DNA from: Nocardiopsis composta
GTDB taxonomy: Bacteria > Actinomycetota > Actinomycetes > Streptosporangiales > Streptosporangiaceae
Reading direction: 5' to 3'
DNA length: 64,000 nt
NCBI RefSeq assembly: GCF_014200805.1
Contig: NZ_JACHDB010000002.1
Span: forward strand, 248,001-312,000
Both the position numbers and the translations under genes were made by a program. The notes under the pieces are model-generated. The model made no database searches. It was not told where the DNA came from and saw only the letters and a program-made list of their open reading frames with translations. Positions 1 to 64,000 of this stretch are shown piece after piece; within the stretch, counting starts at the first letter, position 1, and each line of letters starts with the position of its first letter.

Positions 1-201
1 CTCGGTCAGGTGCCGCTCCAGGTCCGCGCCGGACATGCCCGGGATGCGCTGCCCCCACCAGGCGCCGAGCATCCTGCTGACGACGAGTTCGGCGTCGAGC
101 GGGTCGCGCATCGCCAGCAGGGCGCGGGCGACGCGGAGCATCTCGGCGAAGACCGGGTCGGGGGCTGCGTCTGGGGACGGCGTCAGGGGAGGTACGGACA
201 C
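1..201 (-). CDS. Conserved hypothetical protein, N-terminal part (cut by window start)
   Basis: A leftward reading frame opens with GTG at 201 and stays open to base 1, so only the first 67 residues are visible. The N-terminus is Pro/Ser-rich, followed by a helical stretch (VFAEMLRVARALLAM) and an AWWGQRIPGM segment around residues 47-56. Codons have the strong GC third-position bias of real genes here. I do not recognise a named family, although such helical proteins are common in actinomycetes. The rest lies outside the window, so its length and C-terminal domains are unknown. It is read in the same direction as the small gene at 278-535 and could be co-transcribed with it. Confidence 0.55.
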   Translation of the reverse strand, partial: MSVPPLTPSPDAAPDPVFAEMLRVARALLAMRDPLDAELVVSRMLGAWWGQRIPGMSGADLERHLTE

Positions 202-277
202 CTGACAGAGCCTATGGCACCTGTCGTGCACCCCGGGTGGAATCGGGCGGGGAGCGGGGAGGCTCCCCGGGCGGCGG

Positions 278-535
278 TCAGGCGATCGCGTCGTGGTCGG
301 GCAGGCGCGGGCCGACGAGCCGCTCCGACGGCGGGCGGGACATCACCATGGCCTGCAGCCGCTCGCGGGCGACCCGCTCCACCAGCCCCGGGGTGACCCG
401 GAAACCGAGGTGCTCGGCGCACTTCCAGGTGTCGTGCACGCAGCGGTGCACGTTCCCCGGAGCCAGGGAACTGAACTCGTCGTTCAAACGCCGCGCGACC
501 TGCTGCAGGTCGGCCGCGGGATAAGTCTGGAGCAT
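278..535 (-). CDS. Three-helix bundle dimerization domain protein, 85 aa
   Basis: This small basic, all-helical protein begins MLQTYPAADLQQVARRLNDEF and has a middle Cys-His-Cys region (HRCVHDTWKC) followed by a final helix, VERVARERLQAMV. The pattern matches the actinobacterial 'three-helix bundle dimerization domain' family, single-domain proteins of 70-90 residues often found beside signalling or regulatory genes. The molecular role of the family is not established. The ATG at 535 is preceded only by a weak purine run. The gene runs leftward away from the phosphatase gene at 1131, so the roughly 600 bases between them hold divergent promoters. Confidence 0.7.
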   Translation of the reverse strand: MLQTYPAADLQQVARRLNDEFSSLAPGNVHRCVHDTWKCAEHLGFRVTPGLVERVARERLQAMVMSRPPSERLVGPRLPDHDAIA

Positions 536-1130
536 CCTCGCTCACGCCTCTCGCCGGCGGGTCGGACGGTGACCACCATCCATTTCACTGCTTCGCATCG
601 GGGTGTCAAGCCCCGCCCGGTGAGTCGTTGCCCAGGCTTTGCGGCGCGCCGCGGAGCGCCCCGCACCGGCTCCGACCGGGGCGGGAGTGCCGGGAGGTGA
701 CCGTGGCGCCGGTGGGGCGGATGAGAACACCGGTGACCGTGCGAATCCATGGCAGAACAGAGTGTATTCGGCCTGTCTGCGCATTTTCGGGCATGGTGCC
801 GGGCGAGTCGGAAGATCAGGAAAACGGGATCCGACGAGGTAAAGGAAGATCCCTTCGGAAATGGGCAGCCGAAAATCCACGGATGGCGCTTGGTTGCACG
901 ACGGAGACGTATCATTTACCTTCCGCTATCGCCGCCGACTTTCCGCCGCGGCCCGGTCGCCGGCCGGCCGGGTGGCTTATGCTGAACCGGTGGCGGCGGT
1001 CGCCCGATGTCGCCCCCAGGCCGCCCCGGCCGCGGTCGCACCCGGTGCGGCCGGCAGGTGGAGGAGTTCCACGGCGCCCGCTCACGCGAGCCCCCGTCCG
1101 CGGGGGGAAAGGCCCCCGGAGGTGTCATTG
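536..1130. other. Divergent intergenic region, 595 bp
   Basis: No convincing gene is present. The stretch from about 740 to 930 is clearly lower in GC than its surroundings, as expected of promoter DNA. The reading frame of the phosphatase stays open back to 861, but the extension is Arg/Ala/Pro-rich and low in coding character, so it is treated as untranslated. A sigma-A-like promoter is listed separately. Confidence 0.5.
894..922 (+). promoter_or_regulatory. Putative sigma-A-type promoter of the SpoIIE phosphatase gene
   Basis: TTGCAC at 894-899 and TACCTT at 917-922 are separated by 17 bp, close to the actinobacterial TTGAC / TANNNT pattern. The site lies inside the locally AT-richer island and points at the gene starting at 1131, which would leave a leader of about 200 nt. 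Recognised by eye only. Confidence 0.4.
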
Positions 1131-3203
1131 GTGAGCACCGATACATCCGTTCCGCTCCCTCGCATGTCCGGACTCGGCCCCTCTGAATCGGCGCTGCTGG
1201 AGACCATCCTCAAGGAAGCCCCGGTCGGCTTCGCCTTCTTCGACACCTCCGCGCGCTTCCAGCGGGTCAACCCGACCCTGGCCCGGCTGTACGGCCGCGC
1301 GGAGGAGGAGTGCATCGGCCGCCTCCCGCACGACGTGCTCGGGGAGGCGGCCGCCGAGGCCCATGTGGCGGCGGTCGACCGGGTGCTCGCCGGCGAGCCG
1401 GTGGTCTACGGGGACCAGTTCCCGCCGTTCGGCCCGGCCGGCGCCCAGGCGGCCCGCTGGGCCCCGTCCTGGTTCCCCACCCACGGTGAGGGCGGCGAGG
1501 TCGACGGGGTGGCGCTCATCGCGGTCGACCTGAGCGACCGGCTGCGCGCCGAGGGCGAGCTGCGCCGCAGCGAGGAGCGGTACCGCTCGCTGCTGGAGGC
1601 CACCAACCAGGTGGTGTGGGCGGCCGACCCGGACGGCGCGGTGGCCGAGGACTGCCCGCAGTGGCGCGCGGTCACCGGGCAGAGACGCGAGGAGTACCTG
1701 GGCCGCGGCTGGCTCGACTCGGTCCACCCCGACGACCGCCCCCGGGTGGAGCGCTCCTGGGACGACTCCATCGCCGACCGCACCGTCTTCGACGAGACCT
1801 TCCGGGTGCGCACCTGCTCCGGGGACTTCCGCTACTTCCGCTCCCGCGCGGTGCCGATGATGCGCGGCGACGAGCTGAGCGAGTGGGTCGGCGCCAACAC
1901 CGACGTCACCACCCAGCACGAGGCCGACGACATGCGCCAGCGCCTCACCCAGCAGCTCGGCGAGGCCGCGCTGCGCACGGTGCGGCTGCAGAAGGCCACC
2001 GCCGACCTGGCCGAGGCCCTCACCGTGGACCAAGTGGTGCAGGCCATGGGAGAGATCGGCCGCTCCGCGGTGGGCGCCGACCGCACCACCGTCGCCGAGA
2101 TCGGCGGGGACGGCCTGCGGCTGCGCGTCATCGGCCGGGCCGGCGAGCCGGCCGCCGGATCCGCCCCCGACCACACCGGACTGATGTCGCTGGCCGTCCG
2201 CGAGCAGCGGCCGTGCATCGCCGGCGGGCCGCTGGAACTGCTCGGCCTGCTGGAGGAGGACGAGGAGGCCGCCGCCTTCGTCAAGGCCACCGACGAGCGG
2301 GCCTGGGCGGCGCTGCCGCTGCTCAGCGGCGGCCAGCCGGTCGGTGCGCTGCGCTTCGCGCACACCGCGCCGCGGGACATCTCCGACGAGGAGAAGGTCT
2401 TCCTGGAGGCGCTCGCCGGCCAGTGCGCGCTCGCTCTGGAGCGGGCCAAGCTCTTCGAACGGGAGCACCGCACCGCCGAGGCGCTCCAGGCCAGCCTGCT
2501 GCCCGAGGCCCTGCCGGAGGTCCAGGGCATCAGGATGCGCGCCTTCTACCGCTCGGGCACCCAGCACGTGCAGGTCGGCGGGGACTGGTACGACGCCTTC
2601 CCGCTGCCCGACGGCCGGGTGGCCGGCGTGCTCGGCGACGTGATGGGCAAGGGCATCAAGGCGGCCACCGGGATGAGCCGGGTGCGCAACGCGCTGCGGG
2701 CGCTGGCCTTCAGCATGCCCGAGCCGGCCGACGTGCTCACCGGCCTGGACCGGATGTTCGACGCCACCGAGGCGGTGGACCAGGTCACCACCCTGGTCTA
2801 CTTCGTTCTGGACCCCGGCACCGGGCAGATCGACCTGAGCAACGCCGGCCACCTTCCGCCGCTGGTGGTCACCGAGCGGACCGAGCCGTGGCTGCTGGAG
2901 ACCGAGCCGGACACCCCGCTGGGGATCAGCTCCGAGCGGGGTCACCATAAATTCTTCGTCCAACCCGGTAACACCGTGGTGCTCTATTCCGATGGTCTTG
3001 TAGAGAACCGGAAGCGCTCCGTCGCCTCCGGTCTGGAGGAACTAGTCACCGTGGCGTCCCAGGCGCCGCCGGAGGTGGTGGGCGATCCACAGCTGATGCT
3101 CCAGTACCTTGTGGAGGGCATGCTCGCAGGGTATGAGCAGGACGACGACGTCACTCTGCTCGCCGTCCACCTACCGGTGATCGAGGCCGCACCGGAGCAG
3201 TAG
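1131..3203 (+). CDS. PAS-PAS-GAF-SpoIIE serine phosphatase
   Basis: Predicted cytoplasmic sensor phosphatase of 690 aa that would dephosphorylate an anti-sigma-factor antagonist in a partner-switching pathway. Two PAS modules (about 20-140 and 145-265) are followed by a GAF domain (about 285-440) and a C-terminal PP2C/SpoIIE domain (about 460-685). Visible metal-site motifs are GGDWYDAF, LGDVMGKG, YSDGLVE and QDDDVTLL. No transmembrane segment or HATPase kinase domain is seen, so the input is probably a soluble ligand or redox signal. The GTG at 1131 is chosen because GGAGGT lies 7 nt upstream; the open frame continues upstream but with non-coding character. No anti-sigma factor is adjacent; the next gene is the primary sigma factor in the same direction. 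Confidence 0.9.
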   Translation: MSTDTSVPLPRMSGLGPSESALLETILKEAPVGFAFFDTSARFQRVNPTLARLYGRAEEECIGRLPHDVLGEAAAEAHVAAVDRVLAGEPVVYGDQFPPFGPAGAQAARWAPSWFPTHGEGGEVDGVALIAVDLSDRLRAEGELRRSEERYRSLLEATNQVVWAADPDGAVAEDCPQWRAVTGQRREEYLGRGWLDSVHPDDRPRVERSWDDSIADRTVFDETFRVRTCSGDFRYFRSRAVPMMRGDELSEWVGANTDVTTQHEADDMRQRLTQQLGEAALRTVRLQKATADLAEALTVDQVVQAMGEIGRSAVGADRTTVAEIGGDGLRLRVIGRAGEPAAGSAPDHTGLMSLAVREQRPCIAGGPLELLGLLEEDEEAAAFVKATDERAWAALPLLSGGQPVGALRFAHTAPRDISDEEKVFLEALAGQCALALERAKLFEREHRTAEALQASLLPEALPEVQGIRMRAFYRSGTQHVQVGGDWYDAFPLPDGRVAGVLGDVMGKGIKAATGMSRVRNALRALAFSMPEPADVLTGLDRMFDATEAVDQVTTLVYFVLDPGTGQIDLSNAGHLPPLVVTERTEPWLLETEPDTPLGISSERGHHKFFVQPGNTVVLYSDGLVENRKRSVASGLEELVTVASQAPPEVVGDPQLMLQYLVEGMLAGYEQDDDVTLLAVHLPVIEAAPEQ

Positions 3204-3510
3204 TCCGTAAAGAAGAAGGAAGTCCGACACCTAAGGTGGAGGATCCATCAACCCCGCGCACGCGGGGGGTGGGGTCAGGACCCGACGGTGGGGTTGGATC
3301 CGCACGGCCGCGGAAAAAAACCCTACTGGGCGCATGTGTCCCGAGCGTTGGACAGGGCGCATACGCTGATAAGGAAGTCGGCATCCCCGCGGCGGGGATG
3401 ATCCCGGGCTGGGGCCGGGGGGCGGTGGCTCCGCCCTCCGCGAGGCTCCACGGAGGTCTTCGGGCCGCCGGGTCCAGCAATCTCGCCACACGTCCGTTCG
3501 AGAGGTGTTT
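3204..3510 (+). promoter_or_regulatory. Leader and promoter region of the primary sigma factor gene
   Basis: This 307-bp gap separates the phosphatase from sigA. A tight inverted repeat, CCCCGCG (3252-3258) / CGCGGGG (3261-3267), could form a terminator-like hairpin after the phosphatase gene, without a U-tract. A weak promoter candidate is TTGGAC (3348-3353), 16 bp, TAAGGA (3370-3375). GGATCC with an adjacent TCAACCCC/GGGGTT pair recurs in inverted form at 3241 and 3296. No small gene is convincing. Confidence 0.35.
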
Positions 3511-5214
3511 GTGTCACCTGCCAGTTCGACCCGCTCAAAACAGCCGGAGTCGCTGCACGAGCCCGTCATCCAGCAGCTGATCGAGCGTGGGCGGTCCCAG
3601 GGGTACCTTGAGCCCGAGGACGTGCGCCGTGCCTTCGAAGAGGCCGACATCCCGATGTCGCAGGCCCAGGCCGTGCTCCGCATCCTGACCAAGGAGGGCG
3701 TCACCCTCGTGGTCGGGGCCGAGGAGTCCGCCCCCACGCGCCGCAAGTCCACCCGCCGCAAGGCGGCCGCGCCGAAGAAGAGCGCCGCGACCCGGACGAC
3801 CACCGCCCGGGCCCCCCGGCGCGCGGCCGCCGCGCAGGACCAGCCGGAGACCGTGACCGCGGTCGTCGACTCCGGTGCGGCCAAGGGCGACGCGGAGCCC
3901 GCGGAGGCCTCCGAGCCGAAGGCGGCGAAGAAGGCGGCCCCGAAGAAGACCGCGGCCAAGACCGCGGCCAAGGGGACGGCCAAGACCGCGGCGAAGAAGA
4001 CCACCGCCAAGTCCGCGGCCAAGAAGGGCGACGACATCGCCCTGGAGGCCGCCGAGGACGCCGACATCGACCTCGACGTCGATGACGACGACCTCGAGGA
4101 CACCGGGGTCGAGCTGGAGCTCGTCGAGGACACCGGGGACGACAAGCCGGAGCCGGTGGGCGGCCCGGTCGCCGGGACCGGCAGCAAGCCGGAGGCCGTC
4201 GGCATCCCGGAGAAGGCCGCCGCGAACACCTCCGAGGACGAGGCGTTCGTCCTCTACGACGATGACGACGACGCCCCCGCCGCCCAGGTGGTCGCGGCCG
4301 GCGCCACCGCCGACCCGGTCAAGGACTACCTGAAGCAGATCGGCAACGTCGCGCTGCTCAACGCCGAGCAGGAGGTCGAGCTCGCCAAGCGGATCGAGGC
4401 CGGCCTGTTCGCCGAGGAGAAGCTCGCCGAGGAGGGCGGCTCGCTCAGCGTCGAGTTCCGCGACGAGCTGGAGTGGATCGCCGAGGACGGCGCCCGCGCC
4501 AAGAAGCACCTGCTGGAGGCCAACCTCCGCCTGGTGGTGTCGCTGGCCAAGCGCTACACCGGCCGCGGCATGCTCTTCCTGGACCTGATCCAGGAGGGCA
4601 ACCTGGGCCTGATCCGCGCGGTGGAGAAGTTCGACTACACCAAGGGGTTCAAGTTCTCCACCTACGCGACCTGGTGGATCCGGCAGGCCATCACCCGGGC
4701 CATGGCCGACCAGGCGCGCACCATCCGCATCCCGGTGCACATGGTGGAGGTCATCAACAAGCTGGCCCGCGTCCAGCGGCAGATGCTGCAGGACCTGGGC
4801 CGGGAGCCCACCCCGGAGGAGCTCGCCAAGGAGCTCGACATGACCCCGGAGAAGGTCGTCGAGGTCCAGAAGTACGGCCGGGAGCCGATCTCGCTGCACA
4901 CCCCGCTCGGCGAGGACGGGGACAGCGAGTTCGGTGACCTGATCGAGGACTCCGAGGCGATCCAGCCGGGCGAGGCGGTCAGCTTCACCCTGCTCCAGGA
5001 GCAGCTCCACTCGGTGCTGGACACCCTCTCCGAGCGCGAGGCCGGCGTGGTGTCCATGCGCTTCGGGCTGACCGACGGCCAGCCGAAGACCCTGGACGAG
5101 ATCGGCAAGGTCTACGGGGTCACCCGTGAGCGGATCCGCCAGATAGAAAGCAAGACCATGTCGAAGCTGCGGCACCCGTCGCGGTCCCAGGTGCTCCGCG
5201 ACTACCTGGACTGA
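3511..5214 (+). CDS. sigA: Primary RNA polymerase sigma factor (RpoD/SigA/HrdB type)
   Basis: Group 1 sigma-70 factor that directs core RNA polymerase to housekeeping promoters. From the GTG at 3511 it is 567 aa. After a conserved start ([12 protein letters not shown]) comes a Lys/Ala/Thr-rich, histone-like basic stretch (about 75-175) and then an acidic Asp/Glu stretch (about 180-260), a design known from actinobacterial primary sigma factors. Region 1.2 begins at [11 protein letters not shown] (about 270), region 2 contains [14 protein letters not shown] and [13 protein letters not shown], and region 4 ends with the helix-turn-helix [27 protein letters not shown] sits just upstream of both GTG 3505 and GTG 3511; 3511 gives the better spacing, so two extra residues are possible. 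A strong hairpin follows the stop. Confidence 0.95.
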
Positions 5215-5231
5215 CAGCAGCCGACCTGGTG

Positions 5232-5275
5232 CGCCTCGGGCGCCGGCCGCTCACGGCGGACCGGCGCCCGAGGCG
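5232..5275 (+). terminator. Terminator hairpin after sigA
   Basis: A perfect 15-bp stem (5232-5246 pairing with 5261-5275, built on GCCTCGGGCGCCGG) with a 14-nt loop begins 17 nt after the sigA stop. As is usual in high-GC actinomycetes there is no long U-tract. Confidence 0.75.
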
Positions 5276-5622
5276 TCTGCGTCTCCGGGGTGCGTCGGGC
5301 GCCGCGTCCGTTCGGCGCCGCCGGCGCCCCGGCCTGTCCCCTGATCGGAGCGGACCCGGATCCCCCGCGGTGTGTGCGCGGTCGGCCATCGGGGCCGACG
5401 GGCCCGCGCCCCGGGTGTGGCGAGGCCCGGGGAGGGGGCGCCGCGCGACGCGCCCGCGGGGGAGGGCCGGGTGTTCTTCGCGTCCGATCAGCGGTCCAAC
5501 ATCTCTGCCAGGCCCGATCATCGCCCACACCGCGTATGGGCGAGATAAAGCACCGAGACGCTTTCGTTACGTTGCCGCCGGAGGGCGGCGGAGAGGTGCC
5601 CGGGGGAGAGCGGAGGGCGGGC
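5276..5622. other. Gene-free stretch between convergent sigA and yaaA
   Basis: The two genes point at each other. The only structure seen is a short hairpin GCCGCC-ggag-GGCGGC at 5574-5589, 34 nt beyond the yaaA stop, which could end the leftward operon. No coding signal was found. Confidence 0.4.
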
Positions 5623-6420
5623 TCAGTCGGTGACGACGACGTCCAGCACCGATGCCTTGCCGCCGCGCCCGGGCGGGGTCAGCTCGGCGCGGTGCCCCAG
5701 GTCGTTCAGGGCCTCGGCCAGCTCGGCCGGGGTCTCGGGGGAGCGCCCCTGGGCGAGCAGGGTGTGCGCGATCGCACCGCGGGTCGCCTTCGCCATGTGG
5801 CTGACCACCGAGCGCTTCACCGTCCCGCCGGAGGCGGTCTCCTTGAGCACCCGCACCGCGGCGGTCCGCTCGGCGGCCGCGCCGGAGGGGCGGAAGGCCG
5901 CGGCGTAGGCGGCCGACCGGCAGTCCACGATCAGCCGCTCCTCGGCCAGCTTGCCGAGCGGCCCGGCCAGGTGGGAGCGCCAGTAGGCGCCGAGCCCGCC
6001 CAGCGGGGGCAGCTTCACACCCATCGACAGCCGGTAGGGCGGTACCCGGTCGTTCACCCCGAGGACCCCCCACAGGCCGGAGAAGACCAGCACCGACTCG
6101 GCGGTCCGCGCGGCCGCCGGACCGGCTAGCAGCTCGCCCAGCCGGAGGTTGTCGTAGAGCACCCCGGTGTAGAGCTCGGCCGCGCGCAGCGTCGGGGCGG
6201 TGCGCGCCTCCAGGTTCCGCTGCACCGCGCCGGCCTGGCCGGCGGTGAGGCCCAGCACCTCCAGGGCCCTCTCCCGCGGCCCGGCGCACAGCGCCTCCAG
6301 CGACTCCAGCACGGCCTCCCGGGCCCCGTTCACCTCGGGCAGGGCGAGTCCGGACAGCTCCAGCGCGGGCCCCTCGCCCGCCGCCGCCTTCCCCTCCGAC
6401 GGGGGCAGCAGGATCAGCAT
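5623..6420 (-). CDS. yaaA: YaaA (DUF328) family peroxide-stress protein
   Basis: A 265-aa cytoplasmic protein of the YaaA/UPF0246 family. In E. coli YaaA lowers free intracellular iron during hydrogen peroxide stress and binds DNA. Family hallmarks are the opening LILLPPSEGKA, the central LYTGVLYDNL and VFSGLWGVLGVNDRVPPYRLSMG, the VDCRSAAYAAAF motif, and the C-terminal SHMAKATRGAIAHTLL. Length is normal for the family. ATG 6420 is chosen because it gives the canonical N-terminus and GAGAGGGAG lies just upstream; longer upstream in-frame codons overlap vapC. The gene starts 10 nt after the vapC stop, so it is probably the third gene of the vapBC operon, an unusual pairing. Confidence 0.9.
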   Translation of the reverse strand: MLILLPPSEGKAAAGEGPALELSGLALPEVNGAREAVLESLEALCAGPRERALEVLGLTAGQAGAVQRNLEARTAPTLRAAELYTGVLYDNLRLGELLAGPAAARTAESVLVFSGLWGVLGVNDRVPPYRLSMGVKLPPLGGLGAYWRSHLAGPLGKLAEERLIVDCRSAAYAAAFRPSGAAAERTAAVRVLKETASGGTVKRSVVSHMAKATRGAIAHTLLAQGRSPETPAELAEALNDLGHRAELTPPGRGGKASVLDVVVTD

Positions 6421-6430
6421 CGGCTCCCTC

Positions 6431-6859
6431 TCACAGCGAACCGGGCTCGGCCAACCAGCTGGTCGGCTGCCCGGTGTGCTTCGCGATCGTCTCGAAGTCC
6501 CGATCGTAATGCAGCAGGGTGAGCCCGGAGAGCTCCGCGCAGGCGGCGACCAGCAGGTCGACCGGGCCGGCGCTGCGGTGTTCTGAAGCATCGGCCAGCA
6601 GGCGTTGCACTTCGAGAGCCCGAGAGGTGCAGCGGTCGCCGAGGTCTACGGGAAGGAAGAGCCTCCCGAGCTCCTCGGACATCTGCGCGCGGTGCGAAGG
6701 AGATATCGCGCTGTAGAGGAACTCCAGCTCGGTGATGGGGCAGACGGCGATGAGTCCGGCTATCGCGGCCTGAGCCCACGGTTCGACCTCCGGTGCGCTG
6801 GACTTGTCGAAGAGGCGGGCGAGGGCGCTCGTGTCGATCAGATGTGTTGCAGGGGTCAC
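6431..6859 (-). CDS. vapC: VapC-like PIN-domain toxin ribonuclease
   Basis: A 142-aa PIN-domain protein. VapC toxins are Mg2+-dependent RNases that cleave tRNA or rRNA and are neutralised by VapB. The acidic active site is intact: Asp9 in LIDTSAL, Glu44 in PITELEF, Asp101 in GPVDLLVAA and Asp119/Asp121 in HYDRDFE. Length is typical for the family. The start codon overlaps the vapB stop by 4 nt (ATGA), the usual arrangement for translational coupling of antitoxin and toxin. The pair sits between the primary sigma factor and topoisomerase IV genes, a core region, suggesting local insertion of a toxin-antitoxin module. Confidence 0.9.
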   Translation of the reverse strand: MTPATHLIDTSALARLFDKSSAPEVEPWAQAAIAGLIAVCPITELEFLYSAISPSHRAQMSEELGRLFLPVDLGDRCTSRALEVQRLLADASEHRSAGPVDLLVAACAELSGLTLLHYDRDFETIAKHTGQPTSWLAEPGSL

Positions 6860-7071
6860 CGCCGATAGTTCCTCTTGTCCTTGAGCAGCTCCAGGTCGAG
6901 GGCGCCCTCGGCGGTCATCTCCCTCAGCTTGATGAGAGCCTCGGCGCGTTCCAGCCGGGCGATGGTCTCCTCCAGTGCGGTGTTGACGGTGTCCTTTTTC
7001 GTCTTCGTCTTGAGGAGTTCAGCGGCTCTGGTGAGGGTTTCCTCGTTGATGTCGATCAGCATCTTGGTCAT
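6856..7071 (-). CDS. vapB: VapB-like ribbon-helix-helix antitoxin
   Basis: A 71-aa antitoxin. The N-terminal strand MTKMLIDINEETLTRAAELLKTKTKKDTVNTALEE has the ribbon-helix-helix pattern of type II antitoxins that dimerise on DNA; the acidic/Leu-rich C-terminus (LDLELLKDKRNYRR) would occupy the VapC active site. Lys/Thr/Asn content is higher and GC lower than in neighbouring genes, consistent with acquired DNA. It is translationally coupled to vapC. Autoregulation is expected, and a palindrome lies just upstream. Confidence 0.88.
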   Translation of the reverse strand: MTKMLIDINEETLTRAAELLKTKTKKDTVNTALEETIARLERAEALIKLREMTAEGALDLELLKDKRNYRR

Positions 7072-7092
7072 ACCGTCTCCAACCGGACGAAG

Positions 7093-7120
7093 GTATATAT
7101 AGATTGCACTGCAAGTATAT
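7093..7120 (-). promoter_or_regulatory. vapBC promoter/operator palindrome
   Basis: TTGCA-c-TGCAA (7104-7114) is flanked on both sides by TATAT boxes, making an extended, nearly symmetrical AT-rich element 22-49 bp upstream of vapB. Read leftward it contains TATACT and TATATA, both good -10 boxes. This is the expected place for autorepression by the VapB-VapC complex. It is the most AT-rich spot in the region. Confidence 0.55.
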
Positions 7121-7175
7121 CTCCTGAGTGTGTTCAGGGGAGGCTGAAGCGGAGAAGTGGTCTGGGCAAGACGAA

Positions 7176-7204
7176 GGCGGCGGCCCCGGGGAGGGGCCGC
7201 CGCC
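7176..7204 (-). terminator. Terminator hairpin after the DUF7455 gene
   Basis: A perfect 12-bp inverted repeat, GGCGGCGGCCCC (7176-7187) / GGGGCCGCCGCC (7193-7204), with a 5-nt loop, begins 22 nt beyond the stop of the leftward gene at 7227. Confidence 0.65.
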
Positions 7205-7226
7205 GTGCGCCTGGGGGTGGGAGTCC

Positions 7227-7457
7227 TTACTGCTCCCCGTCGGGAGAAGTGGCCGGGGTCTCCTGGAGTCGGCCGGTCTCGTCCTGGATGTCCGCGGCGA
7301 TCTTGCGGATCTCTTCGTCGTGCTTGCGCATGTGGTGAGCGCAGAAGAGCAGTTCACCGCCGGAGTTGAGCAGCACGCGGACGTAGGCCTGCGCACCACA
7401 GCGGTCGCAACGGTCAGCAGCCGTCAGCGGCTGGGTGGGGGCAAGGGTTCCAGTCAC
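7227..7457 (-). CDS. DUF7455-type small zinc-ribbon-like protein
   Basis: A 76-aa protein conserved in actinobacteria next to sigma-factor and parE genes. Two CxxC/CxxH pairs are visible, CDRCGA near residue 17 and LFCAHHMRKH near residue 38, suggesting a single zinc site. An acidic/helical tail (DEEIRKIAADIQDETGRL) follows. The family function is unknown. The GTG start at 7457 is preceded by GAGGAAGG at good spacing. It is transcribed away from parE and ends in its own hairpin. Confidence 0.8.
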   Translation of the reverse strand: MTGTLAPTQPLTAADRCDRCGAQAYVRVLLNSGGELLFCAHHMRKHDEEIRKIAADIQDETGRLQETPATSPDGEQ

Positions 7458-7943
7458 TTCGCCTTCCTCAATGCTCGGCGCTAGTCACTCAGCACAACAT
7501 CTAACCGGACCGGGACGTTCCCAACCGGCCCCGGTGTACGCCGACAGCGGAATCACGTTCGGAAGGCGGGCGGCCGGCCGGGGGAGCGGCGGGTGCGACA
7601 CGCCGGAAACCGCAGGGGAGGAGGGCCCGGATGGGCGTTCCGGGGAGGTGGTAATGTCGCTGGGGTTCGGCCGTCGGCCGGACCCGCGAAGGAACGCGGG
7701 CCCCGCATCGGAGCGGAGCCGGGTCGCGACGCGGCGTAGCGGGCGGAGCGGGAAGGCCGCCGTCCGCCACAGAGGATGTCCCCAGGCGCGGTTAGGCTGG
7801 GCCGGGCCCCGTGATCCGGTGCCCCGCGGCGCCGCGGCCCCGCACCAGCCGGCCCGCGCGGCGAACGCGTACGCCGGCGCTCCGCGCACGCAACCGAGCG
7901 GCTTCGCGGCGCGCCCTGTCCAACGAATGCAGGAGACGTCCAG
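7458..7943. other. Divergent promoter region between DUF7455 gene and parE, 486 bp
   Basis: Frames across this region are open but Arg/Pro/Gly-rich without coding bias. A TTAGGCT (-10-like TAGGCT at 7793-7798) faces parE, about 145 nt before its start, but no matching -35 box is obvious. Nothing else is recognised. Confidence 0.35.
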
Positions 7944-10049
<2,106 letters not shown>

Positions 10050-10084
10050 GCCGCCCCGGGGGCGGACCGCGCCCCGGTTCCCGG

Positions 10085-10110
10085 CAGGGCCCGCCGACCG
10101 GCGGGCCCTG
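10085..10110 (+). terminator. Terminator hairpin after parE
   Basis: Perfect 12-bp stem, CAGGGCCCGCCG (10085-10096) / CGGCGGGCCCTG (10099-10110), with a 2-nt loop, 36 nt downstream of the parE stop. Confidence 0.75.
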
Positions 10111-10266
10111 TGCCGTTCCCAAGGCGGCCCGCCGGGGCCGCCCGGACCGCCCGCGCGGCGCGCCGCAGGCCCGACCAGCGGTGATGGCCCGGGGTCGTGG
10201 TCTATTTTCGGAGGGTGAGGGAGGTGTCCTCGCCTCCGAATCGGGAGCACGGAGCGGTGGTGCCGG

Positions 10267-10995
10267 ATGAGCCACGGACAGCAGTACCCGGGTGAGCAGG
10301 GGGAGCCCGGCCGCGGACCGGGCGGACCCGCAGGCCCCGGAGGGCCGGGCGGGTCAGGAGGGCCGGTAGGACCGCCGGGCGGACCGGCGGGCCCCGGGGT
10401 CCCCGGAGGCGCGGGCGGACCGGTGGGCGGAGAGCCCGGCCCCGGGCCGGCGCACGGGGGATACGGTCCCCCCGAGGCCGGACCGCCCGGGTACGGGACC
10501 TCGCGGGAGGAGCCGCCGCCCGGCTACGGCCTGCCGCCGATGGCCTCGCCGGGCGACACCGACGTCGTCGGCCGCCGGATCGTGCAGTACATCGTGGACG
10601 GGTTCCTCTCCTCGCTCCTGCCGGGTCTGGCCTACCTGGCGCTCTTCCCGCTGGCCTTCGCGCCCACCGAACCGGACGGGTCGCTGCGCAACCCGGCCCT
10701 GGCGCTGATCGCGATGCTGGTCGTGGTGGTGCTGTGGATCGCCATCTACATCGGCTACTGGGTGGTGTGGCCGGCCAAGGCCGGCGGCCGGACCCTGGGC
10801 ATGCGGCTGCTCGGGATCAAGGTGGTCCGGGCCGAGGGCGGCGAGCCGAGCATGGCCCAGCACTTCGTCCGCTGGATCCTGCTGCTGGTGGACGGGCTCT
10901 TCGCCGGCCTGGTCGGCCTGATCGTCATCCTGGCCTCCGACCGCCGGCAGCGGGTCGGCGACATGGCCGCCGGGACCCTGGTGGTGCGGGACTGA
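10267..10995 (+). CDS. RDD-family membrane protein with Gly/Pro-rich collagen-like N-terminus
   Basis: A 242-aa inner-membrane protein of unknown function. The first 95 residues are almost entirely Gly/Pro, including seven consecutive Gly-X-Y triplets around residues 20-40. The RDD domain follows: the conserved Arg-Arg in VVGRRIVQYIVDGF, helices near 112-132 and 142-166, WPAKAGGRTLGMRLLGIKVV, and a last helix with DRRQRVGDMAAGTLVV. The Gly/Pro segment probably lies in the cytoplasm as a disordered region; similar low-complexity N-termini are common in actinomycete RDD proteins. The start at 10267 overlaps no other gene. The gene is convergent with cds1, 18 nt apart. Confidence 0.88.
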   Translation: MSHGQQYPGEQGEPGRGPGGPAGPGGPGGSGGPVGPPGGPAGPGVPGGAGGPVGGEPGPGPAHGGYGPPEAGPPGYGTSREEPPPGYGLPPMASPGDTDVVGRRIVQYIVDGFLSSLLPGLAYLALFPLAFAPTEPDGSLRNPALALIAMLVVVVLWIAIYIGYWVVWPAKAGGRTLGMRLLGIKVVRAEGGEPSMAQHFVRWILLLVDGLFAGLVGLIVILASDRRQRVGDMAAGTLVVRD

Positions 10996-11013
10996 CCCGC
11001 CCGGGGGACCCGG

Positions 11014-12141
11014 TCAGCGCTTCTCCGGCGGGGACCACTCGCCGGAGGCCAGGAACCGCTCCAGGGCGGCGGTGTAGGGCGCCAGGTCCATGCCCTGGGC
11101 CGCCACCCAGGAGTCGTCGTAGTAGCTGTGCCGGTAGCGGTCGCCGCCGTCGCAGATCAGCGTGACCACGCTGCCGCGGGTCCCGTCGGCGAGCATCCGG
11201 GCGATGAGCTGCCAGACGCCCCACAGGTTGGTGCCGGTCGATCCGCCGGCGCACAGTCCGGTGACCGACTCCAGGTGGCGCATGGCGGCGATGCTCGCCG
11301 CGTCGGGCACCGGCAGCATCAGGTCGATGACGTCGGGGACGAAACTCGGTTCGATCCGCGGGCGCCCGATGCCCTCGATCCGGGACGGCATGCCGGTGGC
11401 GTAGTCCCGGGCCCCGGTCACCCAGCCGGGGAAGAACGCGGAGTTCTCCGGGTCGACCACGGCCAGCCGGGTGTGGTGCCGCCGGTAGCGCAGATAGCGC
11501 CCGATGGTGGCGGAGGTGCCGCCGGTCCCGGCGCCCACCACGATCCACTCCGGGATGGGGTGCCGCTCCATGGCCAGCTGCTCGAAGACCGACTCGGCGA
11601 TGTTGTTGTTGCCGCGCCAGTCGGTGGCCCGCTCGGCGTAGGTGAACTGGTCCATGTAGTGGCCGCCGGTCTCCGCGGCCAGCCGCTCGGCCTCGGTGTA
11701 CATCTCCGGTGGCCGGTCGACGAAGTGGCACCGGCCGCCGTACCGCTCGATCAGCGCGATCTTCTCCGGGCTGGTGGAGCGCGGCACCACGGTGATGAAG
11801 TCCAGCCCGATCAGCCGGGCGAAGTAGGCCTCGGAGACCGCGGTGGAGCCGGAGCTGGCCTCCACGATCGTGGTGCCCTCGCGGATCCAGCCGTTGGACA
11901 GCCCGTAGAGGAAGAGCGACCGGGCCAGCCGGTGCTTGAGGCTGCCGGTGGGGTGCACCGACTCGTCCTTCAGGTAGAGGTCGATGCCCCAGGACTCGGG
12001 CAGCGGGAAGACGTGCAGGTGCGTGTCGGCCGACCTGTTCGCGTCGGCGACCACCTTGCGGACGGCCTCGTCGACCCAGGCCCGGGTGCGCGAGCAGGAG
12101 CGGTCGACGGGGCCGTCGAGCGGTTCGGAGGACTCTGCCAT
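11014..12141 (-). CDS. cds1: PLP-dependent cysteine synthase-family protein (Cds1-like L-cysteine desulfhydrase)
   Basis: A 375-aa fold-type II PLP enzyme. Actinobacterial Cds1 (Rv3684 type) degrades L-cysteine to pyruvate, ammonia and hydrogen sulfide and so affects redox and respiration; that assignment is by resemblance. Visible features are the PLP lysine in HPTGSLKHR (Lys69), the [11 protein letters not shown] substrate loop, and the phosphate-binding [10 protein letters not shown]. The tail [19 protein letters not shown] is typical of this branch. ATG 12141 is the first start with a normal N-terminus. The frame continues upstream to 12591 but there it runs into repeated low-complexity DNA. 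A plain cysteine synthase or cystathionine beta-synthase is less likely. Confidence 0.85.
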
Positions 12142-12468
12142 GTCCGGCAGGTTATCCCGCGCCCGCCCGCACCGCGCGCCGGCCGGTCCCGTCCCCGGAG
12201 GCGTCCGCGGGCGGGCCCGGGCCGGCGGAGGACGGCGGTCCCGGCGTGTCCAGGGCGCTTCGGGGCCGCGGCGCCGGGATCGGCGGAGGCGGGCGCCCGG
12301 GCCCCGCCCCGGAGACCGCCGGGCGTGCGGTCGGCCGCCTCCCCCATCCGGCCACCGGCCGCTGCGGACCGGTCCGGTGAGCGGTCCTTGAAGGCCGCCG
12401 GGCAGCCCCGGCTCCGTTCCCCGGCCGCCGACTCCGCCCCTTCGCGTTCCGGACTCCTTCGCCGGGTG

Positions 12469-12766
12469 CGGCGTCTCGCGGGGCGAGGGTTCAAGCGGGC
12501 GGCGACGGCGGGAGTGCGCCGGGGGCGGCGGTCGTGCGCGGCGTTTCACGGGGCCGGGGTTCAGGCAGGCGGCGACGGCAGAGCAAGCCACGGGGCGGGC
12601 GCCCCACCCGGGCGCGGCGCCTCACGGGGCCGGGGTTCAGGCAGGCGGCGACGGCAGAGCAAGCCACGGGGCGGGCGCCCCACCCGGGCGCGGCGCCCCA
12701 CGGGGCCGGGGTTCAAGCAGGCGGCGACAGCGGGGGGTGGGCCGGGGGCGGTCCTGTGCGGCAGGG
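12469..12766 (-). repeat. Left array of 70-76-bp direct repeats (4 units)
   Basis: Four contiguous units start at 12469, 12539, 12615 and 12691. Units 2 and 3 (76 bp each) differ at only two bases. Units 1 and 4 are a shorter variant (about 70 bp) with a different second half. All share a core containing GGGTTCAAGC or GGGTTCAGGC followed by GGCGGCGAC. The array is the reverse complement of the right array. Confidence 0.85.
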
Positions 12767-13311
12767 CGGCTGGCGAGGGGGCGGGGGCCGCCTCCGCGTC
12801 ACCCCGGTGCCGCGGAGGCGGCCAAGCAGAGATCACCGAAACCCCTGACCTGGGCAAACGCGGAGGGTGAGGGGGAGGGGGAGCGCCCTGCGCACCTCGA
12901 CGTCGCCTCTGCGACGTGGGGGCGCGCATCCTGGGGCGGATCGGGTCGCCCAGGACCCCCGATGGTCGTGATCGGGGCGGCGACCGGGGGTCTTGGCCGA
13001 CCGGAAGACGGGGAAACCGGGGGCCGGAAACCAGGACGGGGCCGCGGAGCGGGAGAGGTCGCTTTCATCCCCTCAGAAGGGCCCCGTTCCACCACTCTGG
13101 GTAACCATCGGGGGGGCGGGGCGGGCCCCAGGGGTTACTACTCGCCGGTACACGTCGTTCGGGCCGCCGCCCGGGTGCGCAGGCCGCACCACCCCCGCCC
13201 GGCCGGTACTGAAGATCCGACATATAGGACACGGCCCCTTCCTGTCGGCAAGGCGGCCCCGGCCTGTTCTGGGATCTGTCTCTACTCCTTGCGAGAGCAC
13301 GGGCCAGGGAC

Positions 13312-13710
13312 GGCGAACCCCGCCCCTCGCTGTCGCCGCCGGCTTGAACCTCGGCCCCGTGGGGCGCCGCGCTCGGGTGGGGTGCCCGCCCTGTCCCTTC
13401 CTTTGCCGTCGCCGCCGGCTTGAACCTCGGCCCCGTGGGGCGCCGCGCCCGGGTGGGGCGCCCGCCCCGTGGCTTGCTCTGCCGTCGCCGCCTGCCTGAA
13501 CCCCGGCCCCGTGAGACGCCGCGCACGATCGCCGCCCCCGGCCCACCCCTCGCCGTCGCTGCCCGCTTGAAGCCTCGCCCTGTGGGGCGCCGCGCCCGGC
13601 CGGGGCGCTCGGCCCGCCGCTTCCTTTGCCGTCGCCGCCCGCTTGAACCCTCGCCCCGCGAGACGCCGTGCTCGCCTGGGCCGCCCGCCTCGTCGCTTCG
13701 GGGTGGGCGG
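13312..13710 (+). repeat. Right array of 71-76-bp repeats in inverted orientation (about 5-6 units)
   Basis: Units end at 13369, 13445, 13521, 13592 and 13668, with a degenerate partial unit to about 13710. The unit at 13446-13521 matches the reverse complement of the left unit 12539-12614 at all but one base. The unit at 13522-13592 is the 71-bp variant. The arrays therefore form an inverted pair around about 0.55 kb of unique DNA. Confidence 0.85.
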
Positions 13711-13815
13711 AGGCGCCCGGCAGGGCGGGGGCGATCCGCTGGATCGGAGGGCGGCGCGGGGCCGTTGTCCCGTCCCGGTGGGGGCGGAAGCGGGGGAGGG
13801 GGCGCGGAGAACGCC

Positions 13816-13852
13816 CGAGGCCCCGGTCCTCGGGGGGAGGAGCGGGGCCTCG
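13816..13852 (-). terminator. Terminator hairpin after the TPR gene
   Basis: Perfect 10-bp stem, CGAGGCCCCG (13816-13825) / CGGGGCCTCG (13843-13852), beginning 21 nt past the leftward stop at 13873. Confidence 0.6.
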
Positions 13853-13872
13853 GGGCGGGGCGGGTCCGGGGG

Positions 13873-14199
13873 TCAGTCCAGCGAGCCGCCGCTCATCGCG
13901 GCGTGCATCCTGCGGTGCGGGGCGGCCTCGTCGTCGCGGTTCTGCCGCTCCAGCGAGCGGGCCAGGGCGATGTGCGCCCAGCTGTCGCAGGGGTCGAGCT
14001 CGACCAGGCGGCGGAAGGTCCGCTCCGCCTTGGTGAGCTGGGCGGAGTGGAAGTAGGAGCGGCCGAGCAGCTCCAGGATGGAGCGGCTCTCCGGCTCGCG
14101 GTCGGCCAGCGGCTCCAGCACTCGGGCCGCCGCTATCGGGTCTCCCAGGTCGAAGTAGGACCGGCCGACGGCGAAGGTCTCGTAGGTGGAAGCCTGCAT
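13873..14199 (-). CDS. Small tetratricopeptide-repeat protein
   Basis: A 108-aa soluble protein with about two and a half TPR motifs: FAVGRSYFDLGDPIAAARVLEPL, RSILELLGRSYFHSAQLTKAERTFRRLVELDP and SWAHIALARSLERQNRDDEA, covering nearly the whole chain. TPR proteins are scaffolds for protein-protein contacts; no enzymatic domain is present and the partner is unknown. ATG 14199 is chosen because GAGGAGAGG precedes it at the right distance. It faces the same way as the carbonic anhydrase gene at 14336-14839, but a hairpin between them suggests separate transcription. Confidence 0.85.
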   Translation of the reverse strand: MQASTYETFAVGRSYFDLGDPIAAARVLEPLADREPESRSILELLGRSYFHSAQLTKAERTFRRLVELDPCDSWAHIALARSLERQNRDDEAAPHRRMHAAMSGGSLD

Positions 14200-14292
14200 C
14201 AGCGCCCCTCTCCTCGGGTGGTACGCCGTTACAGGCGTGCCAACCGCCGCCGCCGGCACGCTATTCCCGGCCGGGGCGGGTGGGGCGGAGGG

Positions 14293-14311
14293 GGAGCGGG
14301 AGGCCCGCTCC
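14293..14311 (-). terminator. Hairpin after the carbonic anhydrase gene
   Basis: Perfect 8-bp stem GGAGCGGG-agg-CCCGCTCC starting 25 nt beyond the leftward stop at 14336. Confidence 0.5.
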
Positions 14312-14335
14312 GGCAGGGGAGGGGTCCCGCCGGCG

Positions 14336-14839
14336 CTACTCGTCGACGATCTCCAGCTTGCCGGTGTCCACGTCGTACAGCGCCCCCGCCACCGGCAGCC
14401 CGTCGGGCAGCAGCGGGTGGTGGCGGACCCGCTCCAGGTCGTGCCGGAGCGCGCCGAGCTGGTCGTTGTCGGTGTGGAACTCCAGGCTGCGGGTGTCCAC
14501 CCCGTACTGGTCCCGGATCAGGTCGTGCACCTCGTCGTCGCCGGAGACCGAGGCCATCTTGCACTTGGTGTGCGGCATGATCAGCACCCGCTCCACCCCG
14601 AGCAGGTAGACCGCGAGCACCAGGGTGCGCAGCGTGTCATCGGTGACCCGGGCGCCGGCGTTGCGCAGGATCTTGGCGTCGCCCGGGCGCAGGCCCAGCA
14701 TGGTCAGCGGCTCGATGCGGGAGTCCATGCAGGTCACCAGGCCCAGGCCGCGGGCGGCGACCGGTTCCAGGCCGCTCAGCCGGAACGACTGGGCGTAGAC
14801 GGCGTTCGCGCTGAGCACGTCGTCGAATGCGCTGCTCAC
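14336..14839 (-). CDS. Beta-class carbonic anhydrase
   Basis: A 167-aa zinc enzyme that interconverts carbon dioxide and bicarbonate. The zinc and dyad residues are all present: Cys37-Met-Asp39-Ser-Arg41, then His90-Thr-Lys-Cys93 in IMPHTKCK. The spacing and the RNAGARVTDD segment are like the short actinobacterial type (mycobacterial Rv1284 style). The GTG start at 14839 (VSSAFDDVL) follows GAGGAGACCC. Cytoplasmic, with no signal peptide. The gene lies downstream of parC in the same direction but is separated by a strong hairpin. Confidence 0.9.
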   Translation of the reverse strand: MSSAFDDVLSANAVYAQSFRLSGLEPVAARGLGLVTCMDSRIEPLTMLGLRPGDAKILRNAGARVTDDTLRTLVLAVYLLGVERVLIMPHTKCKMASVSGDDEVHDLIRDQYGVDTRSLEFHTDNDQLGALRHDLERVRHHPLLPDGLPVAGALYDVDTGKLEIVDE

Positions 14840-14953
14840 TCGGGTCTCCTCAGGGTCGTGCGTGCGGCCGGCCGCGGTGCGCCGGCCCCTCCAGCCTGCC
14901 GGGTGGGCGGGCGGGAGGAGCGGGGCGCGCCGCGGCCGATCGATGGTCCGCGG

Positions 14954-14980
14954 CCCGGGGAGGCCGCGCGCCTCCCCGGG
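14954..14980 (-). terminator. Terminator hairpin after parC
   Basis: Perfect 10-bp stem, CCCGGGGAGG (14954-14963) / CCTCCCCGGG (14971-14980), with a 7-nt loop, 8 nt beyond the parC stop. Confidence 0.75.
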
Positions 14981-14988
14981 GCGGTGGA

Positions 14989-17484
14989 TCAGGCCTCGGC
15001 GGTGCCGAGGATGCCGGTGTCGTGCTGGCCGGTGCCGATGGAGGCGATCGCCCGGGGCTGGGGCTCGCCCGAGCCGTCCCGGCGGGGGTCCATGTCGGGC
15101 AGGCGCAGCGGGCCGCCGTCGGCGCGGAAGGCCCGCGCGGGCGCCCGGCCGACCCAGGCGAACACCAGGCCGTCCTCGCCCTTGAGGAAGCGGTGGCAGC
15201 GCACGCCGCCGGTGGCCCGGCCCTTGGCGGGGTAGGCCTCGAACGGGGTGACCTTCGCCGATCCGCCCTCGGTGGGCAGCAGGGCGTCCCCGGAGGTCGC
15301 CGCGGACATGGTCACCAGGACCGAGTCCTCGGGCATCGCGACCGCGCCGAACCACAGGACGCGGGCCCCCTCGGCCAGCTTCACCCCGGCCACGCCGCCG
15401 GCCGGCCGGCCCTGCTCGCGGACGGCGGAGGCGGAGAAGCGCAGCAGCTGCGCGTTGGAGGTGACGAAGACGAGATCCTCTTCGCCGGTGGCCAGCTGGG
15501 TCGCGCCGGCCAGGCGGTCGCCGTCCTTGAGCGCGATGATCTCGTAGTCGTCCCGGTTGGCGGGGTAGTCCCGGACCACCCGCTTGACCACGCCCTGCTC
15601 GGTGCCGAGGGCGAGGCCGGGGCCCTCGCCGTCCACCGCGGCGAGCGCGATCACCCTCTCGTCCTCGGCGAGGTCGGCGAACTCCTCCACCGGCAGCCCG
15701 GAGGCCAGCGGCGGGGCGTCCTCACCGGAGTCGGGGAGCTCGGGGAGCTCCACCACCGGCACCCGGATGACCCGGCCGAGGTCGGTGACGAGGCCGACGC
15801 CGCCGCGGCTGCGCGCGGGCAGCGCCGCGGCGACCGCGTCGTGCTGGGTGCGCAGCCCTTCGTAGACGCGCGGGATCGCCGCGCCCTTGCTCCGGCCGAG
15901 CATGCCGTCCGAGCCGAGCAGCACGTTGCACGGCACGTCGTCCATCTCCAGCGGGACGGCGGCGGTGCGCGCGGCGCCGTCGCTCTCCAGCAGGGTGGTG
16001 CGGCGCGGGGTGCCGAACTTCTTGGCGACCTCGGCGAGCTCCTTGGAGACCAGCCGGCGCAGCTTGGCGTCGGACTCCAGCACCGAGGTGAGCTCCTCGA
16101 TCTCCCTCTTCAGCTGCTCGGCCTCGTTCTCCAGCTCCAGCCGGTCGTACCGGGTGAGCCGGCGCAGCGGGGTGTCCAGGATGTAGCGGGCCTGGACGTC
16201 GGAGAGCGAGTAGGCCTCCATCAGCCGCTCGCGGGCCTGCGCGGTGTCCTCGGAGTCCCGGATGAGCGCGATGACGTCGTCGATGTTGAGCAGCGCGACG
16301 AGCAGGCCGTCGATCAGGTGCAGCCGGTCCAGCCGCTTGCTCCGCCGGTGCTCGCTGCGCCGCCGCACCACGTCCAGCCGGTGGTCGACGAAGACCTGGA
16401 GCAGCTCGCGCAGGCCCAGCGTCTGCGGCTGGCCGTCCACCAGCGCGACGTTGTTGATGCCGAAGGACTCCTCCATCGGGGTGAGCCGGTACAGCTCGGC
16501 CAGCACGCCCTCCGGGTTGAAGCCGTTCTTCAGCTCGATGACCAGCCGCAGGCCCTGGTTGCGGTCGGTGAGGTCCTTGAGGTCGGAGATGCCCTGCAGC
16601 TTCTTGGACTGCACGAGCTCCTTGATCCGGCCGACCACCTTCTCCGGCCCCACGCTGTAGGGCAGCTCGGTGACGACGATGCCGGTGCGGCGCGGGGAGA
16701 CCTTCTCGATGGAGACGGTGGCGCGGGTCCGGAAGGTGCCGCGGCCCTTGGCGTAGGCGTCGCGGATTCCGTCCAGGCCGACGATGGTGCCGCCGGTGGG
16801 CAGGTCGGGGCCGGGCACGAACTCCATCAGCTTCTCGAGGTCGGCGTCGGGGTGCGCGATCAGGTGCCGCGCGGCCGCGATGACCTCGCCGAGGTTGTGC
16901 GGGGCCATGTTGGTGGCCATGCCCACCGCGATCCCCGACGCGCCGTTCACCAGCAGGTTGGGGAAGGCGGCCGGGAGCACCTCCGGCTCCCTCTCCTGGC
17001 CGTCGTAGTTCGGCCGGAAGTCGACGACGTCCTCGTCGATGGAGGTGACCAGAAGCTCGGCGGCCCGGCCCATGCGCGCCTCGGTGTAGCGCATGGCGGC
17101 CGGGGCGTCGTCGCCGCCCAGCGACCCGAAGTTGCCGTGCCCGTCGACCAGCGGGACCCGCATGGCGAAGGGCTGGCTCATCCGGACCATCGCGTCGTAG
17201 ATGGCGGCGTCGCCGTGCGGGTGCAGCTTGCCCATGACCTCGCCGACGACGCGGGCGCACTTGACGTGCCCGCGGTCGGGGCGGAGCCCCATCTCGTTCA
17301 TCTGGTAGAGGATGCGCCGCTGCACCGGCTTCATGCCGTCGCGGGCGTCGGGCAGGGCGCGCTGGTAGATCACCGAGTAGGCGTACTCCAGGAAGCTGCC
17401 CCGCATTTCCTCCGAGACATCGATGTCGATGATCTTCTCGGCGAGTTCCTCGGGGGGCGGAGACGGAGACGTTGAACGGGCCAT
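14989..17484 (-). CDS. parC: DNA topoisomerase IV subunit A (GyrA-type)
   Basis: An 831-aa breakage-reunion subunit, partner of ParE. The winged-helix/tower region contains [30 protein letters not shown] and the catalytic tyrosine Tyr133 in [10 protein letters not shown]; the C-terminal third is a DNA-wrapping beta-pinwheel (repeated blades such as [11 protein letters not shown] and [12 protein letters not shown]). Ala93 occupies the position of the quinolone-resistance serine (E. coli GyrA Ser83), as in mycobacterial GyrA, which may lower intrinsic quinolone sensitivity. ATG 17484 ([14 protein letters not shown]) is chosen over the in-frame ATG at 17529 because the extra 15 residues are not family-like; neither has a strong ribosome-binding site. 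Confidence 0.93.
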
Positions 17485-18000
17485 GCCGCCAATTCTGGCC
17501 CCCCGTACCGACCATCGCGAACACGGCACCCCCCGCTCGGCCTGCGGACGGGGCGAGCCCGATGGGAAGAGGGGCGCAGATCACCCGTTAGGGTTCCGTT
17601 AATACGACCTATACGGCGCACTCGCGGCGTTCGTGCGCAGTCGGGCGGCATCGAGGCCGACTACCCTGCGTGAGGGCCGTCCGGAGCCCGCCCGGAGCGG
17701 CCGCGTGCGGGGCCCGGGGAACGGGGGCGATGGATCTGGTGAGAACAACCACGCTTCGAACGGGAATGAGGAAGGGGGTCCCGGCGGCTCGGACGGCGTT
17801 ATTCCTGGTAGTCCAGTGGAATTACCGATCGTAACGCTTCCGTATCGTGGAAATATGTGGGGGCATGGTACGCTCATTCGCCGCGCTGTCAAGGCGGAGG
17901 GGCGAAGCGCCGCTAACCTGGAGAGCGCTCGACCGTCCGTCGCCCCAGCCGGAGGCGATGCGCCCCACCCTTTCCACCGCCGTCGCCGATAACGAGCCCT
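17485..18000. promoter_or_regulatory. Divergent promoter region between parC and mrpA, 516 bp
   Basis: GC drops between about 17780 and 17880, where promoters for the antiporter operon are likely. GATAAC at 17988-17993 lies 7 nt before the mrpA ATG and could be the -10 of a leaderless transcript, but no clear -35 is visible. No gene or riboswitch-like fold was recognised. Confidence 0.35.
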
Positions 18001-20448
18001 ATGCTGCTGCCTGTCATCCTCGCGCTGCACGCCGCCGCCGCGGTGCTGCTGCCGCCACTGGTCCGCGTCCTGGGCGCCCGGGCCTTCCTCGTCGCGAGCC
18101 TGCCCCCCGCGCTGTCCGCGGCGTGGGTCCTGGCCCAGTCCCCCGGGATCGTCGCGGGAAGGCCCACCGAGTCATCGGTTCCCTGGGTACCCGCCCTCGA
18201 CATCACCCTCGACTTCCGCGTCGACGCCCTCTCCCTGGCCATGGTGCTGCTGGTGAGCGGGGTCGGAGCGGTCATCTTCTGCTACAGCGCCGCCTACTTC
18301 CGCAGTGACCAGGCCGGCCTGGCCCGGCTCACCTCGATCATGGTGCTGTTCTCCGGCGCCATGCTCGGCGTGGTCACCGCCGACAACCTGTTCGCGCTGT
18401 ACGTGTTCTGGGAGCTGACCTCGGTCACCTCCTTCCTGCTCGTCGGCTTCGACCAGCGCAAGGACGCGGCGGGCCGGGCCGCCCTCCAGGCGCTGATCAC
18501 CACCGCGGGCGCCGGGCTGTTCATGCTGATCGGGTTCATCCTGCTCGGCCAGGCCGGCGGCACCTACCGGATCTCCGAGCTGCTCGCCGACCCGCCGGTG
18601 GACTCCCCGCTGCTCCCGGTCGCGCTGGTGCTCGTGCTGATCGGCGCCTTCGCCAAGTCGGCCCAGGCCCCGCTGCACTACTGGCTGCCCGGGGCGATGG
18701 TCGCGCCCACCCCGGTCAGCGCCTACCTGCACGCCGCCGCGATGGTCAAAGGCGGCGTCTACCTGATCGCCCGGCTGGCCCCCGGCTTCGCCGACGTCGA
18801 CCCGTGGCGGGCCCTGGTCCTCGGCTTCGGCCTGGCCACCATGGTCATCGGCGGCTGGCACGCGCTCCGCCAGACCGACCTGAAGCTGCTGGTCGCGCAC
18901 GGCACGGTCAGCCAGCTCGGCTTCCTGTGCCTGCTGGCCGGCGCGGGCACGCACACCGCGGCGATGGCCATGGTCGGCGCGCTGCTCGCGCACGGCTTCT
19001 TCAAGTCCACCCTGTTCCTGGTGGTCGGCGTGGTCGACCACCAGGCCGGCACCCGGGACATCCGCCGGCTCAACGGGCTGTGGCGGTCGATGCCGGTGAC
19101 GGCCGCGGCGGCCGGACTGGCCGCGGCCTCGATGGCCGGGCTGCCGCCGCTGCTCGGCTTCGTCGGCAAGGAGGCCGCCCTGGAGGCGTTCCTCCCCGGG
19201 CACGTCCCGGAGCTCCCGCCGCTCGCCGCCGGGGCGGAGCTGGCCGGGCTGGTCCTCGCGTCGGTGCTCACCTTCGCCTACAGCGCCCGGTTCTGGTGGG
19301 GCGCGTTCGGCGACAAGCGCCCGCACGAGACCGACATCGAGCCGGTCGCCGAGAAGGGCGCCGACGGGGAGGGCACGGAGCCCCGTATTCCGCGCACCCC
19401 CGTCACCCCGCCCTCGGCTGCCTTCCTCGCCGCCCCGGTGCTGCTCTCGCTCGGCGGGCTGGTGCTCGGCGCGCTGCCGGGCATCGCCGACGCGGTCGCC
19501 GCGGCCTACGCGCAGCCCTATCCCGACCACGGCAAGCCCTACCACCTGGCGCTGTGGCACGGGTTGAGCACGCCGCTGCTGCTCACCGTGCTGGTCATCG
19601 CGGCCGGCGCGGCGCTGTTCCGGTGGCGGGACGCCTTCGCCCGCTTCCAGGACCGCGCCCCCCGGGTGATCTCCGCGGAGATGGGCTACCACCTGTTCCT
19701 GCACGGCACCTACACGGTCGCGCTGAGCGTCACCCGGCGGCTGCAGACCGGTTCGCTCCCCGCCTACCTGGGCATCATCCTGGCCACCATGCTTGCCCTG
19801 CCGGGCGTGCGGCTGGTCGCCGCGCTGGTCTCCGGCGAGGTGGCGGTGCCCTCCGAAGGCGACGGGCTGCGGCTCTGGGACAGCCCGCTGGAGGGGGTGG
19901 TCGCCGTGGTGATCGCGGTCACCGCGATCGCCGCGCTGCGCGAGCACCGCCGGTTCCCCGCGCTGATCCTGCTCAGCGCCACCGGCTTCGGCATCGCCGG
20001 GCTGTTCGTCCTGCACGGCGCCCCGGACCTGGCGCTGACCCTGATCCTGGTGGAGACGCTCACCACGATCATCCTGGTGTTCGTGCTGCGCCGGCTGCCC
20101 GCCACCTTCTCGGTGCGCGCGCCCGGCTGGCCCAAGCGCTGGATGGTGGTGCTGTCCGCCGCGGCCGGCACGTTCATCTCGGTCTCGCTGTGGCTGATGG
20201 CCGGGGCCCGCACCGCCGAGCCGATCTCGCTCGGCTACGAGGCCGCCGCCGAACAGGCCGGCGGCCGCAACCTGGTCAACACGATCCTCGCCGACTTCCG
20301 GGCGCTGGACACCTTCGGCGAGGTCGTGGTGCTGCTCACCGCGGCGGTCGCGGTCGCCTCCCTGGTGCTGCTCAACCGGCGGCACCGCGTGGTGGACGAG
20401 CCGTCGGCCGACGAGGAGGAGCTCGAAGAGGAAGGGAGCCGACGATGA
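18001..20448 (+). CDS. mrpA: Mrp-type Na+/H+ antiporter subunit A
   Basis: An 815-aa polytopic membrane protein, the largest subunit of the seven-part cation/proton antiporter that supports sodium and alkali tolerance. It is related to NuoL of complex I. Proton-channel motifs are present: FALYVFWELTSVTSFLLVGF, the key lysine region GAFAKSAQAPLHYWLPGAMVAPTPVSAYLHAAAMVKGG, and GLPPLLGFVGKE. A soluble loop near 440-465 precedes the C-terminal MrpA-specific part, whose FGIAGLFVLHGAPDLALTLILVETLTT resembles the DUF4040/MbhE helix. ATG 18001 fits the family N-terminus. The stop overlaps mrpB by 4 nt. Confidence 0.95.
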   Translation: MLLPVILALHAAAAVLLPPLVRVLGARAFLVASLPPALSAAWVLAQSPGIVAGRPTESSVPWVPALDITLDFRVDALSLAMVLLVSGVGAVIFCYSAAYFRSDQAGLARLTSIMVLFSGAMLGVVTADNLFALYVFWELTSVTSFLLVGFDQRKDAAGRAALQALITTAGAGLFMLIGFILLGQAGGTYRISELLADPPVDSPLLPVALVLVLIGAFAKSAQAPLHYWLPGAMVAPTPVSAYLHAAAMVKGGVYLIARLAPGFADVDPWRALVLGFGLATMVIGGWHALRQTDLKLLVAHGTVSQLGFLCLLAGAGTHTAAMAMVGALLAHGFFKSTLFLVVGVVDHQAGTRDIRRLNGLWRSMPVTAAAAGLAAASMAGLPPLLGFVGKEAALEAFLPGHVPELPPLAAGAELAGLVLASVLTFAYSARFWWGAFGDKRPHETDIEPVAEKGADGEGTEPRIPRTPVTPPSAAFLAAPVLLSLGGLVLGALPGIADAVAAAYAQPYPDHGKPYHLALWHGLSTPLLLTVLVIAAGAALFRWRDAFARFQDRAPRVISAEMGYHLFLHGTYTVALSVTRRLQTGSLPAYLGIILATMLALPGVRLVAALVSGEVAVPSEGDGLRLWDSPLEGVVAVVIAVTAIAALREHRRFPALILLSATGFGIAGLFVLHGAPDLALTLILVETLTTIILVFVLRRLPATFSVRAPGWPKRWMVVLSAAAGTFISVSLWLMAGARTAEPISLGYEAAAEQAGGRNLVNTILADFRALDTFGEVVVLLTAAVAVASLVLLNRRHRVVDEPSADEEELEEEGSRR

Positions 20449-21056
20449 GACCCCCGCAGAGCGGAGCGGTTCCCGGCGCGGACGAGGAGCACCGCCCCAC
20501 CCCGCCGGAAGGCTGGGAGGCGCCCCGGGAGCGGTGGCTGAGCACCGTCGTCAGCCCGGCCTTCGGACCGCGGTCGGTGCTGCTGGAGGTGGTCGTCCGA
20601 CTGCTGATCCCCTCCATCCTGGTCTTCTCGGTGTTCCTGCTGGTCTCCGGGCACGACCGGCCCGGCGGCGGGTTCGCCGGCGGGCTGGTGGCCAGCATGG
20701 CCTTCGTCCTCCGCTACATCGCCGGCGGCCGGCACGAGCTGGCCGTGGGCATGCCGCTGAAGCCGAACACGCTGCTCGCGGCGGGACTGCTGCTGTGCGC
20801 GGTGATGGCGGGCGTGCCGCTGATCGGCGGCGCCCCGCTGCTGGACGTCTTCTACCGGACCTTCGAGCTGCCGCTGTTCGGCGAGGTCAAGGTCGCCAGT
20901 TATCTGTTCTTCGAATCGGGGGTGTTCCTGATCGTCGTCGGGCTCGTGCTGTCCGTCGTGGCCGCCCTGGGCGCCCGGATGGAGGCCGAGGAGGAGGAAG
21001 CGCGCGCGGGCCACCGCCGTCGCCGCCGCGCCCGGACCGGGGGAGGGGAGCGATGA
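20445..21056 (+). CDS. mrpB: Mrp antiporter subunit B
   Basis: A 203-aa membrane subunit. A soluble N-terminal stretch of about 45 residues precedes the MnhB domain: LLEVVVRLLIPSILVFSVFLLVSGHDRPGGGFAGGLV, GMPLKPNTLLAAGLLL and the last helix FFESGVFLIVVGLVLSVVAALG. The HDRPGGGFAGGL motif is diagnostic. It is joined to mrpA and mrpC by ATGA overlaps at both ends. The tail is Arg-rich and cytoplasmic. Confidence 0.95.
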   Translation: MRPPQSGAVPGADEEHRPTPPEGWEAPRERWLSTVVSPAFGPRSVLLEVVVRLLIPSILVFSVFLLVSGHDRPGGGFAGGLVASMAFVLRYIAGGRHELAVGMPLKPNTLLAAGLLLCAVMAGVPLIGGAPLLDVFYRTFELPLFGEVKVASYLFFESGVFLIVVGLVLSVVAALGARMEAEEEEARAGHRRRRRARTGGGER

Positions 21057-21430
21057 GCGACACCCCCAGCCTCCTGCTGGTCCTCGCCGTCGGAGTGCTC
21101 TACTCCTGCGGGTTCTACCTGATGCTGCAGCGCTCGCTGATGCGCGCGGTCTTCGGCATCCTGCTGCTCGGCCACGCCGCCAACGTGTCGCTGATGCTCA
21201 CCGACCGGGCCATCACCCTGCCGCCGCTGCTCGGCGGACCCGAAGGCGTGCTCTCCGACCCGCTGCCCCAGGCCATGGCGCTCACCGCGATCGTCATCAC
21301 CTTCGGCGTGACCACCTTCCTGCTCGCCCTGGCCTACCGGGTCTGGCTGGGCGACGGCAACGACGAGGTCCCCGACGACCTCGAGGACCGCCGGATCGGC
21401 CTGCTGCAGGAACCGGAGGACTCCCCGTGA
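21053..21430 (+). CDS. mrpC: Mrp antiporter subunit C (NuoK-like)
   Basis: A 125-aa three-helix membrane protein homologous to NuoK. Visible features are LLVLAVGVLYSCGFYLMLQRSLMRAVFGILLLGHAANVSLML and the conserved DPLPQAMALTAIVITFGVTTFLLALAYR. Its start overlaps the mrpB stop (ATGA), and its own stop overlaps the GTG of mrpD. A short acidic tail follows the last helix. Confidence 0.95.
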   Translation: MSDTPSLLLVLAVGVLYSCGFYLMLQRSLMRAVFGILLLGHAANVSLMLTDRAITLPPLLGGPEGVLSDPLPQAMALTAIVITFGVTTFLLALAYRVWLGDGNDEVPDDLEDRRIGLLQEPEDSP

Positions 21431-22953
21431 ACCTCCTGCTCGCCGTACCGTTCCTGATCCCGCTGCTCGGCGCCGCGCTCACCCTGCCGATGCGCCGCGC
21501 CCCCCGCACCCAGCAGGTGGTCAGCGCGCTGACCCTGGCCGCGGTGGTCGCCGCCGCCGTCGTCCTGGTCCGGCAGACCCGGGACGGGTCCGTCATCACC
21601 AGCCAGGCCGGCGGGTGGCCGGCGCCGATCGGGATCACCATCGCGGTGGACCCGCTCTCCGCGCTGCTGCTGCTGGTCTCCTCCGTGGTGCTGCTGGTGG
21701 TGCTGCTCTACGCCATCGGCCAGGACATCGCCGGGCTCAGCCGGGCCATGCCGATGGTCTTCCACCCCATCTACCTGGTGCTGACCGCCGGGGTGTGCCT
21801 CAGCTTCATCGCCGGCGACCTGTTCAACCTGTTCGTCGGCTTCGAGATCATGCTGACCGCCAGCTACGCGCTGATCACCCAGGCGCCCACCCGGGCCCGG
21901 GTCCGGGCCAGCATGATCTACACGATGGTCAGCCTGACCTCCTCGATCCTGTTCCTCACCGGGATCGCCCTGGTCTACGCGCTGACCGGCACCGTCAACC
22001 TGGCCGACATCGCGGTCAAGCTCGGCGACGCCCCCGCGCCGCTGCGCATGGTCCTGGCACTGCTCTTCCTGGTGGTGTTCGGGATCAAGGCGGCCATCGT
22101 GCCGATGCACTTCTGGCTGCCGGACAGCTACCCGGTCGCCATCACCCGCATCTCCGCGATCTTCGCGGCGCTGCTCACCAAGGTCGCGGTGTACGCGATC
22201 ATCCGGACCCAGACGCTGCTGTTCTCCCGCGACGACGTCTCCGACGTGCTGCTGTGGATGGCCATCGCCACCATGATCATCGGCATCCTCGGTGCGCTGG
22301 TGCAGGACGACATCAACCGGATCATGTCCTTCGCCCTGGTCAGCCACATCGGCTTCATGCTGTTCGGGCTGGGTATAGGAACCGTCGCCGGGCTCGCCGG
22401 GGCCATCGTCTACCTGGTCCACCACATCGTGGTGCAGGCCTCGCTGTTCCTGGTGAACGGTTTGATCCGGCAGTTCGTCGGGCACACCTCGCTGCGCGCG
22501 ATCCGCGGGCTGATGGCGGTCTCGCCGGTGCTGGCGCTGCTGTTCTTCCTCCCGGCGATGAGCCTGGCCGGGATGCCCCCGATGTCGGGCTTCGTGGCCA
22601 AGGCGGCGCTGTTCACCGCCGGCGCCGAGGCCGGCGGGTGGCTGCTGTACACCGGCATCGCCGCCGGTGTGGCCACCAGCCTGCTGACCCTGATGGCGAT
22701 CTTCCGCATCTGGGTCCGCGGGTTCTGGGGCGAGCCGCTGGAGGACATGATCGAGGCCCGCGACCAGCTGCGCAGCCAGGGCATGAGCGGCGGGCGGCTG
22801 CTGATGACGAGCTCCACCGCCGCGATGGTCGGCATCGGGCTGGCGCTGGCCGCCCTGTCCGGGCCGCTGACCGAATTCGCCTTCACCGCGGCCGAGGACC
22901 TGCTCGGCGGCGGCGCCTACATCGAGGCCGTACTGACCGGAGGGGAGTCATGA
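21427..22953 (+). CDS. mrpD: Mrp antiporter subunit D (NuoM/N-like)
   Basis: A 508-aa polytopic antiporter subunit. Complex I-like motifs include DLFNLFVGFEIMLTASYALI (essential Glu), GIKAAIVPMHFWLPDSYPVAITRISAIFAALLTKVAVYAI and SLAGMPPMSGFVAKAALF. About 14 hydrophobic segments are apparent. The GTG start at 21427 overlaps the mrpC stop by 4 nt. Without MrpA and D the complex cannot move protons, and both are intact here. Confidence 0.95.
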   Translation: MNLLLAVPFLIPLLGAALTLPMRRAPRTQQVVSALTLAAVVAAAVVLVRQTRDGSVITSQAGGWPAPIGITIAVDPLSALLLLVSSVVLLVVLLYAIGQDIAGLSRAMPMVFHPIYLVLTAGVCLSFIAGDLFNLFVGFEIMLTASYALITQAPTRARVRASMIYTMVSLTSSILFLTGIALVYALTGTVNLADIAVKLGDAPAPLRMVLALLFLVVFGIKAAIVPMHFWLPDSYPVAITRISAIFAALLTKVAVYAIIRTQTLLFSRDDVSDVLLWMAIATMIIGILGALVQDDINRIMSFALVSHIGFMLFGLGIGTVAGLAGAIVYLVHHIVVQASLFLVNGLIRQFVGHTSLRAIRGLMAVSPVLALLFFLPAMSLAGMPPMSGFVAKAALFTAGAEAGGWLLYTGIAAGVATSLLTLMAIFRIWVRGFWGEPLEDMIEARDQLRSQGMSGGRLLMTSSTAAMVGIGLALAALSGPLTEFAFTAAEDLLGGGAYIEAVLTGGES

Positions 22954-23540
22954 GCACCTACCGCGCTCCCGCACTGCGCCTGCTGGGCCGGCTGCCGACC
23001 GTGCTCTGGCTGACGGTGATGTGGGCGATCCTGTGGGGCGACTTCAGCCCCGGGACCCTGGTGGCCGGCGCCATGGTCGGCGCCGGCTGCTACGCCGCGG
23101 CCAAGCTGCCGCACCTGCCGGTCCGGCTGCACTTCCGCCCGCTGCGGGTGGTCCGGCTGATCGTGCACGTCGCGTTCGACCTGCTGCTGTCCAGCGTGCA
23201 CATGGCCTACCACACGGTGCTGCACCCGGCCCGGGTGCGCGGCGCGATCGTCGCGGTGCCGCTGCGCACCGACTCCGACCTGCTGATGGCCATGGTCAGC
23301 GCCGGGATCTCGCTGGTCACCGGCAGCCAGACGATCGAACTGGACCGCGAGGGCGGTGTGATCTACGTGCACGGCATCCCCATCCACGACGAGTCCGACG
23401 TGCCGAAGCTGCGCCGCTCCGTGCTGCGCACCGAGGAGATGTACGTGCGCGCCTTCGGGACCAGAGAGGACATCGCCCACTTCGAGGCGGCCGAGCGCGA
23501 GCTGGCCGGAGCGGGCGCGGCGGCCGAGGAGGAGCGGTGA
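22950..23540 (+). CDS. mrpE: Mrp antiporter subunit E
   Basis: A 196-aa membrane protein of the MrpE/MnhE family. Two N-terminal hydrophobic segments (LPTVLWLTVMWAILWGDFSPGTLVAGAMVG) are followed by the conserved cytoplasmic domain LLMAMVSAGISLVTGSQTIELDREGGVIYVHGIPI. It overlaps mrpD (ATGA) and mrpF (GTGA). The last 25 residues are acidic/Ala-rich. Confidence 0.93.
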   Translation: MSTYRAPALRLLGRLPTVLWLTVMWAILWGDFSPGTLVAGAMVGAGCYAAAKLPHLPVRLHFRPLRVVRLIVHVAFDLLLSSVHMAYHTVLHPARVRGAIVAVPLRTDSDLLMAMVSAGISLVTGSQTIELDREGGVIYVHGIPIHDESDVPKLRRSVLRTEEMYVRAFGTREDIAHFEAAERELAGAGAAAEEER

Positions 23541-23815
23541 CCGTACTGGACTACGCGATGATCGCGACCGCGGCGATGCTCTCGGCCTCCGCGGGACTGG
23601 CACTGTTCCGGCTGGTCCGCGGGCCGTCGGTGCTGGACCGGATCATCTCGCTGAGCACGGTCTCGGTGCTGCTGGTCAGCTTCATCGGGCTGGAGGTCGC
23701 CTACCGGGGCGACACCGCCTACACCGGGGTGATGGTCAGCATCGCGCTGCTCGGCTTCGTCGCGACGCTGACCGCCGCCCGATTCGCCGAGAGGAGGGCG
23801 CATGACCGCGACTGA
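23537..23815 (+). CDS. mrpF: Mrp antiporter subunit F
   Basis: A 92-aa protein with three hydrophobic helices. The conserved FRLVRGPSVLDRIISL and the following SVLLVSFIGLEVAYRGDTAYTGVMVSIALLGFVATL identify MrpF. GTG 23537 overlaps mrpE by 4 nt. The 3' end overlaps mrpG by 14 nt. Confidence 0.93.
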   Translation: MTVLDYAMIATAAMLSASAGLALFRLVRGPSVLDRIISLSTVSVLLVSFIGLEVAYRGDTAYTGVMVSIALLGFVATLTAARFAERRAHDRD

Positions 23816-24191
23816 CTGGGCCACCGCCGTGCTGATGCCGCTGGGGGCGTTCTTCGCGCTCACCGGCACGATCGGCATGGTGCGCTTCCCCACCCTGCTC
23901 GGCCGGATGCACGCCTCCACCAAACCGGACACGGTGGCCCTGGTGCTGATCCTGGCCGGGGCCGCCTTCCAGCTGCCCGACCTGCGATCGGCGCTGCCGC
24001 TCGCCCTGGTCGCGGTCTTCCAGTTCATGACGATGCCGGTGCTGGCGCAGACCGTGGGCCGGGTGGCCTACAGCCGCGGCATGGTCGTCTCCGAGCACCT
24101 GGTCACCGACGAGCTCGCCGACGACCTGGCCAAGCGCGAGGCCGAGGAGGGCAAGGCCGCCGCGGAACCCAGCCCGGCCGAGACCCCCTGA
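23802..24191 (+). CDS. mrpG: Mrp antiporter subunit G
   Basis: A 129-aa membrane subunit with three helices. The diagnostic GMVRFPTLLGRMHASTKPDTVALVLILAG is present; the C-terminus is a hydrophilic Glu/Ala-rich tail of about 30 residues. It is the last gene of the operon, and a perfect hairpin begins 13 nt after its stop. Confidence 0.95.
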   Translation: MTATDWATAVLMPLGAFFALTGTIGMVRFPTLLGRMHASTKPDTVALVLILAGAAFQLPDLRSALPLALVAVFQFMTMPVLAQTVGRVAYSRGMVVSEHLVTDELADDLAKREAEEGKAAAEPSPAETP

Positions 24192-24203
24192 GCCGTTGCG
24201 GAC

Positions 24204-24231
24204 GGGCGGGGCGCCGCCCGGCGCCCCGCCC
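24204..24231 (+). terminator. Terminator hairpin of the mrp operon
   Basis: Perfect 12-bp stem, GGGCGGGGCGCC (24204-24215) / GGCGCCCCGCCC (24220-24231), with a 4-nt loop. Confidence 0.75.
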
Positions 24232-24297
24232 GCCGGCCGTCCACAGGCCGCCGGAACCGCACCGGGAAAGGGGGCGGGCTCTGGTACCAAGGAGGAC

Positions 24298-26424
24298 ATG
24301 GTGACCTCCGATTCCCCGACCCCCTCCCACGACGCCATGCGCGAGGCGGCCGAGTCCCACCTGCGCGCCCTGGCGGGCGACTCCGCCCGGCTGCGCGAGG
24401 ACCAGTGGACCGCCATCCGCGCGCTGGCCGCCGACCGGCGGCGCGCCCTGGTGGTGCAGCGCACCGGATGGGGCAAGTCGGCGGTGTACTTCGTGGCCAC
24501 CGCGCTGCGCCGGGCGGAGGGCGCCGGTCCCACGGTGATCATCTCGCCGCTGCTCGCCCTGATGCGCAACCAGATCGCCGCCGCGGAGCGGGCCGGCATC
24601 CGCGCCCGCACCATCAACAGCTCCAACCTCACCGACTGGGAGGAGACCTACGCCGACATCGCCGCCGGCGGGGTCGACGTCCTCCTGGTCAGCCCGGAGC
24701 GGCTGAACAACCCCGACTTCCGAGACCGGGTGCTGCCCTCGCTGGCCGCCGGCGCCGGCCTGGTCGTCATCGACGAGGCGCACTGCGTCTCCGACTGGGG
24801 GCACGACTTCCGCCCCGACTACCGGCGGATCCGCACCCTGCTGCGGGAGCTGCCCGAGGGCGTCCCGGTGCTGGCCACCACCGCCACCGCCAACGAGCGG
24901 GTCACCCGCGACGTCGCCGAGCAGCTCGACGCGGGCGGCGACGCCCTGGTGCTGCGCGGCCCCCTGGAGCGGGAGAGCCTGCACCTGTCCGTCGTCGACC
25001 TGCCGGACGGCTCCTCCCGGTGGAGCTGGCTGGCCCAGCACCTGGCCGACCTCCCCGGGTCGGGCATCATCTACACGCTGACCGTCTCCGCCGCCGAGGA
25101 GACCGCGGCCTTCCTCGCCGAGAGCGGCTACGAGGTCCGCTCCTACACCGGCCGCACCGAGCCCGAGGAGCGCCGCCAGGCCGAGGACGACCTGCTCGAC
25201 AACAAGGTCAAGGCGCTGGTCGCCACCAGCGCCCTGGGCATGGGCTTCGACAAGCCCGACCTGGGCTTCGTGGTGCACCTGGGCGCCCCGCAGTCGCCCA
25301 TCTCCTACTACCAGCAGGTGGGCCGGGCCGGCCGCGGCGTCCGGCGGGCCGAGGCGATCCTGCTCCCCGGGCGCGAGGACCGGGAGATCTGGGCCTACTT
25401 CGCCGGGCTCTCCTTCCCCCCGGAGGAGACGGTCCGCCAGACCCTCGGCGCGCTGGAGGCCGCCGACGGGCCGCTCTCGCTGCCCCGCCTGGAGACCCTG
25501 GTCGACCTGGGCCGGACCCGGCTGGAGCAGATGCTGAAGGTGCTCGACGTGGACGGCGCGGTGCGCCGGGTCCGCGGCGGCTGGACCGCCACCGGCAACC
25601 CGTGGAGCTACGACGCCGAGCGGTACCGCGCCGTCGCCGAGGCGCGGGAGCGCGAGCAGCGCGCCATGCTCGACTACATCGCGCACACCGGCTGCCGGAT
25701 GGAGTTCCTCCGCCGCCAGCTGGACGACCCCGAGGCGGCGCCGTGCGGCCGCTGCGACGGCTGCACCGGCCGCCGGCCGCCCACCGAGGTGGACCCGGAG
25801 CGGCGCCGCGCCGCGGCCGCCCACCTGGACCGCCCGGGCGTCCCGGTGGCCCCCCGCCGGCAGTGGCCCACCGGGATGTCCCGGCTCGGCGTCGATGCCT
25901 CCGGGAAGATCCCCGAGTCGCTGCGCGCGGAGGAGGGCCGCGCCCTGGCCCGCTTCACCGACCTGGGCTGGGGGACCGAGCTGCGCCGGCTGCTCGCCCC
26001 GGACGCGCCGGACGCCCCGGTCGACGACCGGGTGTTCCGGGCGCTGGTGGAGGTGCTCGCCGCCTGGCCCTGGGAGCGGCGCCCGGTCGGGGTGGTGGCG
26101 ATGCCCTCGTCGACCCGCCCGGTGATGGTCACCGACCTGGCCTCGCGGATCGCGCAGGTGGGCAGGCTGGCGCCGATCGGTTCGCTGGAGTACGCCGCCC
26201 CGGTCGGTCCCCGGCGGCACAACAGCGCCCAGCGGCTCGCCTCGGTCTGGCACGCGCTGACCCTCGGCGACCGGGTCCGCGCCTCGCTCGCCGAGGTGCC
26301 CGGACCGGTGCTGCTCGTCGACGACCACACCGACACCGGCTGGAGCCTCGCCGTCGCGTCCCGCCTGCTCCGCGAGGCCGGCGCCCCCGCCGTCCTCCCC
26401 CTGGTCCTGGCCTCCGCCGGCTGA
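24298..26424 (+). CDS. RecQ-family DNA helicase with C-terminal phosphoribosyltransferase-like domain
   Basis: A 708-aa ATP-dependent 3'-5' helicase. The helicase core has Walker A QRTGWGKSAVYF (Lys60), motif II DEAHCVSDWGHDFRPDYR (159-174), LATTATANERVTRDV and the helicase C motif QQVGRAGRGVRRAEA. A RecQ-like zinc segment CGRCDGC lies near residue 483. Unlike standard RecQ there is no HRDC domain; instead the C-terminus ends in VLLVDDHTDTGWS (about 671), a PRPP-binding loop of type I phosphoribosyltransferases as in ComF. ATG 24298 has AAGGAGGA just upstream. The fusion suggests DNA repair or uptake linked to nucleotide sensing; this is inference. Confidence 0.9.
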   Translation: MVTSDSPTPSHDAMREAAESHLRALAGDSARLREDQWTAIRALAADRRRALVVQRTGWGKSAVYFVATALRRAEGAGPTVIISPLLALMRNQIAAAERAGIRARTINSSNLTDWEETYADIAAGGVDVLLVSPERLNNPDFRDRVLPSLAAGAGLVVIDEAHCVSDWGHDFRPDYRRIRTLLRELPEGVPVLATTATANERVTRDVAEQLDAGGDALVLRGPLERESLHLSVVDLPDGSSRWSWLAQHLADLPGSGIIYTLTVSAAEETAAFLAESGYEVRSYTGRTEPEERRQAEDDLLDNKVKALVATSALGMGFDKPDLGFVVHLGAPQSPISYYQQVGRAGRGVRRAEAILLPGREDREIWAYFAGLSFPPEETVRQTLGALEAADGPLSLPRLETLVDLGRTRLEQMLKVLDVDGAVRRVRGGWTATGNPWSYDAERYRAVAEAREREQRAMLDYIAHTGCRMEFLRRQLDDPEAAPCGRCDGCTGRRPPTEVDPERRRAAAAHLDRPGVPVAPRRQWPTGMSRLGVDASGKIPESLRAEEGRALARFTDLGWGTELRRLLAPDAPDAPVDDRVFRALVEVLAAWPWERRPVGVVAMPSSTRPVMVTDLASRIAQVGRLAPIGSLEYAAPVGPRRHNSAQRLASVWHALTLGDRVRASLAEVPGPVLLVDDHTDTGWSLAVASRLLREAGAPAVLPLVLASAG

Positions 26425-26737
26425 GAGGCCGCCGGCCCTGCGGGCGATCACCCGGCTCGGCCCGCGAGGCGGCCGTTCCGCCTGAGGCGGCCCCCGGTCT
26501 CCGCCCGCGGTATCGTCCACCCGCCGCCGAGCCACCGGCCGCCGCGCCGGCGCGTCCCGGAGCCCTGCTCGGCGAAGGGGCGGGAGCACGCCCGCTCCGG
26601 GAGGCCCCGGGGGCGGGGAACCCCGAGCCCGCCGGGGAGGCGGCCGGTCCCGGGCGGGGCCCGGGGTCACAGCGCGGGAGGCCCGCTGCGCGGCGGGGCC
26701 GGGAGAGGCGGGTGCGGGCCGACCGGGCCGGGGCCGG
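26425..26737. other. Gene-free stretch between convergent helicase and PfkB genes
   Basis: The 313 bp are extremely GC-rich. Several small inverted repeats occur, but none is a clear terminator except a short GACCGG/CCGGTC pair at 26721-26739 touching the kinase stop. No gene is supported. Confidence 0.3.
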
Positions 26738-27640
26738 TCAGCCCTCGTTGAGGTCGGGGCGGGCTCCGGGCTGGTGCAGGGCTCGCGCGGCCAGGTGCTG
26801 GGCGCGGGCCAGGGCGTCCTTGGGGTGCTTGCCGGCCAGCCAGGGCGGCAGGAAGCCGGCGATGAACGCGTCGCCGGCGCCGATGGAGCCCGGGGAGGGC
26901 TCGACCGGTTCGGCGGGCACCCGGACGATCTCCTCGCGGCCCTTGGCGGCCCACAGCGCGCCCTCGTCGCCGAGCTTCATCACCACCGCCGGGAACCAGG
27001 CGGTGAGCACCTTGGCCGCGGCCTCCGGGTCGTCCCGGCCGGTGAGAACCTCGGCCTGGTCGGGGTTGGCGAACAGCAGCCGGGCGCCGCTGGTCCACTC
27101 CAGGAAGTCCTCCGCACCGGCCCGCTTGAGCGGGGCGTGCGAGCCGCCGTCCACCGAGATGGACATGCCGGACTCGCGGGCCATCCGCAGCGCGGTCCGG
27201 GCGGCCCGCCGGGAGCTCTCGTGGATCAGGGTGTAGCCGGAGACGTGCAGGTGGCCGTCGGGGCCGAAGACGTCCCGGGGCAGGTCCTCGGGCTGCAGCC
27301 GGGCGTTGGCGCCGCGGTCGCTGAGCATGGTCCGGTCGCCCCGGTGGGTGATCATCACGACGCAGGTCCCGGTCTGGTGCTCCGGATCCATGACCAGGCG
27401 GGAGTCGACGCTGTAGCCCATCAGCTCCATCTCGCGGGTCCGGCCGGTGATGTCCGACCCGCGCCGCCCCACGAACGTCGTCTCGGTGCCCTCGTTGGCC
27501 AGCCAGGCGGCGACGTTCGCGCCGGAGCCGCCGCCATAGGTGATGACCGAGGCCGGGGTGTCGCTGCCGCGTGCGAGCGCGTAGTGCGCCCGCGCCACCG
27601 AATCGGTCATCAGGTCACCGATCACGACGACTCGTGCCAT
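26738..27640 (-). CDS. PfkB-family carbohydrate kinase
   Basis: A 300-aa ribokinase-like sugar or nucleoside kinase. The N-terminal signature appears as DTPASVITYGGGSGANVAAWLANEG, and the C-terminal PfkB signature with the catalytic Asp as PGSIGAGDAFIAGFLPPWL; Asp in GAGD is the presumed base. The lid strands and KLGDEGAL are also seen. The substrate cannot be told from sequence; ribokinase/adenosine-kinase-like branches are the nearest look. ATG 27640 gives the standard MARVVVIGDLMTD start with AAGGTGG upstream. It is divergent from the GNAT-ligase gene. Confidence 0.85.
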   Translation of the reverse strand: MARVVVIGDLMTDSVARAHYALARGSDTPASVITYGGGSGANVAAWLANEGTETTFVGRRGSDITGRTREMELMGYSVDSRLVMDPEHQTGTCVVMITHRGDRTMLSDRGANARLQPEDLPRDVFGPDGHLHVSGYTLIHESSRRAARTALRMARESGMSISVDGGSHAPLKRAGAEDFLEWTSGARLLFANPDQAEVLTGRDDPEAAAKVLTAWFPAVVMKLGDEGALWAAKGREEIVRVPAEPVEPSPGSIGAGDAFIAGFLPPWLAGKHPKDALARAQHLAARALHQPGARPDLNEG

Positions 27641-27879
27641 TGCGTGTGCCACCACCTTGCGGTCCCGCCATGAAGAGGACTTTTGCGCGCCTCCCGGACG
27701 CCCGCCGGCCGTCGCCCGATCCGGCCGGCCGCGTGGGAGACGGGCATGTGCACAGACGTTAACAGGTCCCGGGGAGACGGTGGGTAACGAAGCGGCACAG
27801 GGTGGGACGGGACGGACCGCCCCGGGCCGGGGCCGCCGCCGACCGGGTGCCCGTCCCCCACGGCGCGGCCGATCTCGTC

Positions 27880-27885
27880 TAGGCT
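27880..27885 (+). promoter_or_regulatory. -10 box of a probable leaderless transcript
   Basis: TAGGCT at 27880-27885 lies 6 nt before the GTG at 27892, and no Shine-Dalgarno sequence is present. This spacing is the usual sign of leaderless mRNA in actinobacteria. No clear -35 box is seen. Confidence 0.5.
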
Positions 27886-27891
27886 CAAACC

Positions 27892-30627
27892 GTGCAGCCA
27901 TACCCGAAACACTGGGAAGCCGACGTCGTTCTCACCGACGGCGGGACCGCCCACATTCGGCCGATCACCCCAGAGGACGCCGACCTGCTCCGGGCCTTCC
28001 ACGCGCGGTTGTCCCCGGAGACGATCTACTTCCGGTTCTTCGCCCCCTACCCGAGGCTCTCCGACCGCGACGTGAAACGCTTCACCGAGGTCGACTACGA
28101 CGAGCGGGTGGCCCTCATCGCCACCATCTCCGGGGTCATGGTGTCGGTGGTCCGCTACGACAAGATCGGCGACGACGAGGCCGAGGTCGCCTTCGTCGTC
28201 GAGGACGCGCACCAGGGCCGCGGCCTCGCCTCGGTCCTGCTGGAGCACATCGGCGCGGCCGCCCGGGAGCGCGGGGTGCGCCGGTTCATCGCCGACGTCC
28301 TCCCGGAGAACCGGCGGATGATCAACGTGTTCCGGGAGGCCGGCTACACCGCCCAGCAGACCTTCGACGAGGGCGTCATCCGGCTCACCCTGGACCTGGA
28401 GCCCACCGACCACTCCGAGGAGGTCATGCGCGCCCGCGAGCAGCGCGCCGAGTCGCGCTCGATCGCCCGGCTGCTCTTCCCGGAGTCGGTCGCGGTCATC
28501 GGCGCGAGCCGGACCGCGCACACCATCGGCCAGACCGCGCTGCGCAACCTGCTCGCCGGGGACTTCCAGGGCCCGGTCTTCCCGGTCCACCCCGAGGCGC
28601 GCGCGGTGGCCGGGGTGCGCGCCTACCCCAGCGTGCTGGACATCCCCGACCCGGTGGACCTGGCCGTGGTCGCGGTCCGCGCGGACATGGTCACCGAGGT
28701 CGTCCAGGAATGCGCGCAGAAGGGCGTGCACGGCCTGGTGGTGGTCAGCTCCGGGTTCGGCGAGATCGGCCCGGAGGGCAGGGCCCGCCAGGAGGAGCTG
28801 GTCAGCACCGCGCGCGCCGCCGGGATGCGGGTGGTGGGCCCGAACGGCCTGGGGGTGGCCAACACCGACCCGGCCGTCTCGCTCAACGCGACGCTCTCCC
28901 CGTACGTGCCGCCGCGCGGACCGATCGGCTTCTTCTCCCAGTCCGGTGCGCTGGGCCGGGCCATCCTGCAGCGGGTCAGCGAGCGCGGCATCGGCCTGTC
29001 CACCTTCGTCTCGGCCGGCAACCGGGCCGACGTCTCCGGCAACGACCTCATCCAGTACTGGCAGGAGGACCCCGCCACCGAGGTGGTGCTGCAGTACCTC
29101 GAGTCGCTGGGCAACCCGCGCAAGTTCACCCGGCTCGCCCGCCGCCTGGCCCAGCACAAGCCGGTCGTCGCGGTGCGCAGCGGCGGTTCCTCGCAGGGCA
29201 TCCCCACCGGGCACGCGGCCGGCGCGCTGGCGCTGCCCGACTACGCGGTCACCTCCCTGTTCGAGCAGGCCGGCGTGGTGCGGGTGGACGACATCACCCA
29301 GATGTTCGACGTCGCCCAGCTCTTCGCCTACCAGCCGCTGCCCTCCGGCCCCCGGGTCGCCATCCTCGGCAACTCCGACTCGCTGGGCCTGCTGGTCAAG
29401 GACGCCGCGATACGCAGCGGCCTCAAGCCGCACGACCCGGTCGACCTGGGCCCCAAGGCCACCGCGGAGGACTTCGACCGGGCGCTGACCGAGGCGCTCG
29501 CCGACGAGCGGGTGCACGCCGTCATCGTGGTCTTCATCCCCGCGCTCATCCCGATCTCCGACGACGTGGCCGAGGTGATGCGCTCCAAGGCGGCCTCCTC
29601 GGCCAAGCCGATCCTCACCACCTACCTCGGCCACCAGGGGCTGCCCGAGGAGCTCCGCCAGGTCAACGAGAACGGCGAGACCGCCCGCGGCTCCGTCCCC
29701 TCCTACCTGGCCCCGGAGGACGCGGTGCGGGCGCTGGCGCACGCCACCCGGTACGCGCTGTGGCGCGGGCGGGACTCGGGCCGCCACCCCGAGCTGCCCG
29801 ACGTCGACGGGGCGCGCGCCCGGCAGGTGGTCGACGCCGCGCTGGAGCGGATGGAGGCCGCCGGCGGCGGCGACGCCCAGCGCCCGGTCTGGTTCACCAG
29901 CGAGCCGGTGCACAACGAGGAGACCGCGGTGCCCGCGGAGACCACCCGCGAACTGCTGTCCTGCTACGGGATCAAGGTCTGGCCGGACATTCCGGTGTCC
30001 TCCGCGGACGAGGCGGTCGCCGCCGCCGAGGAGCTGGGCTACCCGGTCGTGGTCAAGGCCAACGCCCCCGACCTGCGGCTGCGGGCCGGCGGCAGCGGCA
30101 TCCGCGCCGACCTGCGCAGCGCGGCCGACGTCAAGGGCGCCTTCGAGGCGCTGCACGGCCGCCTCGGCGACGAGGCGATGCTGGTGGTGCAGCAGATGGT
30201 GGTGCCGGGCGTGCCCACCGTGGTGCGGGCTGGCGACAACCCGTCCTTCGGCGCGGTGGTCGGCTTCGGCCTGGCCGACGTCACCGCGGAGCTCCTGGAC
30301 GACCGGGCGTTCCGGCTGGCGCCGCTGAGCAACACCGACGCGGCCGACCTGGTGCACGCGGTGCGCGCCTCGCCGCTGCTGTTCGGGCTGCCCGCCGGGG
30401 CCACCAGCCTCGCCGACCAGCCCGACGTGGAGGCCCTCCAGGACCTGCTGATCCGGGTCTCCCGGCTGGCCGACGCCTTCCCCGAGGTCGGCCACCTCGA
30501 CCTGGACCCGGTGACCGTCAACGCCGAGGGCGCGCACGTGCTCGGCGCCCGGATGTGGCTCCGCCGCCCGCCGGAGCTGCGCCCGGACAGCGGCCCGCGC
30601 CGGCTGCGCGGCGCCTCCTCCTTCTGA
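27892..30627 (+). CDS. GNAT acetyltransferase fused to NDP-forming acyl-CoA synthetase (Pat-like)
   Basis: A 911-aa protein lysine acetyltransferase candidate. The GNAT domain is N-terminal (about 15-175; acetyl-CoA loop VVEDAHQGRGLASVLL). It is followed by an acyl-CoA synthetase (NDP-forming)-like unit: CoA-binding Rossmann domain (AVIGASRTAHTIGQ, about 200), two succinyl-CoA-ligase-like domains (FFSQSGALGRAI; AILGNSDSLGLLVKDA) and a C-terminal ATP-grasp domain (GYPVVVKANAPDLRLRAGGSGI, about 715). This order (GNAT first) matches Streptomyces-type PatA enzymes that acetylate acyl-CoA synthetases; in Salmonella Pat the GNAT is last. In Pat proteins the ligase part is often regulatory. The start is leaderless, GTG 27892. 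Confidence 0.9.
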   Translation: MQPYPKHWEADVVLTDGGTAHIRPITPEDADLLRAFHARLSPETIYFRFFAPYPRLSDRDVKRFTEVDYDERVALIATISGVMVSVVRYDKIGDDEAEVAFVVEDAHQGRGLASVLLEHIGAAARERGVRRFIADVLPENRRMINVFREAGYTAQQTFDEGVIRLTLDLEPTDHSEEVMRAREQRAESRSIARLLFPESVAVIGASRTAHTIGQTALRNLLAGDFQGPVFPVHPEARAVAGVRAYPSVLDIPDPVDLAVVAVRADMVTEVVQECAQKGVHGLVVVSSGFGEIGPEGRARQEELVSTARAAGMRVVGPNGLGVANTDPAVSLNATLSPYVPPRGPIGFFSQSGALGRAILQRVSERGIGLSTFVSAGNRADVSGNDLIQYWQEDPATEVVLQYLESLGNPRKFTRLARRLAQHKPVVAVRSGGSSQGIPTGHAAGALALPDYAVTSLFEQAGVVRVDDITQMFDVAQLFAYQPLPSGPRVAILGNSDSLGLLVKDAAIRSGLKPHDPVDLGPKATAEDFDRALTEALADERVHAVIVVFIPALIPISDDVAEVMRSKAASSAKPILTTYLGHQGLPEELRQVNENGETARGSVPSYLAPEDAVRALAHATRYALWRGRDSGRHPELPDVDGARARQVVDAALERMEAAGGGDAQRPVWFTSEPVHNEETAVPAETTRELLSCYGIKVWPDIPVSSADEAVAAAEELGYPVVVKANAPDLRLRAGGSGIRADLRSAADVKGAFEALHGRLGDEAMLVVQQMVVPGVPTVVRAGDNPSFGAVVGFGLADVTAELLDDRAFRLAPLSNTDAADLVHAVRASPLLFGLPAGATSLADQPDVEALQDLLIRVSRLADAFPEVGHLDLDPVTVNAEGAHVLGARMWLRRPPELRPDSGPRRLRGASSF

Positions 30628-31174
30628 CCGCACCGCCGCCCGCCGGTCCGGCACCGCCCCCGCGTTGGCCTTGGCGCCGCAACGTGTCTCAGAGCGCTCC
30701 GACACCCCCGCAACGCCGAGGCCGACGGGGAAGTGGAGCGGCGCACCGCCTCCGGGGGAGGGGCGGCCGCCCCGCAGAGCGCACCGGGCGGCCACCCGGA
30801 TGCCCGGCAGGCTCTCAGACGGGGTCGGGCTGCGGCTCCGGGTCGGGCGGCAGCGGCCCAGGCCCCGGACCCGGCCCCGGCGGTCCGGGGGCCGGGGGGT
30901 CCGGCGGGATCGGGTTCGGCACCGGGCCCGGCCCCGGCGGAACGGGGTTCGGCGGGCCGGGCGGCCCGGGCGGGCCCGGTGGTACGGGAGGCGGGTACGT
31001 CGCACGCGGCCCCACGGTCCGGGCCGCGTCCCCGGCGCTGCGGAACTCTGTTGCGTCCATGCCCACGCCCGTACCCGCAGGGAGCGCCCGCTACCCATGT
31101 CCCGGCCGGCCGCTCCGGCGCCGCCGTCCACAGGGCCGGTGCGATCCGTCGCCGGGAGGGGGCAGGATGGAGGT
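30628..31174. other. 547-bp region with a Gly/Pro low-complexity tract
   Basis: Between 30815 and 31010 the sequence is built of short GGNCCNGG-type repeats. On the minus strand it reads as a proline-rich small protein (listed separately); on the plus strand it would be Gly-rich in one frame. The remainder shows no gene. The next gene's ribosome-binding site is at the right edge. Confidence 0.4.
30815..31066 (-). CDS. Possible small proline-rich protein
   Basis: An 83-aa leftward frame starts MGMDATEFRSAGDAARTVGP and is then almost pure Pro/Gly (PPGPPGPPGPP type). It could be a genuine extended or cell-wall protein, or simply the translation of a low-complexity tract. There is no good ribosome-binding site and no signal peptide, so support is weak. 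A second ATG at 31060 is equally possible. Confidence 0.25.
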   Translation of the reverse strand: MGMDATEFRSAGDAARTVGPRATYPPPVPPGPPGPPGPPNPVPPGPGPVPNPIPPDPPAPGPPGPGPGPGPLPPDPEPQPDPV

Positions 31175-31768
31175 ATGAGGAAAACGCGTGCCGTGCCCAC
31201 CGACTGGCGTCTGGAGATCGAGCGGAGCGGCTACTACCCCGGCCTGGTGATCGACGCGGTCGGCACCGCCCTCGGCGGCGAGAGCGCCGAGGCCTTCGTC
31301 GTCCACCACGAGGCCACGTTCGACCCGGCCATGGAGATGCGCCGGCACATCACCGTGCTGCTGCTGACCCCGACCCGCCTCGTCGTCTGCCACACCGACG
31401 AGCACCCGGCGGGCGAGGGCGCGGAGCGCCCGCACGCCTCCACCACCACCGACGCGATCGGGCTCGGCAACATCCAGTCGGTCGCGCTCACCCGGGTCGT
31501 CGCCGACCCGGCCGAGTACACCCCGGGCACGCTGCCCAGCGAGGCGGTGCTCAGCATCAGCCTCAGCGTGAACTGGGGCGCGATCGCCCACATCGACCTG
31601 GAGCCGGCCTCCTGCGCGGACGAGTCCTGCGAGGCCGACCACGGCTACACCGGCGCCATCACCGCGGAGCCGCTCACCCTGCGGGTCAGCCAGGCCGCCG
31701 ACGGCGCGGACGCCGTGGCCACCGTGATCAACTTCGCCGACGTCCTGTCCGCCGCCACAGCCCGCTGA
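31175..31768 (+). CDS. DUF5998 family protein
   Basis: A 197-aa cytoplasmic actinobacterial protein of unknown function. Recognisable segments are RLEIERSGYYPGLVIDAV, EAFVVHHEATFDPAMEMRRHITVLLLTPTRLVVCHTDEH and the late SCADESCEADHGYTGAITAEPLTLRVS. The HHEATF segment and the alternating hydrophobic strands suggest a beta-rich fold. Genes of this family are usually directly upstream of the alkaline-phosphatase-type enzyme, as here (51 nt gap). ATG 31175 is used, with the purine-rich GGGAGGGGGCAGG as the likely ribosome-binding site. Confidence 0.85.
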   Translation: MRKTRAVPTDWRLEIERSGYYPGLVIDAVGTALGGESAEAFVVHHEATFDPAMEMRRHITVLLLTPTRLVVCHTDEHPAGEGAERPHASTTTDAIGLGNIQSVALTRVVADPAEYTPGTLPSEAVLSISLSVNWGAIAHIDLEPASCADESCEADHGYTGAITAEPLTLRVSQAADGADAVATVINFADVLSAATAR

Positions 31769-31819
31769 CCGGCCGCGGGCGGCGCGGCGGGCATCCCCGA
31801 TCCCGTTCAGGAGGCCACG

Positions 31820-33007
31820 TTGAGCACTGCAGGTCCGAGCGGCGGCGCGGCGGGCGCCGCGGACGCCCCCTTCGAGGCCCCGCGCTACGGCGCCGGATCC
31901 CTGGCCGACCTGGCGCCGTCGGTGCTGGCCTCGCTCGGGGTCCGGGGCGAGCCGAACGTGCTCGGCCTGCCCCCGGTCCGCCGCGCCTGCGTGCTGCTCA
32001 TCGACGGGATGGGCTGGGAGCTGCTGCTGGCCCACCGGGAGCACGCACCGTTCCTGTCCTCGCTGATCGACGCCCCGGCGACGCGCCCCGCGCTCACCGC
32101 GGCCTTCCCCACCACCACCGCGACCAGCCTCACCACCTTCGGCACCGGCGCGGTCCCCGGCCACCACGGCATCGTCGGCTACAAGGTCGTCGTCCCCGGT
32201 ACCGACACCGTCCTCAACCAGCTCCGCTGGGGCGAGGAGAGCGGGGTCGACCCCGAGGAGTGGCAGCCGCTGACCACCGCCTACCAGCGCGCCGAACGCG
32301 CCGGGGTGACCACCGGCTACGTCGCCTCCGCCGCCTACGAGCACAGCAGGCTCACCCGGGCCACCGCGCGCGGCAGCGGCTACCTGCCGGCCGACGACCT
32401 CACCTCGGTCGCGGTGCGCACCGCGGCGGCGCTGACCCGGGGCGAGCGCTCCCTGGTCTTCGCCTACCACCCCGACCTCGACGGCTACGGGCACCGGTTC
32501 GGGATCGCCTCCGACCACTGGCGTATCCACCTGGGGCAGGTGGACCGGCTGGTCGAGCAGATCGCCGGCGCGCTGCCGCCCGACGCGGCGCTGTACATCA
32601 CCGCCGACCACGGCATGGTCGACTCCGACCCCGCCCAGCGGGTCGACCTGGAGGCCGACCCCGAGCTCCGGCGCGGCGTGCGGGTCGTCGCGGGAGAGGC
32701 GCGGATGCGCCAGGTCTACACCGAGCCCGGGGCCACCGAGGACGTCCGCGCGGCCTGGGCCGAGCGGCTCGGGCCGGCCGCCCTGGTGCTCACCCGGGAG
32801 GAGGCCGTCGCCGCGGGCTACTACGGCCCGGCGACCGACGGCGCGGTCCGCGAGCGGATCGGCGACGTGCTGGCCGTCGCCCGCGGCAGCGCCACCCTGG
32901 TCCTGCCCGAGGCGGAACCGCTGGAGAGCGGCCTGGTCGGCCAGCACGGCTCGCTGACCCCCGCCGAGCTGAGCATCCCGCTGCTGGCCGCGACCACCGT
33001 GCGCTGA
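31820..33007 (+). CDS. Alkaline-phosphatase-fold nucleotide pyrophosphatase/phosphodiesterase
   Basis: A 395-aa metal-dependent hydrolase. Metal and nucleophile motifs are LIDGMGWE, the TTTATSLTTFGTG loop with the nucleophilic Thr, HPDLDGYGHRFG and ITADHGMVD, and the last metal ligand in VGQHGSLTP. No signal peptide is present, so it appears intracellular, unlike classical secreted NPPs. The TTG at 31820 is supported by AGGAGG 5 nt upstream. It probably forms an operon with the DUF5998 gene. The natural substrate is unknown. Confidence 0.88.
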   Translation: MSTAGPSGGAAGAADAPFEAPRYGAGSLADLAPSVLASLGVRGEPNVLGLPPVRRACVLLIDGMGWELLLAHREHAPFLSSLIDAPATRPALTAAFPTTTATSLTTFGTGAVPGHHGIVGYKVVVPGTDTVLNQLRWGEESGVDPEEWQPLTTAYQRAERAGVTTGYVASAAYEHSRLTRATARGSGYLPADDLTSVAVRTAAALTRGERSLVFAYHPDLDGYGHRFGIASDHWRIHLGQVDRLVEQIAGALPPDAALYITADHGMVDSDPAQRVDLEADPELRRGVRVVAGEARMRQVYTEPGATEDVRAAWAERLGPAALVLTREEAVAAGYYGPATDGAVRERIGDVLAVARGSATLVLPEAEPLESGLVGQHGSLTPAELSIPLLAATTVR

Positions 33008-33055
33008 GCCGGCGGCGCGGCCGGGGTGCCCCTGTCGCCCCGGGCGGCGGTGGCT

Positions 33056-33061
33056 TAGGGT
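33056..33061 (+). promoter_or_regulatory. -10 box of a probable leaderless transcript (peroxiredoxin)
   Basis: TAGGGT at 33056-33061 is 7 nt before GTG 33069. An alternative in-frame GTG at 33060 falls inside the box, which argues for 33069 as both transcription and translation start. Confidence 0.45.
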
Positions 33062-33068
33062 GGCGGCC

Positions 33069-33542
33069 GTGGACATCGGTGACCATGCCCCCGACTTCTC
33101 GCTGCCCGACCAGCACGGCGAACCGCGCGACCTGCGCGGGCTGCTGGCCGACGGCCCGCTGGCGCTCTTCTTCTACCCCGCGGCGATGACCCCGGGGTGC
33201 ACCGCGGAGAGCTGCCGCTTCCGCGACCTCTCGGCGGAGTTCGCCGAGCTCGGCGCGGGCTGCGCCGGGATCAGCGCCGACCCGGTGGACCGCCAGGCCG
33301 CCTTCGACGGCCGGCACGGCCTCGGCTTCCCGCTGCTGTCCGACCCGGACGGGACCGTCGCCCGGAGCTACGGGGTGCGGCGGACGGCCCCCGGCCTGTC
33401 CGCGCTGGCGCCCACCCGCAGGCACACCTTCGTCATCGACACCGACCGCACGGTGCTGCAGGTGGTGCGGAGCGAGATCCGGATGAGCGCGCACGCCGAC
33501 GGGGCCCTGGAGGCGCTGCGCGCCCGCCGCGCCCGCGGCTGA
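33069..33542 (+). CDS. Peroxiredoxin, BCP/PrxQ type
   Basis: A 157-aa thiol peroxidase that reduces hydrogen peroxide and alkyl hydroperoxides. The peroxidatic Cys44 in PAAMTPGCTAESC and the resolving Cys49 form the CX4C arrangement of atypical 2-Cys PrxQ/BCP enzymes. TPGCT and the Arg in the later TRRHTFVID are conserved. The start at 33069 (MDIGDHAPDFSLPDQ) matches the family N-terminus. It sits downstream of the phosphatase gene with its own promoter-like box. Confidence 0.9.
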   Translation: MDIGDHAPDFSLPDQHGEPRDLRGLLADGPLALFFYPAAMTPGCTAESCRFRDLSAEFAELGAGCAGISADPVDRQAAFDGRHGLGFPLLSDPDGTVARSYGVRRTAPGLSALAPTRRHTFVIDTDRTVLQVVRSEIRMSAHADGALEALRARRARG

Positions 33543-33612
33543 GCACCGCGGCCCGCAGCGGTCCACCACCCGAGCAGACCGGCACCGAGACGACGGAAAG
33601 GGACGACGCCAG

Positions 33613-34404
33613 ATGGCGGAACCGGACAGCGGGCGACCGCTGGTGCGGCGCGATTCCGACCGCGGGATCGCCACCATCACCCTGGACTCCGAGCACAACC
33701 GCAACGCGCTGTCCGCGCGGCTGCGCACCGAGCTCGCCGCGGAGCTCGCCGCGGCGATGGCCGACGACGGCGTGCGCGCCGTGGTGCTCACCGGCGCGGG
33801 CCGGGTGTTCTGCGCCGGGGCCGATCTGAAGGAGGTCGGCGAGCAGCTCGCCGGGAAGGAGCCCGACCCGGCCGCGCCCGGCATGGCGGAGATCTTCTCC
33901 GCGATCATGGAGGCGCCCAAGCCCGTGGTGGCCAGGCTCAACGGCACCGCGCGGGCCGGCGGGCTCGGCCTGGTGGCGGCCGCCGACATCGCGATCGCCC
34001 CGGAGGAGACCGAGTTCGCCTTCTCCGAGGTGCGCATCGGGGTGGTCCCGGCGATGATCTCCATCCCGGTCTCGGTGCGGATGACCGACCGGGCGATGAC
34101 CCGCTACTTCCTCACCGGCGAGGTGTTCGGCGCCCGCGAGGCGGCCGCCTCCGGCCTGCTCACCGAGGCCGTCCCGGCCGGGGAGCTGGACGCCGCCACC
34201 GATGCGGTGCTGGACGGCCTGCGCGCGGCCGCGCCCGGCGCGCTCACCGGCGCCAAGGCCCTGCTCGGCGCGGACGGAGCGGAGGAGCGCGGCAAGGCGT
34301 TCGCCCGGATGGCCGAGCTGTCCGCCCGCTATTTCGCCAGTGAGGAGGCGGCCGAGGGACGGGCCGCGTTCTTCGAGAAACGCAAGCCGAAGTGGGTGCT
34401 GTAA
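33613..34404 (+). CDS. Enoyl-CoA hydratase/isomerase family protein
   Basis: A 263-aa crotonase-fold enzyme. CoA-binding and oxyanion-hole motifs are GRVFCAGADLKEV and NGTARAGGLGLVAAADIAIA; FAFSEVRIGVVPAMIS provides one catalytic glutamate. The first of the two glutamates of classical hydratases appears replaced (Leu in GGLGL), so hydratase activity on simple enoyl-CoA is uncertain. A methylglutaconyl- or leucine-degradation-type role is possible. It is coupled to the MBL gene by a 1-nt TAATG overlap. Confidence 0.85.
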   Translation: MAEPDSGRPLVRRDSDRGIATITLDSEHNRNALSARLRTELAAELAAAMADDGVRAVVLTGAGRVFCAGADLKEVGEQLAGKEPDPAAPGMAEIFSAIMEAPKPVVARLNGTARAGGLGLVAAADIAIAPEETEFAFSEVRIGVVPAMISIPVSVRMTDRAMTRYFLTGEVFGAREAAASGLLTEAVPAGELDAATDAVLDGLRAAAPGALTGAKALLGADGAEERGKAFARMAELSARYFASEEAAEGRAAFFEKRKPKWVL

Positions 34405-35066
34405 TGGGAGGCGTGACCTACTCCGGAGATACGCGGGTCGGCGGACCCGCCGACACGCGCGACCTGTCCGAACTGACCATCAGCAAGCTCGCCGTCGGGG
34501 GCATGGACAACAACGTCTACCTGCTCCGCTGCAAGAGGACCGGCGAGGCGGCGCTGATCGACGCCGCGGACGAGGCCGACCGCATCCTGGACCTGATCGG
34601 TGACGACGGGCTGGCCCGGGTGATCACCACGCACCGGCACGGCGACCACTGGCAGGCCCTGGCCGAGGTGGTGGGCACCACCGGCGCCCGCACCGTGGCG
34701 CACCCGGCCGACGCCGGCGAACTCCCGGTCTCCGTCGACGACGCGGTGGAGCACGGCGACCGCATCCCGGTCGGCGAGGCCGAACTGCGGGTCATCCACC
34801 TCCGCGGCCACACCCCGGGGTCGATCGCACTCCGCTACGACGACCCCTCGGGCACCGTCCACCTGTTCACCGGGGACAGCCTGTTCCCCGGGGGCGTCGG
34901 CAAGACCTGGTCCGACGCGGACTTCCGGTCGCTGCTGAGCGACGTCGAGGAGCGCATCTTCGCCGAACTCGGCGACGACACCTGGGTCTACCCGGGGCAC
35001 GGCAAGGACACCACCCTCGGGGCCGAACGCCCCCACCTGGAGGAATGGCGCGCCCGCGGCTGGTGA
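34404..35066 (+). CDS. Metallo-beta-lactamase-fold hydrolase (glyoxalase II-like)
   Basis: A 220-aa MBL-fold hydrolase. The metal motif is THRHGDHW, with later ligands in LRGHTPGSIAL, FTGDSLFPGGVGKT and VYPGHGKDTT. This set is typical of hydroxyacylglutathione hydrolase-like proteins; in actinomycetes the thiol partner would be mycothiol or CoA rather than glutathione (inference). The ATG at 34404 overlaps the preceding stop. A GTG 9 nt further in is an alternative. It ends in a terminator. Confidence 0.85.
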   Translation: MGGVTYSGDTRVGGPADTRDLSELTISKLAVGGMDNNVYLLRCKRTGEAALIDAADEADRILDLIGDDGLARVITTHRHGDHWQALAEVVGTTGARTVAHPADAGELPVSVDDAVEHGDRIPVGEAELRVIHLRGHTPGSIALRYDDPSGTVHLFTGDSLFPGGVGKTWSDADFRSLLSDVEERIFAELGDDTWVYPGHGKDTTLGAERPHLEEWRARGW

Positions 35067-35070
35067 CCCC

Positions 35071-35105
35071 GGGCGGCCCGCCGGCGCGCTCCGCGCGGGC
35101 CGCCC
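35071..35105 (+). terminator. Terminator hairpin after the MBL gene
   Basis: Perfect 11-bp stem, GGGCGGCCCGC (35071-35081) / GCGGGCCGCCC (35095-35105), 4 nt after the stop. Confidence 0.7.
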
Positions 35106-35246
35106 GCACCTGTCCCGCCCACCCGCGCCACCGCCCGTTGGAGAAACAAGGGCATCCCGTGGCCGGCACCCGCCCGGGGGGGCCGCGCTCCCGAACCCCG
35201 TCGGAACAGCGGCTCGGGAGGCTGGGGCGCTGGGCGGGACCCCGGG

Positions 35247-35645
35247 TCAGCCCGGGAGCGGGCGGCGGCCGATGAAGCCCAGTTCGCTGCGGTGGTACCA
35301 GGCGAGCTCGGGTTCGCCCTCCAGCCAGCAGAGCCGGACGGGGGCGCCGTCGAGGAGGGCCGGCAGGTCGAGCAGGATGGGGGCCAGGCCCTTCACCTCC
35401 ACCCCGTTCTCCGGGAACCAGGCGCGGAGCTCTTCGAACCGGGCCTCCAGGCCCTTGAGCTCGGCCCGGCCGCCCAGCTCCGAGGCGCCGGAGGAGCGCA
35501 GGTCGGCGGCGAGCTCGGCGAGGTCGGCGCGGAGCTCCACCAGCTCCGCGGTGCGCCGGCGGATCTCCGGCATCAGATCGCGGGCCTCCTCCAGGGTGAA
35601 CACCCGCGGTCCGGACGGAGAGGCGTCTTCGGGATCGGAAGTCAT
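35247..35645 (-). CDS. DUF2203 family protein
   Basis: A 132-aa soluble protein. DUF2203 features are the opening FTLEEARDLMPEIRRRTAELVELRADLAEL and the end VRLCWLEGEPELAWYHRSELGFIGRRPL. The first half is a long amphipathic helix, probably coiled coil. Function is unknown. It lies 57 nt downstream of the CHAT protease gene in the same direction and may be co-transcribed, though the family occurs widely without it. Confidence 0.85.
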   Translation of the reverse strand: MTSDPEDASPSGPRVFTLEEARDLMPEIRRRTAELVELRADLAELAADLRSSGASELGGRAELKGLEARFEELRAWFPENGVEVKGLAPILLDLPALLDGAPVRLCWLEGEPELAWYHRSELGFIGRRPLPG

Positions 35646-35702
35646 TCCCCGACGGTACGCGCTCCGCCCCGCCGGCGGCGGGTGCCGCGGCCGATCCGGC
35701 CG

Positions 35703-38180
35703 TCAGCCGGCGCCCAGGCAGACGAAGCCGTACGCGGCGAGGTGGTCGGCGACGGCCCGCGCGGGGCCGGCGCCCCCGGCCAGGGCGGCGTGGAAGCGCT
35801 CCATCGGACCGCGGATGCAGCCGTCCCGGACCGGGAGCACGCCGGCGACGACCGTGCGCCCGCCGCGCGCGATGAGCGCCGCGGCCAGCCCCAGCGGGGC
35901 GCCGGAGGGGGCCGGCACCGACCGCCCCGTCCAGCAGGACGACAGCACGGTCAGCCGCGGCGCCCCGGGAAGCAGCTCCACGTCGTAGGCGAACAGCGGG
36001 CCGTCGGCGAAGAGGATCCCGGAGAGCATCGGCGTCCCGGACGGAACCGAGCCGTGCCCGATCAGGTGGGCGAGCGGCGCGCCGGGCAGCCGGCGCAGCA
36101 CCGCCGCGGTGCCGGCCCGCTCCAGCACCTCGGCCCCGCCGTACCGGTTCCGCAGCGCGCGCAGCTCCTCCCGGCCGCCGTCCAGCCCCGGGCCGCAGGC
36201 GAGCAGCGCCGGGCCGGCGGCCGCCCCGCGGTCGGCGTCCAGCGCCGCCCAGGCGCCCGGGGACGGGGCGATGCAGACCTCCCGGCCGCGCAGCGAGGGG
36301 AGCAGCCCCCACGGCAGCCCCTGCGCGTAGGGCGCGGGGAGGAGGACCAGCGGGCGGTCGCCGACGGCCGCCGCCACCGGCCTCAGCAGCAGCCGCTCCA
36401 CCGCGTCGGTGTCGCCCGCCGGCAGCGGCGCGCCCGGATCGCCGTCCAGCGCCGCCCGCGAGCGCGCGGCGAAGAGCAGCTTCGCGACGGCGTCCTCGGC
36501 CTCCCCGGCGTCCGGCAGCGGGTGCACCCGCACGTCGCCGCCGGCGACCGTGACCGCGGCGTGCACCCCGCCGCTCCGGGCATAGCCGATGAACGCCCTG
36601 TCGCCGAGCCGCTCCCGCAGCGCTTCGGCCGCGCCGCCGGAGGGCTCCGCGCGACGCCCCGGCCGGCACCGGTGCCACTGCGCGGACAGCAGCCGCCCGG
36701 ACGGCCGGCGGAACTCCTCCGCGGCCCCGGGGTCCGCCCCGGCGCGCAGCCGGGCGCCGCGGAACCGGTCCACCGACCCGGCCCAGGTCCTTGCGGTGCA
36801 TCCCCCGGTGGGGGCGGCGGAGCCGGCCCGGGCGGTGAACTCCAGCCAGTCGAGCGCCGCAGCCCCGCACCCGGCCGCCAGCGCCCGGGCCAGGGCGGCC
36901 GCGGCGATCTCCCGCTCCTGGGGGAAGGCGTGTCCGGCGGCTTCCATGTGCCCGGGCAGCCGCGCGGACCGCACCGCGCAGAGCAGGCGCAGCGCTCCGG
37001 AGTGGTCTCCCCGCTCGACCCGCTCCAGCGCGGCGGAGCGGGCCCGGCCGGCCCGCCCGCCGTCCGCGGTCGGCGGCAGGTACGGCACGCACCGGGCGGC
37101 GGCGCGCAGCGTGTCCGCCCGGAGCGCACCGGTGCGGAGCGGCGCGGCGGGGGCACCGGCACCGGGCGGCGGGCCGACCGGGGAGGCGGGAAGGGAGGGG
37201 ACGGCGGCGAGGAAGGGGGCGGGGTCCGGCCGGAGCAGGCAGAGCGCGGCCCACTCCACGGTGCGGGCCAGCGCGGACCAGAGCGACTCCGGCGGGAAGG
37301 AGCGCAGCAGGCGGCGGGCGAGGTCGAGGGCGCGGGAGTGCTCGCCCCGGCTGAGCCGGTACTTGGCCGCCAGCAGCAGGGCGGAGGCGGCCTCCGCCCC
37401 GGGGGCGCCGCGGTCGGGGGAGGCGGAGGCGAGGCAGTGCGCAGCCTCGTCGCGCATCCCCGCGCTCAGCAGGGCGTCGGCCCGGTCCAGGGCGAGCGCC
37501 GTGCGGCGGCCGGGGGACGCGGTCGCCTCGGCCGCCGCGAAGAGCTCCAGGGCGCGCGCGGTGTCCCCGTGCCAGCCGGCCAGGCAGGCGAGGTTCTGCA
37601 GTACGGCGCCGCGCAGATAGCCCAGCGCCCGCTGCTCGGCCAGGCCGAGGGCGCGCTGCAGGTCGTCCTCGGCTTCGGCGCCGCGGCCGGCGTAGAGGAG
37701 CGCCCGGCCGCGGTTGCACAGCAGGGCCGGAGGGAAGTGGCCGCCGTCGTCGGGAAGGGCGGTCAGGGCCGCGCCGAACTCCTCGGCCGCGGCGGCGAAC
37801 CGGCCCCGCTGGGCGTGGTCGACCCCGAGGCGGAGCAGGAGCGCGGCCGGGGGAGAGGCGGAGCCGCCCAGGCGCGGACCGGAGAGCCCGGGGCCGCCGT
37901 GCTGGGACCGGATGGCCAGCCGGGCCCGGCGCGCCCGCTCCACCGCGCGGTGCTGCCCCGCCGCCGCGCCGATCGCCGCCGCCCGACGCAGCACCCGCTC
38001 GGCCCCGGCGGTGTCGCCCTGCTCGTACAGGCAGAGGCCGAGCAGCCGGGTGGCCTCGGCCCGAGCGGCCGGCCCCGGCCGGGAGGCCAGCGTCCGCTCG
38101 GCGGTCCGCCGGGCGGCGCCCGGGTCCCGGGCCAGCAGGGTGGCGGAGTCGAAGAGGTCGTCGCTGGGCAGCACCGTCAC
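35703..38180 (-). CDS. TPR-CHAT caspase-like protease
   Basis: An 825-aa cytoplasmic protein. The N-terminal half is helical with TPR-like units (such as LLRLGVDHAQRGRFAAAAEEFGAAL, about 110-270). The C-terminal region is a CHAT domain (about 560-825), a clan CD caspase-like cysteine protease fold. The dyad is visible as His709 in HLIGHGS and Cys749 in LSSCWTG. In known systems (Craspase's Csx29, gasdermin-activating proteases) CHAT enzymes cleave a partner after a signal; here no partner is proved. GTG 38180 is preferred over 38189 because GAAGGG then lies at normal distance. The sigma factor and regulatory-like protein about 1.4 kb upstream form the usual actinomycete neighbourhood of such genes. 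Confidence 0.88.
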   Translation of the reverse strand: MTVLPSDDLFDSATLLARDPGAARRTAERTLASRPGPAARAEATRLLGLCLYEQGDTAGAERVLRRAAAIGAAAGQHRAVERARRARLAIRSQHGGPGLSGPRLGGSASPPAALLLRLGVDHAQRGRFAAAAEEFGAALTALPDDGGHFPPALLCNRGRALLYAGRGAEAEDDLQRALGLAEQRALGYLRGAVLQNLACLAGWHGDTARALELFAAAEATASPGRRTALALDRADALLSAGMRDEAAHCLASASPDRGAPGAEAASALLLAAKYRLSRGEHSRALDLARRLLRSFPPESLWSALARTVEWAALCLLRPDPAPFLAAVPSLPASPVGPPPGAGAPAAPLRTGALRADTLRAAARCVPYLPPTADGGRAGRARSAALERVERGDHSGALRLLCAVRSARLPGHMEAAGHAFPQEREIAAAALARALAAGCGAAALDWLEFTARAGSAAPTGGCTARTWAGSVDRFRGARLRAGADPGAAEEFRRPSGRLLSAQWHRCRPGRRAEPSGGAAEALRERLGDRAFIGYARSGGVHAAVTVAGGDVRVHPLPDAGEAEDAVAKLLFAARSRAALDGDPGAPLPAGDTDAVERLLLRPVAAAVGDRPLVLLPAPYAQGLPWGLLPSLRGREVCIAPSPGAWAALDADRGAAAGPALLACGPGLDGGREELRALRNRYGGAEVLERAGTAAVLRRLPGAPLAHLIGHGSVPSGTPMLSGILFADGPLFAYDVELLPGAPRLTVLSSCWTGRSVPAPSGAPLGLAAALIARGGRTVVAGVLPVRDGCIRGPMERFHAALAGGAGPARAVADHLAAYGFVCLGAG

Positions 38181-38574
38181 GGGCAGCACCCTTCAAAGCC
38201 GGCGGGGGGGAGGAGCGCGGTCCGCTCCGCCGTCCGGCGGAGCGTTCCGTACGCCCCCTGCTTAACAGCCCCGGACCGCCCGGTGGGAGGGGCGACCGGG
38301 ATTTCCGCCCCGACCCCGGCCGCGGATCCCGATAAAGCCGGAGATCTCTCCGCCGCCGAGACAAGGTCGCAACCACCCCAACGGGCCACCCGCAACCCCC
38401 GCAAAACCCTCCCGGAGGGCCCTGCCGCCCGCCACCGCCGCCCTCTCCCGGCCATCGGAAGCGGCCCCTCGCCCCGGGCCGCCCGGGAGGGCGGCGGTTC
38501 CCTTGGCGGACGGCCGGAGCATCAGTCAGGCGGAGAGGCGGATCTCCGGGCGGTGCCGCGGCCGATCCCCGCCG
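38181..38574. other. Gene-free 394 bp upstream of the CHAT gene
   Basis: It contains an 8-bp hairpin, GCTCCGCC (38224-38231) / GGCGGAGC (38236-38243), in the presumed 5' untranslated region, and a lower-GC segment near 38330-38410 that may hold the promoter. No gene was recognised. Confidence 0.35.
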
Positions 38575-39099
38575 TCATGCGGTGACGGGGAGGGGACGGC
38601 CGCCGGTGAGGGCGAGGAGTTCGCGGTGGGTGGTGGGGAAGACGGTGTTCGGGGTGCCCGCGGCGGCCCAGATGCGGGGGTGGTCGCGCAGTGCCTCGTC
38701 GACGACGGTGAGCAGCGGTTCGGGGTGGCCCACCGGGGCGACGCCGCCGATGGCCTGGCCGGTGGCGGAGCGGACCTGCTCGGGGGTGGCGCGCTTCAGG
38801 GCGGGCAGGCCGAGCCGGGCGGCCAGCGCCGCGGTGTCCACCCGGTGCCGGCCGCTGGTGAGGACGAGGACCGGGGTGTCCTCGGCCATGAACACCAGGC
38901 TGTTGGCGATCGCGCCGACCTCGCAGCCCAGGGCCTGGGCGGCCAGCGCGGCGGTGCGGGCCGAGGCGTCCAGTTCGACGATCCCGCCGGGGATCCCGGC
39001 GGCCTTCAGGGCCTCGGCGACGATGCGGCTGCGCTCCGGCAGCTCCTCCGGGCGCCGCTCGTTCAGGGCGGTGGGTCCGGGCGTCTGGTCCGCGGTCAT
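38575..39099 (-). CDS. YbaK/ProX-type aminoacyl-tRNA deacylase
   Basis: A 174-aa editing-domain protein that hydrolyses mischarged aminoacyl-tRNA, typically Cys- or Ala-tRNAPro. Family features are IAAQ-like AALAAQALGCEVGAIANSLVF, PVLVLTSGRHRVDTAALAARLG, the GQAIGGVAPVGHPEPL loop and the end WAAAGTPNTVFPTTHRELLALTGG. ATG 39099 is chosen from the family N-terminal length. It stands between the CHAT gene and the regulatory-like gene with about 0.4 kb gaps on either side, so it probably has its own promoter and may have been inserted into the module. Confidence 0.87.
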   Translation of the reverse strand: MTADQTPGPTALNERRPEELPERSRIVAEALKAAGIPGGIVELDASARTAALAAQALGCEVGAIANSLVFMAEDTPVLVLTSGRHRVDTAALAARLGLPALKRATPEQVRSATGQAIGGVAPVGHPEPLLTVVDEALRDHPRIWAAAGTPNTVFPTTHRELLALTGGRPLPVTA

Positions 39100-39561
39100 G
39101 CTTGCCTGCCTTCCTGGGTGAGTCCTACCGTTCGCGATGGTGGGAACGCGCGGGCGGGACGGGGGCGGCTCCCATGCCGGCCACCGCCGACGGCTCCGGT
39201 CGCTCCCGCCGCCCTGCCGCTCCTTCCGCACCGCCGATCGGGCTCTGCGGACCGTCGCCGTGCGGGGCGATGGCGGGCGGAAGGACCCGCGCCGCACATC
39301 GTCCCGGCCCCGGGCGGGCGTGCCCTTCGCGGTCGCGTGGCCGCAGATCCCGCACCCCCCGGCATGTGCCCCGTCCCGCGTCCCGGCGGAAGCATCGGGC
39401 GGCCTCCTCGAAGGGGGCGGAGGGTCGGATCGTCCGACGAGACTACTCCCGGGGCGGGGGCGAAGCGACGTCCGGGGGCGCGGGTTCCGAAGCGCCGTCG
39501 AACGGCGTTCCCACTGGTCCGAGGTGCGTTCCCGCGCGGGCCGGAGGGCGCGGGGCGCTGC
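39100..39561. other. Gene-free 462 bp between ybaK and the regulatory-like gene
   Basis: Open frames here have no coding bias. The region would contain the ybaK promoter and the 3' end of the sigma-factor operon. No convincing hairpin or repeat was found. Confidence 0.35.
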
Positions 39562-40161
39562 TCAGACGGTCAGCCAGGGGGTCGCGACCACGGGGCGGCC
39601 GTCCGCGAGGAAGAGGAGCCGGACCGGGCCGCGGGGGACGCCGCGGGTCACGAAGGCGCCGTCCCGGTCGAGGGGGGCGTCCCGGACCGAGGCCGGGTCG
39701 CGCACCTCCACGCTGCCGGCGCGCGCCGGGGAGAGCCGCCCGGCGATGTCCCGGTGGCCCCGGTTCGGGGTGACCTCCAGCCGGATCTCCGCCTCCCCGG
39801 TGCGGAGCAGCAGGTAGCGGGGGCCGTCGTCCGGGACGTCCCGCAGACCGCCCGCGGAGGCCTCCACCGAGTCGCCGACCAGGTCGGCGGTGGGCACGCC
39901 GGGGGTGCGCGCGGCGAAGGCGGCGGCCGCCGCCGCCAGCTCCTCCGCCTCGACCGGCCGGGCCTGCGGGTGCACCGTGCGCAGCCCGGCCATGAACAGC
40001 TCCAGGTCGGGGTCGTCCGCCGGTTCCGGCCCCCCGCCGGGGGCGCCGCCGCGCGCGGAGCGGCCGCCGCGCGCGGAGCGGCCGCCGGGCGCGCGCTCCT
40101 CCGCAGGGGGGCCGCCGGGGCCGTTCGGGTCGTCGTCGGGAGGGCGCTGGTCACGATCCAC
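39562..40161 (-). CDS. Carboxypeptidase-regulatory-like (beta-sandwich) protein downstream of a sigma factor
   Basis: A 199-aa protein. The first 45 residues are Gly/Arg/Pro-rich and disordered; a helix (DLELFMAGLRTVHPQARPVEAEELAAAAAAF, about 50-85) follows. The C-terminal half forms strands: RYLLLRTGEAEIRLEVTP, then DIAGRLSPARAGSVEVRD and GAFVTRGVPRGPVRLLFLADGRPVVATPWLTV. The last part resembles carboxypeptidase-regulatory-like folds seen in the middle gene of actinomycete sigma-factor/CHAT loci. Its GTG start overlaps the sigma-factor gene by 11 nt, so the two are translationally coupled. It might act as an anti-sigma or substrate/adaptor protein; this is inference. Confidence 0.7.
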   Translation of the reverse strand: MDRDQRPPDDDPNGPGGPPAEERAPGGRSARGGRSARGGAPGGGPEPADDPDLELFMAGLRTVHPQARPVEAEELAAAAAAFAARTPGVPTADLVGDSVEASAGGLRDVPDDGPRYLLLRTGEAEIRLEVTPNRGHRDIAGRLSPARAGSVEVRDPASVRDAPLDRDGAFVTRGVPRGPVRLLFLADGRPVVATPWLTV

Positions 40162-40777
40162 GGCGCGGTGCCCTTTCTCGTTCGCTCGGAGGGTCGTCGG
40201 GCGGGGAGCCGCCGGGTTCTCCGAACTCGTCGGCGAGCAGCCGCCTCAGCCGGCGGCGGGCGCGCCGGCGGACGGCCCCGACCCGGGAGAGGGGGAGCCG
40301 GGCGGCGTCGGCCACGGCGGCCGCGGGCGCCCGCGGCCAGTGCAGGTCCAGCGCGGCCACGGTGCGGTCGGGCTCGCCCATGGCGGAGATGGCCGCGCGG
40401 ACCAGGCGGCCCTGCTCCGCGGCGAGGACCAGCGCCTCCGGGGTGTCGTGGTCCACGGCGTGCAGCGTGCCCGGGTCGACCGGGGCGAGCCGGGCGGCCA
40501 TTCGGGCCTGCTTGGCGCAGGCGCTGTGCGCGGTGCGCGCGATCCAGGATCCCACCCGCTCCGGTTCGCGGATCCGGTCCAGGTGCTCGGCGAGCCGGCA
40601 CCACACCAGCTGCCGGGCGTCCGCGGCGTCCTGGTGCGGCAGCCGGTAGCAGCGCACGATCGCGTCGACCATCAGCGCGTACCGGCGGAGCAGCGCCTCC
40701 ACCGCGGACGGGTCGCCGGCGCGGGCGCGCTCGACCAGCTCACCCGGTGAAGGGCCGTTACAGGTCTGGTCACTCAC
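40151..40777 (-). CDS. Sigma-70 family (ECF-like) RNA polymerase sigma factor
   Basis: A 208-aa alternative sigma factor. Region 2 reads LLRRYALMVDAIVRCYRLPHQDAADARQLVWCRLAEHLDRIREPERVGSWIARTAHSACAK (about 28-90); region 4 reads AISAMGEPDRTVAALDLHWPRAPAAAVADAARLPLSRVGAVRRRARRRLRRLL (about 133-190). There is no region 1 or 3, as in ECF factors. A QPR-like tail follows. The start is GTG 40777; the open frame runs farther upstream with poor coding character. Together with the overlapping downstream gene it probably drives transcription of the CHAT module or a stress regulon. Confidence 0.85.
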   Translation of the reverse strand: MSDQTCNGPSPGELVERARAGDPSAVEALLRRYALMVDAIVRCYRLPHQDAADARQLVWCRLAEHLDRIREPERVGSWIARTAHSACAKQARMAARLAPVDPGTLHAVDHDTPEALVLAAEQGRLVRAAISAMGEPDRTVAALDLHWPRAPAAAVADAARLPLSRVGAVRRRARRRLRRLLADEFGEPGGSPPDDPPSERERAPRRGS

Positions 40778-40994
40778 CCGCACCCCAAGTAGACTCGCGG
40801 AACCTGCCACACCTGAGGACCACGCTAACCGCAGTGCGCCGACCGTGAGCGGGCATGCCGGATCCGGCCAAGAGCGACCTGGTGCCCGAGTGGCCGATGG
40901 GGCACAATGGGCCACGGAGAACTCTCGAACGGACGGCTCCTCCGCGGTGAACGAGGGCGTCGGGGAAGCGCACTCGTTCGTATCAGGAGGTTCG

Positions 40995-41489
40995 GTGTCC
41001 GCACGTGGCGTCTTGTATGTCCACTCCGCGCCCGCGGCGCTGTGCCCACACGTCGAGTGGGCGGTCGCGGGTGTCGTCGGCGTGCCCGTCAAACTCGACT
41101 GGGATGATCAGCCCGCCGCCCCGGGAACCCACCGCGCCGAGCTCAACTGGCAGGGCGCGCCCGGCACCTCCGGTGCGATCACGTCCGCCCTCAACGGCTG
41201 GCAGCGGTTGCGCTTCGAGGTGACCGAGGAGGCCACCCCGGGCTGCGACGGCGTCCGCTACAGCTACACCCCCGCGCTCGGCATCTTCACCGCGGTCACC
41301 AGCGCCTCCGGCGAGGTCCTGGTGCCCGAGGCGCGGCTGCGCAGCGCGATGGAGCGCGCCGCGGCCCAGGAGGTCGACCTCGTCGAGGAGCTGGACCGGC
41401 TCACCGGCCGGCTGTGGGACGAGGAGCTGGAGCCGTTCCGCTACGCCGGCGACGGCGCCCCGGTCCGGTGGCTGCACGCCGCCGGCTGA
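40995..41489 (+). CDS. DUF3145 family protein
   Basis: A 164-aa actinobacterial protein of unknown function. Its opening SARGVLYVHSAPAALCPHVEWAVAGVVG, the WDDQPAAPGTHRAEL region and GWQRLRFEVTEEATPGCDGVRYSYTPALGIF are typical, and it ends in a helix with LVEELDRLTGRLWDEELEPFRYAG. GTG 40995 is supported by AGGAGG 4 nt upstream, although the frame is open farther up. It is divergent from the sigma-factor gene, sharing a short promoter region at 40778-40994. Confidence 0.88.
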   Translation: MSARGVLYVHSAPAALCPHVEWAVAGVVGVPVKLDWDDQPAAPGTHRAELNWQGAPGTSGAITSALNGWQRLRFEVTEEATPGCDGVRYSYTPALGIFTAVTSASGEVLVPEARLRSAMERAAAQEVDLVEELDRLTGRLWDEELEPFRYAGDGAPVRWLHAAG

Positions 41490-41580
41490 GCGCGTCCCGG
41501 CGGGGCGCCCGGTCGGCGGCGCGGGCCGCCGGCTGAGAACCCGGCCGGTCCGGTGCGGGCCGCCTCCGGCGGGCCCGTGC

Positions 41581-42051
41581 TCAACGGCGGCCGGGGCACC
41601 CCTCCCCGCTGCGCGGAGGCCGCCGGCCGAAAGCGCCCATGCAGGTGAAGACGGCCATGAAGCCGATCGGGACCAGCGGCCAGAAGACGATCAGCTCCTG
41701 GGCGATGACGCTGGTGACGCCCCAGATCGCGATGAGCACCACGGAGATCGCGGCGAGGCCGCGCCACGGCTCCAGGCGGCGGCGCCAGGCCTCGGCGCGG
41801 AGCCGCGCGGGGCCCGGGGGCGGTTCGGCCCGCTCCGGGTGGAGCACCTCCTCCGGGGGGTCGGGCAGGTCGCGGGTGAGGCCGGCCAGGTCGCCCACGG
41901 TGACCGAGCCCAGCGCCAGGTCCAGGCGCTCCCGGTACTCCTCCAGCGTCAGCCGGCCCTCCTGGAGGGCGTGGCCGAGGCGGCGCGCGACGACGTCGCG
42001 GTCGGCGTCGGAGGCGCGCATCCTCTCCGGGGGAAGCGGTCCGTCACCCAT
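41581..42051 (-). CDS. DUF1707 (SHOCT-like) membrane protein, paralogue 1
   Basis: A 156-aa protein. The N-terminal DUF1707 domain reads MRASDADRDVVARRLGHALQEGRLTLEEYRERLDLALGSVTVGDLAGLTRDLP (about 11-63). After a Pro/Arg-rich linker two hydrophobic segments (LAAISVVLIAIWGVTSVI and LIVFWPLVPIGFMAVFTCM) form a helical hairpin. DUF1707 resembles short oligomerising domains and is abundant in actinobacteria; function is unknown. It is the last of three tandem paralogues read leftward. Confidence 0.85.
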   Translation of the reverse strand: MGDGPLPPERMRASDADRDVVARRLGHALQEGRLTLEEYRERLDLALGSVTVGDLAGLTRDLPDPPEEVLHPERAEPPPGPARLRAEAWRRRLEPWRGLAAISVVLIAIWGVTSVIAQELIVFWPLVPIGFMAVFTCMGAFGRRPPRSGEGCPGRR

Positions 42052-42085
42052 CTCCGTGTCACCCCCTCGGGTCCGGCGGGCGGGT

Positions 42086-42550
42086 TCACCTTCGGCTGTC
42101 GGAGCTCTCATCCGGCCAGATGGCGGCGGCGACCAGGATCGCCGCCCAGATGCCCAGCGGCACCAGCGGCCAGTAGGGCAGCAGCGCACCGCCCATGATG
42201 CTGGTGACGCCCCAGATCCCGGTCATGATGACCGCGCCGCCGAGCCACCACCGCCACTCGTCGGTCCATTCCTTCCACGCCGAGGGGGCCGGCCCCAGCG
42301 CGGTGGCCGCGGGAGCGTCCGGTTCCTCCTCGACGGCGGGCACGGCCGCCGGCGCCGGTTCCGGGAGGTCCGCGGTGAGGGCCGCCAGGTCGCCGAGGTG
42401 GACGGCGCTCATCGCCGCGTGCAGCCGCTCCTCGTACTCGTCGAGGCGCAGGCGTCCCTCGGCAAGGGCGGTGGCGAGGCGTTCCGCGGTGGCGTCCCGA
42501 TCGGCGTCCGAGGCGCGCATGCGCTCCTCCGGGACGCGTTCATCCTCCAC
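42086..42550 (-). CDS. DUF1707 (SHOCT-like) membrane protein, paralogue 2
   Basis: A 154-aa protein. It has the same design as its neighbours: MRASDADRDATAERLATALAEGRLRLDEYEERLHAAM, acidic/Pro linker, and two membrane segments (GGAVIMTGIWGVTSIMGG and LPYWPLVPLGIWAAILVAAAIW). GTG 42550 gives the usual dozen residues before the domain; the ATG 30 nt downstream with GGAGGAG upstream is an alternative. The gap to paralogue 1 is only 34 nt, so they probably share a transcript. Confidence 0.83.
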   Translation of the reverse strand: MEDERVPEERMRASDADRDATAERLATALAEGRLRLDEYEERLHAAMSAVHLGDLAALTADLPEPAPAAVPAVEEEPDAPAATALGPAPSAWKEWTDEWRWWLGGAVIMTGIWGVTSIMGGALLPYWPLVPLGIWAAILVAAAIWPDESSDSRR

Positions 42551-42682
42551 CGACGCCCACCCCCCTCGCACAAGATGATGGGGAGATTCACGATACGCGG
42601 GACTGTGCCGAGAGAAAAGGCCGCCGGCCGTCCGGCGGCGGACGGCCGGCGGCCGGAGGCGGCCCCGGGCCGGTGGTTTCCA

Positions 42683-42754
42683 CCCCCGGTGATCGCGGCG
42701 CTGCGGCCCCGCCGGAGCGCTCCGGCGGGGCCGCAGCGCCGCGATCACCGGGGG
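42683..42754. repeat. Perfect 72-bp palindrome between DUF1707 paralogues
   Basis: Two 36-base arms (42683-42718 and 42719-42754) are exact reverse complements with no spacer; the centre is GGAGC|GCTCC. It starts 26 nt beyond the stop of paralogue 3 and 133 nt before the start of paralogue 2, so it could act as a very strong terminator or as a cruciform. A degenerate relative lies near 43835-43885. Confidence 0.9.
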
Positions 42755-42779
42755 CAGGGGCGGGACCGGTGCCCGCCGC

Positions 42780-43250
42780 TCAGGAACCGCACTTGCTGCT
42801 CTTGCCGTCGCCGAAGAGCATTCCGGCGATCAGGACCGCGGCCCAGATGCCCAGCGGGATGAGCGGCCAGAACGGCAGGAACTGCCCGCTGACGATGCTG
42901 GTGACGGTCCAGATGCCGATCATGATGACCGCGCCGCCGCCCCAGGACCGCCACTCCTCCAGCTGCCCGCGCCAGAAGGACGGCCGGGCGGGCGGGGCCA
43001 TCGCGGCGAGGTCGACCGGGCCCTCCGCGGAGACGGGGGCGGGGGCGGCGCCGGCGGCCGGGGGCAGGTCGACGGTGAGCACCCGGAGGTCGTCCGCGGT
43101 GACCGCGGTCATCGCCGCGTCCAGCCGCTTCTGGTACTCCTCCATGTCGAGGCGGCCCTCGGAGAGCGCGGCGGCCAGGCGCTGCGCCGTCACGTCCCGC
43201 TCGGCATCGGACACGCGGATGTCCCCGCGGTGCTGCGGCTGGGGGTCCAT
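42780..43250 (-). CDS. DUF1707 (SHOCT-like) membrane protein, paralogue 3
   Basis: A 156-aa protein. It begins MDPQPQHRGDIRVSDAERDVTAQRLAAALSEGRLDMEEYQKRLDAAM, with a Pro/Ala linker and the two-helix membrane part GGAVIMIGIWTVTSIVSG / LPFWPLIPLGIWAAVLIAGMLFG, then a short KSSKCGS tail. ATG 43250 has GAGGAGG at good distance. The membrane part is nearly identical in pattern to paralogue 2, indicating recent duplication. Confidence 0.85.
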   Translation of the reverse strand: MDPQPQHRGDIRVSDAERDVTAQRLAAALSEGRLDMEEYQKRLDAAMTAVTADDLRVLTVDLPPAAGAAPAPVSAEGPVDLAAMAPPARPSFWRGQLEEWRSWGGGAVIMIGIWTVTSIVSGQFLPFWPLIPLGIWAAVLIAGMLFGDGKSSKCGS

Positions 43251-43490
43251 CGGGCGCCTCCTCGGAATCCGCTCTCCGCCTGATCGGCGAAGACGCTGCT
43301 CACCACCGAGGCTAGGCCCGCCGCGGGCGGCGGGCAATGGACCGGTGGGCCGGTTCGGGGTCCTCCGAAAGGAGGACGCCGCGGCCCCGGCGGGCCGGCG
43401 GGCTCGGGGTCGTTCCGCGCTCCGCCCCGGGCGCGCATCTGCGGAGGCGCTGCTCACGGCGCCCGAGCCGGCCCTGCGGCGGGTCCGGGG

Positions 43491-43815
43491 CGGCCCCTGA
43501 GATCGCCGACGGGGGTTTCCGGCGGCCTCTCCGACCCGCGCCCACCCGCGGGGCGGCGCTCCCCGGCCGAGGAGTGCACCCGCCCGCCCCCGCCCTGGGG
43601 GAGGGGCGATCGCCTCGGACCTCCCTGCCCGCCGCGGCCCCCTGCGGCCGGCGGGACGGCGGCCGGGCAGCGCACGGCCCGCCGCCCGCCCCCTGCCCTG
43701 TGCAGCCTCCCGCAGCGGCCACGGCGGCGCCGGGCTCCGGGGCGCTGCTTCTCCCGGCCCGCGGCCGGGTCTTCCGGGCGGCCGTCCGAACGCCCGACGG
43801 TCTCTGAGGGGCCGG
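43491..43815. repeat. Dispersed non-coding repeat, copy 1
   Basis: The left end (43491-43521, around GATCGCCGACGGGGGTTTCC) matches 53819-53849 at 27 of 31 bases. The right part (about 43704-43815, with GCAGCGGCCACGG, CGGCCCGCGGCCG and CGGGCGGCCGTCCG) matches about 54133-54236. An internal 24-base block (43608-43633) matches 54052-54076 in inverted orientation. Confidence 0.6.
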
Positions 43816-43834
43816 GTGCGTCCCTCCGGCGGTG

Positions 43835-43885
43835 ACCGCCCCGCCGGAGCGCTCCGGCAGGGCCGCGGTGCCGGTCATCGCCCCG
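43835..43885 (-). terminator. Imperfect palindrome related to the 72-bp element
   Basis: Centred on GGAGC|GCTCC, with CCCCGCC/GGCAGGG arms; the right arm continues GGCCGCGGTGCCGGTCATC, which resembles the right arm of the palindrome at 42683-42754. It lies 60-110 nt past the stop of the inositol-phosphatase gene and may end that operon. Confidence 0.45.
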
Positions 43886-43946
43886 GGGCCGTTCCCGATC
43901 GGCGGTCCGGGGCCGGGGGCGGAGGAGGGCCGTCCGGCCGGCGGTC

Positions 43947-44762
43947 TCAGCCGCCCCGGCTCCAGGAGCGGTGCCAGCGGGCCACCTCGGCGCAGGCGGC
44001 CTCGTCGGTGCCGGCGATCAGGCCGCCGCTCTCGTACCCCCCGCGGTGGTCGAACCGGGTGCCGTCCAGCCGGAGCAGCCCCGCCCCGGTCTCCTCCAGT
44101 ACGAGCTGCGGCGCGGCCACGTCCCAGTCGCGGATCGGGACGTCCTTGACGAAGAGCTGCGCCGCCCCCTCGGCGATCCGGCACAGCTTCAGCCCGATGC
44201 TGCCGGACTCCAGGTACTCGCCGAACCCGAAGTGCCGGTAGACGGCGAGCGCGATGCCGCGCGGCTCCGGGGTGTTGTCGATGAGCGCCCCGGTGCCGAC
44301 CGGGGCGGGCGAGAGCCGCGGCAGGTGGTCCCCGTTCCGGGTGGCGCCCACGCCGCGCACCGCCGCGTACATCACGTCGTTCTCCGGCGCGTAGATCGCC
44401 GAGACCACCGGGACCCCGCCCTCCATCAGCGCGGCCTGGGTGACGTAGCCGGGGTAGCCGTGCACGAAGCTGGCGGTGCCGTCGATCGGGTCGATCATCC
44501 AGTGCACGTCGGGGCGGTCGGCGACCAGCGAGGCGGAGTCCTCCTCGCTGAGCACCGGCACCCCCGGCTCCAGGGCGCGGAGCCGGTCGCTCAGCGCGCC
44601 GTGCGCCATGGTGTCCGCCTCCGCCTTGAACTGCGACCCCTCCCAGACGCCGCTGGTCGCGCCGGCGTCGGAGCGCCACTCGCGCAGCAGCACCCCGACC
44701 TCCAGCACCGCCCCGGTGAGCGCGGTGGCCAGGGTGTCCAGCCGGAGTCTTCGCCGGCTCAC
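43947..44762 (-). CDS. Inositol monophosphatase-family phosphatase
   Basis: A 271-aa Mg2+-dependent, Li+-sensitive-type phosphatase. Metal-binding motifs are VLSEEDSA, MIDPIDGTASFVHGYPGY and DWDVAAPQLVLEETGAGLL. The family includes inositol-1-phosphatase, histidinol-phosphatase HisN and 3'-phosphoadenosine phosphatase CysQ; the sequence alone does not separate them. GTG 44762 overlaps the stop of the ATP-grasp gene (GTGA), showing tight coupling and a joint pathway. Confidence 0.87.
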   Translation of the reverse strand: MSRRRLRLDTLATALTGAVLEVGVLLREWRSDAGATSGVWEGSQFKAEADTMAHGALSDRLRALEPGVPVLSEEDSASLVADRPDVHWMIDPIDGTASFVHGYPGYVTQAALMEGGVPVVSAIYAPENDVMYAAVRGVGATRNGDHLPRLSPAPVGTGALIDNTPEPRGIALAVYRHFGFGEYLESGSIGLKLCRIAEGAAQLFVKDVPIRDWDVAAPQLVLEETGAGLLRLDGTRFDHRGGYESGGLIAGTDEAACAEVARWHRSWSRGG

Positions 44763-45808
44763 CGGGCCGCCTGCGCGATCACCGGCGCCTCGCACTCCCG
44801 GGCGGGCCCGGAGCCGGCGGGGGAGATGCCGTACGCGGAGAACTTCTCCTCGTCGATGAACTCGTCGGCCCAGCGGCGGACCATCACGACGCCCTCCCGC
44901 CACTCGTCTCGCAGCCGGGGGCCGTCGGCCACCGCCTGCCCCAGCAGCCCGGCGATCTCGTCCACCCCGGCGGCCACGGTCAGCGGCGCGGTGGAGGAGA
45001 ACCGGGGGTTGATCTCGAAGATCCGCGGTTCGCCGTCGGCGTCCAGGCTGAGCTGGACGTTGAACGGCCCGTCGGCCTGCAGCTCCTCCTGGACGGCCCG
45101 GCAGACCTCGTCCACCCGCCGGTTCCGCCGGGTCACGGCGAACTTGGTGACGCCCCGCTTGAGCACCACCTCCTTGGGCACCACCGCCTGCACCTCGCCG
45201 TCCCGCCAGACCACCACGGAGACGGTGAACTCCTGGCCGGGCACGCACTCCTGGACGATCAGGTCCTCGGTGGCGTAGCCGGTCTCGGTGAGCAGCCCGC
45301 CCAGCTCCTCGGCGGAGGCGCACACCGAGACGCCCCGGCTGCCCCGCCCGGAGCGCGGCTTGACCACCACCGGCGCCTCCGGGGAGCCGGCCCACTCCGC
45401 GGCCAGCGCGGTCCGCGGGACCGGCAGCCCCACCTCGGCCAGGCGCCGCATCAGCACGTACTTGTCCAGGCAGGTCGCGATGAACTCGGTGCGGGGCAGC
45501 AGCACGTGCAGCCCCTCCAGGGCGAGTTCGCTCGCGGCCAGCAGCTCCTCGTCGACCAAGGGGATCAGCGCGACCGCGTTCTCCTTGGCGCATATGCCGC
45601 GCAGTTCGGGAACGAACTCGGGACTGGACCCCGGCGGCACCAGATGGCACTCGTCGGCGAGGTACAGGCCCGGCGCGGTGGCGTCGATATCGGTCGCGAT
45701 GACCCGGTACCCCAGGCGCCGCAGGTGGATGATGGTGCCGGGCGTCGCCGCCGATCCCGCGGTCGTTATCACCACGGTCGGCCGCTCGGAAGACTGTGCA
45801 GCGGTCAC
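44759..45808 (-). CDS. ATP-grasp ligase domain protein
   Basis: A 349-aa carboxylate-amine/thiol ligase-type enzyme. An N-terminal Rossmann-like part (TVVITTAGSAATPGTIIHLRRLGYRVIATDIDATAPGLYLAD) resembles the pre-ATP-grasp domains of carbamoyl-phosphate-synthase-like proteins. The ATP-grasp core has APVVVKPRSGRGSRGVSVC, the hinge LIVQECVPGQEFTVSV, and the metal site EIFEINPRFSS (PRIFEINPRFSST). The substrate is unknown. GTG 45808 has GGAGAGG upstream. Partnered with the phosphatase gene; together they could build or process a phosphorylated metabolite. Confidence 0.85.
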   Translation of the reverse strand: MTAAQSSERPTVVITTAGSAATPGTIIHLRRLGYRVIATDIDATAPGLYLADECHLVPPGSSPEFVPELRGICAKENAVALIPLVDEELLAASELALEGLHVLLPRTEFIATCLDKYVLMRRLAEVGLPVPRTALAAEWAGSPEAPVVVKPRSGRGSRGVSVCASAEELGGLLTETGYATEDLIVQECVPGQEFTVSVVVWRDGEVQAVVPKEVVLKRGVTKFAVTRRNRRVDEVCRAVQEELQADGPFNVQLSLDADGEPRIFEINPRFSSTAPLTVAAGVDEIAGLLGQAVADGPRLRDEWREGVVMVRRWADEFIDEEKFSAYGISPAGSGPARECEAPVIAQAAR

Positions 45809-46188
45809 CGATGAACCTCTCCGCTCGGTATGGGTGTTGTGATCGGCACGGAACCGCGTGGTGTTCGATCGGGACCACGGCGGTTTCCCCCTCGCGAAGG
45901 GCGGAGCGGCGGGCCCGGTCCGTCGGGGATGGTCGATGTCCGTCCCCCAACGAGCGTAGGACGCCACTGGGCGCCACGCCCGTACTTGGCCGGTTCCGGT
46001 TTCCAGGACAACCGGACACCCGTCGTGGACGTGCTCTCCGCGGCCGTACGCGCGGGCCGGCCCCGGAACCCCGGCGAGGTGCTCTCCTCCCTTCCACCGC
46101 GGCGTCCGGACCGGTCGCCCGCGCGACCGGCTCCGGACCCGCCCGTCCTCAACACTGTCCGTTCCCAGTTCAGAACGGTGCGAGACCA
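45809..46188. other. Gene-free 380 bp upstream of the ATP-grasp gene
   Basis: Promoter region for the leftward pair. A hairpin CCGTTC (46159-46164) / GAACGG (46173-46178) lies 11 nt past the HAD stop and probably ends that gene. TACGCT (45955-45960 read leftward) is a possible -10 without a clear -35. Confidence 0.35.
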
Positions 46189-46830
46189 CTAAGCTTCGGC
46201 GTGTCGGCGCGGCGCGCCGCCGAGCCGCTCCGCGAGGAACTCCCGGAGGCCCGCGAACCCGGTGTAGTGGTGGGCGTCGATGCCCTGCTCCGCGGCGGCG
46301 AGCACGTTCTCCTTCCGGTCGTCGACGAACACGGTGTCGGCGGGCGGGGAGCCGAGCACCTCCAGCACGTGCCGGTAGACGGCCGGTTCCGGCTTGCACG
46401 CGCCCAGGTCGCAGCTGAAGAACCGGTGCTCCATGGCGGCCAGGGCGGGGGAGTGCCGCAGCGCCCCGGCGATGTCGGAGGGGGCGTTGGAGAGCAGGGC
46501 GGTGCGCACGCCCCGCCCGGCCAGCTCGGCCAGCAGGTCCGCGGCCCGCGGGTCGGGGCGCAGCCAGGAGGCCACGTCGGCCGCCCACAGCCGCTGCACC
46601 CGGACGGCGTCCCAGTCGGCCCCCGCCCGGCGGGCGACCCGGCCCCAGTAGTCGGCGGCGGCCAGGCCGCGGTCGTAGGCGCGGCGCTCGCCCCAGTAGG
46701 CCTCCCAGAACGCCTCGGCGGCCACCCCGGACAGGCCTTCGAGCGCGGCGCGGTCCTCCGCGGAGGGCGGAAGGGAGATCACCTCGCCGTAGTCGAAGAG
46801 GACGACGGGGCCGGAACGTTCGATCGCCAT
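46189..46830 (-). CDS. HAD-superfamily phosphatase (YihX/epoxide-hydrolase-N type)
   Basis: A 213-aa haloacid-dehalogenase-like hydrolase. Motif I is VVLFDYGEVISL; the second Asp of DxD is replaced by Gly, as is normal in the YihX/'DxG' subfamily. Motif II is LLSNAPSD, the motif III lysine is in LGACKPEPAVY, and motif IV is VFVDDRKENV. The cap is helical and inserted after motif I (C1 cap). Sugar phosphates are likely substrates. ATG 46830 has GAGAGGTG upstream; an in-frame ATG at 46872 would add 14 residues. Confidence 0.87.
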   Translation of the reverse strand: MAIERSGPVVLFDYGEVISLPPSAEDRAALEGLSGVAAEAFWEAYWGERRAYDRGLAAADYWGRVARRAGADWDAVRVQRLWAADVASWLRPDPRAADLLAELAGRGVRTALLSNAPSDIAGALRHSPALAAMEHRFFSCDLGACKPEPAVYRHVLEVLGSPPADTVFVDDRKENVLAAAEQGIDAHHYTGFAGLREFLAERLGGAPRRHAEA

Positions 46831-46922
46831 GTTCGGAAACACCTCTCTCGTGTTCGATTTTCTCGCTTTCAAACGGATTCTATGTGCGGTTTCGCTGTGC
46901 GGGCAGGGGCGGGCACGCGAAA

Positions 46923-46990
46923 GGGCGGCCGGTCCCGGACGTCCGGGACCGGCCGCCCCCGCCGGGCGGTCCGCCGCCCGCGGGCGGCGG
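46923..46990 (-). terminator. Two tandem perfect palindromes after ybhB
   Basis: GGGCGGCCGGTCCCGGAC (46923-46940) is followed at once by its exact reverse complement (46941-46958), a 36-bp perfect palindrome. A second, CCGCCGCCCG|CGGGCGGCGG, fills 46971-46990. Both lie within 75 nt of the leftward stop at 46997 and suggest a double terminator. Confidence 0.7.
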
Positions 46991-46996
46991 CCGGCC

Positions 46997-47533
46997 TCAC
47001 TTCTGCTCGTAGACCGGGGTGACGACGGCGCGCGCCAGCGTGTTGAAGAACAGGTTGAACCCGAGGAACGCCGGGCTCGCCGAGGAGTCCACGTCCAGGG
47101 CCGGGACGCCGACCGCGTGCACCGCGAAGATGTAGCGGTGCGGGCCGTGCCCGGCGGGCGGCGCCGCGCCGATGTAGCGGTGCCCCCCGGCGTCGTTGCG
47201 CACGGTCACCGCGCCCTCCGGCAGCCCGGGACCGCCCTCGCCGCCGGCCCCGGCCGGCAGCGACGTCACCCCGGCGGGGATGTTGCACACCGCCCAGTGC
47301 CAGAAGCCGCTGCCGGTGGGCGCGTCGGGGTCGAAGCAGGTGACGGCGAAGCTCTGCGTCCCCTCGGGGAAGCCGCTCCAGGACAGCTGCGGCGAGACGT
47401 CCTGGCCGCCCGCCCCCATGATCCCGCTGACCTGGGCCGCGGGCAGGGTGACCCCGTCCGCGACGTCGTCGCTGGTGACGGTGAAGGACGGGACCTCGGG
47501 CAGGAAGTCGTAGGGAGATGGCGGCTTGGCCAC
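46997..47533 (-). CDS. YbhB/YbcL (PEBP, Raf-kinase-inhibitor-like) protein
   Basis: A 178-aa phosphatidylethanolamine-binding-protein fold. Conserved elements are [70 protein letters not shown] and the C-terminal [12 protein letters not shown]. No signal peptide is present, so it is cytoplasmic. In bacteria the role is poorly known. GTG 47533 is preceded by GAGGAGG. Confidence 0.9.
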
Positions 47534-47683
47534 GGCGTGCCTCCTCGTGATCGTCGGACGGAGCGGCGGCGCGCCCGGCCCGGGCCGGCGGGCGGCCGTG
47601 CTCCGCGCCGCCCTTCGCGCGCCTCCGCCAGTGTCTACCGTCTCCGCCCGGCCCGTGGCCACTCGGCGCCCGGCGCGGCCGGT

Positions 47684-48403
47684 TCAGCGGGTGTCGACGT
47701 ACCGGAACGCCCCGGCGAGGCGGCCCTCGGGAAGGCCGGCTCCGGCGGCGACCGAGGAGAGCCGCTCGCGCCCCCGGGACTCCAGGGCCGCGGGGTCGGG
47801 GATCTGGCTCGCGTGCGCGGCGAGGGCGGCCATCTTCTGCTCGAAGACCTCGGTGACGTCGGGGAACCGGTCGGGCTCCGGGCCGCCGGTGAGCCACACC
47901 TCGGGCACGGTCCACGGGGCCGGCCCCTCGTCGCGCAGCAGCTCGGGGTGGGCGTGCGGGTTGCGGGCGTCGGGGAAGACCGCGCAGATCGCGGCCTCGC
48001 CGACCGCGAGGTGGTCGGGGTGGCTGGGGTGGATGCGCCGCCAGTCCCGGTCCGGGCTCGGGATGACCATCCGCTCCGGGCGCACCTGCCGGATCACCCG
48101 GGCGATGTCGCGGCGCAGCTCCAGCGAGGCGGTCACCCGGCCGTCGGGGTGGCCGAGGAACCGCACGTCGCGCACGCCGGCCGCCTCGGCGGCGCCGCGC
48201 TGCTCGGAGTGGCGCAGCCCGGCCATCGCCGCGGTGTCCAGGGTCCGGTCGTCCCCGCCCGCCTCGCCGTCGGTGACCAGCAGGTAGGTGATGGCCGTCC
48301 CGGCCCGGGTCCACAGCGCCACCGTCCCGGCGCACCCGAAGTCGGCGTCGTCGGGGTGGGCCATCACGACCAGGGCCCGCTCCACGGCCTCCTCGACCGG
48401 CAT
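47684..48403 (-). CDS. PIG-L (LmbE) family deacetylase/hydrolase
   Basis: A 239-aa zinc-dependent amidase. Metal motifs are VVMAHPDDADFGCAGTVALW and HPSHPDHLAVGEA. The family includes the mycothiol enzymes MshB and Mca and bacillithiol BshB; sequence does not decide between them. Substrate-proximal SPDRDWRRIHPSHPDH is typical of LmbE-like actinomycete paralogues. ATG 48403 gives the normal N-terminus. It is divergent from the TetR gene at 48539, a likely regulator. Confidence 0.87.
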   Translation of the reverse strand: MPVEEAVERALVVMAHPDDADFGCAGTVALWTRAGTAITYLLVTDGEAGGDDRTLDTAAMAGLRHSEQRGAAEAAGVRDVRFLGHPDGRVTASLELRRDIARVIRQVRPERMVIPSPDRDWRRIHPSHPDHLAVGEAAICAVFPDARNPHAHPELLRDEGPAPWTVPEVWLTGGPEPDRFPDVTEVFEQKMAALAAHASQIPDPAALESRGRERLSSVAAGAGLPEGRLAGAFRYVDTR

Positions 48404-48525
48404 CGCGCGCTCTCCTCTCCGCTCGGTTCCCGGCGCGGCCCGCGCTCCGGAACCGCTCCGGAGGACGGCCTTCCCCGGCGCGCCCGGCGGGAACCGCCGG
48501 ATGCGCCGGGGCGGCGCGGGCGCGG

Positions 48526-48531
48526 TAGCCT
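48526..48531 (+). promoter_or_regulatory. -10 box for leaderless tetR transcript
   Basis: TAGCCT at 48526-48531 is 7 nt before ATG 48539 and there is no Shine-Dalgarno sequence. No good -35 is seen. Confidence 0.4.
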
Positions 48532-48538
48532 CGGCGGC

Positions 48539-49219
48539 ATGGGAGACGGCGGGGGAGGAGCGGGCCCGGGGACGCGGCGGCGGCCGGGCCGGCCGCGCAG
48601 TCTCACCCCGGAGGCCATCGGCGAGGCGGCGGTCGCGGTCGGCTTCCCCGACCTGTCGGTGAGCGAGGTGGCCCGGGTCCTCGGGGTCAACCACGCCACC
48701 CTCTACCGCTACGTGCACGGCCGCGAGGAGCTGGCCGGGCTCGCCGTCGACCGGATCTTCTCCGCCGCCGAGCGGCCGGAGCCGGACGGCGACTGGCGCT
48801 CCTACCTGGAGGCCACCGTCTGGGCGGTGTGGGACCTCTTCGACGCCCACCCCGGGCTGGCCGAGGAGTTCAGCGCGCTGCCCCCGTACTCCCCGGCCCT
48901 GGTGGAGTGGATGAACACCGTCTCCTCCCACCTGGTGGAGCTCGGCTTCGACCCGCGCGGCGCGCTGCTCGCCTGCGACATCGTGGTGGACATGGCCTGC
49001 GACAGCCACAGCGGGTGGGAGCGGATGGACGCCTGGCGCGCGGAGGGCAGCCGGCGCCAGGCGATGCGCAGCGGGTTCGTCCCGAGGGTCGCCGCGGAGT
49101 TCCGCCCGGCCGTCTCGGAGATGGTGGAGGCGGTCCCCCGGGAGTGGTTCGCCGCCAAGCTGGAGGTGGCGCTGGCCGGCGTCGCCGCGAAGCTGGCCCC
49201 CCGCTTGGCGCCGAACTGA
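48539..49219 (+). CDS. TetR-family transcriptional regulator
   Basis: A 226-aa repressor. After a Gly/Arg-rich start (RRRPGRPRSLTPEAIGEAA) comes the helix-turn-helix LSVSEVARVLGVNHATLYRYVHGREEL (about 40-66), followed by an all-helical ligand domain with a TetR C-terminal-like part. The ligand is unknown. It is divergent from the PIG-L deacetylase gene with 135 bp between the starts and is the obvious candidate to control it. Confidence 0.88.
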   Translation: MGDGGGGAGPGTRRRPGRPRSLTPEAIGEAAVAVGFPDLSVSEVARVLGVNHATLYRYVHGREELAGLAVDRIFSAAERPEPDGDWRSYLEATVWAVWDLFDAHPGLAEEFSALPPYSPALVEWMNTVSSHLVELGFDPRGALLACDIVVDMACDSHSGWERMDAWRAEGSRRQAMRSGFVPRVAAEFRPAVSEMVEAVPREWFAAKLEVALAGVAAKLAPRLAPN

Positions 49220-49305
49220 CCCGGCGGCGCCCCGCCGGACCCCCGCCCCGGCCCTTCCCGCCGCGGCGGCCCGGTGGAGAGGGGCGGGCGGGGAGCGAGA
49301 GCGGC

Positions 49306-49323
49306 CCGGCGGAGCACCGCCGG
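49306..49323 (-). terminator. Hairpin after formate dehydrogenase
   Basis: Perfect 7-bp stem CCGGCGG-agca-CCGCCGG, beginning 9 nt past the leftward stop at 49332. Confidence 0.45.
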
Positions 49324-49331
49324 CGGTCCGG

Positions 49332-50498
49332 TCAGGCCTTCGAGCCGCTGGAGTAGGAGTGCGCCCCGGCGCCGGCCAGCTTGCCGCCGTCGACGATGAG
49401 GTACTCCTCCCGGATCGGCGTGCCGTCCAGCCACGCCTCCAGGATCTCCCGGGTGCCGGCGGCGTAGCGGGCCTGGGCGGACAGCGAGGAACCGGACATG
49501 TGCGGGGTCATCCCGTGGTGCGGCATGGTCCGCCACGGGTGGTCCGGCGGGGCGGGCTGGGGGTACCAGACGTCGCCGGCGTACCCGGCCAGCCGGCCGC
49601 TCTCCAGCGCGCGCACGACCGCGTCGCGGTCGGCGATCCGCGCCCGGGCCGTGTTGACCAGGTAGGCGCCGCGCTTCATGGTGCCGAGCAGCTCGTCGCC
49701 GAACAGGCCCTCGGTCTCGGGGTGCAGCGGGGCGTTGACGGTCACCACGTCGCAGACCGGGGCCATGTCCTGGGCGCTGGGGTGGAAGGTGAGGCCCAGC
49801 TCCTCCTCGACCTCGCGGGGCAGCCGGTGCCGGTCGGTGTAGTGCAGGTGCACGTCGAACGGCTTGAGGCGGCGCAGTACCGCGGTGCCGATCCGGCCGG
49901 CCGCGACGGTGCCGACGTGCATGCCCTCCAGGTCGTAGGAGCGCGAGACCGCGTCGGCGATGTTCCAGCCGCCCTCGTGCACGATCCGGTTGGCCGGCAG
50001 GTAGTCCCGGACCAGCGACAGGATCATCATCACCACGTGCTCGGCGACGCTGATGCTGTTGCAGTAGGTGACCTCGGCGACGGTGACGCCGTGCCGGATG
50101 GCGGCCTCCAGGTCGACGTGGTCGGAGCCGATGCCGGCGGTCAGCGCGAGCTTCAGCCGGGGCGCGCGGGCGATCCGCTCGGCGGTGAGGTAGGCGGGCC
50201 AGAACGGCTGGGAGACGACCACGTCGGCGTCGGCGAGCTCGCGGTCGAAGACCGAGTCGGGCCCCTCCTTGTCGGAGGTGACCACCAGGGTGTGCCCGCG
50301 CTCCTCCAGGAAGCGGCGGAGCCCCAGCTCCCCGGAGACGCTGCCGAGCAGCTCGCCGGGGGTGAAGTCGACGGCGGAGGGGGTGGGCGGGGTCTGCCCG
50401 TCGGGATAGCGCTCGATGTGCGGCAGTCCGTCGCGGGCGTAGGAGGCGGGCGGGCCCGCGACCGGGTCGTCGTAGAGGACGCAGAGGATCTTCGCCAT
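49332..50498 (-). CDS. fdh: NAD-dependent formate dehydrogenase
   Basis: A 388-aa D-2-hydroxyacid-dehydrogenase-fold enzyme that oxidises formate to carbon dioxide with NAD+ and needs no metal. It matches Pseudomonas-type FDH: the coenzyme loop HVGTVAAGRIGTAVLRRLKPFD, the substrate Asn region SQPFWPAYLTAE, LTAGIGSDHVDL, TVAEVTYCNSISVAEH, the catalytic Arg region NTARARIADRDAVVRAL and the active His-Ser TPHMSGSSLSAQARYAAG. Length is typical. ATG 50498 gives the family N-terminus. It lies 104 nt downstream of the LysR gene in the same direction and is its probable target; it may supply NADH from C1 or oxalate/glyoxylate metabolism. Confidence 0.93.
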   Translation of the reverse strand: MAKILCVLYDDPVAGPPASYARDGLPHIERYPDGQTPPTPSAVDFTPGELLGSVSGELGLRRFLEERGHTLVVTSDKEGPDSVFDRELADADVVVSQPFWPAYLTAERIARAPRLKLALTAGIGSDHVDLEAAIRHGVTVAEVTYCNSISVAEHVVMMILSLVRDYLPANRIVHEGGWNIADAVSRSYDLEGMHVGTVAAGRIGTAVLRRLKPFDVHLHYTDRHRLPREVEEELGLTFHPSAQDMAPVCDVVTVNAPLHPETEGLFGDELLGTMKRGAYLVNTARARIADRDAVVRALESGRLAGYAGDVWYPQPAPPDHPWRTMPHHGMTPHMSGSSLSAQARYAAGTREILEAWLDGTPIREEYLIVDGGKLAGAGAHSYSSGSKA

Positions 50499-50577
50499 GG
50501 GGTGCTCCCGGTGTGGCTGGGGGGTTCCGGCGCTTTCGAGCGTCGCCCCGCCGCCACCGGGGGTCAAAGCGAAATCT

Positions 50578-50597
50578 CCTATGCCCGGATAGCCGCC
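50578..50597. promoter_or_regulatory. Possible LysR-type binding site upstream of fdh
   Basis: CCTAT-gcccgg-ATAG followed by a further CCTAT forms a T-N11-A-like dyad about 80-100 bp before the fdh start, in the 104-bp gap after lysR. Only the pattern is seen. Confidence 0.3.
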
Positions 50598-50602
50598 GCC
50601 TA

Positions 50603-51577
50603 TCAGCCGGGGTCGGCGCCGCGCCGCAGGTGGCGGTGCATGACCCGCTCCAGCTCGCCGCGGACGTCGACGCCGCGGGCGACCTCCAGCAGCGCCTGCA
50701 CCAGGATCGACTCCGACCGGTGACCGGGGACCGCCAGCCCGATCTGCGGGAGCCGGGACCCGTAGTCCATCCGCACCACCCGCATGCCCTCGGGCACCCC
50801 GAACATGTGCAGCCAGGAGTGCGCGACCACGCTGGACCAGGCGCGGGTGGACACGTGCGCGTACAGCGCGGAGACGGTGTCGGTCTCGATGGCCGGCACG
50901 ACGGCGGCGCCGGCCTCGGCGAACAGGGCATCCAGGATGCGCCGGTTGCGCATCCGCGGCGCCAGCAGGCACAGCGGCAGCGCGGCGGCCTCCTTCCAGC
51001 CCACCCGCTCCCGCCCGGCGAGCGGGCCGCCGTCCGGGGTGAGCAGCAGGTAGCGCTCCTCGTACAGCGGGACGAGGTGGGTGCCGGCCCCGGAGTCGTC
51101 GGTGTAGGTCAGCGCCGCGTCCAGCTCGTAGGAGGCCAGCCGGTCGGTGATCTCCCGGGAGGGCAGCGACTCCAGGGAGACCCGGGCGTGCCGGTGCCGG
51201 TCGCAGAACGGGCCGGACAGCAGCGACGCGGCGCTCAGCGCGGTGGGGATGGCGCCGAGCCGCAGCACCCCGGAGACGCCGCCGCGCATCGCGTCCAGGT
51301 CCTGGCGGAGGCCGTCGCACTCGGCGAGGATGCGGTGCGCCCACAGCAGCACCCGCTCGCCCTCCGGGGTCAGCCCGGCGAACTTGCGGTCCCGGCGCAC
51401 GATGAGCACGCCCAGCTCGCCTTCGAGCCGGCGGATCCCTGCGGACAGCGACGGCTGGGACACGTGGCAGGCGTCCGCGGCCCGCGCGAAGTGCCGCTCC
51501 CGGGCGAGCGCGACCAGGTACTCCAGTTGGCGCAACAGCACGGCCCGAGCCTGCCCGCCCGCACCCGACCCGTCCAC
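50603..51577 (-). CDS. LysR-family transcriptional regulator of formate dehydrogenase
   Basis: A 324-aa regulator. The N-terminal winged helix reads LRQLEYLVALARERHFARAADACHVSQPSLSAGIRRLEGELGVLIVRRDRKFAGLTPEGERVL (about 16-78). The substrate-binding domain (about 100-300) is of periplasmic-binding type, with GVLRLGAIPTALSAASLL and the two-lobed remainder. Such regulators are often adjacent to fdh. GTG 51577 is used; GTG 51541 (VLLRQLEYLV) starts closer to the family consensus and may be the true start. A short dyad lies in the gap to fdh. Confidence 0.88.
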   Translation of the reverse strand: MDGSGAGGQARAVLLRQLEYLVALARERHFARAADACHVSQPSLSAGIRRLEGELGVLIVRRDRKFAGLTPEGERVLLWAHRILAECDGLRQDLDAMRGGVSGVLRLGAIPTALSAASLLSGPFCDRHRHARVSLESLPSREITDRLASYELDAALTYTDDSGAGTHLVPLYEERYLLLTPDGGPLAGRERVGWKEAAALPLCLLAPRMRNRRILDALFAEAGAAVVPAIETDTVSALYAHVSTRAWSSVVAHSWLHMFGVPEGMRVVRMDYGSRLPQIGLAVPGHRSESILVQALLEVARGVDVRGELERVMHRHLRRGADPG

Positions 51578-51863
51578 CCCCGCGGGCCGCTCCGCGGAGG
51601 AGGGGTGCGGGCGGCGGTGTATCCGCCGCCGGTCGCAGCCGCTCCCGGGGCGGTTCCGGTGTCCGGGCGCCCGCCGGCCGCACCGAGGGCCGTGCGAGGG
51701 CGGGAGACCGGGGAACCGCCCCCCAGGAGCGGCGGTGCGCGTCCGGACGGGGGCGCTCCCCGGCGCCCGGTGCCCGGGATGGCGGGGCGACGGCGCCCTC
51801 CTCCGGGCGGTGCGGAGCGCGGGGCGCCCTCACGCCCCTCCCGCCGCCCTCCGCCGGACCCGT
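51578..51863. other. Gene-free 286 bp with an inverted repeat
   Basis: CCGCTCCCGGGGCGGTTCC (51639-51657) pairs with GGAACCGCCCC..GGAGCGG (51712-51732), apart from a 2-nt bulge, across a 54-nt loop. It may terminate the P450 gene. No coding signal was found. Confidence 0.4.
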
Positions 51864-53156
51864 TCAGCGCGGGGCGCGGTGCAGGACGCGGACCGGAAGG
51901 CCGTCCCGGGGGCGCATGGTGGTCAGGCCGGCGGGGACCGGGGGCGGGCCGGCCGGGCGCAGGTCGGTGCGGGCGACCAGGCGGGAGAGCATCACGGCCA
52001 GCTCGGTGGTGGCCAGCGCGGAGCCGACGCAGCGGTGCGCGCCCCCGCCGAACGGCAGGAACTCGTCGGGGGCCGGCCGCCGGCCGTCGGACCAGCGCTC
52101 CGGGCGGAAGGCGAGCGGGTCCTCCCATACCCCGGGGAGCCGGTGCGTGGCGTAGGGGCTGTAGACGACCATGGCCCCGGCGGGCACGCGCCGCCCGGCG
52201 AAGGCGAACCCCTCCGCCACCCGGCGCGCGCTGATGGCCGCCGGCGGGTGCAGCCGGAGCGTCTCCTGGACGACCCCGTTCAGGTAGGGCGTCTCGGCCA
52301 GGGACGACGCGGTGGGCGGGCCGGCCGCCTCCACCTCGGCCCGGAGCCTCTCCCAGGCGCCCGCGGTGCGCAGCAGCCGGTGCACCGCCCAGGCCATCGC
52401 CGCGCTGGTCGTCTCGTAGCCCGCCGCGATCAGGGTGATCGCCTGGTCGCGGACCTCCTCGTCGGTCAGCTCGGCGCCGTCCTCGCCGCGTCCGTGCACC
52501 AGGGCGGCCAGGATGTGGTCGCCGTCGTCCGCGGGGCCGGCGCGCAGCCGGGCGATCTCGGCGAAGATCCGGGCGTCCGCGTCGGCCTTGGCCGCCATCG
52601 CCCGGCGCCAGGCGGGCGTGGCCAGCCGGCGGTGCGCCTGGACCAGCTGCGGCATCCGGTCGATCAGGTCGAGCATGGGCTGCAGCCGGGCGCCGAAGAA
52701 GTCCGCGTCGGCGGCCAGCCGCGGGCCGAACAGCGACCGGACGGTGCTGCGCCGGATCGCCGCGCGGAACACCTGGTAGGCGTCGGCCCGCCCGTCGGCG
52801 GGCAGCGCGTCCACGGCGGCGTCGGCCTCCTCGGCGATGGTCCGCACGTACCCGGCGACCTGCCGGTGGTGCAGGGCGGGGCGGACCAGCCTCCTCCGCC
52901 GGGTGTGCTCCTCGCCCTCGCTGACCAGCAGCGAGGTGGGGCCGTCCACGGCGGCGATCGCCTCGAAGGCGTCGCGGGTGCTGAACAGGCGGCCGTTGGC
53001 GAAGATGAAGCGGTTCGCCTCCGGGCCGATCAGGTAGACGTACCGGTACCGCCCGGCTCCCAGGGAGAACACCGGACCGTGCCGCTGGTGGAGGGTGATC
53101 AGCGCGTCATAGCGGTGGCGCGCCAGTTCGGTGGCGATCGCGGCCTGCTGAAGCAT
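51864..53156 (-). CDS. Cytochrome P450
   Basis: A 430-aa soluble haem monooxygenase. The I-helix is AAGYETTSAAMAW, the K-helix ETLRLHPP, and the haem-cysteine loop FLPFGGGAHRCVGSALA; the substrate cannot be inferred. No ferredoxin or reductase gene is adjacent, so electrons must come from partners elsewhere. ATG 53156 has TGGAGGCC upstream. It starts 36 nt after the stop of a TetR regulator gene, with a double palindrome between and overlapping that gene's 3' end, so expression is likely repressed by that regulator. Confidence 0.92.
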   Translation of the reverse strand: MLQQAAIATELARHRYDALITLHQRHGPVFSLGAGRYRYVYLIGPEANRFIFANGRLFSTRDAFEAIAAVDGPTSLLVSEGEEHTRRRRLVRPALHHRQVAGYVRTIAEEADAAVDALPADGRADAYQVFRAAIRRSTVRSLFGPRLAADADFFGARLQPMLDLIDRMPQLVQAHRRLATPAWRRAMAAKADADARIFAEIARLRAGPADDGDHILAALVHGRGEDGAELTDEEVRDQAITLIAAGYETTSAAMAWAVHRLLRTAGAWERLRAEVEAAGPPTASSLAETPYLNGVVQETLRLHPPAAISARRVAEGFAFAGRRVPAGAMVVYSPYATHRLPGVWEDPLAFRPERWSDGRRPAPDEFLPFGGGAHRCVGSALATTELAVMLSRLVARTDLRPAGPPPVPAGLTTMRPRDGLPVRVLHRAPR

Positions 53157-53170
53157 GCGGCCTCCAGGTT

Positions 53171-53205
53171 GCTACATCTGTAGCACCTCATGCTACAGGC
53201 GTAGC
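53171..53205. promoter_or_regulatory. Double palindromic operator between tetR and P450
   Basis: GCTACA-tc-TGTAGC (53171-53184, perfect 14-bp palindrome) and GCTAC-aggc-GTAGC (53192-53205) have the same half-site GCTAC and centres 21 bp apart, two helical turns. The first lies 15 nt before the P450 start; the second overlaps the last codons of the tetR gene. This is a textbook pair of TetR-dimer sites. Confidence 0.7.
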
Positions 53206-53756
53206 GAGGCGAGTGCGGCGGAGGCGGCGCCGCGCAGCCAGGCCCGGTCCGCCGGGCCGTAGAAGGGGCGCGCGACCGCGTCGAAGACCACCCCGTCGAG
53301 CTGGGCGATGAGCAGCCGCGCCGCGGCCTCCGGCTCCGGGATCCCCGCGGCGGCCAGCCCGTCCCGGGCCCGGTGCAGGAAGCGCAGGCTGGCCCGCTCC
53401 AGGTGCGGGCGGAGCTCGGGGGTGCGGGCGGCGTCCAGGTACAGCTCCATCCGGGCCCGGGTGCGCTCGCGGGCCGGGCCGGTCCAGTACTCCAGCAGGC
53501 CGGTCAGCGCCTCCTCGGCGGCCTCGGCGTCCCCCGCGGGGAAGGAGAACCCGGCCAGCGCCGCCTCGTCCAGCTCGGCGATGCGGTCCAGCGCGGCCCG
53601 CAGCAGGGCCAGCCGGGTCCGGTAGCAGCTGCTGGTGCTCCCCGGCGGCAGCCCGGCCCGCGCGTCCACCGCCCGGTGCGTCAGCGCCCGCAGCCCGCCC
53701 TCCGCGATCACCTCGACCGCTGCCTCCGCGGCGCGCTCCTTGCGTGGTCTGGTCAT
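53193..53756 (-). CDS. TetR-family transcriptional regulator of the P450
   Basis: A 187-aa repressor. The N-terminal helix-turn-helix contains VIAEGGLRALTHRAVDARAGLPPGSTSSCYRTRLALLRAAL (about 16-56), and the remainder is helical, with EALTGLLEYW and RLLIAQLDGVVFDAVARP. The first ATG at 53768 would add four residues; 53756 (MTRPRKERAAEA) is preferred. The gene and P450 run in the same direction, so it may autoregulate together with P450 through the double palindrome. Confidence 0.88.
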   Translation of the reverse strand: MTRPRKERAAEAAVEVIAEGGLRALTHRAVDARAGLPPGSTSSCYRTRLALLRAALDRIAELDEAALAGFSFPAGDAEAAEEALTGLLEYWTGPARERTRARMELYLDAARTPELRPHLERASLRFLHRARDGLAAAGIPEPEAAARLLIAQLDGVVFDAVARPFYGPADRAWLRGAASAALASLRL

Positions 53757-53768
53757 GTGCCCAACCAT

Positions 53769-54289
53769 GCCAGCCCACCGGGGCCGGGGCGGCCGCCCGC
53801 CGTCCCGGCCCGCCCCGCCGGCCCCTCGGATCGTCGATGGGGGTTTCCGCGACGGTCGGGCACTCTGGCCGCCGGGCCCCGGCCCCGCGTCCGCCTGCGA
53901 TACGGCGCTGAGGGACGCCGCGCGAGGTGGCGGGCGGTGGCGGGCGGTGTGCCGCCCCGTCGCCGTCCCGCTCCGGCCGGGCAGGGGCGGGCCGCGGCGG
54001 GCCGTGCCCTGTCCCGCGGCCGTCGGCCCCGGCCGCAGGAGGGCGGGCGGTGGCGGGCAGGGAGGTCTGAGGCGACGTCCCTCCTCAGGGCGGCGTGCCG
54101 CCCCGCTTCCGCGTTGATCTCGGCGCTGCGACGGCTCCCTCAGCGGTCACGGTGGCCTCGGGCTTCCTTCGCTTTTCCGGCCCGCGGCCGAACACGCCGG
54201 GTGGCCGTCCGCATATCCGGCAGTCCCTCAGCGGCCTGGCCGCCCTCGGGCGGTGCCCGGTGGGCGGGGGAGAGCCGGGGCGCCCGTGC
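53769..54289. other. Gene-free 520-bp region with repeated DNA
   Basis: Holds a long non-coding repeat related to the one at 43491-43815. Several GGCGGGCGGTGGCGGGC-like runs occur near 53930-53960 and 54040-54060. No gene is supported. Confidence 0.5.
53819..54236. repeat. Dispersed non-coding repeat, copy 2
   Basis: Its left end (53819-53849, GATCGTCGATGGGGGTTTCC) and right part (about 54133-54236, with CAGCGGTCACGGTGG, CGGCCCGCGGCCG and CGGGTGGCCGTCCG) match copy 1 at 43491-43815; copy 2 is about 90 bp longer in the middle. A block at 54052-54076 is inverted relative to copy 1. Confidence 0.6.
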
Positions 54290-56323
54290 TCAGCGCCCGG
54301 TCCACTCCGGGGTGCTCCCGGTGCCGAAGGCGCGGACCGCCGCGGCGAAGTCGGCGCTGCCGAAGGCCCGCTCCACCACGTCGCCGTCGTCGGGGAGGCC
54401 GGACCGGCGCAGCCGCCGGGTGAGCTCCTTGGCCGCCCACATGGTGATCGGCGCCTGGGAGAGGATCCGGCGCAGCGTGTCGGCCACCTTCTCCTCCAGG
54501 TCCTCCGGGGCGGTGACCGCGGAGACGAAGCCGGCGGCGCGGGCGTCCTCGGCGTCCAGGAAGTCGGCGCGGAGCAGCAGGTCCAGGGTACGCGCCGGGC
54601 CCAGCCGCTGGTGCAGCAGGGACATGGTGTTGGCGGACAGGCAGTTGCCCAGGGTGCGGGCGATCGGCACGCCGAACCGGGCGGTCTCGTCGGCGAGGCG
54701 CAGGTCGCAGGCGGTGGCGATGGCCAGCCCGCCGCCCACGCAGTAGCCGCGGACCACCGCCACGGTGGGCACGTCGACGTCCTCGATCCGGTTGATCACC
54801 CTGCTGATCCGGGCCTCGTAGGCGACGCCGTCCTCGCCCGAGGAGAACGCCTCGAACTCCCGGATGTCGCTGCCCGCGACGAACGCCTTCGCGCCGGCGC
54901 CGCGCAGCACCAGGGCCTTGACCTCGGGGTCGGCGTCGGCCCGCTCGCAGGCCTGGAACAGCCCCTCGTACATCTGCGAGGTCATCGCGTTGCGCGCGTC
55001 CGGGCGGTCGAAGGTGACGGTCAGCACCCCGTCCTCCGCGGAGACGATCAGGTCGGTGTCCGGGGCGGCGCCGTGCTCCTCCGGGGCGGTGCGGGCCTCG
55101 GTCGTCTCGCCTGCCATGCGCTTCTTCCTTCCCTCGGTGCCGCGATGCCCCTCAGTGTGGTCCACCGCCCCGAACTCGCGGAGCACGGCCCCCGTGTGCG
55201 CGCCCAGCCGGGGGCCGGGGGAGTCCCGGCGCGCCGGGGTGCCGGACAGCCGCATCGGCGAGCCGAGCTGGCGGACCTCGCCGAGCTCGGGGTCGCGGGC
55301 CGACCAGATGAAGTCCCGCTCGGTGACCTGCGGGTCGGTCAGCGCCTCCCGGGGCTCCAGGATCGGCGCGCACGGCACCCCGTGCGCGGTCCAGGCCTCG
55401 ACCAGCTCCCGGACGTCGCGCTCGGCGGTGGTCCGCTCGATGTCGGCGATCAGCTCCTCGCGCAGCGCGAACCGGTCGGCGCTGGTCGCGTACCGCTCGT
55501 CGGCGAGCAGGTCGGGGCGGTCCAGCGCGCGGCAGAACCCGGTCCAGGTGGCCGGGGTGATGGCCCCGGCGGTCACCCAGCCGTCGCGGGCGCGCAGCGC
55601 CTGGTAGGGGGCCTGGCTCTGGTGCGCGCTGCCGGTGCGGCCGCCGGCCTCGGCGCCGCCGAAGAACTTGCCCGCCTCCCAGATCGTGTAGGAGAGCCCG
55701 GCCTCCAGCAGCGAGACGTCGACCCGCTGCCCGCCGCCGCCCGCGTCCCGGTGGCGCAGCGCCGCCAGCACCCCCAGGGCCAGGTAGAGGCCGCAGGTCA
55801 GGTCGCAGACCGGCACTCCGGCCTTGACCGGGCCGGACTCCGGGGTGCCGGTGACCGCCATCAGCCCGGAGCGGGCCTGGGCCATGATGTCCAGCCCTGG
55901 GCGGTCGGCCAGCGGGCCGTCCTGCCCCCAGCCGGAGCCGGAGGCGTAGACCAGGCCGGGGTTGTCCCGCCACAGCTCCTCCGGGCCCAGGCCGAGCCGG
56001 CCCATCGCCCCGGGGCGGAGGTTCTCCAGCACCACGTCGGCGCCGCGGGCCAGCGCCCGGAACGCCGCGACCCCGGCGTCCGACTTCAGGTCGAGCACCA
56101 CCGACTCCTTGTTCCGGTTGAGCCGGAGGAACGGCGAGCTCTCCCCGTCGACGAACGGGCCGGTGGCCCGGGTCGGGTCGCCGGCGGGCGGCTCGACCTT
56201 GATCACCCGGGCGCCGAGGTCGGCGAGCTGCATCGCGGCGAACGGGGCGGCCATGAAGACGCCCACTTCGATGACGGTCGTTCCGTGCAGGGGCAGAGCG
56301 GCGGGGGCGGTGCCGGAGTCCAT
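54290..56323 (-). CDS. CoA-transferase family III fused in frame to enoyl-CoA hydratase
   Basis: A 677-aa reading frame without an internal stop. Residues 1-400 are a CaiB/BaiF-type class III CoA-transferase: GTTVIEVGVFMAAPFAAMQLADLGARVIKVEPP, RNKESVVLDLK, LVYASGSGWGQDGPLADRPGLDIMAQA (catalytic Asp), and a normal C-terminus. Residues 420-677 are a crotonase: DARNAMTSQMYEG, GAKAFVAGSDIREF, GYCVGGGLAIATACDLRLA and a final TRRLRRSG. The roughly 25 residues between (VDHTEGHRGTEGRKKR) use low-GC-third codons and contain AAGGAAG just before an ATG at 55117, as if this had been an intergenic start. It could be a genuine fusion or a lost stop. The pair suggests carnitine-like or acyl-CoA catabolism. 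Confidence 0.8.
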   Translation of the reverse strand: MDSGTAPAALPLHGTTVIEVGVFMAAPFAAMQLADLGARVIKVEPPAGDPTRATGPFVDGESSPFLRLNRNKESVVLDLKSDAGVAAFRALARGADVVLENLRPGAMGRLGLGPEELWRDNPGLVYASGSGWGQDGPLADRPGLDIMAQARSGLMAVTGTPESGPVKAGVPVCDLTCGLYLALGVLAALRHRDAGGGGQRVDVSLLEAGLSYTIWEAGKFFGGAEAGGRTGSAHQSQAPYQALRARDGWVTAGAITPATWTGFCRALDRPDLLADERYATSADRFALREELIADIERTTAERDVRELVEAWTAHGVPCAPILEPREALTDPQVTERDFIWSARDPELGEVRQLGSPMRLSGTPARRDSPGPRLGAHTGAVLREFGAVDHTEGHRGTEGRKKRMAGETTEARTAPEEHGAAPDTDLIVSAEDGVLTVTFDRPDARNAMTSQMYEGLFQACERADADPEVKALVLRGAGAKAFVAGSDIREFEAFSSGEDGVAYEARISRVINRIEDVDVPTVAVVRGYCVGGGLAIATACDLRLADETARFGVPIARTLGNCLSANTMSLLHQRLGPARTLDLLLRADFLDAEDARAAGFVSAVTAPEDLEEKVADTLRRILSQAPITMWAAKELTRRLRRSGLPDDGDVVERAFGSADFAAAVRAFGTGSTPEWTGR

Positions 56324-56388
56324 CGCGCGTCCTCGGTTCCGGTCGGCTGCGGGGTCCAAGGACAGTCTGAACCCGGCGGCCGGAAATG

Positions 56389-56418
56389 ACTATCACCTAG
56401 CGATCTATTGTCTACAAT
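56389..56418. promoter_or_regulatory. Divergent promoter/operator between CoA-transferase and amidohydrolase
   Basis: ATTGT-ct-ACAAT (56407-56418) is a perfect inverted repeat of the GntR/FadR-like TTGT-ACAA type. The same bases give a -10 box TACAAT (56413-56418) for the rightward gene and a -35 TTGTAG with 17-bp spacing to GATAGT (56389-56394) for the leftward gene. A repressor here would shut both. Confidence 0.55.
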
Positions 56419-56467
56419 TTCCAGCGCGGCCGGGAGCCCGTCCCGGTCCGGGAGCGAGGAGCCCGCC

Positions 56468-57397
56468 ATGCCGCCCACCCTCCGGCCCGAGCCCGCCGCC
56501 GTCGACGCCCACCAGCACTTCTGGCCGGCCGGGGTCCGCCCGGCCGATCCGCGCACCGCGGCGATCGCGGGCCCGTTCGCCCCCGCCGACCTCGCCCGCG
56601 AGCTGGACGGCGGGGAGGTCGGCCGCACGGTGCTGGTGCAGTGCGCGCCCGGCGCCGCGGAGAACGACCGGCTCGCCGGCTACGCCGAGGCGTTCCCGCC
56701 GGTGGGGGCGGTCGTCGCCTGGCTGCCGCTGGACGACCCCGGCGCCGCCGAGCGCGAGCTGGACCGGGTGCGCGCCCTGACCCCGCTGGTCCGCGGCTTC
56801 CGCGCCGCGGTCCCCGAGGGCGCGGAGGCCAGCGCCGGGCTGCTGCGCACCGCGGCCGCGGCCGAGCGGGCCGGCCTGGTCTGGGAGCTGGTGGTCACCG
56901 GTGAGGCGCACGTCCGGCTGGTGGAGCGGGTGGCCGCGGCCCGGCCGGAGCTGCCCATCGTGGTGGACCACCTGGCGGCCCCACCGCTGGCCGGGAGCGG
57001 CTCGGCCGGCGCCTGGCACCGGTGGATCGACCGGCTGGCCGCGCTGCCCTCGGTCGCGGTCAAGGTCTCGGTGGGGCTGGACGTCCTGGTCGGCTGGGAG
57101 TGGCGGCCGGCCCGGCTCACCCCCTATGTCCGGTACGCGCTGGACGCGTTCGGCGCCGGGCGGGCGATGCTCGCCGGCAACTGGCCGGTGATCCGGCTGG
57201 CCGCGGACCACCCGACCGCCTGGCGGGCGCTGCGCGCCGCGGTCGCCGCGGCCGGGGCCTCCGCGGCGGAGCTGGAGCAGGTGGCCGGCGGCACAGCGCG
57301 GCGCCGGTACCGGATCGGCGCGGATCAGGGCCGATCCGGCACCGGCGCCGGTCCGGGTGCTACAGCCACCCGGGGACCACGAAGAACCCCCAGGTGA
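56468..57397 (+). CDS. Amidohydrolase-family TIM-barrel hydrolase
   Basis: A 309-aa amidohydrolase-2-type protein (2-pyrone-4,6-dicarboxylate/lactone hydrolase-like). The start region VDAHQHFWP carries two metal His; later GLVWELVVTG, PIVVDHLAAPP and AVKVSVGLDV are typical strands, and the last catalytic Asp-like residue is in FGAGRAMLAGNWPV (Asn where many members have Asp: GSDWP). That change could mean altered activity. ATG 56468 follows GAGGAG. Its 3' end overlaps the permease gene by 38 nt antisense. Confidence 0.82.
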   Translation: MPPTLRPEPAAVDAHQHFWPAGVRPADPRTAAIAGPFAPADLARELDGGEVGRTVLVQCAPGAAENDRLAGYAEAFPPVGAVVAWLPLDDPGAAERELDRVRALTPLVRGFRAAVPEGAEASAGLLRTAAAAERAGLVWELVVTGEAHVRLVERVAAARPELPIVVDHLAAPPLAGSGSAGAWHRWIDRLAALPSVAVKVSVGLDVLVGWEWRPARLTPYVRYALDAFGAGRAMLAGNWPVIRLAADHPTAWRALRAAVAAAGASAAELEQVAGGTARRRYRIGADQGRSGTGAGPGATATRGPRRTPR

Positions 57398-58781
57398 TCA
57401 GCGGGGCCACCAGGATCATGCTCATGCCCCACTGCATGAGCCGCCGGAACACCAGGTCGCGCTGGTGCTCGGGCGAGCTGGCGACCACCAGGGCGCCGCT
57501 GGTGGAGAACGGTGAGGAGTCGACCACCGAGGAGGACAGCGCCAGCGCGGTGATCATCCCGACGGCGCCGACCTCTCCGGCGAGCAGGAACGGCACGGCC
57601 AGCGGGATCAGCGCGCCGAGGATGCCGGTGGTGGAGGCGAACGCCGAGACGGCGCCGCCGATCAGGCAGATCAGCAGGGCGGCCAGCAGCGGGACGCCGA
57701 TCCCGGCCACGCTCTCGCCGAGGAAGTCGATGGTGCCCATCCGCTCCATCAGGCTGACGTAGGTGACGATGCCGCAGATCAGCAGCACGGTCGGCCAGGC
57801 GACCTGGTTGACCACGCCCTTGGCGCCGCGCGGCGAGAGCAGGGTCAGCACCACCGCGACGCTGATCGCCATCAGGCCGACGTCGAGGTCGAAGGCGAGC
57901 GCGCCGACGGCCAGCGCCAGGATGCCGGTCACGGTCACCGCGCAGTCCCGGGTGAAGGGCACCGGGCCGGTGCCGGGTTCGGCCTCGGTGGCGGTCGCGG
58001 TGCCGGAGCCGGAACCCGCGCCGCCCTGCTCGGCCTCCGCGGTCGGCGAGCCGGGCCGCGGCCCGGCGACGAACGCGCCGCCGGCCTGGTAGTCCAGCCG
58101 GGCGCTGCGCCGGCCGTTGCGCTTGGAGGGTCCGCCGCCGGCGGGATCGGGCTCGGCCCCGAAGCCCTCCCGGCGGCCCAGCAGGGAGCGGCCGCCGAAC
58201 ATGAAGAAGACGACGATGCTGAGCAGCACGTTGAAGAAGAACGAGGCGGCGAAGAGCAGCAGCGGGGATCCCTCCAGGCCGCTGCGGTCCACCACGCCGT
58301 TGGTGATGGTGCCGAAGATGCTGATCGGGGAGAAGCCGCCGGCGCTTCCCCCGTTGATGATCAGCAGGCCCATCAGCACCGGGTTGATCCGGTGCCGCAG
58401 GGCGAAGCCCAGGCCGATCGGCGCGACGATCGCGACGGCCGCGGGCACCACCGCGCCGGCCGCGGTCATCGCGGCGGTGACGCCGAACATCACCCACGGG
58501 ATGAGGGCGATGCGGCCCCGGACCGCGCGCACCGCGGCCTGGACCAGCCAGTCGACGGTGCCGTTGTTCTTGGCCAGGGCGAACAGGTAGGTGACGCCCA
58601 CCAGGACGACGAACAGGTCTCCGGGGAACCCGCCGAAGACGTCGTCGGCGGTCTCGCCGGCGACGGCGAGGGCCACCACGAAGGCGGCGAACAGGGCGAG
58701 CGCGCCCATGTGCACGGAGGTGACGGTGGCGATCAGGAAGACGAGGACGAGGACGATGATCGAGATGACTTCTGCGGGCAC
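57360..58781 (-). CDS. MatC-like SLC13-type dicarboxylate permease
   Basis: A 473-aa inner-membrane transporter. The N-terminal part (PAEVISIIVLVLVFLIATVTSVHMGALALFAAFVVAL) and GGFPGDLFVVLVGVTYLFALAKNNGTVDWLV match dicarboxylate carrier MatC; about 12-13 helices are split by a Pro/Gly-rich cytoplasmic loop (about 220-290). ALSSSVVDSSPFSTSGALVVA is a typical re-entrant C-terminal motif. GTG 58781 has AGGGGG upstream. Divergent from the aminotransferase; a glyoxylate/glycolate-, malonate- or related carboxylate-uptake role fits the neighbours. Confidence 0.85.
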   Translation of the reverse strand: MPAEVISIIVLVLVFLIATVTSVHMGALALFAAFVVALAVAGETADDVFGGFPGDLFVVLVGVTYLFALAKNNGTVDWLVQAAVRAVRGRIALIPWVMFGVTAAMTAAGAVVPAAVAIVAPIGLGFALRHRINPVLMGLLIINGGSAGGFSPISIFGTITNGVVDRSGLEGSPLLLFAASFFFNVLLSIVVFFMFGGRSLLGRREGFGAEPDPAGGGPSKRNGRRSARLDYQAGGAFVAGPRPGSPTAEAEQGGAGSGSGTATATEAEPGTGPVPFTRDCAVTVTGILALAVGALAFDLDVGLMAISVAVVLTLLSPRGAKGVVNQVAWPTVLLICGIVTYVSLMERMGTIDFLGESVAGIGVPLLAALLICLIGGAVSAFASTTGILGALIPLAVPFLLAGEVGAVGMITALALSSSVVDSSPFSTSGALVVASSPEHQRDLVFRRLMQWGMSMILVAPLITWGFFVVPGWL

Positions 58782-58905
58782 GGCAGCCCCCTGGTGCAGA
58801 GTCGGCGGTGAGGTCGGACGGCTGGCCTCAAGGGCCCGGGCGAGGCGGCCGGGGTCGCCGGGGCGACCCGGGGTGTCCGGCGGCCGTCGCGCGATCTTCC
58901 GAGAT

Positions 58906-58923
58906 ACAGAATCATGATTCTGT
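58906..58923. promoter_or_regulatory. 18-bp perfect palindrome upstream of the permease
   Basis: ACAGAATCATGATTCTGT, 125 nt before the permease start. Likely operator; the nearest regulator gene is the GntR at 63375. Confidence 0.6.
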
Positions 58924-59014
58924 TTGCCGAAAGTATGGGGATCGATTTCAACGTCGTCAACCATTGCTTGAGATGTGAATCACAGTATTCTGGGAATCCG
59001 GAAAGCGCCAGGGG

Positions 59015-59043
59015 TTGTTGTGGTGCTGTTCGCGTCGTAGTCT
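59015..59043 (+). promoter_or_regulatory. Promoter of the aminotransferase operon
   Basis: TTGTTG (59015-59020) and TAGTCT (59038-59043) with exactly 17 bp between. The palindrome at 59064-59076 lies just downstream, where a bound repressor would block initiation. Confidence 0.5.
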
Positions 59044-59063
59044 CCAGATAGCGAAAGATAAAT

Positions 59064-59076
59064 TCCGTAATACGGA
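59064..59076. promoter_or_regulatory. Palindromic operator before the aminotransferase
   Basis: TCCGTA-a-TACGGA, perfect in the 13-bp core and partly symmetrical beyond (ATTCCG...CGGATT). 33 nt before the ATG. Confidence 0.55.
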
Positions 59077-59109
59077 TTATCTGCTGGGCACTCCGTCGAG
59101 AGGACCGCC

Positions 59110-60276
59110 ATGGACGCCGCCACCGGCCGCCACTTCCTCCAGATCCCCGGCCCGAGCAACGTTCCCGACCCCGTACTGCGCGCCATGTCCGCGCCGACCA
59201 TCGACCACCGCGGCCCCGACTTCGCCGAGCTGCTCAGCGGGCTCCTCCGCGACCTGCCCGCGGTGTTCGGCACCTCCGACCCCGTCGTCGTCTACCCCTC
59301 CTCGGGCACCGGAGCCTGGGAGGCCGCGCTGGTCAACACGCTCTCCCCGGGCGACCGGGCGGTGTTCTTCGAGACCGGCCACTTCGCGACCCTGTGGCAC
59401 GCCATGGCCTCCCGGCTCGGGCTGCGGGCCGAGATCGTCCCCGGCGACTGGCGCCGCGGCGCCGACCCGGAACGGCTCGCCGAGATCCTCGCCGCCGACC
59501 CCGGGCACGAGATCAAGGCGGTCTGCGCGGTGCACAACGAGACCTCCACCGGCGCGGTCAGCCGGATCGCCGAGCTGCGCGCCGCCCTGGACGCCGCCGG
59601 CCACCCCGCGCTGCTGCTGGTCGACACCATCTCCTCGCTCGGCTCGATCGACTACCGGCACGACGAGTGGGGGGCCGACGTCACCGTCTCCTGCTCGCAG
59701 AAGGGCCTGATGCTCCCGCCCGGCCTGGGCTTCAACGCCGTCGGCCCCCGGGCGCTGGAGGCCGCCCGCACCGCCCGGCTGCCCCGCTCCTACTGGGAGT
59801 GGGGGCCCATGCTGGAGGCCGGCGCCCGCGGCTTCACCCCCTACACCCCGGCCACCAACCTCCTCTACGGCCTGCGCGAATCACTGCGCATCCTCGGCGA
59901 GGAGGGCCTGCCCGCGGTCTTCGCCCGACACGAGCGGTACGGCCGCGCGGTCCGCGCCGCGGTCCGCGCCTGGGGACTGGAGGTGCTCTGCGCCGACGAG
60001 CGCGAGTACTCCGGGGTGCTCACCGCGGTGCTCGTCGGCGACGAGCACGACGCCGACCAGGTCCGCAAGGTGATCCTGGAGCGCTACGACATGTCGCTCG
60101 GCGCCGGGCTGGGCCGCCTCGCCGGGAAGGTCTTCCGGATCGGCCACCTCGGGCACACCAACGACCTCACCATCGCCGGCGCGCTCGCCGGGGTGCAGCT
60201 GGGCCTGGCCCGCGCCGGGGTGAAGACCGCCGGAGACGGGCTGGCCGCCGCCCTGGAGGTGCTGGACGACCACTGA
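59110..60276 (+). CDS. Class V aminotransferase (alanine/serine-glyoxylate type)
   Basis: A 388-aa PLP enzyme that converts glyoxylate to glycine using alanine or serine as amino donor. Family features are the start FLQIPGPSNVPDPVLRAM, IDHRGPDFAELL, the Ala/Ser-rich VYPSSGTGAWEAAL, VHNETSTGAVS and the Schiff-base lysine in VTVSCSQKGLMLPPGLGF. GAGAGGA precedes the ATG. It lies in one operon with the FAD/Fe-S oxidase and the GntR gene; together they describe glycolate to glyoxylate to glycine flow. Confidence 0.9.
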   Translation: MDAATGRHFLQIPGPSNVPDPVLRAMSAPTIDHRGPDFAELLSGLLRDLPAVFGTSDPVVVYPSSGTGAWEAALVNTLSPGDRAVFFETGHFATLWHAMASRLGLRAEIVPGDWRRGADPERLAEILAADPGHEIKAVCAVHNETSTGAVSRIAELRAALDAAGHPALLLVDTISSLGSIDYRHDEWGADVTVSCSQKGLMLPPGLGFNAVGPRALEAARTARLPRSYWEWGPMLEAGARGFTPYTPATNLLYGLRESLRILGEEGLPAVFARHERYGRAVRAAVRAWGLEVLCADEREYSGVLTAVLVGDEHDADQVRKVILERYDMSLGAGLGRLAGKVFRIGHLGHTNDLTIAGALAGVQLGLARAGVKTAGDGLAAALEVLDDH

Positions 60277-60354
60277 CCCCGGCCCGCCCGGGGCGCCCCG
60301 GGCGGACCGCCACCGACCTGACCCGAAGCGTGGAGCCGAGGAGGCGGGACCGAG

Positions 60355-63300
60355 ATGACCCTGGCGACCGGAGCGGAGCCGGCGGGCGAGGTGCGGGAGG
60401 GGCTGCGCCGGGCGGGCGTGGCCGAGGCGCGGTTCGACGCGCACACCCGCAACCTGTACTCGCGCGACGCGAGCATGTACACCATCACGCCGCTGGGCGT
60501 GGTGTTCCCCCGAGACGCCGACGAGGTGGCCGCGGTCGCCGAGGTCGCCGGCGGACTGGGCGTCGCGCTGACCCCGCGCGGCGCCGGCACCAGCCTGGCC
60601 GGGCAGACCGTCGGCGCCGGGCTGGTGCTGGACCTGTCCCGGCACATGCGGTCGATCGAGCGGCTCGACCCGGAGGCGCGCACCGCCCGGGTGCAGCCCG
60701 GCGTGGTCCAGGACGAGCTGAACGCGGCCGCCGCCCCGCACGGGCTGATGTTCGGCCCGGACACCTCCACCAGCAACCGGGCCACCATCGGCGGGATGAT
60801 CGGCAACAACTCGGCGGGCAGCGGGTCGCTGCGCTACGGGATGACCATCGACCACGTGCGCACCCTGGACGCGGTGCTCGCCGACGGCTCGCGGACCGTG
60901 CTGGGGCCGCTCCCCGCGGAGGAGCGGGCCGCCCGCGCCGCCCGCCCCGGGCTGGAGGGGGAGATCCGCCGCGGCCTGGAGCGGATCCTGGCCGAGGACG
61001 CCGAGGCGATCGCCACCGGCTTCCCCGATTTCTGGCGGCGGGCCTGCGGCTACCGGCTGGACCGGCTGGCCGGCGACCCCTCCTTCGACCTGGCGAAATT
61101 CGTCGTCGGCTCGGAGGGCACCCTGGCGCTGGCCACCGCGGCCGAGGTGGACCTGGTGCCCAGGCCCGCGCACACCGTGATCGCCGTCGGGCACTTCGCC
61201 ACCACCCCCGAGGCGATCGCCGCCACCCAGGACGCGCTGGCCCTCGACCCGGCCGCGGTCGAGCTGATGGACCGCACCATCCTCGACCTGTCCCGGCAGC
61301 GGATCGAGTACGCCGCCCTCGGCGAGATCCTCACCGGCGACCCCGGCGCGCTGCTCTTCGTCTCCTTCCGCGGCGACGACGAGGCCGAGCTGACCGACCG
61401 GCTGCACCGGCTGGCCAAGGCGTGGAAGGCCGGCGGGCACGGCTACCACACCCTGCTCGCCGCCGAGCCGAAGGACCAGGCGGCGCTGCTCAAGGTGCGC
61501 AAGTCCAGCCTCGGCCTGCTGATGGCCGCGGGCAGCGGCACCCGCCGGCCGCTCGCCTTCGTCGAGGACACCGCGGTCGACCCGGCGCACCTGGTGGAAT
61601 ACACCACCCGGTTCAAGGAGATCCTGGACCGGCACGGCATGGAGGCCGGGTTCTACGGCCACTGCTCGGTGGGCTGCCTGCACATCCGCCCCTTCGTCGA
61701 CCTGGCGGTGCCGGGCGAGGCGGAGCGGATGCGCGCGGTCGCCGAGGAGGTCAAGGAGCTGGTCACCGCCTACGGAGGGGTGAACTCCAGCGAGCACGGC
61801 GACGGACTGGCCCGCAGCGAGTTCAACCGGGAGGTCTTCGGCCCGCAGCTGTACGCGGCGATGCAGCGGGTCAAGCGGCTCTTCGACCCGGGGAACGTGC
61901 TCAACCCGGGCAAGATCGTCGACGCGCCGCCGATGACCGACAACCTCCGCGACGCGCGGCCGGTCGAGCCCGGGCCGCTGCGCACCCGGCTCTCCTTCGA
62001 GGTGGTGGGCGGGATGCGCGGCGCCGCCGACCGGTGCATGAACATCGGGCTGTGCCGCAAGACCTCCTCCGGCACGATGTGTCCGTCCTACATCGCCACC
62101 CGGGACGAGGAGCACTCCACCCGGGGCCGGGCCAACGCCCTGGTCGAGGCGCTCTCCTCGGCCGACCCGGCGGCGGCGCTGGGCGAGGAGCCGCTGCACG
62201 GGGCGCTCGACCTGTGCCTGATGTGCAAGGCCTGCAAGAGCGAGTGCCCGCTCGGCGTGGACATGGCCAAGCTGAAGAGCGAGGCCCTCTCGCACCACCA
62301 CGACGTGCACGGGGTGCCGCTGCGCTCGCGGGTCTTCGGCGCGGTGCGCACGCTCTACCGGCTCGGTTCGGCGACCGCGCCGCTGAGCTCGCTGCCGAAC
62401 CGGGTGCCGCTGCTGCGCCGCCTGGTCGAGCGGACCGTCGGCATCACCGCCCGCCGGCCGCTGCCCGCCTTCGAGCGGCGCAACCTGGTGCGCTGGTTCC
62501 GCCGCCGGCCGGCCCCCGAGGCCCCGGCCGACCTGGGCGAGGCGGTCTTCCTCGCCGACTCCTTCGCCACCTACACCGAGCCCGGCATCGGCCGGGCCGC
62601 GATCGGGCTGCTGGAGCGGGCCGGCTGGCGGGTACGGCTGGAGAGCCGCGGCTGCTGCGGCCGGTCCAGCCTCTCCAAGGGGCTGGTGGACGATGCGAAG
62701 GCCAAGGCCGGGCGGCTGGTCGGGCTGCTCTCCGAGGGCGCGGCCGACGCCCCGATCGTCGGCTGCGAGCCGTCCTGCGTGCTCACCCTGAAGGACGAGG
62801 CCGCCTCGCTGCTCCCCGGCGACGAGCGGGTCGCCGCCGTCGCCGACCGGGTGCGCCAGGTCGAGGAGCTGATCACCGAGGCGATCGACGCCGGCCGGCT
62901 CCGGCTCTCCGCCGACTCCTGGCCGGCCGGGCGGCGCATCCTCTTCCACGGCCACTGCCACCAGAAGGCGGAGGTGGGCACGGCCGCCACGGTGGGGCTG
63001 CTGCGCCGCATCCCCGGCGCCGAGGTGGTCGAGCTGGACGCCGGCTGCTGCGGGATGGCCGGGTCGTTCGGCTTCGAGGCCGAGCACTACGAGCTGTCCA
63101 TGAAGGTCGGCTCGGACCGGCTGTTCCCGGCGATCGAGGCGGAGCCGGAGGGCACCGTGCTGGCCGCCACCGGGGTGTCGTGCCGGCAGCAGATCGGGCA
63201 CGGCACCGGGCGCCGCTCCTGGCACCCGGTGGAGCTGGTCGCGGCCGCCCTGGAGCCCGCCGCGCCCCGTGAAGGCGCGGGCGCCTCCGGCGAGCGGTGA
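60355..63300 (+). CDS. Fused FAD-linked oxidase/Fe-S protein (GlcD-GlcF-like glycolate or D-lactate dehydrogenase)
   Basis: A 981-aa flavoprotein. The N-terminal PCMH/VAO FAD domain shows PRGAGTSLAGQTVG and TIGGMIGNNSAGSGSLRYG (about 80-160), followed by a FAD-oxidase C domain ending VLNPGKIVDAPP (about 525). The C-terminal part has two 4Fe-4S sites (CMNIGLCRKTSSGTMCPSY; CLMCKACKSECP, about 620) and CCG domains (SRGCCGRSSLSK, HGHCHQKAEV, LDAGCCGMAGSFGFE). It oxidises a 2-hydroxy acid and passes electrons to the membrane chain. Substrate glycolate is preferred from context; D-lactate or 2-hydroxyglutarate is possible. The fusion replaces separate glcD and glcF genes. Confidence 0.9.
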   Translation: MTLATGAEPAGEVREGLRRAGVAEARFDAHTRNLYSRDASMYTITPLGVVFPRDADEVAAVAEVAGGLGVALTPRGAGTSLAGQTVGAGLVLDLSRHMRSIERLDPEARTARVQPGVVQDELNAAAAPHGLMFGPDTSTSNRATIGGMIGNNSAGSGSLRYGMTIDHVRTLDAVLADGSRTVLGPLPAEERAARAARPGLEGEIRRGLERILAEDAEAIATGFPDFWRRACGYRLDRLAGDPSFDLAKFVVGSEGTLALATAAEVDLVPRPAHTVIAVGHFATTPEAIAATQDALALDPAAVELMDRTILDLSRQRIEYAALGEILTGDPGALLFVSFRGDDEAELTDRLHRLAKAWKAGGHGYHTLLAAEPKDQAALLKVRKSSLGLLMAAGSGTRRPLAFVEDTAVDPAHLVEYTTRFKEILDRHGMEAGFYGHCSVGCLHIRPFVDLAVPGEAERMRAVAEEVKELVTAYGGVNSSEHGDGLARSEFNREVFGPQLYAAMQRVKRLFDPGNVLNPGKIVDAPPMTDNLRDARPVEPGPLRTRLSFEVVGGMRGAADRCMNIGLCRKTSSGTMCPSYIATRDEEHSTRGRANALVEALSSADPAAALGEEPLHGALDLCLMCKACKSECPLGVDMAKLKSEALSHHHDVHGVPLRSRVFGAVRTLYRLGSATAPLSSLPNRVPLLRRLVERTVGITARRPLPAFERRNLVRWFRRRPAPEAPADLGEAVFLADSFATYTEPGIGRAAIGLLERAGWRVRLESRGCCGRSSLSKGLVDDAKAKAGRLVGLLSEGAADAPIVGCEPSCVLTLKDEAASLLPGDERVAAVADRVRQVEELITEAIDAGRLRLSADSWPAGRRILFHGHCHQKAEVGTAATVGLLRRIPGAEVVELDAGCCGMAGSFGFEAEHYELSMKVGSDRLFPAIEAEPEGTVLAATGVSCRQQIGHGTGRRSWHPVELVAAALEPAAPREGAGASGER

Positions 63301-63374
63301 CAATGGGACCCCGGGGCGCCCGCGCACGGCGGCGCCCCCGCGTGGATCGGGCCGGTTCGGACAGGAGAGTGACC

Positions 63375-64000
63375 GTGGAAAGGATCGTCAAGCCCCCGAG
63401 CATGGTGGAGCTCGCGGCGCGCTCCATCCGGCAGATGATCCTCAGCGGGGAGCTGCTCCCCGGCGAGCGGGTGGTGGAGAACCGGCTCACCGGGCAGCTG
63501 GGCATCAGCCGGCCGCCGCTGCGCGAGGCGCTGCGCCGGCTGGAGCACGAGGGCCTGATCCGGCAGTCCCCGCACAAGGGCGCGGTGGTCACCCCGCTCA
63601 CCCTGCACGACGTCTACGAGATCATGACGCTGCGGCACCGCCTGGAGGACATGGCGGTCGACCTCGGCATCCCGGTGGCCGAACCGGACAGGCTGGACCG
63701 CTGCTGGGCGTCGCTGCGCGGGATGGAGCGGGCGGCCGACGCCCGGGACGAGGCGGCGCTGATGGAGCACAAGTTCGAGTTCCACGCCGCGGTCGTCGGC
63801 CTGTCCGGCCACCGCCGCCTGGAGGAGGCCTACCGGTCGCTGCAGATGCAGATGCAGCTCTGCATGGCGCTGAACCGGCAGGCCAGGGCGCACCGGAACG
63901 AGACCGCCGCCACCAACGTGCTGCGCCACCGGCGGCTGCTCCGGGTCATCGAGGAGGGCGACCCCGAGGCGGTCCGCGCCGAACTGGCCCGGCACGGCGA
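63375..64000 (+). CDS. GntR-family FCD-type regulator (cut by window end)
   Basis: The frame is open from GTG 63375 to the end of the window (208 codons). The N-terminal winged helix reads LAARSIRQMILSGELLPGERVVENRLTGQLGISRPPLREALRRLEHEGLIRQSPHKGAVV (about 12-72), and the FCD effector domain follows, with metal-ligand-type residues in EHKFEFHAAVVGLSGHRRLEEAY. AGGAGAG lies upstream; a GTG 6 nt earlier is possible. FCD regulators bind small organic acids; the adjacent glycolate/glyoxylate genes and palindromes at 58906 and 59064 are the natural targets. Only the last few residues are likely missing. Confidence 0.87.
   Translation, partial: MERIVKPPSMVELAARSIRQMILSGELLPGERVVENRLTGQLGISRPPLREALRRLEHEGLIRQSPHKGAVVTPLTLHDVYEIMTLRHRLEDMAVDLGIPVAEPDRLDRCWASLRGMERAADARDEAALMEHKFEFHAAVVGLSGHRRLEEAYRSLQMQMQLCMALNRQARAHRNETAATNVLRHRRLLRVIEEGDPEAVRAELARHG

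Follow-up and report, generated by a model that had tools for sequence, protein, structure and literature searches.

An S8-less, ECF54-like sigma factor and TPR-CHAT protease locus of Nocardiopsis composta and a candidate proteolytic switch

According to a 2022 review (PMC8999054, citing Huang 2015 and Casas-Pastor 2021), genes for a carboxypeptidase, a subtilase and a CHAT protein are conserved in the neighbourhood of ECF54 sigma factors; its section 3.3 also reports a proposal that these factors are controlled by proteolysis without an anti-sigma factor. Here and below, each PMC number refers to the pertinent passages of that source. In type III-E Craspase, the TPR-CHAT protease Csx29 cuts Csx30, lifting the inhibition of CASP-sigma (PMC10028731). 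Craspases cut at non-conserved sites (PMC11106740), and in Csx29 a Lys takes the place of the separase Asp that binds the P1 Arg (PMC9729208). No mention of the CHAT domain was found in the pertinent passages of Kaur 2021 (PMC8195603), none of CHAT or a sigma factor in those of Kaur 2020 (PMC7159879), and nothing on the combination discussed here in those of PMC13118837 or PMC8103513.

Here we analyse a conserved gene set of soil bacteria in which a caspase-like protease appears to be tied to a gene-expression switch via a small middle protein of 199 aa. The first-pass annotation of this DNA considered the trio not described, which is wrong for the linkage, given that the ECF54 context is already in print (PMC8999054). 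What is new is a testable working idea and a trimmed version of the set, lacking the subtilase (S8), in the source bacterium.

Layout and conservation of the locus

The window, that is, the entire 64,000-nucleotide stretch of N. composta DNA analysed here, contains four genes of interest, all read on the minus strand (Table 1). Coordinates and Pfam matches bear out the order originally proposed: sigma factor, overlapping 199-aa gene, ybaK and TPR-CHAT. The second of two overlaps reported at first does not exist: only the sigma and 199-aa genes overlap in the window, with 462 nt between the 199-aa gene and ybaK (counted from the ybaK ATG) and 385 nt between ybaK and the CHAT gene. The divergent DUF3145 gene is present in 32 of the 41 family stretches and serves as a marker of orthologous loci throughout the family. 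Upstream of the sigma gene, no conserved promoter or regulon motif could be established; the divergent DUF3145-sigma region contains conserved blocks attributable to neither gene. Positions 30000-46000 of the window contain no CRISPR-like repeat array, only a single two-copy 57-nt repeat, and none of the seven neighbouring genes named by Pfam is CRISPR-related. Membrane anchoring was rejected, with hydropathy at or below 1.74 in every 19-residue stretch of the three window proteins.

Table 1. Positions of the genes and residues discussed, in window coordinates
Feature	Positions	Strand	Remarks
ECF-type sigma factor gene	40151..40777	-	208 aa, GTG start; ECF54-like by context
199-aa middle protein gene	39562..40161	-	Gly/Ala/Pro/Arg-rich N-tail, conserved N-terminal segment, variable linker, C-terminal carboxypeptidase-regulatory-like domain
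Sigma/199-aa gene overlap, 11 nt	40151..40161	-	read from the sequence
Arg107 codon of the 199-aa protein, candidate cleavage site	39841..39843	-	conserved residue in variable linker
ybaK-like tRNA-editing gene	38575..39099	-	tRNA_edit 4.6e-26 (Pfam); genus-specific insertion, outside the module
TPR-CHAT protease gene	35703..38189	-	828 aa; CHAT PF12770 8.6e-18, TPR_2 1.3e-8
Catalytic His712 codon (TPR-CHAT)	36054..36056	-	invariant, 41/41
Catalytic Cys752 codon (TPR-CHAT)	35934..35936	-	invariant, 41/41
DUF3145 gene, divergent neighbour	40953..41489	+	PF11343 3.3e-72; start uncertain

The three gene families are linked recurrently. Of 41 family-level stretches (selected by CHAT), 34 have the sigma, 199-aa and CHAT genes in the same order on one strand. 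Outside the family, where 40 of the 53 listed places were fetched and stretches were selected by the 199-aa profile, the 199-aa gene is immediately preceded by the sigma gene in 37 of 40; this is the script's own number, and the script missed sigma genes in L125 and L058 that other analyses found. CHAT domains of any kind, beyond the TPR-CHAT type, are encoded by 48 of 49 non-family class genomes that have the 199-aa protein vs 12 of 50 that do not (the first 50 by number of 132 negatives; Fisher p 1.4e-15, uncorrected for phylogeny). With start codons picked by rule, a 4-nt overlap is the commonest sigma/199-aa arrangement in relatives (15/31) and joins the 199-aa and CHAT genes in 7 of 32. 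The sigma factor, the 199-aa protein and the TPR-CHAT protease thus form a conserved unit.

That these genes are merely neighbours is hardly credible. The gaps and ybaK do separate the window genes, and 199-aa/CHAT gaps reach 678 nt in clade members outside the genus, but the linkage recurs across family, class and phylum, presence and absence correlate, and all parts are kept after splitting. On the linkage counts above, a chance neighbourhood was rejected. The ybaK gene directly follows the 199-aa gene in all six genomes of the genus, and in the 38 other family stretches it has a single distant counterpart (31% identity), beside a CHAT gene in L061. It is a genus-specific insertion, in line with the initial view of ybaK as a passenger, and was rejected as a module member.

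A different suggestion is that the locus is an anti-phage or cell-death device, with CHAT as the infection sensor and the sigma regulon or S8 as the effector. CHAT proteases do have roles in type III CRISPR defence, Craspase included (PMC10028731, PMC11229360); furthermore, three related CHAT proteins weakly match BovA in PADLOC (best 2.2e-6 to 2.4e-5), and three S8 proteins match its "subtilase" model (3.8e-16 to 1.4e-8). However, the four window proteins have no PADLOC match at all, so that membership in the defence systems listed there was rejected for them, and the conserved position beside DUF3145, along with a plasmid search in which only one record matched, partially, to CHAT, is unlike mobile defence islands. 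A defence role is therefore quite improbable.

The frequent fourth member of the module in other lineages is a subtilase, in which no signal peptide is evident. There is no S8 gene in the window locus and no match in the window genome at E 1e-20. Of 18 other genomes of the window clade, 17 are without S8 and one has a 76-bit match, some first-look candidates being left unscored; the control genomes exceed 380 bits (4/4). Same-position loci elsewhere in the family exceed 150 bits in 22 of 40 stretches; the final counts at the loci rest on a 12-sequence profile, which those 12 match by construction (the first profile comprised two sequences). In a concatenated tree of the 62 of 82 loci that have all three genes, the window clade holds together (support 1.000) inside the S8-bearing loci, so the absence of S8 is read as a loss. 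One locus of the clade (L064) stops at a contig edge and permits no judgement on S8; another without S8, L066, lies outside the clade. The subtilase was missed by the first-pass annotation. In f19, all seven fetched stretches (one only 4.6 kb long) have the sigma and 199-aa genes but neither CHAT nor S8, and 11 of 12 TPR-CHAT stretches elsewhere in f19 include S8. We regard the window locus as an S8-less signalling module of Actinomycetota, ECF54-like by context.

The three proteins

The His/Cys dyad of the CHAT domain is intact, as originally noted, and invariant in all 41 rows of the CHAT alignment, window included. We number it His712/Cys752 from the GTG at 38189; the first reading, His709/Cys749, starts three codons later. 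Domain and dyad together place the protein among the CHAT proteases of clan CD, as a predicted protease. Matches of the CHAT-domain profile include a chain named Csx29 (7y9x; 8.6e-5), four kindred sequences called "CHAT domain protein" (5.5e-5 to 3.9e-4) and separase (0.11). The position matching the separase-type P1-Arg pocket is ambiguous in CHAT; D789 and E675 are invariant.

The window sigma factor matches Pfam Sigma70_r2 above the cut-off (1.1e-5) and TIGR02937 (sigma70-ECF) at 5.6e-9, but with 35.8 bits, below the cut-off of 42.9. Region 2 is matched in all 34 members of the sigma alignment, Sigma70_r4_2 in five and Sigma70_r4 in three (E 0.01); the Pfam region 4 models have no match in the window protein. 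The full-length profile matches structures of ECF sigma factors, best CnrH (4.2e-20).

The 199-aa protein of the window has no Pfam match at E 0.1. The initial label of a beta-sandwich, regulatory-like protein is nevertheless supported through its relatives, because CarboxypepD_reg is matched by 14 of 33 alignment members with E values up to 0.1 (lowest 7.2e-5). No Pfam match to a known anti-sigma domain was found in the 33 members at E 0.1, and among solved structures the 199-aa profile matched no Csx30 or anti-sigma chain at E 1; a Csx30 chain was presumably present among the structures searched. Arg107 is invariant in all 33 rows and occupies its column in 87 of 90 distinct homologous rows of a wider set, with gap and insertion columns on both sides. 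It is kept in alignment members without S8, so S8 alone cannot explain its conservation. The homologue in L146 is without this Arg although CHAT adjoins. Conserved as it is within a length-variable linker, Arg107 is the best candidate for a cleavage site.

A proposed circuit and its alternatives

We propose that the 199-aa protein is both a sigma inhibitor and a CHAT substrate, the cutting of which would free the sigma factor in an S8-less, ECF54-like, Craspase-like circuit; on sequence comparisons, we assign this reading a probability of about 0.42. The more general view, that the 199-aa protein is a substrate or sensor linking CHAT and sigma, is compatible with most of the data. The 199-aa protein would be made in step with sigma, as the gene overlap suggests, and its conserved N-terminal segment would keep sigma inactive. 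In the CHAT protein, the TPR part would sense an intracellular signal, activating the Cys protease, which would cut the variable linker of the 199-aa protein, with Arg107 as the probable site; the cut would destabilise the inhibitor, and sigma would be free to turn on its regulon. A subtilase, in lineages that have one, might be a second protease that clears fragments or becomes activated in a cascade.

Several observations speak for this proposal: the sigma gene still immediately precedes the 199-aa gene when CHAT and S8 are encoded at other places, and to this are added the shared order and strand (34/41), the co-occurrence of CHAT (48/49 vs 12/50), the 4-nt overlaps, the invariant dyad (41/41), the conservation of Arg107 (87/90) and the Csx29 profile match. 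Others speak against it: the loci in which the 199-aa gene has other company or none (below), the L146 homologue without the Arg, the Lys in Csx29 at the separase Asp, the non-conserved Craspase cut sites, the lack of a Csx30 or anti-sigma match, and the description of ECF54 as being without an anti-sigma factor (PMC8999054).

The published ECF54 proposal (PMC8999054, section 3.3) offers another reading, namely, that CHAT, with S8 where present, degrades or processes sigma directly, with the 199-aa protein serving as adaptor or stabiliser. Some sigma factors of the S8-less window clade, the window one among them, carry a C-terminal tail, possibly a degron. In a mirror-tree comparison of 33 loci, the partial correlations after DUF3145 correction are highest for sigma/CHAT (0.61 vs 0.46 for 199-aa/CHAT and 0.29 for sigma/199-aa), each pair above all 499 permutations, which ignore phylogeny; the lowest value falling on sigma/199-aa also counts against an inhibitory pairing. 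We nonetheless consider direct sigma proteolysis rather unlikely: by eye, the sigma alignment has no conserved residue comparable to Arg107 in a variable linker, and the 199-aa gene overlaps and follows the sigma gene like a typical partner and stays with it when CHAT leaves.

It is also conceivable that the 199-aa protein is mainly a protease partner (an inhibitor, chaperone or targeting adaptor of S8 or CHAT), with the sigma output reached via another route. In L135 and L143, the 199-aa gene directly follows an S8 gene, there is no sigma gene, and CHAT adjoins in L143; orphan copies occur in L180, L181 and L195. The 199-aa gene is thus not always paired with sigma, and the 199-aa/CHAT correlation points the same way. 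Yet sigma lies directly upstream in most stretches selected by the 199-aa profile (37/40), and the window clade, without S8, keeps the 199-aa protein; the partner role alone is accordingly unlikely. For the preferred inhibitor-substrate circuit, the comparison names a candidate inhibitor, a candidate protease and a candidate residue (Arg107), so that the question of ECF54 control becomes reducible to a few simple assays.

Comparison with known systems

The window locus shares with ECF54 loci (PMC8999054) an ECF sigma gene with CHAT and carboxypeptidase(-regulatory) genes in a conserved context, a subtilase in many of its relatives, and the lack of a classical anti-sigma factor. It differs in that the window clade is without the subtilase, ybaK is inserted, and sigma region 4 is weakly recognisable. 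Moreover, the "carboxypeptidase" of the review, which we equate with the 199-aa protein, would here be a small regulatory-like domain protein, the proposed inhibitor and substrate.

EACC2/caspase systems (Kaur 2021, PMC8195603) likewise combine a caspase-fold protease with an ECF sigma factor, plus a DUF1822 TPR protein, but the protein families are others and, in the passages cited, no CarboxypepD_reg-like partner is described. CalpL/CalpT/CalpS, the Lon protease, anti-sigma and sigma factors of a type III CRISPR system (PMC11229360), resemble the proposal in that a protease cuts an anti-sigma factor and frees sigma; there, however, the protease is a Lon fused to SAVED rather than CHAT, and the trigger is cyclic oligoadenylate.

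With type III-E Craspase (Cas7-11/gRAMP), the locus shares a TPR-CHAT protease, a middle protein and an ECF sigma factor (PMC10028731, PMC9729208); homology of the CHAT domains is detectable, and His712/Cys752 align with the catalytic pair (PMC9729208). In contrast to Craspase, the window has no CRISPR effector among the named neighbours and no repeat array at 30000-46000, and the 199-aa family has no sequence match to solved Csx30. Any Craspase likeness therefore lies in the circuit, not in the middle protein; the circuit would parallel Craspase minus the CRISPR RNA sensor.

A broader, doubtful extension would make ECF54 loci a CRISPR-free equivalent of Craspase throughout the phylum, with TPR-CHAT (and a subtilase in many lineages) cutting an anti-sigma factor of the CarboxypepD_reg fold at a near-invariant linker Arg to release an ECF sigma factor; a cellular module of this kind may have existed first and been borrowed by the type III-E circuit. 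If true, the proposed circuit would provide the protease/inhibitor/sigma logic of the CRISPR-linked CHAT and Lon proteases with a widespread precedent among cellular systems.

The window locus

The four minus-strand open reading frames lie where the first-pass annotation had placed them in the window sequence. Of the two gene overlaps it had reported, that between the sigma and 199-aa genes stands, at 11 nt, and the second is absent from the window. The His709/Cys749 dyad ascribed to the TPR-CHAT protein is present, numbered His712/Cys752 if the GTG at 38189 is the start. A Pfam search with the 199-aa protein gave no convincing match.

Features of the window locus and of related loci
Feature	Coordinates	Strand	Length	Match or context
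Sigma factor	40151-40777	minus	208 aa	Pfam Sigma70_r2 1.1e-5
199-aa protein	39562-40161	minus	199 aa
ybaK-like gene	38575-39099	minus		Pfam tRNA_edit 4.6e-26
TPR-CHAT protein	35703-38189	minus	828 aa	Pfam CHAT 8.6e-18, residues 599-814, plus TPRs
DUF3145-sigma intergenic region	40778-40952
DUF3145 gene	40953-41489	plus
Three tandem DUF1707 (SHOCT-like) genes	41581-43457	minus		adjoining DUF3145
One further CHAT match, window's genome (L002)	G000:C2:158817-159203			short, 4.2e-7; open frame 295 aa
Subtilase, then 199-aa family gene	L143:6053-10468			Peptidase_S8 1.4e-24; no sigma; adjoining divergent CHAT gene
Subtilase, then 199-aa family gene	L135:4668-6500			Peptidase_S8 4.8e-17; no sigma
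Distant YbaK match (G031)	L061:5577-5915			31% identity; adjoining another CHAT gene

Across the clade of subtilase (S8)-less relatives of the window locus, the divergent DUF3145-sigma region shows striking conservation, with blocks around CATTGTGCCCCAT and GGCACCAGG that were assigned to neither promoter. Many relatives carry DUF1707 copies at the same place.

Gene linkage and the subtilase

Of the 61 family genomes, 53 encode a CHAT-protein relative that scores at least as well as E 1e-10. Among 41 family stretches (40 around CHAT-protein matches, together with L003, the locus of Nocardiopsis potens), 34 have the order sigma, 199-aa, CHAT on a single strand, 31 via tblastn and three (L065, L067, L074) via profiles, bearing out the proposed recurrent linkage. 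As for the others, L070, L071 and L077 contain module parts in differing orientations, with two tail-to-tail CHATs in L077; L072 is truncated at the contig end; L063 has the 199-aa gene and CHAT on separate contigs; and tblastn and profile searches of the family stretches found no sigma in L059 and L061. Exact 4-nt overlaps join sigma to the 199-aa gene in 15 of 31 loci and the 199-aa gene to CHAT in 7 of 32. DUF3145, present in 32 of the 41 stretches, marks the loci as positionally equivalent. In L077 (G055:C37), two sigma/199-aa pairs flank the two CHAT genes, one on each side; in all, six CHAT-protein matches occur in the G055 genome.

The suggestion that ybaK is a passenger holds: it directly follows the 199-aa gene in 6/6 genus genomes, and the 38 other family stretches contain one distant YbaK match (Table). 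The best interpretation of the gene is that it was inserted in the window's genus.

Beyond the family, the 199-aa profile has matches in 65 of the 197 genomes of the class and, across the phylum, in 17 of 198, of which 12 lie outside the class. Of 53 places outside the family, 40 were taken as stretches: 37 of these have sigma directly upstream of the 199-aa gene, on its strand, and 24 include CHAT; six of the 16 without CHAT are shorter than 9 kb. All seven such stretches from one outside family (f19), one just 4.6 kb long, have sigma and the 199-aa gene without CHAT or S8, and CHAT occurs somewhere in 15/15 f19 genomes carrying the 199-aa protein. Among non-family class genomes, CHAT domains of any type are present in 48 of the 49 that carry the 199-aa protein versus 12 of 50 without it (Fisher p 1.4e-15, a statistic that ignores shared ancestry). 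The 199-aa family copies in L180, L181 and L195 have no match to an ECF54-like sigma, S8 or CHAT inside ~1.5 kb.

In the sigma-less loci L143 and L135, a subtilase gene immediately precedes the 199-aa gene, possibly a swap of the controlled partner. An S8 profile, built from these two proteins and then from 12 such proteins, was counted above 150 bits, unrelated subtilases scoring below 90. By this measure, 22 of 40 family stretches contain S8 (19 directly upstream of sigma, same strand), as do 28 of 40 class stretches (15 directly upstream). S8 also occurs in 11 of 12 fetched f19 TPR-CHAT stretches and in 16 of 20 across the whole set of such stretches. Asp, His and Ser residues, which we take to be catalytic, are invariant in 12/12 aligned members; in three of the proteins, neither visual inspection nor hydropathy pointed to a signal peptide. 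The 12-sequence profile found no S8 in the window; at E 1e-20 the window's own genome gave no match, nor did 17 of the 18 remaining clade genomes (a 76-bit match occurs in G005), with 4/4 control genomes above 380 bits. Because the window clade forms one group (support 1.000) nested among S8-bearing loci in a tree of three concatenated proteins, the simplest reading is that S8 was lost in this clade.

The middle protein and its candidate protease

CarboxypepD_reg is matched by 14 of 33 aligned members of the 199-aa family (best 7.2e-5) and, from alignment position, should correspond to the C-terminal half of the protein; the N-terminal half has a separate conserved segment of its own. The variable-length linker between the halves holds one conserved Arg, in 33/33 aligned members and in 87 of 90 distinct rows of a wider set. 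In L120 and L141 an Arg is found one residue on, and L146 has none; L141 derives from the sole CHAT-less genome (G148) of the 49. The L146 genome, G172, has 18 CHAT matches, one adjoining the sigma/199-aa pair. Conserved amid gap columns, this Arg can look like a cleavage site, or it may instead have a structural role. Since the Arg is retained where S8 is missing, CHAT would be a better candidate protease than S8 if cleavage does occur there.

A search of solved structures with the CHAT-domain profile retrieved Csx29, as one chain is named (7y9x, 8.6e-5), four further sequences labelled 'CHAT domain protein' (5.5e-5 to 3.9e-4), presumably Craspase entries, another CHAT protein (8rot, 6.5e-12), separase (0.11) and a chain named TPR-CHAT (0.17). 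In alignment with 7x8a, His712 and Cys752 fall on H585 and C627, identified as the catalytic pair in PMC9729208, which also describes replacement of the Arg-binding Asp of separase by Lys in that TPR-CHAT protein; the matching residue of the window CHAT is ambiguous in the alignment.

A proposed protease/inhibitor/sigma scheme and known systems

The best reading of the module is a protease/inhibitor/sigma scheme, in which CHAT would cut the 199-aa protein, the inhibitor, and thereby free sigma. To the observed parts, linkage, intact catalytic residues and conserved Arg, this scheme adds binding, inhibition, cleavage, a trigger and a regulon, all of which we infer. Against it stand the S8/199-aa pairs that lack sigma, the 199-aa copies that are orphans, the lowest mirror-tree correlation, which is that of sigma/199-aa, and a 199-aa family that resembles neither Csx30 nor any known anti-sigma domain in Pfam and solved structures.

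The first-pass annotation regarded the role of the trio as not described; a 2022 review (PMC8999054), the one paper on the context that the literature search yielded, already names it as of ECF54 type. The literature searched, two primary surveys aside, yielded no paper that assigns an anti-sigma or substrate role to the 199-aa protein or likens the module to Craspase. The window locus is a variant form of a real, conserved, already noted ECF54-like context. One difference from the Craspase circuit, described in PMC10028731, is that the 199-aa family shows no likeness to Csx30 among solved structures; compared with the printed ECF54 context, the gain is a sharper, testable proposal for the mechanism.
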